43,771 bases of DNA, from positions 1 through 43,771 of the forward strand of contig PHCF01000007.1 of assembly GCA_002842145.1 (NCBI GenBank), given 5' to 3'. The position numbers were made by a program, and so were the translations under genes. The stretch is from Betaproteobacteria bacterium HGW-Betaproteobacteria-6 (GTDB lineage: Bacteria; Pseudomonadota; Gammaproteobacteria; Burkholderiales; Rhodocyclaceae). This document shows positions 1-43,771 of the stretch, piece by piece (within the stretch, counting starts at the first letter, position 1; every line of letters starts with the position of its first letter). The notes below the pieces were generated by a model. It saw only the letters and a program-made list of their open reading frames with translations. It did not search any database and had not been told where the DNA came from.

Positions 1-213
1 CGTAGCAAACATTGCACTATCAATTTCATCGTCATCTATGACACACCGAAAACGTTCTTCAATCGCGGCGATGAGCGCAATTACTGCCATCGAGTCCAAC
101 TCCGGAACCGATCCGAGAAGCACCGTATTTTCATCAAAGGCCAGCGCACGCCCCCCCAAATGAAGGACATCATCGAGCAATATCTTTACATCCCGCTTAA
201 AATCCACCGTCAT
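1..213 (-). CDS. Acyl carrier protein, XrtA-locus type (3' part outside window)
   Basis: Reading the minus strand from the ATG at 211-213 gives an open frame of 71 residues running off the left edge. It contains the acyl carrier signature ELDSMAVIALI around residue 39, where the Ser would carry the 4'-phosphopantetheine arm. The start MTVDFKRDVKILLDDVL and the acidic tail RCVIDDDEID fit helices 1 and 3 of the ACP fold. It probably receives an acyl group from the divergently transcribed acyl ligase next door, since ACP, ligase and decarboxylase form a recurrent set in exosortase A loci. Only the C-terminal helix is missing, so the family call is good but the substrate is unknown. Confidence 0.85.
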   Translation of the reverse strand, partial: MTVDFKRDVKILLDDVLHLGGRALAFDENTVLLGSVPELDSMAVIALIAAIEERFRCVIDDDEIDSAMFAT

Positions 214-233
214 CGCCTCGTCTTTTCAACCTT

Positions 234-262
234 TTGACTCTATCAAAGCCTCAACATTTAAC
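234..262 (+). promoter_or_regulatory. Possible sigma-70 promoter for the acyl ligase
   Basis: TTGACT (234-239) and TTTAAC (257-262) are separated by 17 bp, matching 5/6 and 4/6 of the -35 and -10 consensus. It lies in the 135-bp divergent space between the acyl carrier protein and the acyl ligase. Prediction by eye only. Confidence 0.3.
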
Positions 263-348
263 GGTGTGAGATACTTCACAGGACGTTGGCCTATGTACAC
301 GTCATCGTATTTGAAGCCCAAAGTTTACCACTTGATTCGAACTACCTC

Positions 349-1974
349 ATGACTGATTCGACCCTACTACACGAACTGATCCATCTTTCGGCCAATCGTA
401 CCCCGAACTCTCCAGCACTTACCTATGGCAAACTCACATTGAGCTATGCCGAATTGCAGAATGCAATCACCGGGTTTGCTTCCGGCCTCATGTCACTTGG
501 CCTCCAGCGCGGCGAGCGGGTCGCCATTTATCTGGAAAAGAGATTTGAGACTGTCATCGCCAGCTTTGGCACCCCCGCAGCCGGAGGGGTGTTTGTGCCT
601 ATCAATCCTTTGCTCAAGGCGGAGCAGGTCGGGTACATATTGCGCGACTGCAATGTCCGGGTGCTAGTGACCTCACCCGAACGCCTCGAGTTGGTACGCG
701 AAACACTTCTGGAATGCCATGATCTGCGGCATATCGTACTCACCGATTCAACCGAAAGCTTAGCTACCGGTGGCATGCTTAATATATGTAACTGGACTGA
801 TATTCTTAGTCAGCGACCAACTGCTGGGCACCGGGTCATCGACACGGACATGCTAGGAATTCTGTATACCTCGGGCAGTACCGGCAAGCCGAAGGGGGTT
901 GTGCTTTCTCACCGGAACATGGTGGCCGGTGCGAAGAGTGTAGCCAGCTACCTTGAAAATCGCCCTGACGACACGCTTCTTGCAGCCCTCCCTCTGTCCT
1001 TTGATGCCGGCTTCAGCCAATTAACGACCGCTTTTCTTGTTGGTGCGCGAATTGTCTTGCTTAACTATCTGCTCCCGCGCGACGTCGTTAGAGCCTTGGA
1101 AAGAGAGAACGTCACCGGATTGACAGCCGTACCGCCGCTATACCTGCAACTAACCCAGCTGGAATGGCCCACCACGATCACCGAACATCTACGCTATTTT
1201 GCAAATACCGGAGGCAGGATGCCCCGCGAAACACTGACCGCACTCCGCCAGCGTTTGCCCAAGTCAAAGCCATTCCTTATGTATGGTCTGACCGAGGCGT
1301 TCCGCTCGACATATCTACCACCATCTGAGGTCGACAAGCGACCAGATTCAATTGGCAAGGCTATTCCCAATGCAGAAATTTTGGTCTTGCGTGAAGATGG
1401 TTCCCCATGTGCGCCGAACGAGCCCGGGGAACTGGTACATCGAGGCGCTCTGGTTGGAATGGGTTACTGGAATGACCCTGAAAAGACCGCCGAGCGCTAC
1501 AAACAGTTACCGGTTCATGCACCCGGCCGCGAAGCTGGCTTGGTCCTGCCTGAAATAGCCGTGTTTTCTGGCGATACGGTGCGCATGGACGAGGAAGGTT
1601 TTCTGTATTTTATCGGCCGCCGTGATGAAATGATGAAGACTTCCGGCTACCGGGTCAGTCCTACAGAAGTGGAGGAAGTCCTCTATGCGACCAGGATGGT
1701 TGGTGAATGCGTTGCCTTTGGTGTGGATGATGACCGGCTTGGACAAACCATACAGGTGATCGCCACGCCACCAGCCGGCGGAGCCTTGAACGTTGAAGCG
1801 TTGCTAACCGAATGTCGTGTGCGCATGCCAGCCTACATGATCCCCGCCGGCGTAGATGTCCGCGAAGGTCCGCTACCACGTAACCCGAATGGAAAAATTG
1901 ATCGAAAAACGCTGTCGACCGCGTGGGTCGAGCAAAAAAACTCTCAACCTTCGTTCTTGCCAGTGAAAGAATGA
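349..1974 (+). CDS. AMP-forming acyl-CoA ligase, exosortase A system-associated
   Basis: An ANL-superfamily ligase of 541 aa that would activate a carboxylic acid as an acyl-adenylate and load it onto CoA or onto the neighbouring acyl carrier protein. The P-loop-like motif LYTSGSTGKPKGV is at residues 172-184, YGLTEA at 312-317, FSGD at 406-409, the hinge GRRDEMMKTSGYR at 423-434, and the catalytic C-terminal Lys is in PRNPNGKID near residue 517. I chose the ATG at 349 because the first residues then match the usual family N-terminus (LLHELIHLSANRTPNSPA). A TTG at 286 would add 21 residues, with an AGGA too close to it to be a good ribosome site. The stop overlaps the next gene by ATGA, indicating translational coupling. 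Family assignment is firm; the acid substrate is not known. Confidence 0.9.
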   Translation: MTDSTLLHELIHLSANRTPNSPALTYGKLTLSYAELQNAITGFASGLMSLGLQRGERVAIYLEKRFETVIASFGTPAAGGVFVPINPLLKAEQVGYILRDCNVRVLVTSPERLELVRETLLECHDLRHIVLTDSTESLATGGMLNICNWTDILSQRPTAGHRVIDTDMLGILYTSGSTGKPKGVVLSHRNMVAGAKSVASYLENRPDDTLLAALPLSFDAGFSQLTTAFLVGARIVLLNYLLPRDVVRALERENVTGLTAVPPLYLQLTQLEWPTTITEHLRYFANTGGRMPRETLTALRQRLPKSKPFLMYGLTEAFRSTYLPPSEVDKRPDSIGKAIPNAEILVLREDGSPCAPNEPGELVHRGALVGMGYWNDPEKTAERYKQLPVHAPGREAGLVLPEIAVFSGDTVRMDEEGFLYFIGRRDEMMKTSGYRVSPTEVEEVLYATRMVGECVAFGVDDDRLGQTIQVIATPPAGGALNVEALLTECRVRMPAYMIPAGVDVREGPLPRNPNGKIDRKTLSTAWVEQKNSQPSFLPVKE

Positions 1975-3209
1975 GCACACTCCCCCCTCCTGTCCATGTC
2001 ACGATGAATCAGTTTTCGACCGCTGGCAATGAGCTACTGGTCGGCGGATTGCCGCTGTCTCGCTTGGCCGAACGCGTCGGTCAGACTCCTTTCTACGCCT
2101 ATGACCGCGAACTGCTGCGTTCACGCGTTGCCGAGTTGCGTGGCACGTTGCCAAAAAATGTCAAACTGCACTTTGCGATGAAAGCCAACCCGATGCCGGC
2201 GCTCGTTGGCTTCATGGGCCGCTTGGTCGATGGAATCGACGTCGCCTCTGCTGGAGAATTAAAAATTGCGTTGGATGCTGGTACAGACCCACGTGAAATC
2301 AGCTTTGCCGGACCTGGCAAAAGAGATTCAGAACTCCGTCAAGCCGTTGCTGCGGGTGTTTTGATCAACATCGAGTCATTTCGTGAAGTCGACCTTTTAG
2401 CAGACATTTCCAGGGAGCTTGGCCTTCCCGCTCGCGTTGCGGTACGCGTCAACCCAGACTTTGAGCTCAAAGGCTCTGGCATGAAGATGGGAGGCGGCCC
2501 CAAGCAATTTGGTGTCGATGCCGAACAGGTACCTGAATTGCTGGCCAAAATAGGCGAATACAATCTGGCGTTCGAAGGATTCCACCTCTTTGCCGGCTCG
2601 CAGAACCTAAAAGCCGAATCGATCTGTGAAGCACAGCTGAAATCCTACGATCTGGCGCAATCGCTCGCTCGCCATGCACCATCATTAGTTACCTTCCTGA
2701 ACCTCGGTGGTGGATTCGGCATTCCCTATTTTCCAGGTGAAAACCGGCTGGAACTGTCCAGCATTGGTCAGAATCTTGACCGGCTTTCCCGGCGCGCCTG
2801 CGTCGATTTCCCAGGAGCTTCGTTGGTCATCGAACTCGGTCGATATCTTGTCGGCGAGGCTGGTATTTACGTTTCCCGGGTTGTCGACCGCAAGGTTTCA
2901 CGCGGACAAACCTTTTTGATAGTCGATGGCGGCCTCCATCACCACCTCTCGGCTTCCGGGAACTTCGGCCAAGTCATCAGAAAAAACTATCCGGTCGCAA
3001 TCGGCAATCGAATGCATGCGGACCGTACTGAAATCGCATCAGTAGTCGGTCCATTATGTACACCGCTGGACATTCTGGCAGATCGCATGACACTGGCCAT
3101 AGCAGAGCCAAGCGATCTGGTGGTGGTATTCCAGTCTGGCGCCTACGGTGCCAGCGCTAGCCCACAATGTTTTTTGGGACACCCTGAGGTGGCCGAAATA
3201 TTGGTATAA
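1971..3209 (+). CDS. PLP-dependent decarboxylase, exosortase A system-associated
   Basis: A fold-type III PLP enzyme of 412 aa related to diaminopimelate and ornithine decarboxylases. The PLP-binding Lys is in HFAMKANP (residue 71), followed by FHLFAGSQ, the glycine-rich phosphate loop NLGGGFGIPY and the C-terminal active-site segment FQSGAYGASAS. It is expected to decarboxylate an amino-acid-like substrate, possibly still attached to the acyl carrier protein loaded by the upstream ligase; the substrate is inferred, not shown. The ATG at 1971 overlaps the ligase stop (ATGA). A GTG at 1923 would add 16 unlikely residues, and an internal ATG at 2004 is also possible. The pair of ligase and this decarboxylase is a recognised marker of XrtA loci. 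Confidence 0.9.
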   Translation: MSTLPPPVHVTMNQFSTAGNELLVGGLPLSRLAERVGQTPFYAYDRELLRSRVAELRGTLPKNVKLHFAMKANPMPALVGFMGRLVDGIDVASAGELKIALDAGTDPREISFAGPGKRDSELRQAVAAGVLINIESFREVDLLADISRELGLPARVAVRVNPDFELKGSGMKMGGGPKQFGVDAEQVPELLAKIGEYNLAFEGFHLFAGSQNLKAESICEAQLKSYDLAQSLARHAPSLVTFLNLGGGFGIPYFPGENRLELSSIGQNLDRLSRRACVDFPGASLVIELGRYLVGEAGIYVSRVVDRKVSRGQTFLIVDGGLHHHLSASGNFGQVIRKNYPVAIGNRMHADRTEIASVVGPLCTPLDILADRMTLAIAEPSDLVVVFQSGAYGASASPQCFLGHPEVAEILV

Positions 3210-3609
3210 CAATGCCAACCGCCGCGTCTCCCGGGAAACTGCGGGCCAGTATTTGTATTGATCTTCCTGCCTCGCCCCAACTCTCCAAAATCGATACAAT
3301 CCACTTGGTCTAATTCTTATTGAATACTTCGGACTAGATCACCGTATAGTGCCAGCCGGCGACCAATAGTAGGACGATCGCCCGGCACTTCTGACATTAT
3401 TAACAATTCAAACAAGAATAAGACAGATTTTTGTTTTTTGCATTAATCATGCGGCAATTCACCATGAAACTTGTTGCATTGATTCTTAGTCAATGTGAAA
3501 TAGTGCACAAGCAAAATATGCCGCGCTCCTTACTATTGACATCGAGTAATGAGCGAATGCTGGGAGTTTCAAGTGTGTTGCAAGAATACCAAAGGGATGC
3601 AGGGGAATC
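3210..3609. other. Intergenic region, 400 bp
   Basis: No convincing gene. It is AT-richer than its flanks. A weak 60-codon frame (TTG at 3431, stop at 3613) overlaps the next start by ATGA, but it has no ribosome site and no recognisable domain. A new transcript for the sugar transferase probably begins here, but I could not pick a convincing promoter. Confidence 0.4.
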
Positions 3610-4992
3610 ATGATCAGGCTGTTTAATCACTGGTTTACTTGGCGTAGCGTCGCTGGGGTTGCGTTCGATTTTTCATTCCTGATTGTCAGCCTCGTTATTA
3701 CCCTTATGTGGATCAACAGCGGACTGCCGGTCAACCCAATTCAAATTGTGGTCTATGCCATCCTGTTTGGATTTGTGATGCTCGCCATCAATGCCCTCTT
3801 GGGACTCTATCAGCGCACTTCGATTCGCCCCATTACCGAAACGAGGGCTCGTGCGGTACTTTCCATTTATCTCTCCATACCGATTGCCTACGCTCTTTAC
3901 GCGCTGCTTCCCATAGCTGCGGTCAACCGCGATTTAATTCACCTTTCTGCAATGTCCGCAGTTTTCGGCATGCTGGTAACACGTGTCGGCGCAGCCCACG
4001 CCCCCGCAGCGAAGATGCTGCGCAGACGGATTCTGGTGTTCGGTACAGGGCAGCAAGCACTCGCCGTAAAGCGAGCGCTCGATCGCTCCGACCCGTCTGC
4101 GGAAATCATTGGCTTCTATCCTGGCAGCAACGAAGACCAGCCACTAGTATCTTCAAATTTGATTCTCAGTAGAGAACAATCCTTGACAGATGCCGCACGC
4201 AATCTAAAAGTTGATGAAATTGTCGTTGCACTAAGTGAACGTCGGGGCGGATCAATGCCCATGCGAGAGCTACTTGATTGCAAGTTGCAAGGGGTCAAAG
4301 TCCTTGATCTCGCCAGCCATTTTGAACAGACCTTAGGACAAATTCGCCTGGACTCACTCTATGCAGGCTGGCTCATTTTTGGTGACGGGTTCTGCCAAGG
4401 CGCTTTCCGCACCATCGTCAAACGTTTGTTTGACATTGTCTGCGCCAGCATATTGATTGTTTTGGCGTTGCCCATTATGGCAGTGGCAGCCGTTCTGATC
4501 GTCGCCGAGGATGGCTTTCCACTGTTTTATCGGCAAGAACGCGTAGGAGTAAACGGACGCCTGTTCAACGTCATCAAGTTCCGCAGTATGCGGCGTGATG
4601 CCGAAAAAGATGGTAAGCCGATCTGGGCTCAAGCTCAGGACAACCGCGCAACACGGGTCGGCCAAGTCATTCGCAAACTTCGCATTGATGAACTCCCGCA
4701 GTTATTCAGCGTCTTGAAGGGTGACATGAGTTTGGTTGGTCCTCGACCGGAGCGCCCGTTTTTTGTCGATCAATTAACCAAGGAAATTCCCTTCTATGCT
4801 GTTCGACACAGCGTCAAACCCGGCGTAACGGGCTGGGCGCAAGTCCGCTATCACTACGGAGCGACTGTCGAAGACTCCGCAGAGAAACTTCAGTACGACC
4901 TTTACTACGTCAAGAACCACTCACTGTTCCTGGATATGGTGGTGCTTTTCGAAACCGTGGGTGTCGTGCTGACCGGCAAGGGCGCTCACTAA
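3610..4992 (+). CDS. Undecaprenyl-phosphate sugar transferase, PEP-CTERM/XrtA-type
   Basis: A polyprenyl-phosphate hexose-1-phosphate transferase of 460 aa that starts a polysaccharide repeat unit on the inner face of the cytoplasmic membrane. The N-terminus has four hydrophobic segments (about residues 15-115). A Rossmann-like CoA-binding domain follows (RRRILVFGTGQQALAVKRAL near 140), then a membrane helix after KRLFDIVCASILIVL near 275 and the C-terminal transferase domain with VIKFRSMRRDAE, LRIDELPQL, SLVGPRPE and KPGVTGWAQ. Length and layout fit the full-length EpsB/WbaP-like enzymes of exosortase loci. GGGG about 6 nt before the ATG supports the start. It is the first committed enzyme of the exopolysaccharide that accompanies PEP-CTERM proteins. 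Confidence 0.93.
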   Translation: MIRLFNHWFTWRSVAGVAFDFSFLIVSLVITLMWINSGLPVNPIQIVVYAILFGFVMLAINALLGLYQRTSIRPITETRARAVLSIYLSIPIAYALYALLPIAAVNRDLIHLSAMSAVFGMLVTRVGAAHAPAAKMLRRRILVFGTGQQALAVKRALDRSDPSAEIIGFYPGSNEDQPLVSSNLILSREQSLTDAARNLKVDEIVVALSERRGGSMPMRELLDCKLQGVKVLDLASHFEQTLGQIRLDSLYAGWLIFGDGFCQGAFRTIVKRLFDIVCASILIVLALPIMAVAAVLIVAEDGFPLFYRQERVGVNGRLFNVIKFRSMRRDAEKDGKPIWAQAQDNRATRVGQVIRKLRIDELPQLFSVLKGDMSLVGPRPERPFFVDQLTKEIPFYAVRHSVKPGVTGWAQVRYHYGATVEDSAEKLQYDLYYVKNHSLFLDMVVLFETVGVVLTGKGAH

Positions 4993-4998
4993 TCTTCT

Positions 4999-5016
4999 GT
5001 CACGCTCATCCGTGAC
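4999..5016. other. Short perfect hairpin between sugar transferase and prsK
   Basis: GTCACG-CTCATC-CGTGAC forms a 6-bp stem with a 6-nt loop just after the sugar transferase stop. There is no T-run after it, so it is not a standard terminator. It may be an mRNA processing or operator element, or chance. Confidence 0.3.
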
Positions 5017-5032
5017 CTGAAAAGTCCGTTGC

Positions 5033-7144
5033 ATGGAAATGACCAGTGTGTCCCTGATTACCTGGAGCTTTGGACTTGCGGCCTTCGGCTATCTGGCGCT
5101 CTGGGTTTACCTGATCTCGTTTGGCGCAGATTGGCGCTCGGGGGTGCGTACCCGGCGCATGGTTTCTGTTGCCGTCATTTCGACTCTTTGGACGGTTTCC
5201 AGTCTGTTCTATACTTTCAGCGCTAGCCCACTTGCGCTTATCGCCGCCTCGCTGGTCGACGTCGCCAAATACGGTGCTTGGTACGTTTTTCTGATAACAC
5301 TCCTTGCTCCTGCCAGTAACAGAGAGACCAAGCCCTTACTTCCGTCCTGGTTGCCTGCTATCTGTTGGGGTTTGGTCTTCGCGGGAATCAGCCTTCAATT
5401 TTTGGTGGCATTTCGCCTGATTTCGCCAGAAGACTGGTTACGTTTACTGGTCCTCCATGGACTTGTAGAAGCCGTGATTGGACTGGTACTTGCCGAGCAA
5501 TTGTTTCGGACCGTCTCCGATGATTCCCGCTGGAACATCAAGCCGCTTTGCCTCGCATTGCTCTTTCAGTTCGCCTTTGACGTCTATCTATTTTCCGATG
5601 CCATGATGTTCAGCCGTATCGATGGGGATGCGTTGGCCGTAAGAGGTTTTGTGCACGCGATTACCATTCCGCTGCTTATGCTGGCAACCGAACGCGCCAG
5701 GGACTGGACCTCAAAAATCCGCCTTTCCCAAAAGGCTGCTTTCCATTCTGCCACCCTGCTTTTGGCTGGTCTCTACCTGCTTTTCACAGCTGGCGTCGGC
5801 TACTACGTCCGCTATTTTGGCGGCGAATGGGGCCGCGCCTTCCAGTTGGCCCTGATATTTGCTGGTCTGTTGGTATTGGGAGTTCTGCTGGTTTCCGGAT
5901 CGATGCGCGCCAGAATGAAAGTTCTGGTCGGCAAACATTTTTTCCGCTATCGCTACGATTATAGGGAAGAATGGCTCCGCTTCACGCAGACGCTTACCGA
6001 GCATGATTCGCCACAGACCATGGGACAACAGGTGATTCGTGGCTTGGCTAACATGGTCGAAAGCCCTGCTGGCGCCTTGTGGGTTCGGGAAACAGGCCAT
6101 GGGGCTTTTAGGCAAAGCGCACGCTGGAACCTTCCTGAGTGCATCGCTAAAGAAGCATATGATTCACCGCTCTGCCAATTTCTACTCGCCAGTGGCTGGG
6201 TCGTTAACCTTGAAGAGTATCGCTGCTATCCGGCACGCTATAGCAACTTGGAAATTCCGGCATGGCTTTCTGACCTGCCCAACGCTTGGCTGATAGTTCC
6301 TTTGGTGGCCGACAGCGAAATGCAGGGCTTCGTCATTCTGGCCAGCTCGCGTACACCGATCAATGTCAATTGGGAAGTGAATGATCTTTTGCGTGCAGCT
6401 GGCTGCCAAGCGGCCAGCTTTCTTGCCCGAATGCAGGCCACCGAGGCATTACTCGAAGTCCGCAAGTTTGACGCTTTCAACAAGATGTCTGCCTTTGTCG
6501 TCCACGACCTCAAAAACATCATCACACAGCTTTCGCTGATGCTCAAAAACGCCGAGCGTCACCGTGACAATCCAGAGTTTCAGAAGGACATGCTGATGAC
6601 CGTTGACCACGCTGTCGAGCGCATGCGCCAATTGATGATGCAGTTAAGAGAAGGCGCCCCTCCCCCCGGTGGCATTTGCGGTGTTAATCTTCCAGATGTC
6701 ATCCAGCGCATTCAAAAGGACAAAATGAATCAGGGAAGATCGATCGAACTGCAAATTCAGGATCGATTAATTGCACGCGGTCACGAAGAACGACTGGAGA
6801 GGGTCATCGGCCATCTTGTCCAAAACGCCATCGATGCGTCGCCTGTTGGGGGGCGTGTGTGGATATCGCTCGAACGTCGTAGCGACAAGGCAACCATTGA
6901 GGTTGGAGACACCGGTCATGGTATGACGCAAGAGTTCATCCAGGACCGCCTGTTCAAGCCTTTCCAAAGTACCAAGGATTCGGGCATGGGCATTGGTGCA
7001 TACGAAAGCGCACAGTACATTCGTGAATTAGGGGGTGACATGCAAGTTGAAAGCGAACTAGGTAAGGGGACTTGTATTACCCTTACTCTTCCGCTATTCG
7101 TCATTCGTACCACATCCGATCTGCACGAACAGGAACCGGCATGA
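5033..7144 (+). CDS. prsK: PEP-CTERM system sensor histidine kinase PrsK
   Basis: A membrane histidine kinase of 703 aa. The first ~290 residues form eight or nine hydrophobic helices. A GAF-like sensory region follows (about 320-460), then the HisKA-type box AFVVHDLKNIITQ with phospho-acceptor His491, and a HATPase_c domain with N box LVQNAIDASP, G1 box VGDTGHGM and G2 box FQSTKDSGMGIGAYE. This layout is specific to PrsK, partner of the sigma-54 activator PrsR in XrtA genomes. The stop overlaps the prsR start by ATGA, so the two are co-translated. The first ATG (5033) and a second at 5039 are both possible starts; neither has a strong ribosome site. The signal sensed is unknown. Confidence 0.93.
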   Translation: MEMTSVSLITWSFGLAAFGYLALWVYLISFGADWRSGVRTRRMVSVAVISTLWTVSSLFYTFSASPLALIAASLVDVAKYGAWYVFLITLLAPASNRETKPLLPSWLPAICWGLVFAGISLQFLVAFRLISPEDWLRLLVLHGLVEAVIGLVLAEQLFRTVSDDSRWNIKPLCLALLFQFAFDVYLFSDAMMFSRIDGDALAVRGFVHAITIPLLMLATERARDWTSKIRLSQKAAFHSATLLLAGLYLLFTAGVGYYVRYFGGEWGRAFQLALIFAGLLVLGVLLVSGSMRARMKVLVGKHFFRYRYDYREEWLRFTQTLTEHDSPQTMGQQVIRGLANMVESPAGALWVRETGHGAFRQSARWNLPECIAKEAYDSPLCQFLLASGWVVNLEEYRCYPARYSNLEIPAWLSDLPNAWLIVPLVADSEMQGFVILASSRTPINVNWEVNDLLRAAGCQAASFLARMQATEALLEVRKFDAFNKMSAFVVHDLKNIITQLSLMLKNAERHRDNPEFQKDMLMTVDHAVERMRQLMMQLREGAPPPGGICGVNLPDVIQRIQKDKMNQGRSIELQIQDRLIARGHEERLERVIGHLVQNAIDASPVGGRVWISLERRSDKATIEVGDTGHGMTQEFIQDRLFKPFQSTKDSGMGIGAYESAQYIRELGGDMQVESELGKGTCITLTLPLFVIRTTSDLHEQEPA

Positions 7145-8499
7145 GTACAGAAAAGCCACGCGCCCTGCTCATTGTTGAAGATGATCTTGCACTGCAAAAA
7201 CAGCTTCGTTGGTCTTTTGACCAATTTGAGACGTTGACCGCAGCAGACCGTGAAAGCGCCCTGGCGCAAATTCACCGTCACTGCCCTGCGGTCGTCACCA
7301 TGGATCTCGGATTGCCCCCTGACGCTGACTCCGTTTCCGAGGGGTTTCGATTGCTGGAGCAAACGTTGGCAGCCGCGCCAGATACAAAAGTCATTGTTCT
7401 GACCGGGCAGAATGACCGTACCAATGCGCTACGGGCAATTGCCCTTGGTGCCTATGACTTTTTCGCCAAGCCCTTCGAGCCGGAAATGCTTGCACTGACC
7501 ATTGATCGAGCATTTCGACTCCATGATCTGCAGCAGGAAAATCGTCGACTTTTGGCGGCCCAGCACCCACCTGCACTTGCTGGACTACTGACTCGCGATG
7601 CAGGCATGCAAAAAATATGCCGAACGATAGAGAAAGTTGCCAACAGCAGTGCGACCGTGCTTCTCCTCGGCGAAAGCGGGACCGGCAAGGAATTACTGGC
7701 GCGAGGCCTTCACGAGTCCTCACCGCGGAGCAAAGAACGCTTCGTGGCCATCAATTGCGCAGCCATTCCGGACAATCTGCTGGAAAGTGAACTCTTCGGC
7801 TATGAAAAAGGTGCGTTTACCGGTGCGGCAAAAACAACCCCTGGGAAAATCGAAAGTGCCAACGGCGGCACACTGATGCTCGACGAGATCGGCGACCTGC
7901 CCCTGTCGCTACAGGCAAAACTGTTGCGCTTCCTGCAAGAACGGGTCATTGAACGCCTTGGTGGGCGTTCGGAAATTCCGGTTGATGTGCGTATCGTCTG
8001 TGCTACACACCAGGATTTGAAAACCCATATCGGCAATGGCAGTTTTCGTGAAGACTTGTATTACAGGCTTGCCGAAATTGTTGTCCAAATCCCTCCTTTG
8101 CGCGAACGTCGGGGTGATCCTGCGTTGATGGCCCACGCTTTTGTACACCGGTTCGCAAACGAGCAGAAGCGTGGCAGCATGACGCTAAGCGAAGATGCTG
8201 TTCGAGCCATAGAGTCCCACCGATGGCCAGGCAATGTTCGCGAACTGGAAAATTGCATCAAGCGTGCGGTGATCATGGCCGATGGGTCGCGCATTTCTTG
8301 TGAAGACATTGGTCTGGACATCGAAGAGTCCACCGAGGTCGAATTCATTGACCTGCGCAAGGTGCGCGACGAGGCCGAACGTCAAGCCATTGTCACTGCA
8401 CTTGGGCGAGCCAATGGCAACCTCTTGCGCACATCCGAAATACTGGGCATCAGCCGGCCGACTTTGTATGACTTGATGCATCGCCTTGGCCTGAAATAA
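7141..8499 (+). CDS. prsR: PEP-CTERM-box sigma-54 response regulator PrsR
   Basis: A response regulator of 452 aa in the NtrC class. The receiver domain has the acidic pair in IVEDD (13-15), phospho-acceptor Asp55 (TMDLGLPP), Thr88 and Lys110. The AAA+ domain has Walker A GESGTGKE (177-184), the sigma-54 contact loop GAFTGA (224-229) and Walker B TLMLDEIGD. A Fis-type helix-turn-helix ends the protein (about 415-452, LRTSEILGISRPTLYDLM). It would be phosphorylated by PrsK and open sigma-54 promoters of exosortase-related genes. The GAFTGA motif is intact, so it should be able to activate sigma-54. The ATG overlaps the prsK stop. Confidence 0.95.
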   Translation: MSTEKPRALLIVEDDLALQKQLRWSFDQFETLTAADRESALAQIHRHCPAVVTMDLGLPPDADSVSEGFRLLEQTLAAAPDTKVIVLTGQNDRTNALRAIALGAYDFFAKPFEPEMLALTIDRAFRLHDLQQENRRLLAAQHPPALAGLLTRDAGMQKICRTIEKVANSSATVLLLGESGTGKELLARGLHESSPRSKERFVAINCAAIPDNLLESELFGYEKGAFTGAAKTTPGKIESANGGTLMLDEIGDLPLSLQAKLLRFLQERVIERLGGRSEIPVDVRIVCATHQDLKTHIGNGSFREDLYYRLAEIVVQIPPLRERRGDPALMAHAFVHRFANEQKRGSMTLSEDAVRAIESHRWPGNVRELENCIKRAVIMADGSRISCEDIGLDIEESTEVEFIDLRKVRDEAERQAIVTALGRANGNLLRTSEILGISRPTLYDLMHRLGLK

Positions 8500-8524
8500 C
8501 CCATCTCCAGAGAAGAAGACAACC

Positions 8525-11299
8525 ATGAAAAAATCGCGCTCGCTTTTCCCGACCGTTATTTCAACGGCACTTCTGACAATGCTGCTGGGTGCCTGCGGCG
8601 GCGACTCGCCGGAAAGCCTCATCCTGTCGAGCAAGGACTATCTGGCAAAAAAGGACTCCAAAGCTGCTGTCATTCAGCTGAAAAATGCACTGCAGCAGAA
8701 CCCAAACCTTGCCGAGGCCCGCTTCCTGCTCGGTTCGACCTTACTTGAAAACGGTGATGTTGCTGGCGCAGAAGTCGAACTACGCAAGGCACTGGAACTC
8801 AAGCATCCCGCCGATTCCACGGTACCGTTGCTGGCTCGTGCCATGCTGGCTGGAGGGCAGACAAAAAAACTGGCTGATGAATTTGGGACAACAAAGCTGA
8901 CAAGCGGCGAACCCCTAGCGGCACTTAACACAACATTGAGCGCTGCCTATGAATCTATGGGCAAGCGCGACATGGCCACAAAACTACTTGCCGAAGCCTT
9001 AGCCGCAAGCCCGAACTATGTTCCAGCCCGTCTTGCAGATATCAGGCAAACTGCCGCAAATAAAGACCTTACCGGTACTAGCTCAAAGCTCGACGCTCTT
9101 TTGAGTGAAAACCCGAATAATCCTGAAGCGCTCCTGATCAAGGGCAACCTCCTTGAGTTCGAAGGCGACGCATCCGGAGCATTAGCACATTACCAAAAGG
9201 CCATACAGGCAAGACCCAGTTATCTGAGCGCCCACTCGGCAGCGGTAGGATCGCTCCTCCGAGCCGAAAAAACCGATGAAGCAGTCAAGCAACTAGATGC
9301 TTTAAAGAAAATTTATGCCAAGCATCCGCAAGTCTACTTGCTTGATGCCCAGATCAACTATCAGCGCAAGGATTACAAAGCTGCTCGTGAATCTGCCCAG
9401 CAACTGTTGAGAATTTCTCCCAACAATCCGCTCAGCCTGCAAATGGCTGGTGCCATTGAATACCAATTGCGTTCCTACCTCCAGGCAGAAACCTATCTAG
9501 CCAAGGCCCTCCAATCTGCGCCTGAACTGCGGCTAGCCAGACGCCTTCTGGCATCCAGCCACTTGCGAACAGGCCAACCGGGCAAGGCTCTGGAAACCCT
9601 TCAGCCCTTACTGGCCAGCATCGATCAGGATTCAGCGCTGCTTGCTTTGGCCGGCGAAGCTTATTTGCTGCAAGGGGACCCAAAGAAGGCCGCCGACTAT
9701 TTTGCCAAGTCGAGCAAGCTAGAGCCCGAAAACGCCGCCAAAAAGACATCTCTAGCCTTGGCGCACATGGCGCAAGGCAACGCCGAATATGCCCTTCAGG
9801 AACTTGAACAAATATCCATTTCAGACAAAGGGATAACGGCTGATCTAGCTCTGATTGCCGCCCACCTCCGCAATAATCAAATCGATAAGGCGCTGAAGGC
9901 TATAGATGCTCTTGAGATAAAGCAGCCGAACAATCCGGCAACGCACAACCTCAAGGCCCGCTCTCTTCTGGCCAAGAAGGACATGGCCGGCGCTCGGCAA
10001 AGCTTCGAAAAAGCAGTGTCCATCAACCCAACCTTTTTCCCGGCCGTGGCCAGCCTGGCCACGTTGGATCTTCTCGACAAGAAACCGGATGAGGCTCGGA
10101 AGCGCTTTGAGGCAGTCATTGGCGCCGACCCGAAAAACATACAAGCACTACTCGCCTTGGCCGAACTTAAGGCTGCAAACGACGGGAATATGGACGAAGT
10201 CTCTGCACTCATTGGCAAGGCGATCAGTGCGGCCCCTAGCGAATCAGCTCCACGACTCGCTTTGATTCAGTACTTCCTCAAGGTCAAGGAAAACAAAAAA
10301 GCGCTTACCGCTGCGAACGAGGCTGCAAGTGCTATACAGGACAAGCCTGAAATTCTTGACGCGCTGGGCCGTACCCAACAGCTTGCAGGAGACCTGAATC
10401 AGGCTCAGGTAACCTACGGCAAGCTTGCTGCCCTCCAGCCGGCCTCGCCATTGCCGTTATTGCGCCTGGCCGAAATTCAGTTCACGAACAAGAACAAGGA
10501 AGACGGCATCAAGAACCTCAAGAAAGCCCTTGAGATCAAGCCCGATATCGTTCAGGCACAGCGTGCACTGATCATGCTTGCCATGGAAAGCAAGAATACG
10601 ACCGATGCTCTCGACATCGCCCGGACTGTCCAAAAACAGCGCCCCAAGGAGGCTATTGGCTTCCTTCTTGAGGGAGATATCCATGCCGTTGGCAGAGCTT
10701 GGCCGGCTGCAATCAATATTTTCCGGAGTGGCCTCAAGCAGGTTGCTGAACCGGAACTCGCCATCAAACTGCATGGATCATTGATCGCATCTGGGAACGC
10801 AGCAGAAGCGGAGAAAAATGCAAAGGCGTGGCTCAAGGAACATCCCAAGGATGTTGCTTTCCGGATGTATCTGGGTGACCGCGCATCTGGGCAAAAGAAC
10901 TATGCCCACGCCGCCAGTTACTATCAGACAGCATTGAGTCTTCAACCGAACAATGCTCTGATTCTTAACAATCTTGCTTGGGTATTGGGCCAGACCAAGT
11001 CTACTAAGGCCCTCGAATACGCCGAGAAGGCAAACCAGATCGCCCCCAACCAACCAGCCTTCATGGACACTCTAGCCATGTTGCTGGCTGACAAAGGCGA
11101 CACGATAAAGGCACTTGAATTGCTCAACAAAGCCGTCGCCGCAGCCCCCGAGGCCAGCGGAATTCAGCTTAACCGGGCCAAGGTCTTGATTTCGGCCGGA
11201 AAGAAAGACGAGGCGCGCAAGGAACTGGAGGCTCTGGCAAAGTTGGGCGACAAGTTTCCCGGTCAGGCCGAGGTCGGCGAACTACTGAAATCCTTTTGA
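8525..11299 (+). CDS. prsT: PEP-CTERM system TPR-repeat lipoprotein PrsT
   Basis: A lipoprotein of 924 aa. The leader is Lys/Arg-rich then hydrophobic and ends in the lipobox LLGAC with Cys24 as the lipidation site. The remainder is a long series of tetratricopeptide helices; typical units such as AEARFLLGSTLLENGDVAGA, NPEALLIKGNLLEFEGD and NNALILNNLAWVLG recur about every 34 residues. PrsT proteins of this length are found beside prsK-prsR in exosortase A genomes. They probably act as periplasmic or outer-membrane scaffolds for exopolysaccharide secretion, which is inference. The gene follows prsR by 25 bp, with a purine-rich AGAGAAGAAG before the ATG. Confidence 0.93.
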   Translation: MKKSRSLFPTVISTALLTMLLGACGGDSPESLILSSKDYLAKKDSKAAVIQLKNALQQNPNLAEARFLLGSTLLENGDVAGAEVELRKALELKHPADSTVPLLARAMLAGGQTKKLADEFGTTKLTSGEPLAALNTTLSAAYESMGKRDMATKLLAEALAASPNYVPARLADIRQTAANKDLTGTSSKLDALLSENPNNPEALLIKGNLLEFEGDASGALAHYQKAIQARPSYLSAHSAAVGSLLRAEKTDEAVKQLDALKKIYAKHPQVYLLDAQINYQRKDYKAARESAQQLLRISPNNPLSLQMAGAIEYQLRSYLQAETYLAKALQSAPELRLARRLLASSHLRTGQPGKALETLQPLLASIDQDSALLALAGEAYLLQGDPKKAADYFAKSSKLEPENAAKKTSLALAHMAQGNAEYALQELEQISISDKGITADLALIAAHLRNNQIDKALKAIDALEIKQPNNPATHNLKARSLLAKKDMAGARQSFEKAVSINPTFFPAVASLATLDLLDKKPDEARKRFEAVIGADPKNIQALLALAELKAANDGNMDEVSALIGKAISAAPSESAPRLALIQYFLKVKENKKALTAANEAASAIQDKPEILDALGRTQQLAGDLNQAQVTYGKLAALQPASPLPLLRLAEIQFTNKNKEDGIKNLKKALEIKPDIVQAQRALIMLAMESKNTTDALDIARTVQKQRPKEAIGFLLEGDIHAVGRAWPAAINIFRSGLKQVAEPELAIKLHGSLIASGNAAEAEKNAKAWLKEHPKDVAFRMYLGDRASGQKNYAHAASYYQTALSLQPNNALILNNLAWVLGQTKSTKALEYAEKANQIAPNQPAFMDTLAMLLADKGDTIKALELLNKAVAAAPEASGIQLNRAKVLISAGKKDEARKELEALAKLGDKFPGQAEVGELLKSF

Positions 11300-11337
11300 A
11301 ATACATTTTTTGAGCAATTTTTAGAATAAATACAGGA

Positions 11338-12624
11338 ATGAACATGACGACAATTGCTGTAGTAGGTTTGGGGTATGTCGGTTTGCCGCTCGCTGTCGAG
11401 TTCGGTAAGAAATTCCGGACAATCGGATTTGATCTGTCTCAAGCGAAAGTAGAGCGTTACCAGCGTTATATTGACCCAACCGGCGAAGTCAGCACAGAAG
11501 ACCTGAAGGCGGCAACGCAACTGACGGTGTCCACGGATGCCAGCACCTTGCGCGAGGCAGATTTCGTTATTGTCGCCGTACCTACACCTGTCGACGATGC
11601 TCACCAACCGGACTTCAGCCCGCTTGTTGGCTCATCAACCACGGTAGGACGCAATCTGAAACATGGCGCCATTGTTGTCTATGAGTCAACCGTTTACCCG
11701 GGCGCCACTGAGGAGGTCTGCATCCCTATTCTCGAAAAGGAATCGGGAAAGACTTGGAAGAAAGACTTTTTTGTCGGTTACTCACCTGAGCGCATCAATC
11801 CAGGTGACAAGGAGCGCACAGTCACCAAGATTATCAAAGTGGTTTCCGGCGACACTCAGGAAACCCTGAATAAGGTCAAGGAAATCTACGGTAGCGTGAT
11901 CACCGCCGGCGTGTATCCGGCCTCGAACATAAAGGTTGCCGAAGCCGCCAAGGTTATCGAAAACACTCAACGCGATCTCAACATCGCCCTGATGAACGAG
12001 CTCGCCATCATTTTTGACAAGATTGGCATCGATACGCTGGATGTGCTCGAGGCTGCTGGTACCAAGTGGAATTTTCTGCCTTTCCGCCCAGGTTTGGTTG
12101 GTGGCCATTGCATTGGCGTAGACCCTTACTACCTGACGCACAAGGCCCAGAAACTTGGTTACCATCCGGAAGTGATTCTCTCTGGCCGGCGCATCAATGA
12201 CGGCATGGGCAAATTTGTTGCCGAGCAGACCGTGAAGATGCTCGTACGCGCTGGCCATCCGATCAAAGATCAGCCGATTATCGTGCTTGGCCTGACCTTC
12301 AAGGAAGACTGCCCTGACCTGCGGAACTCCAGGGTCATCGATGTAATCCGGGAACTACAGTCCTACGGCGCCAAGGTCGTGGTACATGACCCGGTCGCAG
12401 ATCCAGCCGAGGCGCATCATGAATACGGAGTGGAGCTCGTAGACTGGGAAAATCTTCCCAAGGCAGCGGCCATAGTTGTTGCAGTCAACCATAAGCAGTA
12501 CAAATCCCTAACAACCAGCGAATTCGCAGCTAAGCTGAAGCCTGATGGCGTAATTACCGACGTCAAGAGCGCGCTGGACATCAAGGCCTTTACCGAAGCC
12601 GGCGTTACTGTCTGGCGTTTGTGA
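11338..12624 (+). CDS. tviB: UDP-N-acetylglucosamine C6 dehydrogenase, TviB/VipA type
   Basis: An NAD-dependent UDP-sugar 6-dehydrogenase of 428 aa that would make a UDP-N-acetyl-hexosaminuronic acid precursor for the exopolysaccharide. The N-terminal Rossmann motif is VVGLGYVGLPLA (8-19). The central helix carries KVAEAAKVIENTQRDLNIAL. The catalytic Cys258 lies in GLVGGHCIGVDPYYL, and the C-terminal UDP-binding domain has GLTFKEDCPDLRNSRV. From memory, long stretches closely match Salmonella TviB, which favours the N-acetyl substrate over UDP-glucose. Two starts are close: ATG at 11338 and ATG at 11344. AGGA lies 7 nt before the second and directly against the first, so 11344 is likely the true start. 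Confidence 0.9.
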   Translation: MNMTTIAVVGLGYVGLPLAVEFGKKFRTIGFDLSQAKVERYQRYIDPTGEVSTEDLKAATQLTVSTDASTLREADFVIVAVPTPVDDAHQPDFSPLVGSSTTVGRNLKHGAIVVYESTVYPGATEEVCIPILEKESGKTWKKDFFVGYSPERINPGDKERTVTKIIKVVSGDTQETLNKVKEIYGSVITAGVYPASNIKVAEAAKVIENTQRDLNIALMNELAIIFDKIGIDTLDVLEAAGTKWNFLPFRPGLVGGHCIGVDPYYLTHKAQKLGYHPEVILSGRRINDGMGKFVAEQTVKMLVRAGHPIKDQPIIVLGLTFKEDCPDLRNSRVIDVIRELQSYGAKVVVHDPVADPAEAHHEYGVELVDWENLPKAAAIVVAVNHKQYKSLTTSEFAAKLKPDGVITDVKSALDIKAFTEAGVTVWRL

Positions 12625-12631
12625 GGAGTAA

Positions 12632-13546
12632 ATGATGAAGCGTTCAAGGATTTCTGGATCAGCACCTTTTCCTTGGGCGCTTTGCGCGCTGGTCGTTACC
12701 TGCGTGTTCAGCAAGTCAGCCATCGCCGACACAAAACTCGTCAAGGAGCGAGCGACTGCACTACGCATCGAAGCAAAGTCGATTGAACACGGCAACGGCA
12801 TTCCGCGTAACCCGGTTAAGGCCATAGAGCTCTATTGTGAAGCCGCGCGACTAGGTGATGTAGAGGCTCAATATAATCTTGGCTGGATGTATGCAATGGG
12901 CCGCGGCATCGAACGCGACGATGCAACTGCCGCATATTTCTTTAACATGGCCGCCCAACAGGGTGATGCATTGGCCGAACGCATGTTGCGCCAAGTTGGT
13001 ACACCGGTTGCCGACGCTCCCGCCTGCCTGGCAGATCCGAACCTCAGTGACATCAATGGTCACGATATCGTCGCCAATGCGACACCTGAAGATCGCAAGG
13101 TCATGGACCTTATCCAGAAATTGGCCCCTGAATACGGTATTTATCCACGCCTCGCGATGGCAATTATCCGCGCAGAATCAAATTTCAAACCGACAGCTAT
13201 CTCGCCCAAAAACGCGCAGGGCCTGATGCAACTAATTCCCGAAACCGCCGAGCGCTTCAACGTCAAAAAGCCGTTCGACCCGGAACAAAATATTCGCGGA
13301 GGCCTAGCCTATCTGAGATGGCTGCTGGCCTATTTCGAGGGCAATATTCCGTTGGTAGCCGCTGCATACAATGCCGGCGAAGGTGCGGTAAACCATTATG
13401 CCGGCATACCGCCGTATTCAGAAACCAGAGTCTACGTGAAACGTATCCGAGAAATCTTCAAAAGAGAAGACCATCCCTTCAATGCGGAAGTCACCCCTCC
13501 TTCACCGGAGTTGCCCCGAATCAATGCTTCACGAAAGTTGATGTGA
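12632..13546 (+). CDS. Lytic transglycosylase with Sel1 repeats
   Basis: An exported 304-aa protein. The signal peptide ends near CVFSKSAIA (about residue 32). Two Sel1-type repeats follow (about 52-120; AIELYCEAARLGDVEAQYNL and the next with GRGIERDDATAAYFF). The C-terminal SLT domain (about 160-285) contains catalytic Glu182 in IIRAESNFKP, plus AQGLMQLIPETA and AAYNAGEGAV. It would cut peptidoglycan to let a secretion or polymer-export apparatus through the cell wall. GAGGAG sits 5-8 nt before the start; ATG at 12632 and at 12635 are equivalent choices. It starts 8 bp after the UDP-sugar dehydrogenase and is probably in the same transcript. Confidence 0.92.
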   Translation: MMKRSRISGSAPFPWALCALVVTCVFSKSAIADTKLVKERATALRIEAKSIEHGNGIPRNPVKAIELYCEAARLGDVEAQYNLGWMYAMGRGIERDDATAAYFFNMAAQQGDALAERMLRQVGTPVADAPACLADPNLSDINGHDIVANATPEDRKVMDLIQKLAPEYGIYPRLAMAIIRAESNFKPTAISPKNAQGLMQLIPETAERFNVKKPFDPEQNIRGGLAYLRWLLAYFEGNIPLVAAAYNAGEGAVNHYAGIPPYSETRVYVKRIREIFKREDHPFNAEVTPPSPELPRINASRKLM

Positions 13547-14317
13547 CTATCAAATCGTTCACTCGCATTCTGGTAAGTAGCCTAGCTTTTTTTGTTCGGC
13601 TTAATTCCAACAGGTGCTTCTGCTGAACTCTCGGACATCATCGATGACAATCAAACCTTCGATCGTAGCTGTGGGTACTTATCAAAAAATACAAAATCCG
13701 CGACTCATATTTCTTGGAACTGGTTTTGCCTTTGGTTCAGGCAATCATATTGCGACTAACTCCCACGTTCTACCTGAAGCAACACTACCCGACGGCCCGG
13801 AAATTGCGGTTTTACTGTCAAAGCGGAACGGTGAGAACAAGTTGCGTCGAGCCAAGATTGTTACAAAGGATCCTGCACACGACCTTGCGGTACTTCGTAT
13901 TGATGGCCACCCGCTCCCCTCCCCCCTCTCGTGACCGCTGACTCATTGTCGGTTCGCGAAAGCCAGGAAATCGCCTTTACAGGTTTTCCAATTGGTGGGG
14001 TACTGGGATTCTCCTCGGTGACACACCGTGGAATCGTTTCGGCCATCACCCCGATTGCGCAGCCCGGAGGGAATGCATCCCAACTGAGCCCGTGCTTGAT
14101 CAGCCAACTTAAACGACGAAAGTTCAATGTGCTGCAACTTGACGCGACAACCCATCACGGCAACAGCGGAAACCCTGTCGTTGATCCGGAATACGAACGA
14201 GTCGTTTGGCATAATCAATGTGGTCTTTGTAAAGGGGCAAAAGAAGCAGCTTTGTCTGCCCCCTCGGGAATAACTTACGCGATTCCAGTACACTTTTTGC
14301 TTCACTTGATGAACTAA
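13543..14317 (+). pseudogene. Trypsin-like (S1C/HtrA-type) serine protease, frameshifted
   Basis: Three pieces in different frames together make one protease. A signal-peptide piece starts at the GTG at 13543, overlapping the transglycosylase stop. Its frame changes near the T7 run at about 13588-13596, is lost again near 13644 (GATGACA), and changes a third time in the C-rich run 13914-13930. The middle piece (13644-13934) has TGFAFGSGNHIATNSHV (His) and DPAHDLAVLRID (Asp). The last piece (13931-14317) has the Ser motif HHGNSGNPV and ends PSGITYAIPV. All three catalytic residues survive, so decay is recent, or some shifts are sequencing errors in homopolymers. Such proteases commonly follow the Sel1/SLT gene in XrtA loci. 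Confidence 0.8.
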
Positions 14318-14423
14318 CGCCAGTGTCGACTTTCTTTACACTAACCAAGCCCGTTTGGAGGATTGGGCAAAACTGGGGGCACAAAATCGGACAACCAAAT
14401 GAAATTAAAGACAAATTATTTAT

Positions 14424-14439
14424 TTGCACAAATCTTGCT
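14424..14439 (+). promoter_or_regulatory. Possible sigma-54 -24/-12 promoter
   Basis: TTGCAC-AAATC-TTGCT matches the sigma-54 pattern TGGCAC-N5-TTGCW at every conserved position except one of the paired -24 guanines. It lies 97 bp before the start of the exported 209-aa protein, in the only sizeable gap upstream of the kinase/nucleotidyltransferase unit. PrsR, encoded 6 kb upstream, is a sigma-54 activator, so this could be a target. The missing G is a real weakness. Confidence 0.35.
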
Positions 14440-14535
14440 TTCAGTTCATCGACAGCGCAATTTTATTGATCCTCAATCAGATTTATTCCCCTCCCAGGAA
14501 TATGGTCGAATCGATATTTACCAACTGGTGCCACC

Positions 14536-15165
14536 ATGCTAGATAAACAACCGACCCTCCCTCCCTCAGAAGAAGCAGTTAATCAACAGCCCGCCGAACA
14601 GACTGAAAGCACGCGTCGCCGGGTGCTGACTTCTGCCATTTCTGCCTCCGCGTTGATAGTCACCGCAGCCAATAAGCCAGCATGGGCAGGAGATACATGC
14701 ACACGTTCGGCGCTCAACTCCGCCAATCTTTCGGGCCAGCATACCTTTGCAGGTTGCGGGAGGTCTGCGGGCATGTGGAAAACCCAGCAAGATCGATGGC
14801 CCTCGGACTGCCGGCCAAGCCAATTATTTACTAGCATTTTTGGCACTTGGATGTACAAGAGCTGGACATCAGGCCTGTTCGCAGGACTGACTCTGGGACA
14901 AGTGATTTGCATTGACGGCGCTTCAAATACCAACCCCGGAAATATTGCAATGCATGTTGTTGGCGCCTACGTTAACGCGCACGCTTTCCCCAAATCTAGC
15001 CCCAGTGGTAAGGGATATGCCTATTCACCGACTGAAGTAATTGACATGTTCAAGGCAGCCGCAAATAGCTCTTGTATATCACGGAGCCCCACCTATCTAG
15101 CCAACCTAAAAGACAAGTTTGATTTGGCAAATAACTTGTATGACGCGGTCACAGTCTGGCCGTAA
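14536..15165 (+). CDS. Uncharacterised exported protein, first gene of HPr-rel-A-type unit
   Basis: I do not recognise a domain in this 209-aa protein. The N-terminus is hydrophilic for 26 residues, then has three arginines and a hydrophobic stretch (RRRVLTSAISASALIVTAA) ending in a likely cleavage site KPAWAG. It resembles a Tat-like leader without the full SRRxFLK consensus. The mature part has several cysteines (CTRSALNSANLS, FAGCGRSAGMW, WPSDCRPS, ICIDGAS, SSCISRS) and no PEP-CTERM tail. The stop TAA shares its A with the ATG of the PqqD-like gene, so the pair is translationally coupled. That makes it the best candidate client of the following PqqD/HprK/nucleotidyltransferase-like proteins. 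No good ribosome site is visible at the ATG. Confidence 0.75.
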   Translation: MLDKQPTLPPSEEAVNQQPAEQTESTRRRVLTSAISASALIVTAANKPAWAGDTCTRSALNSANLSGQHTFAGCGRSAGMWKTQQDRWPSDCRPSQLFTSIFGTWMYKSWTSGLFAGLTLGQVICIDGASNTNPGNIAMHVVGAYVNAHAFPKSSPSGKGYAYSPTEVIDMFKAAANSSCISRSPTYLANLKDKFDLANNLYDAVTVWP

Positions 15166-15500
15166 TGAGCCTCACATACTGCCTACCCAACGGATCCAGA
15201 ACCCAATTTAGCTGGGTTTATTGGGATGAAGAAGCTGTGTTATACAATAACCTATCTGGCAACACTCACCGGATATTGGCGCCAGCAGGACACGCTCTGA
15301 AAGTTCTGGAGTCAAGTCACAACAGGACCTGCATTTCCGCTGAGTTGCTTTACCAGTTAATGCCTGGAAATTGCTCAGTCAAACTTGACAAGATCGAAGA
15401 GTTGTTATCATCGCTGTGTTTAATCGGTCTATTGAAAAAAAATCCCATTGAAGATTGCCGACCTCCCGCTCACGGAACTGACTCGTCGGCTTGCTGTTAA
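15165..15500 (+). CDS. PqqD-like peptide chaperone, HPr-rel-A system type
   Basis: A 111-aa protein with the pattern of PqqD-fold peptide-binding proteins. It has WVYWDEEAVLYNNLSGNTHRILAPAG at residues 18-43 (edge strand then 'LN..T..I..L' turn), a helix with HALKVLES, and a C-terminal winged-helix half (ISAELLYQLMP, KIEELLSSLCLIGLLKK). In RiPP and related pathways such domains hold a precursor for a modifying enzyme. Here the neighbours are an HprK-like kinase and a nucleotidyltransferase-like protein, the arrangement known as the HPr-rel-A system in exosortase A genomes; its biochemical role is unknown. The ATG overlaps the upstream stop by one base and its 3' end overlaps the kinase by 53 bp. 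Confidence 0.8.
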   Translation: MSLTYCLPNGSRTQFSWVYWDEEAVLYNNLSGNTHRILAPAGHALKVLESSHNRTCISAELLYQLMPGNCSVKLDKIEELLSSLCLIGLLKKNPIEDCRPPAHGTDSSACC

Positions 15501-16353
15501 TGGCCTGAGGATAAAAACCGGGCCATTTGTTTTTTCTATTCACAGCTCTCTTGAAGCAGTCAGGGATGGGCTGGCTGTTCTGTACGACCACTTTCCCACG
15601 GTAGCGTCGGACGCTTTCGCAGACTTTCATATATCCGTTGACCGCGCCAAGGGCATACGTCGTTGGATTCGTCCTCAAAGTGTTTTTGAGTTCGATGGCG
15701 AAATCCCCTTCAAACCGTTGACCGCCAGCCAGGGATTTGCATTGCTGGAATGGGGCATGAATTGGTGCATCTACAACCATGCGCATTCCTTCCTGATCAT
15801 TCATGGAGCAGTTCTGGAGCGCAAGGGCAAAGCACTGCTGATGCCAGCGCCGTCGGGATCAGGGAAAAGCACTTTATGTGGTGCGCTGATGACACAAGGT
15901 TGGCGCCTTCTATCCGATGAACTGATACTAATCAATCCAATTACCGGGTTGATCCATCCACTTGGTCGCCCTATCAGCCTAAAAAATCATTCAATCGAAG
16001 TATTGAAAAGGTTCGCGCCAAGCCATCACATCACGGCGCCTGTTTACGACACGGCCAAAGGAACGGTGGCGCACATGAAGCCATCATCACAAAGCGTAAC
16101 GTGCTGCAACGAGCTCGCTGTTCCTGGCTGGGTGGTTTTTCCTCAGTACTCAGCAGGGACACAAACCCAGATACTCCCGCTAGGAAAAGCTGACCTCTGC
16201 ATGCGCCTGATCGACAACGCTTTCAACTACAACATTCTTCGCCACGAAGGCTTCTCAACCATGACCCGCATGGTGAGCCACACCACTGGTTTCAGCGCGA
16301 CATATAGCGATTTGCATGATGTCATTCTCCAGATAAACCAGCTAACCGATTGA
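15448..16353 (+). CDS. HprK-related kinase A
   Basis: A 301-aa protein related to the C-terminal half of HPr kinase/phosphorylase. The P-loop APSGSGKSTL is at residues 134-143, preceded by LIIHGAVLERKGKALLM, and LLSDELILI follows at the position of the Walker B/second acidic site. It lacks the N-terminal regulatory domain of true HprK. It probably phosphorylates a protein partner using ATP; the target is unknown and the exported or PqqD-like neighbours are only guesses. The start is a TTG at 15448 inside the previous gene; no ATG in a sensible place competes with it. Tight overlap with its neighbours indicates one transcript. Confidence 0.85.
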   Translation: MKIADLPLTELTRRLAVNGLRIKTGPFVFSIHSSLEAVRDGLAVLYDHFPTVASDAFADFHISVDRAKGIRRWIRPQSVFEFDGEIPFKPLTASQGFALLEWGMNWCIYNHAHSFLIIHGAVLERKGKALLMPAPSGSGKSTLCGALMTQGWRLLSDELILINPITGLIHPLGRPISLKNHSIEVLKRFAPSHHITAPVYDTAKGTVAHMKPSSQSVTCCNELAVPGWVVFPQYSAGTQTQILPLGKADLCMRLIDNAFNYNILRHEGFSTMTRMVSHTTGFSATYSDLHDVILQINQLTD

Positions 16354-16360
16354 TCTCAAG

Positions 16361-17467
16361 ATGCAGGCTAATCGCATTCTCATCGATACACTGATTTCAC
16401 CCAAGAGGATCCAGCATTTGACAATCCCGGATTGGGAATTGGTCATTCGCCAAGCAAGGTCTTCGCAACTGCTTGCGCGCCTTGCCATTACGATCAACGA
16501 AGAAGCACTTGAGTCTTTGGTTCCCGAAGGTGCACAGCGGCATCTCAGAGCTGCGATAGCACACCAATCGCATCTCCGTAACGCCGTTCGCAACGAAGTG
16601 GCGTACATCGCGGAAGCTCTTGATTCCATTAAGACTCGATTGACCCTGCTAAAAGGAGCAGCTTACGAGCTAGCTGACTTGGCTCCTGCCAGATACCGCA
16701 TTTTTAATGACATCGATCTGCTAGTACAAAAAGAGCGGATCAATGATGTTGAACTCAGCCTATTACTACACGGCTGGGCAGGCATTCAACACGACCAGTA
16801 CGATGATCACTACTACCGCACGTGGATGCACGAAATACCACCCATGAGGCACCTCGAGCGACACAGCATCATTGACGTACATCACAACATCGTTCCTGAC
16901 TTCGGCAAGATTCATCTCCCAGCGGAAAAGCTACTTAGGGATACGCGTCAATGCCTTAATGCACCCGGAGTGTTCGTACTATCCATTCCGGATCTAATCT
17001 TGCACAGCGCGGTGCACCTATTCAACGACGGAGAATTTGACCACGCCCTGCGCGACCTATTCGATATCAGGGATCTTATCCGAGAATCGATTATTTCAGA
17101 TGCTGATTGGCAACAGCTGATTTCTCGAGCAGAGGAGCTCGGCCTTGGCCGACCACTCTATTATGCGTTGCGCTATCTCAATATCGTGCTTAAAGAGCCA
17201 TACGCTCCTTACCTTAAGCGGCTTACAAAATACGCGCCAAACTCGACTGCCCTGAAAGTTATGGACTATTTGTTCGTTCGAGGACTAAAGCCAGAACATT
17301 CGAGCTGTGATGATTCAAGCACATTGCTAGCCCGCTTTTTACTTTATGTACGCGGCCATACATTACGAATGCCATTGCGGCTATTACTGCCTCATCTGGC
17401 GAGAAAAGCAGTCACGCAACTACGGAACAAATATTTCTCACGGCAAGAACCACTACGCCTCCCCTAG
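16361..17467 (+). CDS. Nucleotidyltransferase-family protein
   Basis: A 368-aa protein of the uncharacterised nucleotidyltransferase group (PF14907-like). The signature LLKGAAYELADL (96-107) followed by RIFNDIDLLV (113-122) supplies the DxD metal ligands, and a later ERHSIIDVHHNIVP segment is also typical. The C-terminal half is helical and basic, ending in RNKYFSRQEPLRLP. It begins 8 bp after the kinase-like gene and is the last gene of the unit. Members of this group are thought to transfer a nucleotidyl group to a protein or small molecule, but no substrate is established. No terminator is visible after it. Confidence 0.83.
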   Translation: MQANRILIDTLISPKRIQHLTIPDWELVIRQARSSQLLARLAITINEEALESLVPEGAQRHLRAAIAHQSHLRNAVRNEVAYIAEALDSIKTRLTLLKGAAYELADLAPARYRIFNDIDLLVQKERINDVELSLLLHGWAGIQHDQYDDHYYRTWMHEIPPMRHLERHSIIDVHHNIVPDFGKIHLPAEKLLRDTRQCLNAPGVFVLSIPDLILHSAVHLFNDGEFDHALRDLFDIRDLIRESIISDADWQQLISRAEELGLGRPLYYALRYLNIVLKEPYAPYLKRLTKYAPNSTALKVMDYLFVRGLKPEHSSCDDSSTLLARFLLYVRGHTLRMPLRLLLPHLARKAVTQLRNKYFSRQEPLRLP

Positions 17468-17776
17468 TCCATCACCCGCCAGCAAAATTTGGCCAGTACC
17501 CGACCGGTCACCCCATCAGTAAATTGAAATGGTATACAGCGTAGGCTCCGTGCCATCAACTACCGGCACCGGCTCGCTTTGCTCACTCGCTATCTCGGTC
17601 GACTCGTCGACGATACAGCCGACGTCGCGCCATTGAAGTAGGGAAATCGGATTTTTCATTTATCAGATACCTTGCCAAACACCAGTTAGCGCGTCAGTTC
17701 CGTCGCCCCTCGGCAGTAGCGGTTTATTTCAATGGCACGTAAAGATGTTCAGCTAGATAAGCAGCTTATTCCCTTA
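17468..17776. other. Intergenic region with a doubtful 47-codon minus-strand frame
   Basis: Between the nucleotidyltransferase gene and the convergent AraC-type gene. A minus-strand frame at 17516-17659 (MKNPISLLQWRDVG...) has ATG and TGA but no recognisable ribosome site or relatives I know; it may be a gene remnant. Otherwise I see nothing. The region separates the exosortase block from the two-partner secretion block. Confidence 0.35.
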
Positions 17777-18796
17777 TCAAACTGCACCATTTTTTCGCAA
17801 GCTTCCCGGCGGATAGCCAAACTTTTTGCGGAATGCCGTGATGAAGTGATTGACGTGGGAGTAACCGAGCCGCTCGGCGATCAACTTCATCGGCACCGCC
17901 GACGTCATGAGCACCGAATGTGCCTGCTCCAGGCGATGGGTTGTCACAAAGGCAAATATGGATTGACCGAACTCAGCGCTGAACTCGGCATTCAGCCGCT
18001 TCGCCGATAACCCGAATTCCTTAGCTAATTCATTTAGGCTCGGCAAACGCCCCTCCAGTGCAAGCAGGCGATCCTTCAATGCTCGTATTTTCGCCGTGTG
18101 ACGTCGCACTACCTTTTGCGGCTCGTCTGCGTGCAAAAAATTAACCAGCCCACCCAGGTATTCCAGCGCCTTGGCCTGGGCAAACAGGCGCCGTGCCGGA
18201 CCGGCGTACTGTTCCGACAACGCCTCTTTCAGGGGCGCGCCAATATATGGCGGCATGGGCAAGACGACGGTTTCGGTTTGCGCACCCAGACCCAATCTGG
18301 CCCGTAACGCCTCACTGACATCGTCGCCAAGCAAAGTCTCAAGAAGGCCTTCCGAAATGAAGATGGAACGCATTTCCGAGACGACGCCACCCATCACCAG
18401 AACGCGCACATCGTATGCCTTCCAGAAACGAAAGGTGTCCTGACCCGGTCCCGCCAAAATCTCGACAGGTGCGGCCTCTCCACCCTGCCAGCGCTCTTGG
18501 TGGCAGCCCATGCCACTCAGCCAGATCTGGGCGCTGAACATATGCTCCGGTGCGACGGTGCGGACATTCATCATGGGCATCAACTGGCCGAAGGGTGACT
18601 TGCCTAAATCATGTACGGCGCGATACAGGGCAATCCCATCGCCCAGTTCCAGGCAATCGACCCACGCCTGCCCGACTTCCTCGGGAATGTCGTAAGACAG
18701 GCGACGCAGTGAGAACTTCTCCTCCGCAGTAACCGGGGGCGTTGGGCCTGGGGTCAGCAGCCAGTCGAGTTCAAAAAAACCGATGCTTGATTTCAT
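17777..18796 (-). CDS. AraC-family transcriptional regulator
   Basis: A 339-aa regulator with a C-terminal AraC-type double helix-turn-helix (about residues 240-335). The first recognition helix region is LNELAKEFGLSAKRLNAEF and the second contains LIAERLGYSHVNHFITAFRK followed by the classic FGYPPGSLRK ending. The N-terminal 200 residues have no recognised ligand domain by eye but carry several internally conserved-looking motifs (VRTVAPEHMFSAQIW, RSIFISEGL). It is transcribed divergently from the TpsB gene across 135 bp, so it probably controls the adhesin operon and itself. Its effector is not apparent. Confidence 0.92.
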   Translation of the reverse strand: MKSSIGFFELDWLLTPGPTPPVTAEEKFSLRRLSYDIPEEVGQAWVDCLELGDGIALYRAVHDLGKSPFGQLMPMMNVRTVAPEHMFSAQIWLSGMGCHQERWQGGEAAPVEILAGPGQDTFRFWKAYDVRVLVMGGVVSEMRSIFISEGLLETLLGDDVSEALRARLGLGAQTETVVLPMPPYIGAPLKEALSEQYAGPARRLFAQAKALEYLGGLVNFLHADEPQKVVRRHTAKIRALKDRLLALEGRLPSLNELAKEFGLSAKRLNAEFSAEFGQSIFAFVTTHRLEQAHSVLMTSAVPMKLIAERLGYSHVNHFITAFRKKFGYPPGSLRKNGAV

Positions 18797-18858
18797 CCGG
18801 CGAGTTTAAGGGCACCGACCTGGCGCGCAAACACGATATACCCCTCCTTCGTAGAACT

Positions 18859-18886
18859 TTGTCCCTATTTCGAACAAGGTTATAGG
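18859..18886 (+). promoter_or_regulatory. Possible promoter and operator of the two-partner secretion operon
   Basis: TTGTCC (18859-18864) and TATAGG (18881-18886) with a 16-bp spacer match 4/6 of each sigma-70 element, 46 bp before the TpsB ATG. An inverted repeat CCTAT (18864-18868) / ATAGG (18882-18886) spans the spacer and includes TTCGAA, so it may be an operator. The weak boxes fit a promoter that needs an activator such as the divergent AraC-type protein. Confidence 0.33.
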
Positions 18887-18931
18887 AACGTACATCGGAG
18901 AATTGGAAACATCGATTTCCAGGGTGGCGAT

Positions 18932-20623
18932 ATGCGCTCAAAACTACGTACACTTACGGTCGGACTGCTTGTTTGCTCAACCGCCCCGCTCTACGCTCAA
19001 ACTGCTCCCGACGCCGGTTCTCTGCTGCGGGAACAGGAGCGGCAGCGCCCTGAACTTCCACGGCCGTCCCCGCAGGGCGTCCCGCAAGCACCTGCCCAGC
19101 TACAGAAAAGCGGCCTGAGAGTCACCGTCAAAGCCTTCCGCATCAGCGGCAACAGCCTGATTGCCGACCCCGAACTGCAAACCGTGCTTGCCCCTTGGGT
19201 TGGTCAGGAAGTCGGCTACGGCGACCTGCAGAAAGCGCTTGATGCCCTTTCCGAAACCTACCGCCGGCACGGCTGGTTTGCCCGGCCGCAGCTTCCGGCT
19301 CAAGACATAACGGATGGCGAAATCCTCATCAACATTCTCGAAGGCAGACTTGGCGCAATAAAGATTGATGACCAGGGCAAGGGACTGCGTACCAGCCGGG
19401 AATTCATCAACCAAACCATGACCGCCCGCCAGAAACCCGGCGAACCGCTCAACCTTGATGCTATCGAACGCAGCAACAGCCTGCTCAACGACACGCCCGG
19501 CCTGGCCGCCAATACCTTACTGTCCCCCGGGAAGACAGCGGGCGAATCCGACGCTATCGTCAAAGTCTCGGACACGGCCCTCGTCACCGCCATCGTTCAG
19601 GCCGACAACCAGGGTTCCCGCTCCACCGGAAGCAACAAGTTGACCGCAAACGGCACCCTCGACAACCCGCTGGGTATCGGTGATCAGGTCCAGCTCAACA
19701 CCAATGCCAGCGAGGGCAGCCAATACGCCAAGCTGGGCTACTCCCTGCCGGTCGGTGGCGATGGCCTGCGTCTGGGTGCCAGCAGTTCGTATATGCAATA
19801 CCGCCTGATCGGCGACCTCGCCTCGCTCAAGGGCAAGGGCGATGCCCAGACCTACGGCCTCTACTCTACCTATCCGCTGCTGCGCAGCGGCATCCGCAAC
19901 ATCAACCTCAGCGCTGCCTACGACCGCAAGAACTACTACAACGAAGCTAATGCCGTCACCACCTCAGAGAAGGTGCTCGATGTGCTGGCAGTTGGCATCT
20001 CCGGCGATCTACTCGACGGTTTTGGTGGCGGAGGCATGACGCTATGGAGCCTGAGTCTTACTGGCGGTCACGTCGACCTCTCTGCCACCTCCAGCAATGA
20101 GCGCGCCGACCGCATCGGGCCACAAACCGCCGGCAGCTTCCACAAACTCGCCTACAGTTTGGCCCGGCTGCAGCGTCTCCCCCGCAAGACCACTCTGTGG
20201 GCTTCGTTCAGCGGTCAGGCCGCCGGCAAGAACCTCGACTCCTCAGAAAAAATGTCTCTTGGCGGCCCCTTCGGTGTGCGCGCCTATCCGATCCTGGAAG
20301 GCACAGGGGACGACGGGTGGCTGGCGACGGTAGAAGCCCGCTACAACCTGCTGCCCGAGCTGCAGCTTGCCGTCTTCTACGACCATGGCTGGATCAAGCA
20401 AAGCCACGATCCGGCCTACACCGGTTCGCCCTTGGTAAACACCGGGACACTCAAGGGCGCCGGGCTCTCGGTTAGCTGGACCCAGACCGCCTCCTTCAGC
20501 CTGAAAGCCGTCTGGGCCAGGCGCATCGACGACAACCCCTTCGCCAACCCGCTCGACGGCAAGGATACGGACGGCAGCCTGGACAAAAACCGCTTTTGGT
20601 TAACTGCCATCAAGTTCTTCTGA
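18932..20623 (+). CDS. TpsB outer-membrane transporter (ShlB/FhaC/HecB family)
   Basis: A 563-aa outer-membrane protein that would export the giant TpsA protein encoded downstream. The signal peptide ends near PLYAQ (residue 22-23). A proline-rich linker follows, then a POTRA domain (about 65-140; FRISGNSLI and EILINILEGRLGAI), a second POTRA-like part, and a 16-strand barrel with FGVRAYPILEGTGDDGW near the VRGY/L6 position. It ends in RFWLTAIKFF with terminal Phe, as needed for BAM-dependent insertion. AGGGTGG lies 5-11 nt before the ATG. Length is normal for the family. Confidence 0.95.
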   Translation: MRSKLRTLTVGLLVCSTAPLYAQTAPDAGSLLREQERQRPELPRPSPQGVPQAPAQLQKSGLRVTVKAFRISGNSLIADPELQTVLAPWVGQEVGYGDLQKALDALSETYRRHGWFARPQLPAQDITDGEILINILEGRLGAIKIDDQGKGLRTSREFINQTMTARQKPGEPLNLDAIERSNSLLNDTPGLAANTLLSPGKTAGESDAIVKVSDTALVTAIVQADNQGSRSTGSNKLTANGTLDNPLGIGDQVQLNTNASEGSQYAKLGYSLPVGGDGLRLGASSSYMQYRLIGDLASLKGKGDAQTYGLYSTYPLLRSGIRNINLSAAYDRKNYYNEANAVTTSEKVLDVLAVGISGDLLDGFGGGGMTLWSLSLTGGHVDLSATSSNERADRIGPQTAGSFHKLAYSLARLQRLPRKTTLWASFSGQAAGKNLDSSEKMSLGGPFGVRAYPILEGTGDDGWLATVEARYNLLPELQLAVFYDHGWIKQSHDPAYTGSPLVNTGTLKGAGLSVSWTQTASFSLKAVWARRIDDNPFANPLDGKDTDGSLDKNRFWLTAIKFF

Positions 20624-20628
20624 ACGTA

Positions 20629-21528
20629 ATGAGCCACCGCCCTACATCGCTCGCCCTCTGCCTTGCCGTCCTCACCAGCAGCGCCGATGCGCTTCCGCCC
20701 CAGGTCGCCCCTGCTCCACTCAGCAAAGTTTCTTCGGTACAACTCATGAACACACCGCGCCCGCTCTTCTTTTCCGACCTTGTCGCCTTCAATACCGAAC
20801 AGCATCGCAACCTGCGCCTGCCAGCACAGCGCAAGAACTTCGCCTTTGCCGCCAGCGCCACCCTGTTGCCGCTTACCGTCGCCGAAGTGGGCGCCGCCGT
20901 GCGCCACTATCCCATCGTCTTCGTCCAGGAAGGCGAGACGGTGGCCCTGGTGGCGCTGACCGGACTGCCCGGCACCGGTAACCGCTTTGTCGACGCCAAA
21001 GGCGAATGGCGCGCCGACAGTTACGTTCCGGCTTACGTCCGCGGCTACCCCTTCATTGCCGTGCGTCCAGCGCCGGGCGCCGAACCGATTATCGCCTTCG
21101 ACCCCAATGCCGCCGACTTCAAGGACAAAAACGGGCAGCCGTTGATCGGCAGCGATGGCCAGCCCGGCGAACAACTCAAGGGCATCCTCGCCTTCCACGG
21201 CGAGTACCAAGGGCTAGCCGAGCGTACCCACGTAATCGCCGCCGCCCTGAAAGCCGAAGGCGTGCTCGAAGAAGGGCAGCTCAACGTTCAGTTACCAGGC
21301 AACCCCCAGGCCACGCCAATCGGTGGCTTCCTGGTGGTCAGCGAAGCCAGGCTGCGCGCCCTGTCGCCGGAGGCTTTGAAGCGCCTGATGGACCTCGATG
21401 CCATCGGTCTGGCCTACGCCCATCTGCTATCCATGGGCAACCTGGCCCAACTCGTCGACGCTGACCCCGTCAAGCGCAACGCCAACAGCCCGGCACGGAC
21501 GCGTAACAGCAAGAAATCAGGGGAGTAA
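20629..21528 (+). CDS. SapC-family protein with signal peptide
   Basis: A 299-aa protein with the SapC-domain pattern: LVAFNTEQHRNLRL, then VRHYPIVFVQEGE, VALVALTGLPGTGNRFVDAK, GEWRADSYVPAYVRGYPF, GQPLIGSDG, and LKGILAFHGEYQGLAERTH. SapC proteins are usually encoded near surface-layer or secreted-protein genes, but no reaction is established. Here the first ~22 residues look like a cleavable signal (LALCLAVLTSSADALP), which would place it in the periplasm. The gene lies between tpsB and tpsA, 5 bp after the TpsB stop, so it probably works on or with the adhesin. I chose the ATG at 20629, although a start overlapping tpsB at 20596 is possible. Confidence 0.82.
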   Translation: MSHRPTSLALCLAVLTSSADALPPQVAPAPLSKVSSVQLMNTPRPLFFSDLVAFNTEQHRNLRLPAQRKNFAFAASATLLPLTVAEVGAAVRHYPIVFVQEGETVALVALTGLPGTGNRFVDAKGEWRADSYVPAYVRGYPFIAVRPAPGAEPIIAFDPNAADFKDKNGQPLIGSDGQPGEQLKGILAFHGEYQGLAERTHVIAAALKAEGVLEEGQLNVQLPGNPQATPIGGFLVVSEARLRALSPEALKRLMDLDAIGLAYAHLLSMGNLAQLVDADPVKRNANSPARTRNSKKSGE

Positions 21529-21532
21529 GAGC

Positions 21533-24500
21533 ATGAACAAGTTTTTCCGGATTGTCTGGAGTGCCATTCGCGGCGCTTTCATTGTCGCCCATGAAAAAGC
21601 CAACAGTCACGGTAAGCCATCCTCTACCCGCCGGGGTGCCGCCACGGCACTGATGGCCAGCCTGCTTACCAGCTCCGGCCTGATCTTCGCTGCTCCGCCG
21701 GTCAATACCCTGCCCACCGGTGGCCAGATCGTCGGCGGTGCCGCCGCCGGCAATATCGCCACCAGCGGCAATGCCATGACCGTGACCCAGAACCAGCAGC
21801 GCATGGTGGCGAACTGGGATACCTACAGTATCGGCCAGAACGCCAGCGTGCATTACCAGCAGCCAACCGGCGGCGTGGCGCTCAACCGGGTCAATGGCGG
21901 CCAGCCGTCCGAAATCTTCGGCCAGCTCAGCGCCACCGGCACCGTCTATCTGCTCAACAGCGCCGGCATCCTGTTCGGCCGCACGGCGCAGGTCGACGTC
22001 GGGGCGCTGGTCGCCGCCACTGGCAAGATGAGCGATGCCGACTTCCTGGCCGGCAAGATGAAAATCGTTCAGGACGGTGCTACCGGCAAGATCGTCAACG
22101 AAGGCCAGCTAAAAGCCGCCATCGACGGTTACATTGCCCTGTTGGCACCCGAAGTGCGCAACCAGGGCGTCATCTTTGCCGAAAAAGGCACCATTGCGCT
22201 CGCCGCTGGCGAAGCTTACGAGCTGCAATTTGACGGTACCCGCCTGGCCAACGTACGCGTCGAACCCGGTGTCTTCAACGCCCTCGTCGAAAACCACCAG
22301 GCCGTGGAAGCCCCCGGCGGACTCATTATTCTCTCCGCGAAGGCCGTTAACCGCCTGCAAGGTGCCGCCATCCGGAACATCGGCACCCTCGACGCCAGCA
22401 GCATGACCATGAAGGGCGGACGTATCCTGCTCGAAGCCAGTTCATCGGTAGAGAACAGCGGCACCATCAAGGCCACGGGCAGCGCCAGCCAGCCCGGCGG
22501 CAGCGTCGAAATCATCGCGCCGCAGGTGCTCAATAGCGGGATGATCGATGTCTCCGGCAGCACCGCTGGCAGCGTCACGGTCAAAGCCAGCGACAGTTTT
22601 ACCCAGAGCGGCACGATTTTGGCCAAAGGTCTCGTCGACCGCGGGGGTGAGGTTCGTCTCGCCCTGGCGCAAACCGTCACCCTGAACCCCGGCAGCAGCA
22701 TCGACGTCAGCGGCAGCACGCAGGGCGGCAGCGTTTATGCCGAATCGGCCAGCACTGTGGACGTCACTGGCACCATCGACGCCAGCAGCGACAATGGTGC
22801 GGGCGGCAGCATCGAAATCGCCGCCGGCAGCGAAGCCCGCCTAAACAACGCCACGCTCGACGCCAGCGGCCCGGTGCTGGGCGGCACGATCCGCGTCAGC
22901 GCCCGCCAGAGCACCCACGCCAGCCTGGCTGACCCGCAAAACCCGATCAACGACCCGACCGCACCCGGCACCCCCGGCCATGTTCTCATCACTGGCAATA
23001 CCACCGTCGCCACGCGCAGCAGCCGGGGCAAGGGCGGCAGGGTGGAACTGACCGGCGACGACCTGCTGCTCGGGACGGGCAGCCTGCTCGACGCCAGCGG
23101 CGCGACCGGCGGCGGCGAAGTGCTGGTCGGCGGCGACTGGCAGGGTAGCAACGGTGTCTATCAGGCCACCACGGTGACGATGGAGCAAGGTGCAGCCATC
23201 GATGTCAGCGCAACAGAAAATGGCAACGGCGGCAAGGTGGTTTTGTGGTCCGATGTCAGCAATGCCGACAGCCATACCGCGGTGGCGGGCATAATCAAGT
23301 CAGAAGGTGCAGGCAACGGTAACGGCGGCAAGGTCGAGACCTCGGGACATGAACTACGCGTACAACGAACCGCCCGCGTCAGCACGCTCTCGCTTTTCGG
23401 TAAAAACGGCGAGTGGTTGATCGACCCGACCAATTTCACCATTTCGGCAGGTGGCGCAGCCCAGACCACCAGTGGCATGGGCGCAGACACGCTGGCAACC
23501 AATCTTGCCTCTGGCAACGTCACCATTACCACCTCGGCCTCTGGTAGCGAGAACGGCGACATCACCGTTGCTGCCGATATCACCAAGAGTGCCGGCGCCG
23601 ACGCCACGCTCACCCTCAAAGCCCACGGTAGCGTCATTCAGAACGCCGGCACCAACATCACCTCCACCAGTAACAAGCTCAACCTGGTTCTGTGGGCCGA
23701 CATGGACGCCACGGGCGGTGGCTTCGTGCAACTTGGCGGCGCTTCGGCGACCACGATCGACACCAATGGCGGCCACCTGTGGACCGGCGGCGGCAGCGGC
23801 AGCACCACATGGAACGGCCTGACCGTCGGCAACGGCTATGCCATCGGCAACAGCACGGCTAACTCCAACGGTATTTATCTGGACAACGTCACCATCGCGA
23901 CCGGTGGCGGCAATATCGCCATGTACGGCCAAAGCACCTCGGGGGCTGCTGTTCAGGTCGGCGGTGCCAGCGGCGATACCACGGCGGACGGTATCCATTT
24001 CTCGTCCTTGCACGGTTCCAGCATCAACTCCGGTGCCGGCATCATCCTCCTGTCCGGCAAAGGCGCCAGCACCACGGCAGGAACTCGCAGCGGCGGGGTG
24101 GGCTTCGCCAACGCCAGTACACCGGTCACCCATACCGTCACCTCTGCCGCCACCTCGGGCAATGCCATCACCATCACCGGCGACGCCAGCGCTGCCTCGG
24201 CAGCCCAGGTGCCCGGCGTCTGGCTCGATGGCGTGAACATTTCGGCCAGCGCCGCCAGCGGCAGCGTCGTCGTCACCGGCGTTAACGGCACCGGCACCGA
24301 CACCGCCAATTCCAAGGCCATCCAGCAGGGCAACTTCGCCAACTCCGCCATTTCCGCAGCGGGCGGCGACATTACCGTCATTGGCAACAGTCTGGCACTG
24401 ACCGACAACGGATCGACCAGGAAGACCACGCTGACCGGCACCTCCACCAGCACGATCACGCTACAGCCTTACACCGCCAACACTACGGTCGGCCTGAACG

Positions 24501-27500
24501 ATGACACTCGGGCCTTCAACATCACATCGGATCTGATTTCCAACAACCTGACCCCAGGTTTCAAAGGCCTGACGGTGGGCAGCACGACCTCCGGCGGGCT
24601 TTCCGTGGGCAACCAGTTTTCCTGGTCGAACTACCTGCTGAAGCTGATTTCGGGCAGCAGTATTGCCATCAACAACACCCTGACCGGCACCGGTACTGCC
24701 GGACTGGAACTCGACTACGGCGGGAGCTATTCGCTTGGCAACAACAAAGTGAATCTTGCCTCCACCGGCAGCTTTGCCACCAAGTATGGCAGCGCCCCTG
24801 TCAAGAACTATGTCGTTATCACGAGTCTAGGTGCAGATGGCAGTACCACGGGCACTGACTTGCAGGGCATGGCCGGCAGCACGAGCAGCAATTACGTGCT
24901 CGGAGCCGATATTGATGCCTCGCCAACAAGCGGCTGGACCAACAAATGGACCCCCGTCCAAAACTTCTCTGGCGAGTTTGATGGCCTTGGCCATAGCATC
25001 ACCGGACTAACCATTGACGGTACTGGAAGCAACAGAGGGCTGTTTGGCTCATCCACCGCCGGCGCTACTTTCCGCAATGTCGGACTAATCAATGCCAGCC
25101 TTACGGGCAATGGTACATACGCCGGCGCCCTGATCGGCTCTGGTGGCGGAACTAACCTAATCATCAGCAACGTCTATGCCACGGGCAGCGTTTCTGGAGA
25201 CCGATACGTAGGCGGCTTGATTGGCGGCAGCGCTGCAACGAACTTGACCATCAGCAACAGCTATACCGATGTGGTGGTCACTGCCAGCCATTTTGATAGC
25301 CGTGCAGGTGGCATTGTCGGGATCGCGAATTATGTGGCCTTTACAGATGTGCATGCTAACGGCAGTGTCTCCTCGGTTGGCGACTATCTCGGCGGTCTGG
25401 TGGGTTACGCTAACACGGGAGGCTCATTCACACGTACTTATAACCTTGGCCAAGTCGGCGTCAAGGACGCCAGCACGGCGTATGCGAGTGCGACTTCCGG
25501 TACTGATTATGCGGCGGGGCTGGTCGGGTTTGCGAACGGAAACGTCTGGATTGACAACAGCTATAACAAAGGCGACATATACGGCTACTGGGGTATCGGC
25601 GGACTCGTGGGTTACGCCGGCCCGGCTCTTAATATCAATAAAAGTTACAACACCGGCCGCGTCAGCACCATGCAGGGCAATGGCTATAAGGCTGGCGGTC
25701 TAGTCGGTGTAAGTGGCAGCAGCAGTCTGACTATTCGAGACAGCTACGTCCTGGGTGATGTGTATGCCTACTCGTTTGCCGGTGGGCTGGTTGGCGAACT
25801 TGGCACAGGTGGCGGAACCCTGGTTAAAACCTATGTCGGCAGCAGCAGCGTTTACGCACCTACGACCGCAAATTACGGCTTTGGCGACCTCGGCACCTAT
25901 TCAGCGACAGCCGGCAAGGAACAAGGTGGATGGAGCTTTGAGGGCCTTGTTTACAATAGCGCTATTGGCCAGCCATCCAGCAGGATGGACTCCGGCAATT
26001 TTTTCAACAGCACCCAGAATAGTTGGAATGTGGCGCCCGTCTCCCTGGCTAGTATGACAGGGCAGAATACCTATTACTTCACGAATGTCTTTGTGAATGC
26101 TAACGCTCGTTTCGACTTTACGAACACCTGGGCGACCACTGCGGGGACAAACGGCGGCTTCCCCTATCTGATCAGCAACCCGCCTGTCATCCCGCTTACC
26201 ATCAACGTCACTGCCCTCTCCAAGACCTACGGTGACGCAAATCCGTCGCTGACCGGTCAATACTCGCTGAGCGGCTGCACCGGCTGTATTACGCTTGATT
26301 GGGGCAGCTTGCTGACCACCTCCACAGCCGCGGGCAGCTACGCCTACAGCACCAACAACCTGCTCTCCCTGACCTACAACTCGGGCAACGCCAGCAGTTA
26401 TTCCATCAGTTGGGGCGGCACCAGTTTCACGGTCAATCCACGGCCGATCAACATCACCGTGAACAGTGGCCAGACCAAGACCTATGGTGCGGTCAACCCG
26501 ACCTACAGCTATACCGCTGAAGCCGCAGGCAGCAGCAGGGGCCTGGTCAATGGCGACACCTTCACAGGTGCCCTTGGCCGCGTCGCCGGTGAAAATGTCG
26601 GCACCTACGCTATCAACAACGTGGGGACGCTGGCCAACAGCAACTATGCCATTGCGGTCGTGCCGGCCAATTTCTCGATCACTCAGGCTCCGCTGACCGT
26701 CACCGCCAGCGCGCAGAGCAAGACCTACGGCTCGGCACTGACGCTGGGCACTTCGGCCTTCACCTCATCCGGATTGCAGAACAGCGAAACGATTGGCGGG
26801 GTGACGCTCACCGCATCAGGCGGTACGGCTGCCATTGATAACGCCGGTAGCTATAGCATCACGCCGAGCGCCGCTACCGGCGGGACTTTCACTGCAAGCA
26901 ACTACAACATCACCTATAACACCGGTGTGCTGACGGTTGATCCAGCGCTGATCACGCTCACTGCCACTGCCCAAAGCAAAACCTACGGATCGACGCTGAA
27001 TCTTGGAACCACGGCTTACAGCATCACCTCCGGCTCCCTCAAAAACAGCGATACCATCACCGGTGTGACGCTGACCAGTGCCGGTGCAGTGGATACGGCC
27101 AACGCCACCACTTACACTATTACGCCCAGTGCTGCCACCGGCACCGGCGGCTTTGGCACCACCAACTACACCATCAGTTATGTCGACGGCACGCTGACGG
27201 TGAACAAGGCGCCGCTTACCATCACCGCTGCCAACGACAGCAAGACCTATGATGCTATCGCTTATTCGGGTGGCAATGGTGTCAGCTATAGCGGCTTTGT
27301 GTTGGGGCAGGACATCACTGCACTGGGCGGCACGCTTGTTTATACAACGGGTACTTCCAACGGGGCCACAAATGCCGGCAGCTACACCATTCGGCCGAGC
27401 GGCTATACTTCGGGCAACTACAGCTTCAGCTATGTGGATGGCACGCTGACGATCGATAGGAAAACCGTCACCCTGTCCGCTGCCAAAACCTACGACGGCG

Positions 27501-30500
27501 ACACCACGCTCGGGGCAGGCACCGTTACCATTGGTACGGGCATTGGCGGCCAGAGCCTGACCTACAGCGGTGCAACCGCATTCAGCAAGAATGTGGCTGA
27601 CAATACCACCAATTACATTTCTGCCCTGACGCTGGGCAATGGCACCGGCCTTGCCAGCAACTACCAGTTGCCCACGCTGGATGCAGCCAATGCGCCGGTC
27701 ACGATCAGCAAGAAGGATGTCTCCGTCACGTCCATCATCATTGCCGACAAGGTGTACGATGGCACGACCAACGCCACCAGCGTGCAGAGCACTGTGCTCA
27801 GTGGCGTGATTGGTGCCGATAGCGCGAATGTGAACACCACCGGCACGCTCGCTTCTTTCAGCGGCAAGGACGTTGGCACCTACAGCATCTCCGTCACCGG
27901 CATGAGCCTTACCGGTAGCGCAGCCGGAAACTACAACCTGACCAGCAGTACCGCCACCGACAGTAGCGTAGCCATTACGCCCAAGACGGTCACGCTTTCC
28001 GCCGCCAAGACCTACGACGGCACGACCAGCCTCACCGGATACCTTACCCTGGGCGGCTTTATCGGTAGCGAAACCCTCAACTATTCTGGTGCCACGGCCA
28101 ACAACAGCCATGTCGCCACAGCCGGCAAGTACGTCAGTGCCATCACCTTGACCAACGGAAATAACGGCGGGCTGGCCTCGAACTATCAGTTGCCGACACT
28201 GAATGCCGCCAACGCCCCGGTCACGATCAACGCGGCCACATTGACGTCTACCCTGACCAACAGCGGTGTCACCAAGGTGTACGACGGCTCCACCGCGTCG
28301 TCGCTGACCCCGACCTGGAGTTTCTCCGGCCTGGTTGCTGGCGATACGGCAGCAACCCTGGCCTATACCGGCCGCAACTACAATAGCAAGGACGTGCTCA
28401 CCGCCAATACGGTGACCGTCAGCGGCCTGTCGATCTCCGCCATCACCGGCGCAAACAGTTCAGCAGCCAGCGATTACGTACTGGACGCTACGAGCAAGAC
28501 GGTAGCCGGCACTATCACGCCCAAGACCGTCACGGTTTCCGGCCTCGCAGCCAGCGGTAAGATCTACGATGCCACTACCGATGTCACCATCACCAACTGG
28601 GGTAGCGTCACCACTGGCGTGGGCAGCGAAACCCTGGTGCTCAATCACGGCACGGCCAGTTTCTCCGACAAAAACAAGGCAAATGGCAAGACGGTGACGG
28701 CCATCGGCTACGCCCTGGCCGATGGCGGTAACGGCGGCCTGGCGAGCAACTACCAGTTGAGTTCCACCAGTGCAACCACCACCGCCAACATCACCGCCAA
28801 GCCAATAACGCTGGCTGGCAGCGCCAGTGTGGACAAGACCTACGATGGCCGCACCGCCATGCCGGTGGGGAATATCGGTTATGGCAGCCTGGTCGGCGTG
28901 GTCAGTGGAGATACCGTCAACATCACCGGAGCACCGGTGTATGACTCGGCCAACGCCGGCAGTCGCACAGTGCTGGTCGGTACGGTTGGCATTGCCGGCA
29001 CGGATGCCGGTAATTATTCACTGACCTGGACAAATGGCAGCGGAACCATTGCCAAGGCGCCCTTGACCATTTCTGCCAATGCCGACGCCAAGTTCGTCAC
29101 CTATGCCGATGGGGCTGGATATAACGGTGTTTCCTACAGCGGCTTCGTCAATGGCGAAACCATATCTGCGCTGAATATTGCCGGCTTGACCGTCACCCGC
29201 AGCAACAGCGGCCAGAACAATGCCGGTTCGTATGGTGGCGTCCTTGTCCCCAGCGGAGCTACGGCCGCCAATTATCAGATCACCTATTCCGCCGGCGACT
29301 ACACCATCGTGCCGGCCGGGCAATTGCTGGTACGGGTAAGCAACGCCAGCACGACCTACGGAACGGCAGCGACCTACAGCATTATCGACGCCAGATATAT
29401 GGATGGTGGCAATGTCATTCATACCTTGGCAGCTCCCAGCCAGAGCGGCAACACGTTTACCTATAGCGACGGGGCTGGAGGCAGCGCCGTGTTCACCCTC
29501 GGCCCGGTAACACCGCAAACCAGTACAGCGGGTCAATTGAAGGCGGGGGTTTATGGCATCGACGCCAGCAATATCGCTGAAACCAGTACGAACTTCAGCA
29601 ATTCCCTGACGGTGGTCGGCGGGCTGACGGTAACACCCAAGGCACTCACGGCCAACGCCACCAATGTCACCAAGGTCTATGACAGCACCACGGCCATGAC
29701 CAATGTGGTCCTCGGCTATACCGGCCTGGAAAGCGGCGACCTCGTCACCATTGCCGGCAATGGCAACTTCGGTGACAAGAACGTTGGCACCGGCAAGAGC
29801 TATTCAGTCACTTCGCTGACCTTGGGTAGCAGCGATGCGGCCAACTATTACTTGTTTGGCGGCGACTCATTTAACGGTAGCAATGGCGAAATCACCCCCA
29901 AGACAGTAAGCCTCGCCGCCAGCCGCACCTACGACGGAACGCGTAACCTGGATGCCTCGGCCCTGGCCATCACCACCGGAGTGGGATCGGAGACCTTGAG
30001 CTTTAGCGGCGCTACCGCTCACAGTAAAAACGTCGGTACCGGCAATTATGTGGATGCAATCACCCTGCTTGACGGCATCAACGGCGGACTGGCCAGCAAC
30101 TACCAGTTGCCCAGCCTGACTACGCCAAATTCAGACAACGGTGTCAGCATCGCGCGAAAGACGCTTACCCTCTCCGGCCTCAGCGCCGCGGACAAAATCT
30201 ACGATGGAACGACCAATGCGACATTGGCCGTGGGGAGTCTGCTTGGGCTGGTTGGAAGCGAGACGCTGACTTTGAACAGCGTCGGCAACTTCTCCGGCCC
30301 GAACGTGGGCATTGGTAAGACCGTCTTGGCCCAACTGACTCTGGCAGACGGCACCGGCCTTGCGGGCAACTATACGATCTCGGATGCCACTACGACTGCC
30401 ACCATCAATCCAGTGCCAAACGTCGTGCCGCCGCTTCCACCGTCCGTTCCTCCGACGCCACCGGCACCTCCCTCTGTACCGGACCCAACTCCACCGGTGA

Positions 30501-31345
30501 CGCCTGATGGTGGTTCTTCCTCAGGAGGTTCCGGCTCAGGTTCTGGCGGCTCCGGTGGTTCGGGCAGCGGCAGCGGCTCCAGCTCAGGTGGCGATACCTC
30601 AAGCGGCTCGGGTTCCGGCAGCTCTTCCTCCGGCGGTTCGGGCAGCGGCAGCGGCTCCAGCTCGGGTGGCGATACCTCCGGCGGCTCGGGTTCCGGCAGC
30701 TCCTCCTCCGGCGGTTCGAGCAGCGGCAGTGGTTCCAGCTCCGGTGGTGATACCTCAAGCGGCTCGGGTTCCGGCAGCTCTTCCTCCGGCGGTTCGAGCA
30801 GCAGCAGTGGTTCCAGCTCCGGCGGCGATACATCGAGCGGTTCGGGTTCAGGCAGCTCTTCCTCCGGCGGTTCGAGCAGCGGCAGTGGTTCCAGCTCCGG
30901 CGGCGATACATCGAGCGGTTCGGGTTCAGGCGGTCCAGGCTCGGATACGGGTTCAGGCTTGGCCGCCAATAGCACCGCCACTGGCCGAAATAGCACCGAA
31001 GGCAAGAGCGAAGGACAACCGCAGATTACTGTTACGTTGTTGAAACAACCGACCGAGGCGGTAACCGGTGCGATCCTGGTCGAGGTACCTGGCGAAATCG
31101 CGCGAGCCTCAGTAGGCTTCAGCTTCCAGTTGCCTCAGGAATTGGTTGAGTTGGCTAAGGCAATCCGGATTCAACCAGAAGCCACATTGGTCAATGGTGA
31201 TCCGTTACCGCCTTGGCTGCGTTTCATCCCGGCAAGCAATATGTTTGTGGCGAAGGATGTTCCGGCAGGCGGGTTGCCTATTCAGGCCGTCATCAAGATT
31301 GGCCGCACCCGTACCGTGCTGCTGGTTACTGAACGCAACGGCTAA
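21533..31345 (+). CDS. Giant TpsA adhesin (filamentous haemagglutinin type) with MBG/YDG repeats
   Basis: A secreted adhesin of about 3270 aa. The start at 21533 is supported by GGGGAG 8 nt upstream and by the extended signal peptide that begins MNKFFRIVWSAIRGAFIVA; cleavage is near SSGLIFA (about 53). The TPS haemagglutination domain spans about 58-185 (NQQRMVANWDTYSIGQN, LLNSAGILFGRTAQVDVGAL), followed by beta-helical repeats. GLUG motifs lie at about 1170-1430 (GGLVGYAG, NSYNKGDIYG). About 16 MBG/YDG domains lie at about 1552-2960 (KTYGDANP, KVYDGTTNAT). A Pro-rich linker, Ser/Gly 26-residue repeats (3012-3135) and a dystroglycan/Ig-like end (LPPWLRFIPASNMF) complete it. It is exported by the TpsB protein. 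An earlier in-frame start within the sapC gene is unlikely. Confidence 0.95.
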   Translation: MNKFFRIVWSAIRGAFIVAHEKANSHGKPSSTRRGAATALMASLLTSSGLIFAAPPVNTLPTGGQIVGGAAAGNIATSGNAMTVTQNQQRMVANWDTYSIGQNASVHYQQPTGGVALNRVNGGQPSEIFGQLSATGTVYLLNSAGILFGRTAQVDVGALVAATGKMSDADFLAGKMKIVQDGATGKIVNEGQLKAAIDGYIALLAPEVRNQGVIFAEKGTIALAAGEAYELQFDGTRLANVRVEPGVFNALVENHQAVEAPGGLIILSAKAVNRLQGAAIRNIGTLDASSMTMKGGRILLEASSSVENSGTIKATGSASQPGGSVEIIAPQVLNSGMIDVSGSTAGSVTVKASDSFTQSGTILAKGLVDRGGEVRLALAQTVTLNPGSSIDVSGSTQGGSVYAESASTVDVTGTIDASSDNGAGGSIEIAAGSEARLNNATLDASGPVLGGTIRVSARQSTHASLADPQNPINDPTAPGTPGHVLITGNTTVATRSSRGKGGRVELTGDDLLLGTGSLLDASGATGGGEVLVGGDWQGSNGVYQATTVTMEQGAAIDVSATENGNGGKVVLWSDVSNADSHTAVAGIIKSEGAGNGNGGKVETSGHELRVQRTARVSTLSLFGKNGEWLIDPTNFTISAGGAAQTTSGMGADTLATNLASGNVTITTSASGSENGDITVAADITKSAGADATLTLKAHGSVIQNAGTNITSTSNKLNLVLWADMDATGGGFVQLGGASATTIDTNGGHLWTGGGSGSTTWNGLTVGNGYAIGNSTANSNGIYLDNVTIATGGGNIAMYGQSTSGAAVQVGGASGDTTADGIHFSSLHGSSINSGAGIILLSGKGASTTAGTRSGGVGFANASTPVTHTVTSAATSGNAITITGDASAASAAQVPGVWLDGVNISASAASGSVVVTGVNGTGTDTANSKAIQQGNFANSAISAAGGDITVIGNSLALTDNGSTRKTTLTGTSTSTITLQPYTANTTVGLNDDTRAFNITSDLISNNLTPGFKGLTVGSTTSGGLSVGNQFSWSNYLLKLISGSSIAINNTLTGTGTAGLELDYGGSYSLGNNKVNLASTGSFATKYGSAPVKNYVVITSLGADGSTTGTDLQGMAGSTSSNYVLGADIDASPTSGWTNKWTPVQNFSGEFDGLGHSITGLTIDGTGSNRGLFGSSTAGATFRNVGLINASLTGNGTYAGALIGSGGGTNLIISNVYATGSVSGDRYVGGLIGGSAATNLTISNSYTDVVVTASHFDSRAGGIVGIANYVAFTDVHANGSVSSVGDYLGGLVGYANTGGSFTRTYNLGQVGVKDASTAYASATSGTDYAAGLVGFANGNVWIDNSYNKGDIYGYWGIGGLVGYAGPALNINKSYNTGRVSTMQGNGYKAGGLVGVSGSSSLTIRDSYVLGDVYAYSFAGGLVGELGTGGGTLVKTYVGSSSVYAPTTANYGFGDLGTYSATAGKEQGGWSFEGLVYNSAIGQPSSRMDSGNFFNSTQNSWNVAPVSLASMTGQNTYYFTNVFVNANARFDFTNTWATTAGTNGGFPYLISNPPVIPLTINVTALSKTYGDANPSLTGQYSLSGCTGCITLDWGSLLTTSTAAGSYAYSTNNLLSLTYNSGNASSYSISWGGTSFTVNPRPINITVNSGQTKTYGAVNPTYSYTAEAAGSSRGLVNGDTFTGALGRVAGENVGTYAINNVGTLANSNYAIAVVPANFSITQAPLTVTASAQSKTYGSALTLGTSAFTSSGLQNSETIGGVTLTASGGTAAIDNAGSYSITPSAATGGTFTASNYNITYNTGVLTVDPALITLTATAQSKTYGSTLNLGTTAYSITSGSLKNSDTITGVTLTSAGAVDTANATTYTITPSAATGTGGFGTTNYTISYVDGTLTVNKAPLTITAANDSKTYDAIAYSGGNGVSYSGFVLGQDITALGGTLVYTTGTSNGATNAGSYTIRPSGYTSGNYSFSYVDGTLTIDRKTVTLSAAKTYDGDTTLGAGTVTIGTGIGGQSLTYSGATAFSKNVADNTTNYISALTLGNGTGLASNYQLPTLDAANAPVTISKKDVSVTSIIIADKVYDGTTNATSVQSTVLSGVIGADSANVNTTGTLASFSGKDVGTYSISVTGMSLTGSAAGNYNLTSSTATDSSVAITPKTVTLSAAKTYDGTTSLTGYLTLGGFIGSETLNYSGATANNSHVATAGKYVSAITLTNGNNGGLASNYQLPTLNAANAPVTINAATLTSTLTNSGVTKVYDGSTASSLTPTWSFSGLVAGDTAATLAYTGRNYNSKDVLTANTVTVSGLSISAITGANSSAASDYVLDATSKTVAGTITPKTVTVSGLAASGKIYDATTDVTITNWGSVTTGVGSETLVLNHGTASFSDKNKANGKTVTAIGYALADGGNGGLASNYQLSSTSATTTANITAKPITLAGSASVDKTYDGRTAMPVGNIGYGSLVGVVSGDTVNITGAPVYDSANAGSRTVLVGTVGIAGTDAGNYSLTWTNGSGTIAKAPLTISANADAKFVTYADGAGYNGVSYSGFVNGETISALNIAGLTVTRSNSGQNNAGSYGGVLVPSGATAANYQITYSAGDYTIVPAGQLLVRVSNASTTYGTAATYSIIDARYMDGGNVIHTLAAPSQSGNTFTYSDGAGGSAVFTLGPVTPQTSTAGQLKAGVYGIDASNIAETSTNFSNSLTVVGGLTVTPKALTANATNVTKVYDSTTAMTNVVLGYTGLESGDLVTIAGNGNFGDKNVGTGKSYSVTSLTLGSSDAANYYLFGGDSFNGSNGEITPKTVSLAASRTYDGTRNLDASALAITTGVGSETLSFSGATAHSKNVGTGNYVDAITLLDGINGGLASNYQLPSLTTPNSDNGVSIARKTLTLSGLSAADKIYDGTTNATLAVGSLLGLVGSETLTLNSVGNFSGPNVGIGKTVLAQLTLADGTGLAGNYTISDATTTATINPVPNVVPPLPPSVPPTPPAPPSVPDPTPPVTPDGGSSSGGSGSGSGGSGGSGSGSGSSSGGDTSSGSGSGSSSSGGSGSGSGSSSGGDTSGGSGSGSSSSGGSSSGSGSSSGGDTSSGSGSGSSSSGGSSSSSGSSSGGDTSSGSGSGSSSSGGSSSGSGSSSGGDTSSGSGSGGPGSDTGSGLAANSTATGRNSTEGKSEGQPQITVTLLKQPTEAVTGAILVEVPGEIARASVGFSFQLPQELVELAKAIRIQPEATLVNGDPLPPWLRFIPASNMFVAKDVPAGGLPIQAVIKIGRTRTVLLVTERNG
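25030..25800 (+). repeat. GLUG-motif repeats within the adhesin
   Basis: Repeated units of about 90-120 bp encode GG(L/I)(V/I)G(Y/F/G) followed by NSY(N/T). Examples are GGLIGGSAATNLTISNSYT, AGLVGFANGNVWIDNSYN, GGLVGYAGPALNINKSYN and GGLVGVSGSSSLTIRDSY. GLUG repeats are known from secreted adhesins and IgA-protease-like proteins. Confidence 0.8.
26190..30420 (+). repeat. Tandem MBG/YDG domain array within the adhesin
   Basis: About 16 units of roughly 75-95 residues each begin with KTYG, KTYD, KVYD or KIYD and end with a conserved LASNYQLP or GNYNLT-type strand before the next unit. The first few are MBG-like (KTYGDANPSL, QTKTYGAVNP); later ones are YDG-like (KVYDGTTNAT, KIYDGTTNAT). The units are diverged at DNA level, so they are old duplications apart from a few closely similar pairs. 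Confidence 0.85.
30571..30940 (+). repeat. 78-bp tandem repeats encoding Ser/Gly-rich linker
   Basis: Five copies of the GGDT codon group occur at exactly 78-bp steps (GATAC starts at 30593, 30671, 30749, 30827 and 30905), each with about 20 codons of Ser and Gly between. The unit is 26 residues (GGDTSSGSGSGSSSSGG plus nine more). Copies are close to identical, which suggests recent expansion and possible length variation between strains. It forms a flexible spacer before the C-terminal domain. Confidence 0.92.
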
Positions 31346-31348
31346 GAC

Positions 31349-32665
31349 ATGGCAACCGAGTGTCCAGAATCGGCTACCCAGGGTTGGGTAGCCGCCCTTG
31401 GCTTGGCTGCCTTTCTGTTTGCGTTGGCGATTATTAGGCTTGATCGCCCCTTCGGTGACAACGTGGTGAATTCCGCGTTGTTCATCATTGCGGTGACGGC
31501 CGCAGCAATCTTTCTGGTCGATCTGATCTGGACGAAAGTTCACCTTCGTCCATCGACCGGTATCGATCCAACGTATGACCAGCCTTCGTGCGCGCGAACG
31601 CTCGTCAAGTTTGCCGGCTTGCTGGGCAGCCTTGGCTTCATCGCTTTCTGTTACTGGTTGTTGCCGGAGTATCGGGGCAAGTTCTACGAGCGCTACTACC
31701 AGATGCTCTGGATCGTTCTCCCCTCGATGATTGCCCTGGCTTTGCCTTATTTTTACCTGATCGATCGGCGCATGCGTAAGCCGCGCGATGGTTACTGGCA
31801 CATGGGCAAACTGGTGATATTTCAGTGGGCAGCGATTGATCAAGCTGTGTTGGGGCAGCACTTGCTCGGCTGGATTATCAAGGGCTTTTTCCTGCCGCTG
31901 ATGTTTACCTACATGTGCAACGATCTGGCCCGCTTTCTGGCAGTCGATTTCGAAAAACTGAGCAGTTTCAAGTTCTGGTTCGACTTTCTGTTCGACTCAC
32001 TTTATTTCATCGACGTCAGTCTTGTTTCCATGGGCTATCTGATGTCGCTGCGCTTCACCGATACCCACATCCGCTCAGCTGAGCCGACCATGTTGGGCTG
32101 GGCCGTGGCTTTGATGTGCTATGAGCCGTTCTGGTCCACGATTGGCCGTCAGTACCTAGCCTACGAAACCAACTATAAATGGGGCAACTGGTTGTGGGAC
32201 ACCCCGATGTTTTATGGCATCTGGGGTGGTGGAATTCTCGTTCTGGTGGCGATCTATGTCTGGGCGACCGTCGCTTTCGGAGCCAGGTTCTCGAACCTGA
32301 CGCATCGCGGCATCATTACCAGTGGTCCCTATCGCTGGACGAAGCATCCGGCTTATGTGGCGAAGAATCTTTCTTGGTGGATGGTTTCGATCCCCTTCAT
32401 GGCGCAAGGTGCTCCGGATAAAGCACTGCGTCATTGCCTGCTCTTGCTGGCACTGAACGGAATATATGTGCTTCGTGCCAAGACGGAGGAATGGCATTTG
32501 TCACGTGATCCGATCTACGTCGAGTACGCCAGCTGGATGGAGGCAAACGGAATGTTCCGGTTCATCCGACATCTGCCTTTGTTGTCTTGTCTGGCATACC
32601 GCGGCCCTGCCAGAGAGGGCGTGCATTCACCCGATAGCAAGCAATTTGCTCAGCAGCACTCTTGA
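31349..32665 (+). CDS. ICMT-like integral membrane methyltransferase family protein
   Basis: A 438-aa membrane protein with about nine hydrophobic segments. The C-terminal third carries the isoprenylcysteine carboxyl methyltransferase/PEMT-like pattern: RGIITSGPYRWTKHPAYVAK, then EEWHLSRDPIYVEY at about residues 390-405, where the cofactor SAM would bind. It lies 3 bp after the adhesin stop and is probably co-transcribed with it. Bacterial ICMT-like proteins methylate diverse substrates, and the usual C-terminal isoprenyl-Cys is not visible in the adhesin, so the substrate is unknown. No separate ribosome site is obvious, consistent with coupling. Confidence 0.8.
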   Translation: MATECPESATQGWVAALGLAAFLFALAIIRLDRPFGDNVVNSALFIIAVTAAAIFLVDLIWTKVHLRPSTGIDPTYDQPSCARTLVKFAGLLGSLGFIAFCYWLLPEYRGKFYERYYQMLWIVLPSMIALALPYFYLIDRRMRKPRDGYWHMGKLVIFQWAAIDQAVLGQHLLGWIIKGFFLPLMFTYMCNDLARFLAVDFEKLSSFKFWFDFLFDSLYFIDVSLVSMGYLMSLRFTDTHIRSAEPTMLGWAVALMCYEPFWSTIGRQYLAYETNYKWGNWLWDTPMFYGIWGGGILVLVAIYVWATVAFGARFSNLTHRGIITSGPYRWTKHPAYVAKNLSWWMVSIPFMAQGAPDKALRHCLLLLALNGIYVLRAKTEEWHLSRDPIYVEYASWMEANGMFRFIRHLPLLSCLAYRGPAREGVHSPDSKQFAQQHS

Positions 32666-32667
32666 AT

Positions 32668-32901
32668 ATGGATTCATCACACCACCAGCCAGATTTCACC
32701 CTGTCTATCCAGTTGAGCTCAACGGAAGCTGAAGGATTGGCTCACCTTTGCCATGTTCTTGATTGGGAGTTTCTGGCTGAAAATAGCAGAATTGTCGATC
32801 AGGCGATGGAGGCGAGATATGCGCTCGCCAAGCTCCGCTTTGCACTATCTGATGCGGGATTTTCAGCAATGCCGGACAAGACCCCGATAATTTCAGAGTA
32901 A
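32668..32901 (+). CDS. Small acidic protein of unknown function
   Basis: A 77-aa protein (MDSSHHQPDFTLSIQLSSTE...) whose start overlaps the methyltransferase-like stop region (TTGA/ATATG). It has an amphipathic helix AEGLAHLCHVLDWEFLAENS and a second helix QAMEARYALAKLRFALSDAG, and no membrane segment. A TTG 6 nt upstream is an alternative start. It is probably the last gene of the two-partner secretion operon. I do not recognise a family with confidence. Confidence 0.6.
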   Translation: MDSSHHQPDFTLSIQLSSTEAEGLAHLCHVLDWEFLAENSRIVDQAMEARYALAKLRFALSDAGFSAMPDKTPIISE

Positions 32902-33508
32902 TTTTGTGGCGCTCAAATGTTGGGAGATTGCGCATCTTTCCAAGTTAATTCGGTGTCGGTTGCTCAAAAAATTCATATCAGGCCGGCCAGCGACGGTTGT
33001 GCATTCCACTGCGGTCGCACAGGCACCGTTACCCGAATGACCGCTGAGGCCGAGAAGTTCGCGTTCAGCAGACGGCCTAAACGGCCGACCAATCAGAAAC
33101 CTGTCATTGAAACACCGAACCGTTTAAGGCCCAGACAGGAGCGAACTGAGACGGTCGCTACCGGAAGGGTATACAGGCAATTCCCTATCACGGCGTTGCG
33201 GTGAAGCATGGGAACGGTGTATCAACACAAAGTACGGACACCCTTAAAACCACGTAGTCATTGCCAAGAAAAATCACGATGCCAGTGACCATTATGACCA
33301 AGCGTTCAGATCAACGCCTACTGACCTGGACAGCTCTCCCTAGCGGCATAGTCCACCACAAATTCACCACAACCCAGGAGTTACAAGGGATTGCAGGGAA
33401 TGACAGCTACCACATTTTTACCGCACTCTCCGCCAAACATGGCAGAATAACGCAGAAACCAAGCCCGTTATTCAGGCTACAGGCCATTGATTTTTAAGGG
33501 ATATGTAG
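32902..33508. other. Intergenic region between adhesin operon and integrated element
   Basis: No convincing gene. Short frames (for example 32917-33204 and 33261-33497) lack ribosome sites and read as low-quality sequence. A short inverted repeat CGGCC-TAAAC-GGCCG occurs near 33074-33088. The stretch from about 33030 to 33200 reads like a dispersed or decayed intergenic element, but I cannot confirm that. Confidence 0.4.
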
Positions 33509-33534
33509 TGTGCCCGGAGGGACTCGAACCCTCC
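33509..33534 (-). other. tRNA 3'-end fragment, candidate integration (att) site
   Basis: Read on the minus strand, the sequence has a perfect T-arm (GAGGG-TTCGAGT-CCCTC) followed by a 7-nt acceptor half CGGGCAC and discriminator A. No matching 5' acceptor GTGCCCG, D-arm or anticodon arm precedes it, so only the 3' end of a tRNA is present. Tyrosine integrases typically recombine in this part of tRNA genes, and one is encoded 0.7 kb away. In this orientation the intact tRNA should lie at the far (right) side, outside the window. The tRNA identity is uncertain; an Arg-type tRNA with a GTGCCCG acceptor is possible. Confidence 0.6.
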
Positions 33535-33743
33535 AAACTCCTCAACGACAAAGGCCCACCGGAATCATGTGACTGGATAGTGACTACAATGCTCAATCAC
33601 CGTTTACAATTTTCTTGAACATGGCGTACGACATAACAAGGATACGGCATCATCATCGTCAAACCCTTTTCGGACAAACGCGCACAGCTCACCGTCTGAA
33701 GCATCCCTGAGCGCATGGCTCATCGCAGGTAAATGTTGTCGCT

Positions 33744-34113
33744 CTACGCCACCGGCCCGTTGCGCTCGGCATCCCGGTTCGACGATTTTGCCAAGCCAAA
33801 GGCGATCCCCTCGATAGTATTGACCCAGGCAGCCAGCGGCGACCACCAGCGCCCCGCCGGATCCTGGTCAGCGTGAGGTGCGGAACGATCAGCATCAGAA
33901 TCCAGCCATAGCGCAATATCCCCAAGGCTCGCCGGAAAAAGATCTTTTCCAGACGCTCGCGTTTGACCAGGTCACCTATTTGCGCCTTGTCAGCAACTAC
34001 ATCATCCCCGTGGCCTCAAACGGCGAATACGTCCCTGGGTTCGCCAAAGCTATCGGCGATCCTGCAATCACCAGCAGGACAAAGACAATATGCCTAAACT
34101 TTGTGCAACCCAT
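33744..34113 (-). pseudogene. Chimeric remnant of two conjugative-element-like genes
   Basis: On the minus strand, an ATG at 34113 starts a signal-peptide-like sequence (HIVFVLLVIAGSPIALA) that stops after 38 codons at 33997. A one-base shift restores a protein-like frame (GDDVVADKAQIGDLVKRERL, then a membrane helix GWILMLIVPHLTLT). From 33868 downward the DNA is instead a copy of the end of the gene at 37329-37691, in another frame, ending at TAG 33744 (...SSNRDAERNGPVA). It is therefore a fusion of an N-terminal fragment and a C-terminal fragment, joined where the duplication ends. It resembles debris of an integrative conjugative element; I cannot name the families. Confidence 0.6.
33753..33868. 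repeat. Copy 1 of a 116-bp duplicated segment
   Basis: Aligns without gaps to 37338-37453, with about 13 differences by hand count. Same orientation, 3585 bp apart. This copy is part of a truncated remnant; the other lies in an apparently intact gene. Confidence 0.9.
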
Positions 34114-34202
34114 GGAAACCCTTATCAGGTCAATGTCTTGCCACACTGTCTCAGTGCCAACACACAGAGTTACCCCCAGGTTTTGGGGATATATGTCCTC
34201 AA

Positions 34203-35366
34203 TCAAAGCAAGAACATGACCGGGTCGGAATTTCGAATGAGCTCAATCAGTTGCTTCTGTTCGCTGTCGGTCAGTTCTTCCTTGGCGATTAGTTCACGAT
34301 AGCGATTCGCATTGGCTTTCTGCTCAGGGGTGAGGACCGTGTTCTTGCGCGCGCCGATATAGGCATTCGATATCGCGAGGCGGGTATGTCCGGCGTCCTG
34401 GCTTATCCGGCTGCGCGCTAGGTCATGCGTCAGTTGGTCTATCTGGGCTGTCACATTCGTACTGCGAACCGGAGAAGGGACGCCCGTCAGTGTTTCGTAC
34501 AGATCGTTGAGAAACTGATGGCGCAGACCGTGGGAGGTAATGCCCAGCGCACGATGGGTGATCCCGAATTTCTCCATCACGTAGTTGAAGCGCCGTATGG
34601 CTTGCTCCAGATTCAGGTCAGGATGCCCAATGTGTTCATTGACCTTCGAGACGGTGGTCTTGGCATAGTCGATCAGATCCCGTTGCGCCGCCGTTTCCAA
34701 AAGCACCACACGCTCCCGGCCACCCTTGGTGCCATCACGCACCCGAATCGCCGCGCCCATGTCGGCCTGCAGTGGGCGAAACATGACGGCTTCCTTGCGG
34801 CGCAGTCCAAAGGCCAGCATGAGCTTGAGTTGCAGCCCTACCCGCTTGTCGTGTTGCTCGACCAGGCTGATCATCGCGTGAATGTCGATACCAGCGGCGG
34901 TCCAGGATTTATCTTCAGTCGTGGCTTGCATCCGGCGCACCGAATTCGGATCATTCACGAAATCCGCCGCCTTCTGGATCATGCCGGGTTTTCCAATCCA
35001 GATGGAGAGGGCACGCAGGCAGGAGATCCGATTCGCAATGGTGGAGGCTGACAGGCCGCGTTCTTCCCACGATTTCGCCAGCACATGAACGTGCCGCTGT
35101 TGCAGGTTGTGCACGGTCTCGAGCTTGTAGCCCAGTCCGTGCAGTTCCCGAAAGCTGAGCACCAGCTTTTCGCGACGCGCGTCCACGGTTTCGTGCCCGA
35201 CGATCTTGTTCTGCCGCGTGGCTTTCCGCCCGTGTTCATTGACCAAGGCGTTGAGTTCGTTCCAGAGGCGCTCGGGCAGGTAGCTTTGGCTGGCGCTCGA
35301 ATTCTTCGAGTGATCGCCATCAGCGGTGGTGCGACCAGGAGATCGCTTATTGCTATTCGTGTTCAT
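34203..35366 (-). CDS. Tyrosine recombinase (integrase)
   Basis: A 387-aa phage-type integrase. The N-terminal SAM-like DNA-binding part covers about 60-135 (LQQRHVHVLAKSWEERGLSA) and the catalytic domain about 155-345. Catalytic residues are visible: Arg189 in AFGLRRKEAV, Lys in GTKGGRERV, HGLRH (His279, Arg282), His327 in AGHTRL and nucleophile Tyr336 in ISNAYIG. It resembles the Integrase_1/Phage_int_SAM_2 type found on proteobacterial islands. I chose the ATG at 35366, which has GGAG 8 nt upstream, over an ATG 24 bp earlier. It is complete and likely able to excise or insert the element next to the tRNA fragment at 33.5 kb. Confidence 0.92.
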   Translation of the reverse strand: MNTNSNKRSPGRTTADGDHSKNSSASQSYLPERLWNELNALVNEHGRKATRQNKIVGHETVDARREKLVLSFRELHGLGYKLETVHNLQQRHVHVLAKSWEERGLSASTIANRISCLRALSIWIGKPGMIQKAADFVNDPNSVRRMQATTEDKSWTAAGIDIHAMISLVEQHDKRVGLQLKLMLAFGLRRKEAVMFRPLQADMGAAIRVRDGTKGGRERVVLLETAAQRDLIDYAKTTVSKVNEHIGHPDLNLEQAIRRFNYVMEKFGITHRALGITSHGLRHQFLNDLYETLTGVPSPVRSTNVTAQIDQLTHDLARSRISQDAGHTRLAISNAYIGARKNTVLTPEQKANANRYRELIAKEELTDSEQKQLIELIRNSDPVMFLL

Positions 35367-36417
35367 GTGCTTACTCCGTACTAGGGTCATGTCAGGGTGT
35401 TGCTGACTGAGGCGCTAATTTCTCAGTTCGGAGGTGCTGCTACTGCGGTGTTACGGGTACTGCGTCGGGTCGCTTTCTGTTCTGGAGCCCCAATTCTGCT
35501 TGAGTGTCCAAGGCCTACCCCGGCCAAGATCGGCATCGCCATCTCGTAAGTATCGAACGCACCACTAAAGATTCCATTTCTGTCCTCTTCAGCACCCCAG
35601 TTGTGGGGCTACGTCGTGCGGCAGTCGGTTGTGACTGGCGCAAGCCGTGGAGCTATGCCGGTTTATCGATCCGGCGAACGTGTATGTTTTGACTGAATCC
35701 CGCAATGGCCTTCCTCGCTGCGACCACGAGGCAAAGGGTTGTCCGTTACGTCCGACCAATCGCTACGAGGCGAATGCTAGGGGGCGTTGTCTGGCTATAG
35801 AGGTGGGTACCCACTTCCAGGCAGACCGTGGACTGATTCAGTTCAGGTATTTAATGCAGATTTCCTCGCCCGAAAGCGAAGAGGTCATCTCCGGAGTACG
35901 CACAAGTCGGCACTATCGCTACGCTTGGCTCTATCCGGGGGCGGTTCATCACCGCTGGGCTACTTCTACCCTGATTGTCAGGGGTACTCCTAAATTGCCG
36001 TGGTCTATGCCCGGCCCGCCGAGGCAGTATTTGTAATGCTAGATCTACGTCTCACAGTCCAGCTGCTGCGTGCGGTGGTCGCAACCCTTTAGCGAGTTGA
36101 ATCCTATTCCTGACCCGAATTCGATGTCAACTGAAATTCGTGAGCGGATTTTGTTCTATCTACCGAATCTCTATCCGAATATTACCGTCCGCCTTTACGT
36201 TGTCTCGTTTTAGGTGTCCTCCCTATCCGTCCTATTTCCGAATAATGCCAATTAAATTGAGAAAACCAGCGCAAAACTGCGTGGGAAATCTCATCCAAAA
36301 GGCTCTGTTCCCCGCTAGAATCCGCATCTCCTTGGCAAGGATGTCGGCCGTTTTGCCGCCCCTCCGTCCTAAGGAAACAACCGCAGTAGTGTTGGTCCAT
36401 CAACTAGGCGATGGATT

Positions 36418-36583
36418 GGCATTGGTGCCGATTTGTCGTCTATCTGTGGCGTGGGACAAGATTGCGAATCATCCGGTTGCCGACACATCGTCCTCTGTGT
36501 CGATCTATCGCGTTTGATACCGCTTTTGCCGGTGTCTTACTGAGCCAACGGCGCTAAGTCGGCATTTGTGCCGATATGTTGTC
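36418..36583. repeat. Pair of 23-bp direct repeats
   Basis: 36418-36440 (GGCATTGGTGCCGATTTGTC...) and 36561-36583 (GGCATTTGTGCCGATATGTT...) match at 20 of 23 positions, 143 bp apart. They lie upstream of a small operon that starts at 36747. They could be iterons or protein-binding sites. Confidence 0.6.
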
Positions 36584-36621
36584 ACTTAACGGTAATAGCG
36601 TTGGGCAACGGGGCCAGCCAC

Positions 36622-36633
36622 GCGATATATCGC
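36622..36633. promoter_or_regulatory. Perfect 12-bp palindrome
   Basis: GCGATATATCGC is perfectly self-complementary, 114 bp before the small gene at 36747. ATCGCGAT-like half sites recur just downstream (AATCGCGATAA at about 36649). Candidate operator for a dimeric regulator. Confidence 0.4.
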
Positions 36634-36746
36634 TCTATGTGCCGTTGAATCGCGATAACCTCGCAAAACCCCTGTTTTAGCCACGCGCTTTCATCGTCGA
36701 AGACGATTAACCTGCCCGAGTCACTAACACAGCAGGGGGTTTATCC

Positions 36747-36869
36747 ATGTCTTCCCAGGATCACGGTTTGGCACTGGGCATGTCTCGGGACGTGCCAGCC
36801 GCTAATTCCGCACGTTTTGACACACCCAAGATGCCAGGCAAGCGTTTGCAGCGGAAGGAAAAGCCATGA
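36747..36869 (+). CDS. 40-aa leader gene of a two-gene unit
   Basis: ATG at 36747 with AGGGGG 8 nt upstream encodes a 40-residue basic protein (MSSQDHGLALGMSRDVPAAN...RKEKP). The stop overlaps the next ATG as ATGA, so translation is coupled. No family recognised. The strong ribosome site and coupling make it more likely real than a chance frame. Confidence 0.5.
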   Translation: MSSQDHGLALGMSRDVPAANSARFDTPKMPGKRLQRKEKP

Positions 36870-37156
36870 GTGGACCATCATTGGACTTGCGAATTCGGAT
36901 TTTTAGCGACGGTGGATTTTTGTTTAACCACCTGATCGACATTCAAAACAGCAGCGCCCGAAATTCCCGCGCTGTGCAATTGATGCATCTCGGACTGCTG
37001 GTTGAGACTGGCCGGATCGCCATAAATCGAAGCGAGCCGACGGCCGCAGCAAACCGTGTTCATTCCGTGCCGATAGCCGTATCCATTGAGCAGAAACGCG
37101 AATTGGTAACTCCTGATTTTGATGCTGACGACCTGGCGACAACGTTCGGATTGTGA
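36866..37156 (+). CDS. Hypothetical 96-aa protein of the integrated element
   Basis: A protein of 96 aa (MSGPSLDLRIRIFSDGGFLF...). The first third has strand-like hydrophobic alternation, followed by the helix NSSARNSRAVQLMHLGLLVE; the C-terminus is acidic (PDFDADDLATTFGL). It is coupled to the upstream 40-aa gene by ATGA, and GGAAGGAAAAG is 5-12 nt before the ATG. The helix after a short beta part is reminiscent of small ribbon-helix-helix-like or plasmid accessory proteins, but this is not enough to assign one. Confidence 0.6.
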   Translation: MSGPSLDLRIRIFSDGGFLFNHLIDIQNSSARNSRAVQLMHLGLLVETGRIAINRSEPTAAANRVHSVPIAVSIEQKRELVTPDFDADDLATTFGL

Positions 37157-37328
37157 TCAGCTGGTGATGTTCAGAATGCCATTCATCTGCAGATTTCAGA
37201 TGTAAAGTGCACTCGGCCGTTCTGCTGCGCGGGAGTTGGAGAGCGCCTACAGCCAGGTGTAGTAGCCAGTGACCTGACAATTTTCGAGCAGCGTACGCTA
37301 ATGAAACACGAGAGCGTGGGAACATCAT

Positions 37329-37691
37329 TTAGCCCAACGGCCCGTTGCGCTCGACATCCCGGTTCGACGATTGTGCAGGTCCAAAGGCAATCAGCTCGAT
37401 AGTATCGACCCAGGCCGCCAGCGGCGACCACCAGCGCACCGCCGGATCCCGGTAGGCGCGCCAGGCAGCCAGCCAAGGCGCTTTACTAAAGGGTGCAAAA
37501 TACCCCCGCATGCCAGAGCGGAAACCGGAGCGCATCGCATTAGCGAAGGCACGCCAGACATCGCGCCGACGCAGCCCTGTCCTTCGGTATTCGACCTCAA
37601 CCAGCAACGCGACGCTGATAGCAAAAATCAGCAGTATCCAGAAGAGTCCCGGGCCGGGCGCCTCCATGAAAGAAAGGAGACGTTCAGCCAT
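37329..37691 (-). CDS. Hypothetical membrane protein, third gene of a coupled operon
   Basis: A 120-aa protein with one clear membrane helix near the N-terminus (GLFWILLIFAISVALLVEVE, residues 15-34). A basic cytoplasmic-like stretch (YRRTGLRRRDVWRAFANAMR) and a Trp-rich part (WLAAWRAYRDPAVRWWSPLA) follow. AAGGACG sits before the ATG, which overlaps the stop of the upstream 52-aa gene. Its 3' end (37338-37453) is duplicated at 33753-33868. Comparable small proteins occur in integrative conjugative elements; the function is unknown. Confidence 0.7.
   Translation of the reverse strand: MAERLLSFMEAPGPGLFWILLIFAISVALLVEVEYRRTGLRRRDVWRAFANAMRSGFRSGMRGYFAPFSKAPWLAAWRAYRDPAVRWWSPLAAWVDTIELIAFGPAQSSNRDVERNGPLG
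37338..37453. repeat. Copy 2 of the 116-bp duplicated segment
   Basis: Same orientation as 33753-33868, about 89% identical by hand count and without gaps. Here it lies inside the 3' end of the intact 120-aa membrane protein gene. Confidence 0.9.
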
Positions 37692-37842
37692 TGCCCCCGT
37701 CCTTTTGTCCGCGCGAGATTTTGCCGAGCTTGTGCCAGCTCATCGACCGGGTGATGAGGCAAATGGGTGGTCGACGTAGGCTCAGGTGACATCCTCCCGT
37801 GCCTGGTGCAACGATTCGGGTCACAGGGTGCCAGTTACGCAT
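37684..37842 (-). CDS. 52-aa basic protein, second gene of a coupled operon
   Basis: A short basic protein (MRNWHPVTRIVAPGTGGCHL...). The ATG overlaps the stop of the 128-aa gene (ATGCGTAA), and its stop overlaps the start of the 120-aa gene (ATGGCTGA). Two coupled junctions argue that it is translated. GAGGAGGG immediately upstream is an excellent ribosome site. No domain recognised. Confidence 0.55.
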   Translation of the reverse strand: MRNWHPVTRIVAPGTGGCHLSLRRPPICLITRSMSWHKLGKISRGQKDGGNG

Positions 37843-38221
37843 TGCCACCCTCCTCTTCATCAAACAACCAATCGAGGTCATCGATGTCGCTCATTTCATC
37901 GGTGTCGTCCCGCTGCAAGGCCGCGGCAGCGCCCAGCCCAACGTAGAACGGCGAATCCTGCAGCTGGCGAATCGCCTGTTGTTCAGGGAGGCTCAAGCGG
38001 GCGATGCTGCGGGCGTAACGGCGAACCACGCTAAGCGCATGACGCAGTCGATGGCGTTGACGGGCAATCTCCTTACCGAGACGGCGATTTTCAGCGGGTG
38101 AATTGCGCGCCATCTGGTGGATCAAACGCGATTCCCGGGCGCGATACTCGACATCGGGACGGAAGTGGATTTCTGTCGGCAAGGGGGTGCGTTGCGGCGG
38201 GTGATGCTTTGCTGTTTTCAT
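37835..38221 (-). CDS. Hypothetical 128-aa protein, first gene of a coupled operon
   Basis: Start chosen at 38221 (MKTAKHHPPQRTPLPTEIHF), with AAAGGAGC 5 nt upstream; a longer frame to 38389 has no ribosome site. The protein is basic and helical (RLGKEIARQRHRLRHALSVV, YARSIARLSLPEQQAIRQLQ) and ends in an acidic tail (DDTDEMSDIDDLDWLFDEEE). No membrane segment. It leads a minus-strand three-gene operon with two translationally coupled junctions and is divergent from the plus-strand module at 38477. Confidence 0.72.
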   Translation of the reverse strand: MKTAKHHPPQRTPLPTEIHFRPDVEYRARESRLIHQMARNSPAENRRLGKEIARQRHRLRHALSVVRRYARSIARLSLPEQQAIRQLQDSPFYVGLGAAAALQRDDTDEMSDIDDLDWLFDEEEGGNA

Positions 38222-38446
38222 GAAAGCTCCTTTGAACGAGGGAAAGTTGACGATGGGCAATGCAATTAAGCCCATCGCTTCCCTCCGTTTTACAGGGCAA
38301 GCTTTCAGATTCAAGCCCCCAAATAGCGGCCCAAAGGCAAATATCCCCACTTGAAACGGCAGCGATTTATGGTATTCGGCATGCCGCACCCGATGGAGCG
38401 TTTGCTTGCATTTGGGGGGTAGAAAGCGCGCAAGAAATGGGTAAAA

Positions 38447-38466
38447 CGGTAAAGGTCAATTTACCG
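38447..38466. promoter_or_regulatory. Palindromic candidate operator
   Basis: CGGTAAA-GGTCAA-TTTACCG is a perfect 7-bp inverted repeat with a 6-bp spacer, ending 10 bp before the ATG at 38477 and touching its GAGGAG ribosome site. A lone half site CGGTAAA recurs at 39680-39686, 23 bp before the gene at 39710. The XRE-type repressor encoded at 38808-39053 is the natural candidate to bind. Spacing and symmetry fit a repressor site. Confidence 0.5.
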
Positions 38467-38476
38467 AGGAGTCACC

Positions 38477-38782
38477 ATGACACACCCGTCACACCCAAAG
38501 CAGCGCTGTTTCATGAAGGATTTTGCAGCGCTCGATTTACGCAGTGCTCATGCCCACCTGCGTGGCCAAAGCTGGCGCCCTAAAGCCTATGCATTCTTCG
38601 AAGGTGTAAGCCGTTTGCTCGGCCGCGGCCAACAAGCGGCGGATGATTACCGCTACCTGAGCCGCTGGCTGTATCGGCACCGGGAACCCCTGGCGCGTTG
38701 TGCTGCGCAAACGAGCAGGGTCGGCACGGCCCTGCTCGGAATGGCCGCCGGCATAGCGCTCTATCTGGCCATCCTGACCTAG
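38477..38782 (+). CDS. Hypothetical 101-aa protein with C-terminal membrane helix
   Basis: Start ATG at 38477 with GAGGAG 5-10 nt upstream. The protein has a soluble N-terminal region of basic helices (DLRSAHAHLRGQSWRPKAYA, YRYLSRWLYRHREPLARCAA) and ends in a tail-anchor-like helix GTALLGMAAGIALYLAILT. It begins the plus-strand side of the divergent region and is convergent with the XRE gene. No family recognised. Confidence 0.7.
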   Translation: MTHPSHPKQRCFMKDFAALDLRSAHAHLRGQSWRPKAYAFFEGVSRLLGRGQQAADDYRYLSRWLYRHREPLARCAAQTSRVGTALLGMAAGIALYLAILT

Positions 38783-38807
38783 CTACTCCCCTTCGGGCTT
38801 GGGATTC

Positions 38808-39053
38808 TCAGTCGGTCGGCGGCACCAGCAGGCGGTAGGCGGGAACACCCAAGGCACGGGCCAGCTTGGCGATGTTGTCGAGCGAAATGTTGCGTTTGCC
38901 TCGTTCGACGTGCGCCACAAAAGTCCGGTGCAGTTGGCACTCGAAGGCGAGGTCTTCCTGCGACCAGTCGCGCTGCGCGCGCAGACGACGCAGGTTCTCG
39001 CCGAGGGTCTGGCGAAGATCAGCATCAAATGGAGGAACACCGGCGTCAACCAT
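38808..39053 (-). CDS. XRE-family helix-turn-helix regulator
   Basis: An 81-aa single-domain Cro/CI-type repressor. The HTH is at about 25-45 (WSQEDLAFECQLHRTFVAHV), followed by ERGKRNISLDNIAKLARALG and a short C-terminal strand. The size is that of compact repressors of mobile elements. The upstream space to the divergent zinc-finger gene contains 9-bp repeats, and a perfect palindrome precedes the gene at 38477, so it probably controls this module. Confidence 0.9.
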   Translation of the reverse strand: MVDAGVPPFDADLRQTLGENLRRLRAQRDWSQEDLAFECQLHRTFVAHVERGKRNISLDNIAKLARALGVPAYRLLVPPTD

Positions 39054-39078
39054 CGTTGGATGGTCGCCGTTGGTTGCT

Positions 39079-39102
39079 TTTACGTCAGCCCTGTTTACGT
39101 CA
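39079..39102. repeat. 9-bp direct repeat in divergent promoter region
   Basis: TTTACGTCA occurs at 39079-39087 and 39094-39102, 15 bp apart, between the XRE gene and the divergent zinc-finger gene. The TTTACG core resembles the TTTACCG half site of the palindrome at 38447-38466. Candidate regulator binding sites. Confidence 0.45.
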
Positions 39103-39149
39103 CAATTGCTGGCGTTTTGGATTACAACAACTCAATCAGGGAGCAAATC

Positions 39150-39614
39150 GTGAAATGTGCGAATCATCCGGATACAGACGCGATCGGCTTGTGTACTGCT
39201 TGCCAGCGCGCGCTGTGTCCAGCTTGCCAAATCGGCGACCGCGAAGTGTTGTGCCGTGACTGTCTGGTTGCGCATAACCTGGCAGTGGCTGGCCACTTCT
39301 ACAAACAACTGGCGATCAGTGGGGGCATCCTGGCGGCCAGCCTGTTTTTCCTGAGCCAGACGGCCTTGACCTGGGATCGGATCGTCATCGGGGCGTTAGC
39401 CCTGACCTTCCTGCCCTTTGGCTGGAGCGCCCTGTCCCGCTTTTTCCACTCAGGCAGCGGCTACTACCATCCGCTCATCCGCTTCATCGCACTTGCAGCC
39501 CATCTGGTGTTCTCGGCCATGCTCGGTTGGCTGGTCGGCCCCTGGCAGATCTACAAGGCGATCCGGGAAATCCTCAAGGCCAGGGAAGTCAATCTGGCGA
39601 TCAGCGACCGGTAG
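39150..39614 (+). CDS. B-box-type zinc-finger membrane protein
   Basis: A 154-aa protein that starts at a GTG (39150) with AGGGAG 7 nt upstream; longer frames would run through the XRE gene region. Residues 1-40 form a B-box-like zinc site (MKCANHPDTDAIGLCTACQR, then CPACQIGDREVLCRDCLVAH), with Cys/His at proper spacing. Three hydrophobic helices follow (LAISGGILAASLFFLSQTAL, IVIGALALTFLPFGW, FIALAAHLVFSAMLGWL). It could be a membrane sensor or adaptor for the AAA protein downstream. The bacterial function of such proteins is not established. Confidence 0.75.
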   Translation: MKCANHPDTDAIGLCTACQRALCPACQIGDREVLCRDCLVAHNLAVAGHFYKQLAISGGILAASLFFLSQTALTWDRIVIGALALTFLPFGWSALSRFFHSGSGYYHPLIRFIALAAHLVFSAMLGWLVGPWQIYKAIREILKAREVNLAISDR

Positions 39615-39709
39615 ATCGTCCGGTCATGCCGGTCCGGGTCGGGTGGGTCAATTTGGGGGCTTGAAAGCCGAGACTCGCCCGGTAAAGTCGGTGGTACTGG
39701 AGCATCAAC

Positions 39710-40069
39710 ATGAAATCACTGACCACCCTCGCCCGCCACCTCCGCTATCCAATGATCGGCATCCTGATCGCATTGGTGGCCCTGTTCTATGTCCGGAAGA
39801 TGGACGGTCCGCCCTTTCCACTCTCGCCGGACGAGGCAAGTACGGTGTGCACGGCCACCGTCGGCTGCAAGGCCCTGGCGTTCGCCCATCGCTACGATCC
39901 TGCCCTGCAGCGCCGAGTGGTCGCCGTCCGTATTGCTGTAGACAAGAAGCGGCGCAAGGACGAGGTTCCGGCGCGGCTGCTCCAAGCCATCGATGACCGG
40001 CAGGCCAGTCGAAGCTGGCTGGCCGGCTGGGGTTGGGCCGGCCGTCGCCTGGAGGTCCGCTATGAATGA
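39710..40069 (+). CDS. Small membrane-anchored protein of unknown function
   Basis: A 119-aa protein with one N-terminal membrane helix (YPMIGILIALVALFYV, residues 13-28) and a soluble part predicted outside the membrane core (STVCTATVGCKALAFAHRYD, QRRVVAVRIAVDKKRRKDEV). The C-terminus overlaps the start of the AAA ATPase by 8 bp (ATGAATGA), so the two are coupled and probably act together. A CGGTAAA half site precedes it by 23 bp. No domain recognised. Confidence 0.7.
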   Translation: MKSLTTLARHLRYPMIGILIALVALFYVRKMDGPPFPLSPDEASTVCTATVGCKALAFAHRYDPALQRRVVAVRIAVDKKRRKDEVPARLLQAIDDRQASRSWLAGWGWAGRRLEVRYE

Positions 40070-42008
40070 ACGGCTACAGCATTACCTTGTCCGGGCGACG
40101 CACTCCCTGAACGTTTGGGCCGTGCTCGCCGGTATTGTCCTGGTGCTGGTATCGCTGCTCGGCAACATCAGCCCCTTGCCGGAGCCCGGCAAGTTCGCGA
40201 CCTTCACGAGCATCTTCGGTCTGTGGCTGTTTCTCGTCAGCTTCCTTGTCATCTGGGGGCTGCTCCTTGAACCGATCTTCGTTTCGCCAGCCATCGCCAC
40301 CCTCCACCTGGTCCTCTGCGGCCTGATGTTGTTCCGGGTCTGGGGGCAGCCCGACGAATTCCCCGAGATCTGGGTGATCAGCGGCATCTGCTTGCTAACC
40401 TATGTTCGCCAGCACTGGCTACTGGTCCGCCCCGCCCTTCCCCAGGAGCGACAGCGCACTACCCGCCCGCAGCCGGGTGCGACTGACGAAGCGCAGAATT
40501 CGCCGGAGAGCCAATGCTGTGATGTGCGTCGGCCCCGCATCCGCTTTGCCAAGGTCGCCGGTATGCAGGCGATCAAGGATCGTTTATTGGCCGCCGGCCA
40601 GGAAGTCATTCAAGCGGGGCAATCCGGCCATTCCCCCCGGAATGGCATCCTGCTCACCGGCAAGCCGGGCAATGGCAAGACCTATCTGGCGGAGGCACTG
40701 GCCGGTCAGTTGAACCTGCCTTTCCTGACGCTGACCTATGGCGATGTCGCCTCGAAGTGGGTTGGCGATATGCCGTCACGCCTGCCGCTGGTCTTCCAGG
40801 AAGCACGTTCCCGGGCACCCTGCGTGCTGTTCTTCGACGAGGTGGACAGTTTGCTGGCGTCGCGGGACACCGCCAACACGGATGGCGACAGCATCAAGGC
40901 GGTGAATATCATGCTCACCGAACTGGTGGATATCCGTGGGACCGGTGTCATCGTGGTTGCGGCGACCAATCACCTGGATCGTCTCGACAGCGCGGCGGTT
41001 CGCGAGGGGCGCTTTGATTTCAAGATCGAGATCCCGCCTCCCGACGCGCCAGCCCGCCGCCATCTGATCCAGTCGCATGCCAAAGGCCCGTTGGCGGCTT
41101 CAGTCCTGACGGTGGCGACCGACCGCTGGGCTGGATTCTCCGTGGCGCGGATTACCGCCATCCTGAACGAAGTGAACCGCCGGCCGAACCGCAGCCAGTC
41201 GATTTCCTACGATGATCTGCAGATCGCCCTGCGCACCTTGCAAGGACGTGCCGGGCATTTTCCGGAAAACACTCCGACGCTGGATCAACTGGTTCTGGCC
41301 AGCGAAGCGCGGACGCGTCTGGACTCGCTGGCGCACCGGATGGCCCGGATCGTCGATATTGAAGCGATGGGCGGATCGGTACCGCACGGGGTGCTGTTCT
41401 ACGGCCCACCCGGCACGGGCAAGACGCTGTGCGCCCGGTCACTGGCCAAGACGGCGCAGTGGGCATTCTTGCCGGTCAGCGGGCTGGACTTGCTGTCGAA
41501 TCCGAAGCGGATCGAGGAAATTCTCGACGAAGCGAGCGAGTTGCGTCCCTGTGTGGTGTTTATCGACGAGGCGGACGATGTCCTGGCCGATCGGCGGATG
41601 AGTCAAACCTCGGTGGTGACCAACAAGCTGCTGTCCGCTATCGACGGCTCGGCGGGGCGGATTCCGGATGTGCTGTTCATCGCCGCGACCAATCATCCGG
41701 AGGCGATGGATGCCGCCGCGCTTCGGGGTGGGCGATTTACCGAGAAGGTGGCGTTTTGTTTGCCGGATCAAGCCACGGTGCTCGACTACCTGACCCAGTG
41801 GCAGCAGCGCTCCAAGGCACGGTTGGCGTCCGATTTGTCTCTGGCAGAAACTGCCCGGCAGTTGGCGGGTCAGCCCTTGGCCAATGTTCAGGAAATCCTG
41901 CAGATGGCGGTCAATCTGGCCATTGGTCGCGTATCGGCGAAGACGGGCGTGGCCGTGGTCAACGCCGGCGACATTGACCTGGCGATGGCTCAGGTTTGTG
42001 GTGAGTGA
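40062..42008 (+). CDS. Membrane-anchored double AAA+ ATPase
   Basis: A 648-aa protein; start at the ATG 40062 with a strong GGAGGT 5 nt upstream. The N-terminus has three to four hydrophobic helices (about 15-125), then a linker and two AAA+ modules. Module 1 has Walker A GKPGNGKT near residue 198 and Walker B VLFFDEVDSLL near 255. Module 2 has GPPGTGKT near 448 and VVFIDEADDV near 500. The order resembles Cdc48/FtsH-like unfoldases with a membrane anchor but no visible protease motif (no HEXXH). Both nucleotide sites look functional. It is coupled to the 119-aa membrane protein and probably forms a membrane complex with it; the substrate is unknown. Confidence 0.88.
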   Translation: MNERLQHYLVRATHSLNVWAVLAGIVLVLVSLLGNISPLPEPGKFATFTSIFGLWLFLVSFLVIWGLLLEPIFVSPAIATLHLVLCGLMLFRVWGQPDEFPEIWVISGICLLTYVRQHWLLVRPALPQERQRTTRPQPGATDEAQNSPESQCCDVRRPRIRFAKVAGMQAIKDRLLAAGQEVIQAGQSGHSPRNGILLTGKPGNGKTYLAEALAGQLNLPFLTLTYGDVASKWVGDMPSRLPLVFQEARSRAPCVLFFDEVDSLLASRDTANTDGDSIKAVNIMLTELVDIRGTGVIVVAATNHLDRLDSAAVREGRFDFKIEIPPPDAPARRHLIQSHAKGPLAASVLTVATDRWAGFSVARITAILNEVNRRPNRSQSISYDDLQIALRTLQGRAGHFPENTPTLDQLVLASEARTRLDSLAHRMARIVDIEAMGGSVPHGVLFYGPPGTGKTLCARSLAKTAQWAFLPVSGLDLLSNPKRIEEILDEASELRPCVVFIDEADDVLADRRMSQTSVVTNKLLSAIDGSAGRIPDVLFIAATNHPEAMDAAALRGGRFTEKVAFCLPDQATVLDYLTQWQQRSKARLASDLSLAETARQLAGQPLANVQEILQMAVNLAIGRVSAKTGVAVVNAGDIDLAMAQVCGE

Positions 42009-42068
42009 CGCGGCTGAGTCCGTCGATCTCGATATTTATTCAACAACGCATTGGATGGGAGAAGCACC

Positions 42069-42269
42069 ATGTGGATCAGCGAGATAATTGAACAGAAGCT
42101 GCAACAGCAGGCGGCCGGGCCGGTTCGATACGGGCATCTTCAGGTCTTTGAGGGCGGGAAGATTGCTGATGGTGTCTACGCGCAGGAGATCAGCCTTTGG
42201 CAGCGTGTCTGCGACTCGCTGGCGCGACGGCAGCGGTCGCTGCGACTGTGCTCCAAGCCACCCCAATAG
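42069..42269 (+). CDS. Small hypothetical protein after the AAA gene
   Basis: A 66-aa protein (MWISEIIEQKLQQQAAGPVR...) with GGGAGAAG 6-13 nt before the ATG at 42069. The start is well formed, but the end (RRQRSLRLCSKPPQ) looks less natural and may be truncated at the boundary of the integrated element. No domain recognised. Confidence 0.5.
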   Translation: MWISEIIEQKLQQQAAGPVRYGHLQVFEGGKIADGVYAQEISLWQRVCDSLARRQRSLRLCSKPPQ

Positions 42270-42409
42270 CTCGGGATTTTGGCGCCAGCGTGCCGCTTGC
42301 AGGAGTATGGCCTTCCGCTCATCGGCCATTGCGGCCGTTGGACCTTATGCAACCGAGTGACCGCTCCCGATCAGGTAGCTGAAGTCAGTAGGTCTGATCA
42401 AATGAGCGA
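42270..42409. other. Short spacer, possible right side of the element
   Basis: 140 bp between the last small gene of the element and phnP (convergent). No gene and no repeat of the tRNA fragment are visible here, so a far attachment site is not confirmed. Confidence 0.4.
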
Positions 42410-43207
42410 TCACGCACCAAGGCAACCCTGGTTGGGATGCTCTTTGGCTATGGGTAATTGAATAGCCATAGAGTCGCGGGCAATCTGAATGCTCTTTGTT
42501 TGCTTCAAAGCGGTGCTTGATAGCCAGTTATCCATATCGTGGCTGATGTGGGTTAGCCAGATATTGGCTGGCGTAAGTTTTTTGGCAATTGTCAGAGCAA
42601 TAGCCAAATCATTATGGTTGCGAGGCGTTTCGCTTTGTGGGGGATGGGTGCAGTCCAAGGCAACCGATTCTGGCATCCACTCTTTGAGAAAACTCTCGGT
42701 TTTTGGAGGTAATCCAACCGTATCTGTCAGATAGGCGAAACGATGACCTTCAGTATCTTCGATGGCGTAGCCAAACGTGACCTTGGAGTGAATCAAGGGG
42801 AGTGGGGTCAGGGTCAATTCACCAATAGTAAGGGCATTGAATTTGGATAACTGATAGAAATCCAAGAGGCCGGGATTCTTGTAGAGATCAGCACAACCAT
42901 CAGAATCCGGTGGGGCATATACGGGTATTCGATCAACGATGCCCCAACGAAGGTGAAACAAGCCTTGCACATGATCCGGATGAAAGTGGGTCAAGAGGAT
43001 TGCAGACAAGCTACCCGGCGGAAACCGCTCGGCGAGATCGGTCAGACCAGCATCAATCAGGATGCGGGTATTGCCGGCCTCGACCAACGCCGAACAGGGG
43101 CGGCGACGGAAGCTTTCATCCGTTCGTGCTCGTTCGCACGCTTTGCATTCGCACCCATACACAGGCACACCGCCCGCATCTCCCGTGCCGAGAAAGGTTA
43201 CACGCAT
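42410..43207 (-). CDS. phnP: Phosphoribosyl 1,2-cyclic phosphate phosphodiesterase PhnP
   Basis: A metallo-beta-lactamase-fold enzyme of 265 aa that opens 5-phosphoribosyl 1,2-cyclic phosphate to ribose 1,5-bisphosphate in the C-P lyase pathway. The metal-binding HFHPDH is at residues 74-79 and other ligands are in FAYLTDTVG and IWLTHISHD. Cys19, Cys21 and Cys24 (YGCECKAC) form the extra structural zinc site typical of PhnP. I chose the start MRVTFLGTGDAGG at 43207; a longer frame would overlap phnN by 57 bp. It sits 2 bp downstream of phnN on the same strand, and the product of PhnP is the substrate of PhnN. Confidence 0.93.
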   Translation of the reverse strand: MRVTFLGTGDAGGVPVYGCECKACERARTDESFRRRPCSALVEAGNTRILIDAGLTDLAERFPPGSLSAILLTHFHPDHVQGLFHLRWGIVDRIPVYAPPDSDGCADLYKNPGLLDFYQLSKFNALTIGELTLTPLPLIHSKVTFGYAIEDTEGHRFAYLTDTVGLPPKTESFLKEWMPESVALDCTHPPQSETPRNHNDLAIALTIAKKLTPANIWLTHISHDMDNWLSSTALKQTKSIQIARDSMAIQLPIAKEHPNQGCLGA

Positions 43208-43209
43208 GT

Positions 43210-43771
43210 TCAGGCAATCGCCCTTGCTGGAAATCGAGCCGGTACCAGCAACTGCACAAAACATTCGCCGGCTTCGCTCAGCTCGCCATCATTCATGATG
43301 GTTTCCACGTTACCTCCCGGATGCATGAACTGCTTGGCTCGTGCCAATCGCCCCGAAATCTGCTCCTCTGTTTCACGACCGCGAGCCCTTAATCTGATGG
43401 CCAGCGTTTCTGGGGAAACAGCCACCAATACCGCCGTCAGGGCTGGATAGCTTAATCTGGCGCTGGCCAGATACTCACGCGAGCCATTCATGACGACGTT
43501 GCACCCCTTGGCCAGCCAGAAGTTGATTTCCCGACCGATGCCGTAGCGCAAACCATGGCTGCCCCAATGCATGGCGAAAAGCCCTGCCGCCAGACGGGCA
43601 TCGAATTCCGCTTCGGTAAGGGCAACGTGATTCTCCCCGTGAAGCTCAACCGGACGCGTAATGTAACGATGCGCGAAAACAACGCTCGGATTGCCAGCCA
43701 AGCGCTCTCGCCCATAGCGCATCAGGCTGTCCTTGCCGCTCCCGGATGCTCCGATGACGTAAAACAGTCTT
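43210..43771 (-). CDS. phnN: Ribose 1,5-bisphosphate phosphokinase PhnN (5' end outside window)
   Basis: The visible 186 residues begin just before the Walker A motif GASGSGKDSL, which normally lies about 10-15 residues from the start, so only a few N-terminal residues are missing. FAHRYITRPVELHGENHVAL and FAMHWGSHGLRYGIGREIN follow, as in guanylate-kinase-like PhnN enzymes. It phosphorylates ribose 1,5-bisphosphate to PRPP, the last step of phosphonate breakdown through C-P lyase. It is followed by phnP in the same operon; more phn genes probably lie to the right. Confidence 0.93.
   Translation of the reverse strand, partial: RLFYVIGASGSGKDSLMRYGRERLAGNPSVVFAHRYITRPVELHGENHVALTEAEFDARLAAGLFAMHWGSHGLRYGIGREINFWLAKGCNVVMNGSREYLASARLSYPALTAVLVAVSPETLAIRLRARGRETEEQISGRLARAKQFMHPGGNVETIMNDGELSEAGECFVQLLVPARFPARAIA

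Follow-up and report, generated by a model that had tools for sequence, protein, structure and literature searches.

A recurrent four-gene unit pairs a predicted Tat-exported protein with a PqqD-like protein, an HprK-related kinase and a nucleotidyltransferase-fold protein

What does a trio of PqqD-like protein, HprK-related kinase and nucleotidyltransferase act upon when it directly follows the gene of an exported protein? The question is raised by four genes on the forward strand of a 43,771-nucleotide stretch of Betaproteobacteria bacterium HGW-Betaproteobacteria-6 (hereafter the window), in which all features given below lie on that strand. The nucleotidyltransferase, a PF14907 protein, is part of the HPr-rel-A system. 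A preliminary description proposed that the exported protein is the client of the other three and receives a post-translational modification, an interpretation that the present analysis partly supports.

The four-gene unit is confirmed as real. It comprises a 209-aa Tat-signal protein (the client; 14536–15165), assigned by its ORF, alignments and profiles to client type 1 with a GYWK-like mature domain, a 111-aa PqqD-like RRE protein (15165–15500), a 301-aa HprK-related kinase A (15448–16353) and a 368-aa PF14907 nucleotidyltransferase-fold (NTF) protein with a DxD at residues 117–119 (16361–17467). The client and PqqD-like genes have one base in common, as had been pointed out, and 7 bases separate the kinase and PF14907 genes; the assertion that all four genes are tied by overlaps or gaps of at most 8 bp holds at these two junctions and fails at the middle one, where the PqqD-like and kinase genes overlap by 53 bases. 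The kinase starts at TTG, and its N-terminus (MKIADLPLTELTRRL) resembles that of a relative (MIIQDLSLDELTRRL). All four genes are under purifying selection relative to a locus of the same genus (L057), with dN/dS values of 0.19 for the client, 0.085 for the kinase, 0.094 for the PF14907 gene and 0.40 for the PqqD-like gene, the last taking in the stretch that overlaps the kinase gene. Since TIGR04352 exceeds its cut-off in 68 of the 399 genomes of the window's order and the gene arrangement recurs, the unit goes beyond chance.

The kinase-like and nucleotidyltransferase-like characters recognized earlier are borne out by matches to TIGR04352 (351 bits; the cut-off of 200 bits defines HprK-rel-A throughout) and PF14907 (156 bits; curated cut-off 31). 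Kinase active-site residues H119, K140, D157 and E158 are invariant in alignment A3 (39 sequences), and the PF14907 active site (K, G, R, DxD and a third D) is complete in 185 of 185 aligned rows. The PqqD-like protein scores 27.8 bits against TIGR04353 (E 3.7e-6), and because the curated cut-off is 35, strict HPr-rel-A membership is not claimed; a local PqqD profile gives it 70.5 bits, the protein itself being one of the seeds. Profile A5, built from it and 70 relatives, matches the solved lasso-peptide RREs TfuB1 and TbiB1 (6jx3, 5v1u). One kinase–NTF fusion among the loci and one NTF–lasso-B2 fusion support joint action and a role in peptide modification. An apparent PqqD–HprK fusion at locus L054 was discarded, its extended frame being unlike PqqD.

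The client was correctly described as an exported, Cys-containing protein lacking a known domain, export being predicted here from its signal. Residues 1–51 (14536–14688) form a putative Tat-type leader with RR from residue 27 and AWA at residues 49–51, cleavage probably following A51 according to alignments of client N-termini (64 and 167 sequences); five Cys are present (C55, C74, C92, C125 and C180). The twin-arginine is found in 64 of 64 aligned clients, a set chosen on RR-like motifs, and TatC is encoded in the window's genome, so that both signal and machinery mark the client as a predicted Tat substrate. An NCBIfam search with the 209-aa protein gave no match, and a Pfam search gave only sub-threshold ones, among them HpuA and nec1, which were rejected as identities on their scores. 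Geopilin domain 2, a weak PDB match of a single-sequence query (E 0.029), was left unused, and the client profile found one unrelated PDB match (E 0.67). The predicted structure is helical (mean pLDDT 73.7, pTM 0.64).

Whether such clients belong to the trio was addressed in 191 distinct HprK-rel-A loci, drawn from two sets of 72 and 128, together with a panel of 399 genomes of the window's order for profile searches. The survey shows that genes for proteins with predicted Tat signals and the trio travel together: a same-strand client gene accompanies 180 of the 191 loci, as the preliminary description had anticipated for the neighbourhood of the PqqD-like gene, none was seen in 7, and 4 further loci end at a contig edge. 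In the first set, 64 of 72 associations were established by script (62) or by hand (2), with 8 more by reading or profile; in the second, 112 of 128 came from the script and 5 from reading. Clients are mostly 130–290 aa long and mostly lie directly 5' of the PqqD-like gene, and 10 loci keep the client in the cluster but place it 3' of the NTF gene. PqqD was detected by profile in 68/72 and 115/128 loci and the NTF gene in 186/200; Tat-like N-termini occur in 42 of 547 remaining ORFs of first-set neighbourhoods, and an asparagine-synthase-like gene lies near 10 of 131 loci. Client-bearing loci include named Beta- and Gammaproteobacteria and a Sphingomonas plasmid, and in two plasmids examined the client is annotated merely as a hypothetical protein. 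A mature-client profile matched 52 times in the 399 genomes, 48 of them within 4 kb of a kinase gene and all of these on its strand, the other 4 inside ORFs of 1046–2888 aa. The prospect that homologues lie mostly elsewhere, raised earlier as an argument against the proposal, did not materialize, no free-standing copy away from the trio being found by this search. A chance neighbourhood, in which the exported gene has nothing to do with the trio, is refuted by the client's presence in 180/191 loci of such varied hosts and retains a negligible probability. The adjacency of trio and client in nearly all loci, often with the promoter signal described below, makes the client the likely target of a predicted chemical modification.

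Mature client parts are divergent, and each aligned type keeps an invariant or nearly invariant Ser shortly after the signal. In alignment A4 (70 sequences), S62 is invariant and S58 is conserved in at least 90%, and no residues other than S58 and S62 are invariant across the 45 mature type-1 clients of alignment A1; the stretch from S58 to S62 (14707–14721) holds the predicted phospho-acceptors. By a crude cleavage-site rule, a Ser lies no more than 12 residues into the mature part in 164 of 167 clients, and by the same crude rule no mature Ser position is common to all client types, the best reaching 47 of 167. The acceptor site is uncertain because types 2 and 3 (18 sequences) also hold an invariant C-terminal Ser in a CWTS-like motif. 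This motif, together with the C-terminal Ser targeted by PadeK (PMC9266682), would favour C-terminal phosphorylation in the style of paeninodin-type lasso peptides; for a protein ending in TVWP, within a type whose only invariant residues are two N-terminal serines, such an acceptor seems very unlikely. As regards recognition, the [YW]xxP RRE-binding motif of lasso and LPP leaders was rejected, with 6 of 167 leaders carrying it against 5.5 in shuffles. A leader profile of other client types recovered a type-1 client in 11 of 41 genomes and missed that of the window's genome; leader-only recognition across types was likewise set aside as mixed, clients making up 11 of 47 matches and 6 of 6 below E 0.003.

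What is new here is a predicted PEP-CTERM box and sigma-54 site on the client gene. Published PEP-CTERM motif 1 ends in TTTACA and is followed, after a spacer of 32–92, by sigma-54 motif 2 (PMC1569441). Motif 1, spacer and motif 2 are all found at the putative client promoter: TGTCGACTTTCTTTACA (14324–14340), an exact match to TGTCGN6TTTACA and a predicted PrsR activator site, precedes by 83 nt a predicted −24/−12 promoter, TTGCACAAATCTTGCT (14424–14439), which fits 10 of 11 consensus positions and departs solely in having T for the first G of the −24 GG. The region delimited in the preliminary description began at 14424, the first base of this sigma-54-like promoter, and PEP-CTERM-type regulation was missed there. 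The case for regulation draws on the genome and its relatives, because the motifs are not beyond chance in the window, where with up to one mismatch the motif-1 count was reached in 43 of 100 shuffles and the sigma-54 count in 22 of 100. The 8 exact motif-1 matches in the window's genome comprise 6 before PEP-CTERM genes, 1 before the client and 1 other; across five genomes, 31 exact sites divide into 19 before PEP-CTERM genes, 3 before clients and 9 others, compared with 6 sites for the pattern read backwards. Two of four further genomes have no exact site before the client. Of 151 regions upstream of clients, 89 contain a bipartite box scoring at least 19 and 44 have a weak one (below 17); at 19 or more, shuffles of the same composition give 0.4 and the reverse strand gives 2. 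The score is built on a half-motif derived from the same set, and the independent control is the test in the window's own genome. The client gene thus often appears to share its promoter signal with slime-layer (PEP-CTERM) surface proteins.

The genomic context points the same way within the window's order. PrsK, the histidine kinase of the XrtA/PEP-CTERM system (5033–7144; TIGR02916, 936 bits), the sigma-54-type response regulator PrsR (7072–8499; TIGR02915, 751 bits) and the TPR lipoprotein PrsT (8525–11299; TIGR02917, 916 bits) are all encoded in the window. Within the order, PrsK is present in 65 of the 68 genomes with HprK-rel-A versus 40 of the 331 without it. Beyond the order, 22 of 40 HprK-rel-A genomes tested lack PrsK; all 22 belong to a different class and to other families, and a universal XrtA link was accordingly rejected.

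Taken together, the unit is probably, with considerable room for doubt, a cassette of client and modification genes within the PEP-CTERM (exopolysaccharide) regulon of PrsK, PrsR and sigma-54. In exopolysaccharide-producing cells, its client would be phosphorylated, and perhaps also glycosylated, while still cytoplasmic and would then leave by the Tat route. PrsR and RpoN would turn the operon on during production of exopolysaccharide and PEP-CTERM surface proteins, the RRE fold of the PqqD-like protein would hold the client and offer it to the kinase, the kinase would phosphorylate S58 and/or S62, and the PF14907 protein might then cap or extend the phosphate with a hexose or nucleotide. Modification would precede export because ATP is cytoplasmic, an order that would suit Tat, the export route for folded proteins; the mature client may then act in the periplasm or polysaccharide matrix. 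The trio might instead serve a different protein or a small molecule involved in making exopolysaccharide, the client being a merely co-regulated matrix protein: its promoter box is that of PEP-CTERM genes, and the GYWKNH segment of mature clients recurs in long proteins away from the trio, 2 of 4 in trio-less genomes. Near one-to-one pairing across divergent client types, the client's persistence in the cluster despite changed position and the known presentation of peptides by RRE-type proteins make this unlikely. Within the cassette reading, nucleotidylation of the phospho-Ser, or of the client directly (AMP/UMP), with no hexose added, is possible though somewhat improbable; it would agree with nucleotidyltransferase residues in 185/185 rows and was left possible for PsmN in the review itself, where the reported product of this homologue is nevertheless hexosylated phospho-Ser (PMC9266682). 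It is also conceivable, and decidedly unlikely, that kinase and PF14907 protein jointly attach a phosphosugar to a Ser in the Tat-exported protein as a covalent start or anchor for exopolysaccharide, creating a protein–polysaccharide linkage in the matrix, with the LPP/paeninodin cassettes of Bacillota capsule loci embodying the same idea.

On the cassette reading, an orphan proteobacterial enzyme trio gains a defined, testable substrate family whose modification site and regulator (PrsK/PrsR with sigma-54) are predicted; its biological setting would be exopolysaccharide and, according to work on PEP-CTERM (PMC9850573), the surfaces of flocs or biofilms. If true, RRE-guided kinase chemistry would reach beyond small peptides to proteins exported by Tat. 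The same reading suggests that such trios share a single role in the capsule/exopolysaccharide loci of Bacillota and Pseudomonadota. The earlier statement that the modification had not been described chemically needs division: HprK-like kinase/RRE/NTF chemistry is published for Bacillota lasso peptides and LPP, whereas our literature search found no published account of this Tat-client system.

Among known systems, LPP (lppA-K-B-S-D-N, Bacillota), as presented in PMC13381572, shares a discrete RRE, an HprK-like kinase and an NTP transferase, a likeness based on family matches set beside the descriptions of LppK, LppB and LppN, as well as a precursor with a conserved N-terminus and variable remainder (35–200 aa), a Ser directly after the leader and a polysaccharide-locus context. 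There, the gene for LppK, an HprK-like kinase, lies in capsule loci next to those for the RRE and NTP transferase, LppK phosphorylates the LppA core at Ser3, and LppN had no detectable activity in its heterologous host. Unlike LPP, clients here have a predicted Tat signal, a usually larger mature domain and no [YW]xxP motif in the leader, the unit has a predicted PrsR/sigma-54-type promoter, and neither an SpI-like LppS peptidase nor an MsbA-like exporter occurs among the 24 window ORFs scanned, a subset of all its ORFs. Paeninodin/pseudomycoidin tailoring likewise combines kinase (PadeK; PsmK), nucleotidyltransferase (PsmN) and B1/RRE, PadeK and PsmK/PsmN phosphorylating and hexosylating a lasso Ser so that the phospho-Ser bears a hexose (PMC9266682); unlike lasso loci, the unit has no short lasso precursor, and the same 24 ORFs include no macrolactam synthetase or B2 peptidase. 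With the HPr-rel-A system (NCBIfam TIGR04352, TIGR04353) it shares an above-cut-off kinase, a PqqD-like gene and an NTF neighbour, differing in a PqqD below the TIGR04353 cut-off; the four genes stand in this order on an annotated Sphingomonas plasmid too, where the PqqD gene bears the HPr-rel-A name. Finally, the PEP-CTERM/XrtA (EpsH) system with PrsK, PrsR and PrsT (PMC1569441) resembles it in the bipartite upstream site, in genome-level co-occurrence within the order and in sharing a locus with the unit in the window, whereas the client, unlike PEP-CTERM proteins, bears a Tat-type signal and ends in LYDAVTVWP rather than in the PEP, hydrophobic stretch and basic end of a PEP-CTERM tail.

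Four genes on the + strand of the window constitute a compact unit: a client gene encoding a 209-aa protein with a twin-arginine (Tat) signal (14536-15165), followed by a trio encoding a PqqD-like protein of the RRE fold (15165-15500; TIGR04353, 27.8 bits, under the cut-off of 35), an HprK-related kinase A (HprK-rel-A; 15448-16353; TIGR04352, 351 bits) and NTF, a nucleotidyltransferase-fold protein (16361-17467; PF14907, 156 bits). The preliminary description of a four-ORF unit in which the client and PqqD-like ORFs share one base is borne out, as is the lack of a known domain in the 209-aa protein, for which family searches returned no curated family above threshold. Its spacing of overlaps or gaps of at most 8 bp holds for this one-base overlap and for the 7-base gap between kinase and NTF genes, but not for the PqqD-like and kinase ORFs, which overlap by 53 bases. 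All four genes are under purifying selection relative to a same-genus locus, L057, with dN/dS values of 0.19 (client), 0.40 (PqqD-like), 0.085 (kinase) and 0.094 (NTF). The surroundings include an adjoining trypsin-like protease gene (13614-14317, +) disrupted by several frame-breaking differences from its intact relative at L057; 39 of 131 loci have a trypsin-like gene no farther than about 5 kb away. Downstream are a two-partner secretion pair (18932-20623 and 21398-31345, +), comprising a ShlB-type transporter and a 3315-aa TPS adhesin with YDG and MBG repeats, and, past the adhesin (34203-43264), phage-type integrase, AAA ATPase and metallo-beta-lactamase-fold genes.

Among 399 genomes of the order, 68 have a match above the TIGR04352 cut-off, at 69 places; in the phylum sample the figure is 61 of 398 genomes. 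Two locus sets were compared, one of 72, made up of these 69 places and of L036, L077 and L078, which were found via the client itself, and one of 128 picked by kinase similarity (48 from the phylum sample and 80 from named genomes). The survey that the preliminary description called for favours its pairing: after removal of 9 duplicates, 191 distinct kinases remain, of which 180 are accompanied by a client; leaving out L036, L077 and L078, the figures are 177 of 188. The Tat criterion is permissive: 42 of 547 other ORFs in first-set neighbourhoods also pass. In the first set, a Tat-like client was recognized at 64 of 72 loci by script plus manual additions (62 by script alone), and the remaining eight also have one: 3' of the NTF gene in L093, L046, L045, L050 and L048, between NTF and PqqD genes in L073, upstream in L075, and known by a downstream profile match only in L031. 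The script found clients at 112 of the 128 second-set loci, and reading added L177, L171, L238, L169 and L154; none was seen on reading in L144, L146, L147, L150, L153, L164 and L175, and contig ends cut L215, L237, L245 and L252. Profiles detected PqqD at 68 of 72 and 115 of 128 loci, and NTF was present at 186 of 200, the 14 misses comprising 4 with fewer than 160 bases downstream and 10 with about 1.5 kb. Two annotated plasmids, from Vibrio alfacsensis and Sphingomonas parapaucimobilis, list the client as 'hypothetical protein'. Two loci, L238 and L217, carry a tandem of two different clients downstream of the NTF gene. Upstream of the kinase gene, L154 has a very short client (about 46 residues from twin arginine to stop, which leaves roughly 20 aa for the mature peptide), more RiPP-like than other clients.

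The pairing also appears from the client side. Searched against 399 genomes, with at most nine candidates scored per genome, a profile built on 45 mature clients of type 1 (those with a GYWK-like mature domain) had 52 matches, spread over 49 genomes. Because 48 of these lie within 4 kb of a kinase gene, every one on its strand (42 upstream, the same number as the training rows from these genomes, and 6 downstream), client homologues are not found mostly away from these genes, in keeping with the preliminary description. Beyond those 42, six matches (five genes) are beside a kinase gene and four fall inside ORFs of 1046-2888 aa; three of the four were re-found in fetched DNA, with the match limited to the GYWKNH part. 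Such long proteins occur at L258, L259 and L260, the first two in genomes without the kinase. Overall, a type-1 client lies near 47 of the 69 kinase places of the order. A leader profile built from clients of the other types recovered the type-1 client in just 11 of 41 genomes, the window's own not among them, and all six of its matches under E 0.003 were clients.

Among 167 distinct client N-termini, a set chosen on RR-like motifs, the conspicuous features are the twin arginine, a hydrophobic stretch with a Thr (119 sequences) or a Ser (29), and an aligned Cys, found in 151. Mature parts are divergent apart from conserved Ser. In type 1, S58 and S62 (window numbering) are invariant in 45 sequences, and an alignment of 70 keeps S62 without exception and S58 in at least 90%. 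Types 2 and 3 have a Ser right behind the signal that all of 18 sequences share and that is at least 90% conserved in 44 leaders. No one Ser-to-cleavage-site distance holds for all types taken together (best single position 47 of 167, with a crude cleavage site). The L054 and L048 clients have Ser-rich C-terminal tails.

Of 162 regions preceding client genes, 97 contain a sigma-54 site that matches at 9 or more of 11 positions; composition shuffles give 11.5, the reverse strand gives 12, and 25 of 324 coding controls have such a site. In client regions the site is preceded by a TGTCG-N6-TTTACA element, and the two agree with the PEP-CTERM box as described in the literature: motif 1 ending in TTTACA, a spacer of 32-92 and a sigma-54 motif 2 (PMC1569441). 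Combined scores reach at least 19 in 89 of 151 client regions (0.4 in shuffles, 2 on the reverse strand), the TGTCG half having been found in the same set, and are below 17 in 44. Before the window client, an exact motif 1 (14324-14340, +) is separated by a spacer of 83 from a sigma-54 match (14424-14439, +). As an independent check, the window's genome has eight exact elements, and the reversed pattern occurs once. Six of the eight precede PEP-CTERM-tail genes (one with a poor sigma-54 site, 7/11), one the client, and one neither, without a good sigma-54 site. Four further genomes contain 23 exact sites (backward pattern 5): 13 lie before PEP-CTERM genes, 2 before clients and 8 before other genes, and in two of the four genomes the client has no exact site upstream. 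Sequence comparison shows a common promoter box as well as client/trio pairing; control by PrsR, the sigma-54-type response regulator of the XrtA/PEP-CTERM system, appears plausible. Within the order, the histidine kinase of that system, PrsK, is encoded in 65 of 68 HprK-rel-A genomes and in 40 of the 331 that lack HprK-rel-A, counts unadjusted for phylogeny; where both genes share a contig (37 genomes), they are within 15 kb in 24 and more than 300 kb apart in 5. Beyond the order, where 40 HprK-rel-A and 40 other genomes were checked, PrsK accompanies the kinase in 7/7 and 11/11 genomes of families f53 and f85, is absent in 22/22 HprK-rel-A genomes from other families of another class (presumably Alphaproteobacteria), and occurs in 1/40 genomes without HprK-rel-A. 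At 54 of 131 loci, exopolysaccharide- or XrtA-type genes are found no farther than about 5 kb away. The cassette probably acts when exopolysaccharide and PEP-CTERM proteins are produced, and the exported client may have a role in the matrix.

A profile built from 71 PqqD-like sequences hits two RREs of lasso peptides, TfuB1 (1.4e-5) and TbiB1 (8.4e-5), and the kinase profile weakly matches HPr kinase structures (6e-4), with H119, K140, D157 and E158 retained; in NTF, K, G, R, DxD and a third D are retained in 185 of 185 rows. A natural kinase-NTF fusion of 708 aa occurs at a single locus (L150, 1437-3561), and on a Deinococcus psychrotolerans plasmid (L263, 3782-5122) PF14907 is fused to a transglutaminase-like PF13471 annotated as lasso B2. 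We infer that the PqqD-like protein binds the client and that the RRE-guided cassette would phosphorylate it in the cytoplasm, before Tat export, on an acceptor Ser; the client might also be glycosylated or nucleotidylated, with NTF as the candidate enzyme.

No paper on a Tat-client/trio system was found under TIGR04352, TIGR04353 and related names, nor did further literature listings contain a relevant one. Related chemistry is described in Bacillota clusters for linear polyphosphorylated peptides (LPP), found in capsule loci, where LppK phosphorylates core Ser3 alongside an RRE and an NTP transferase, and no activity was observed for LppN (PMC13381572); LppK, LppB and LppN are likened here to the window trio by description rather than by direct sequence comparison. 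For lasso peptides, one account describes phosphorylation of a C-terminal Ser by PadeK and addition of hexose to phospho-Ser by PsmN (PMC9266682). The unit matches neither system in leader motif or accessory genes and is therefore not classed as LPP or lasso, although by analogy it would work in the same manner as both cassettes.
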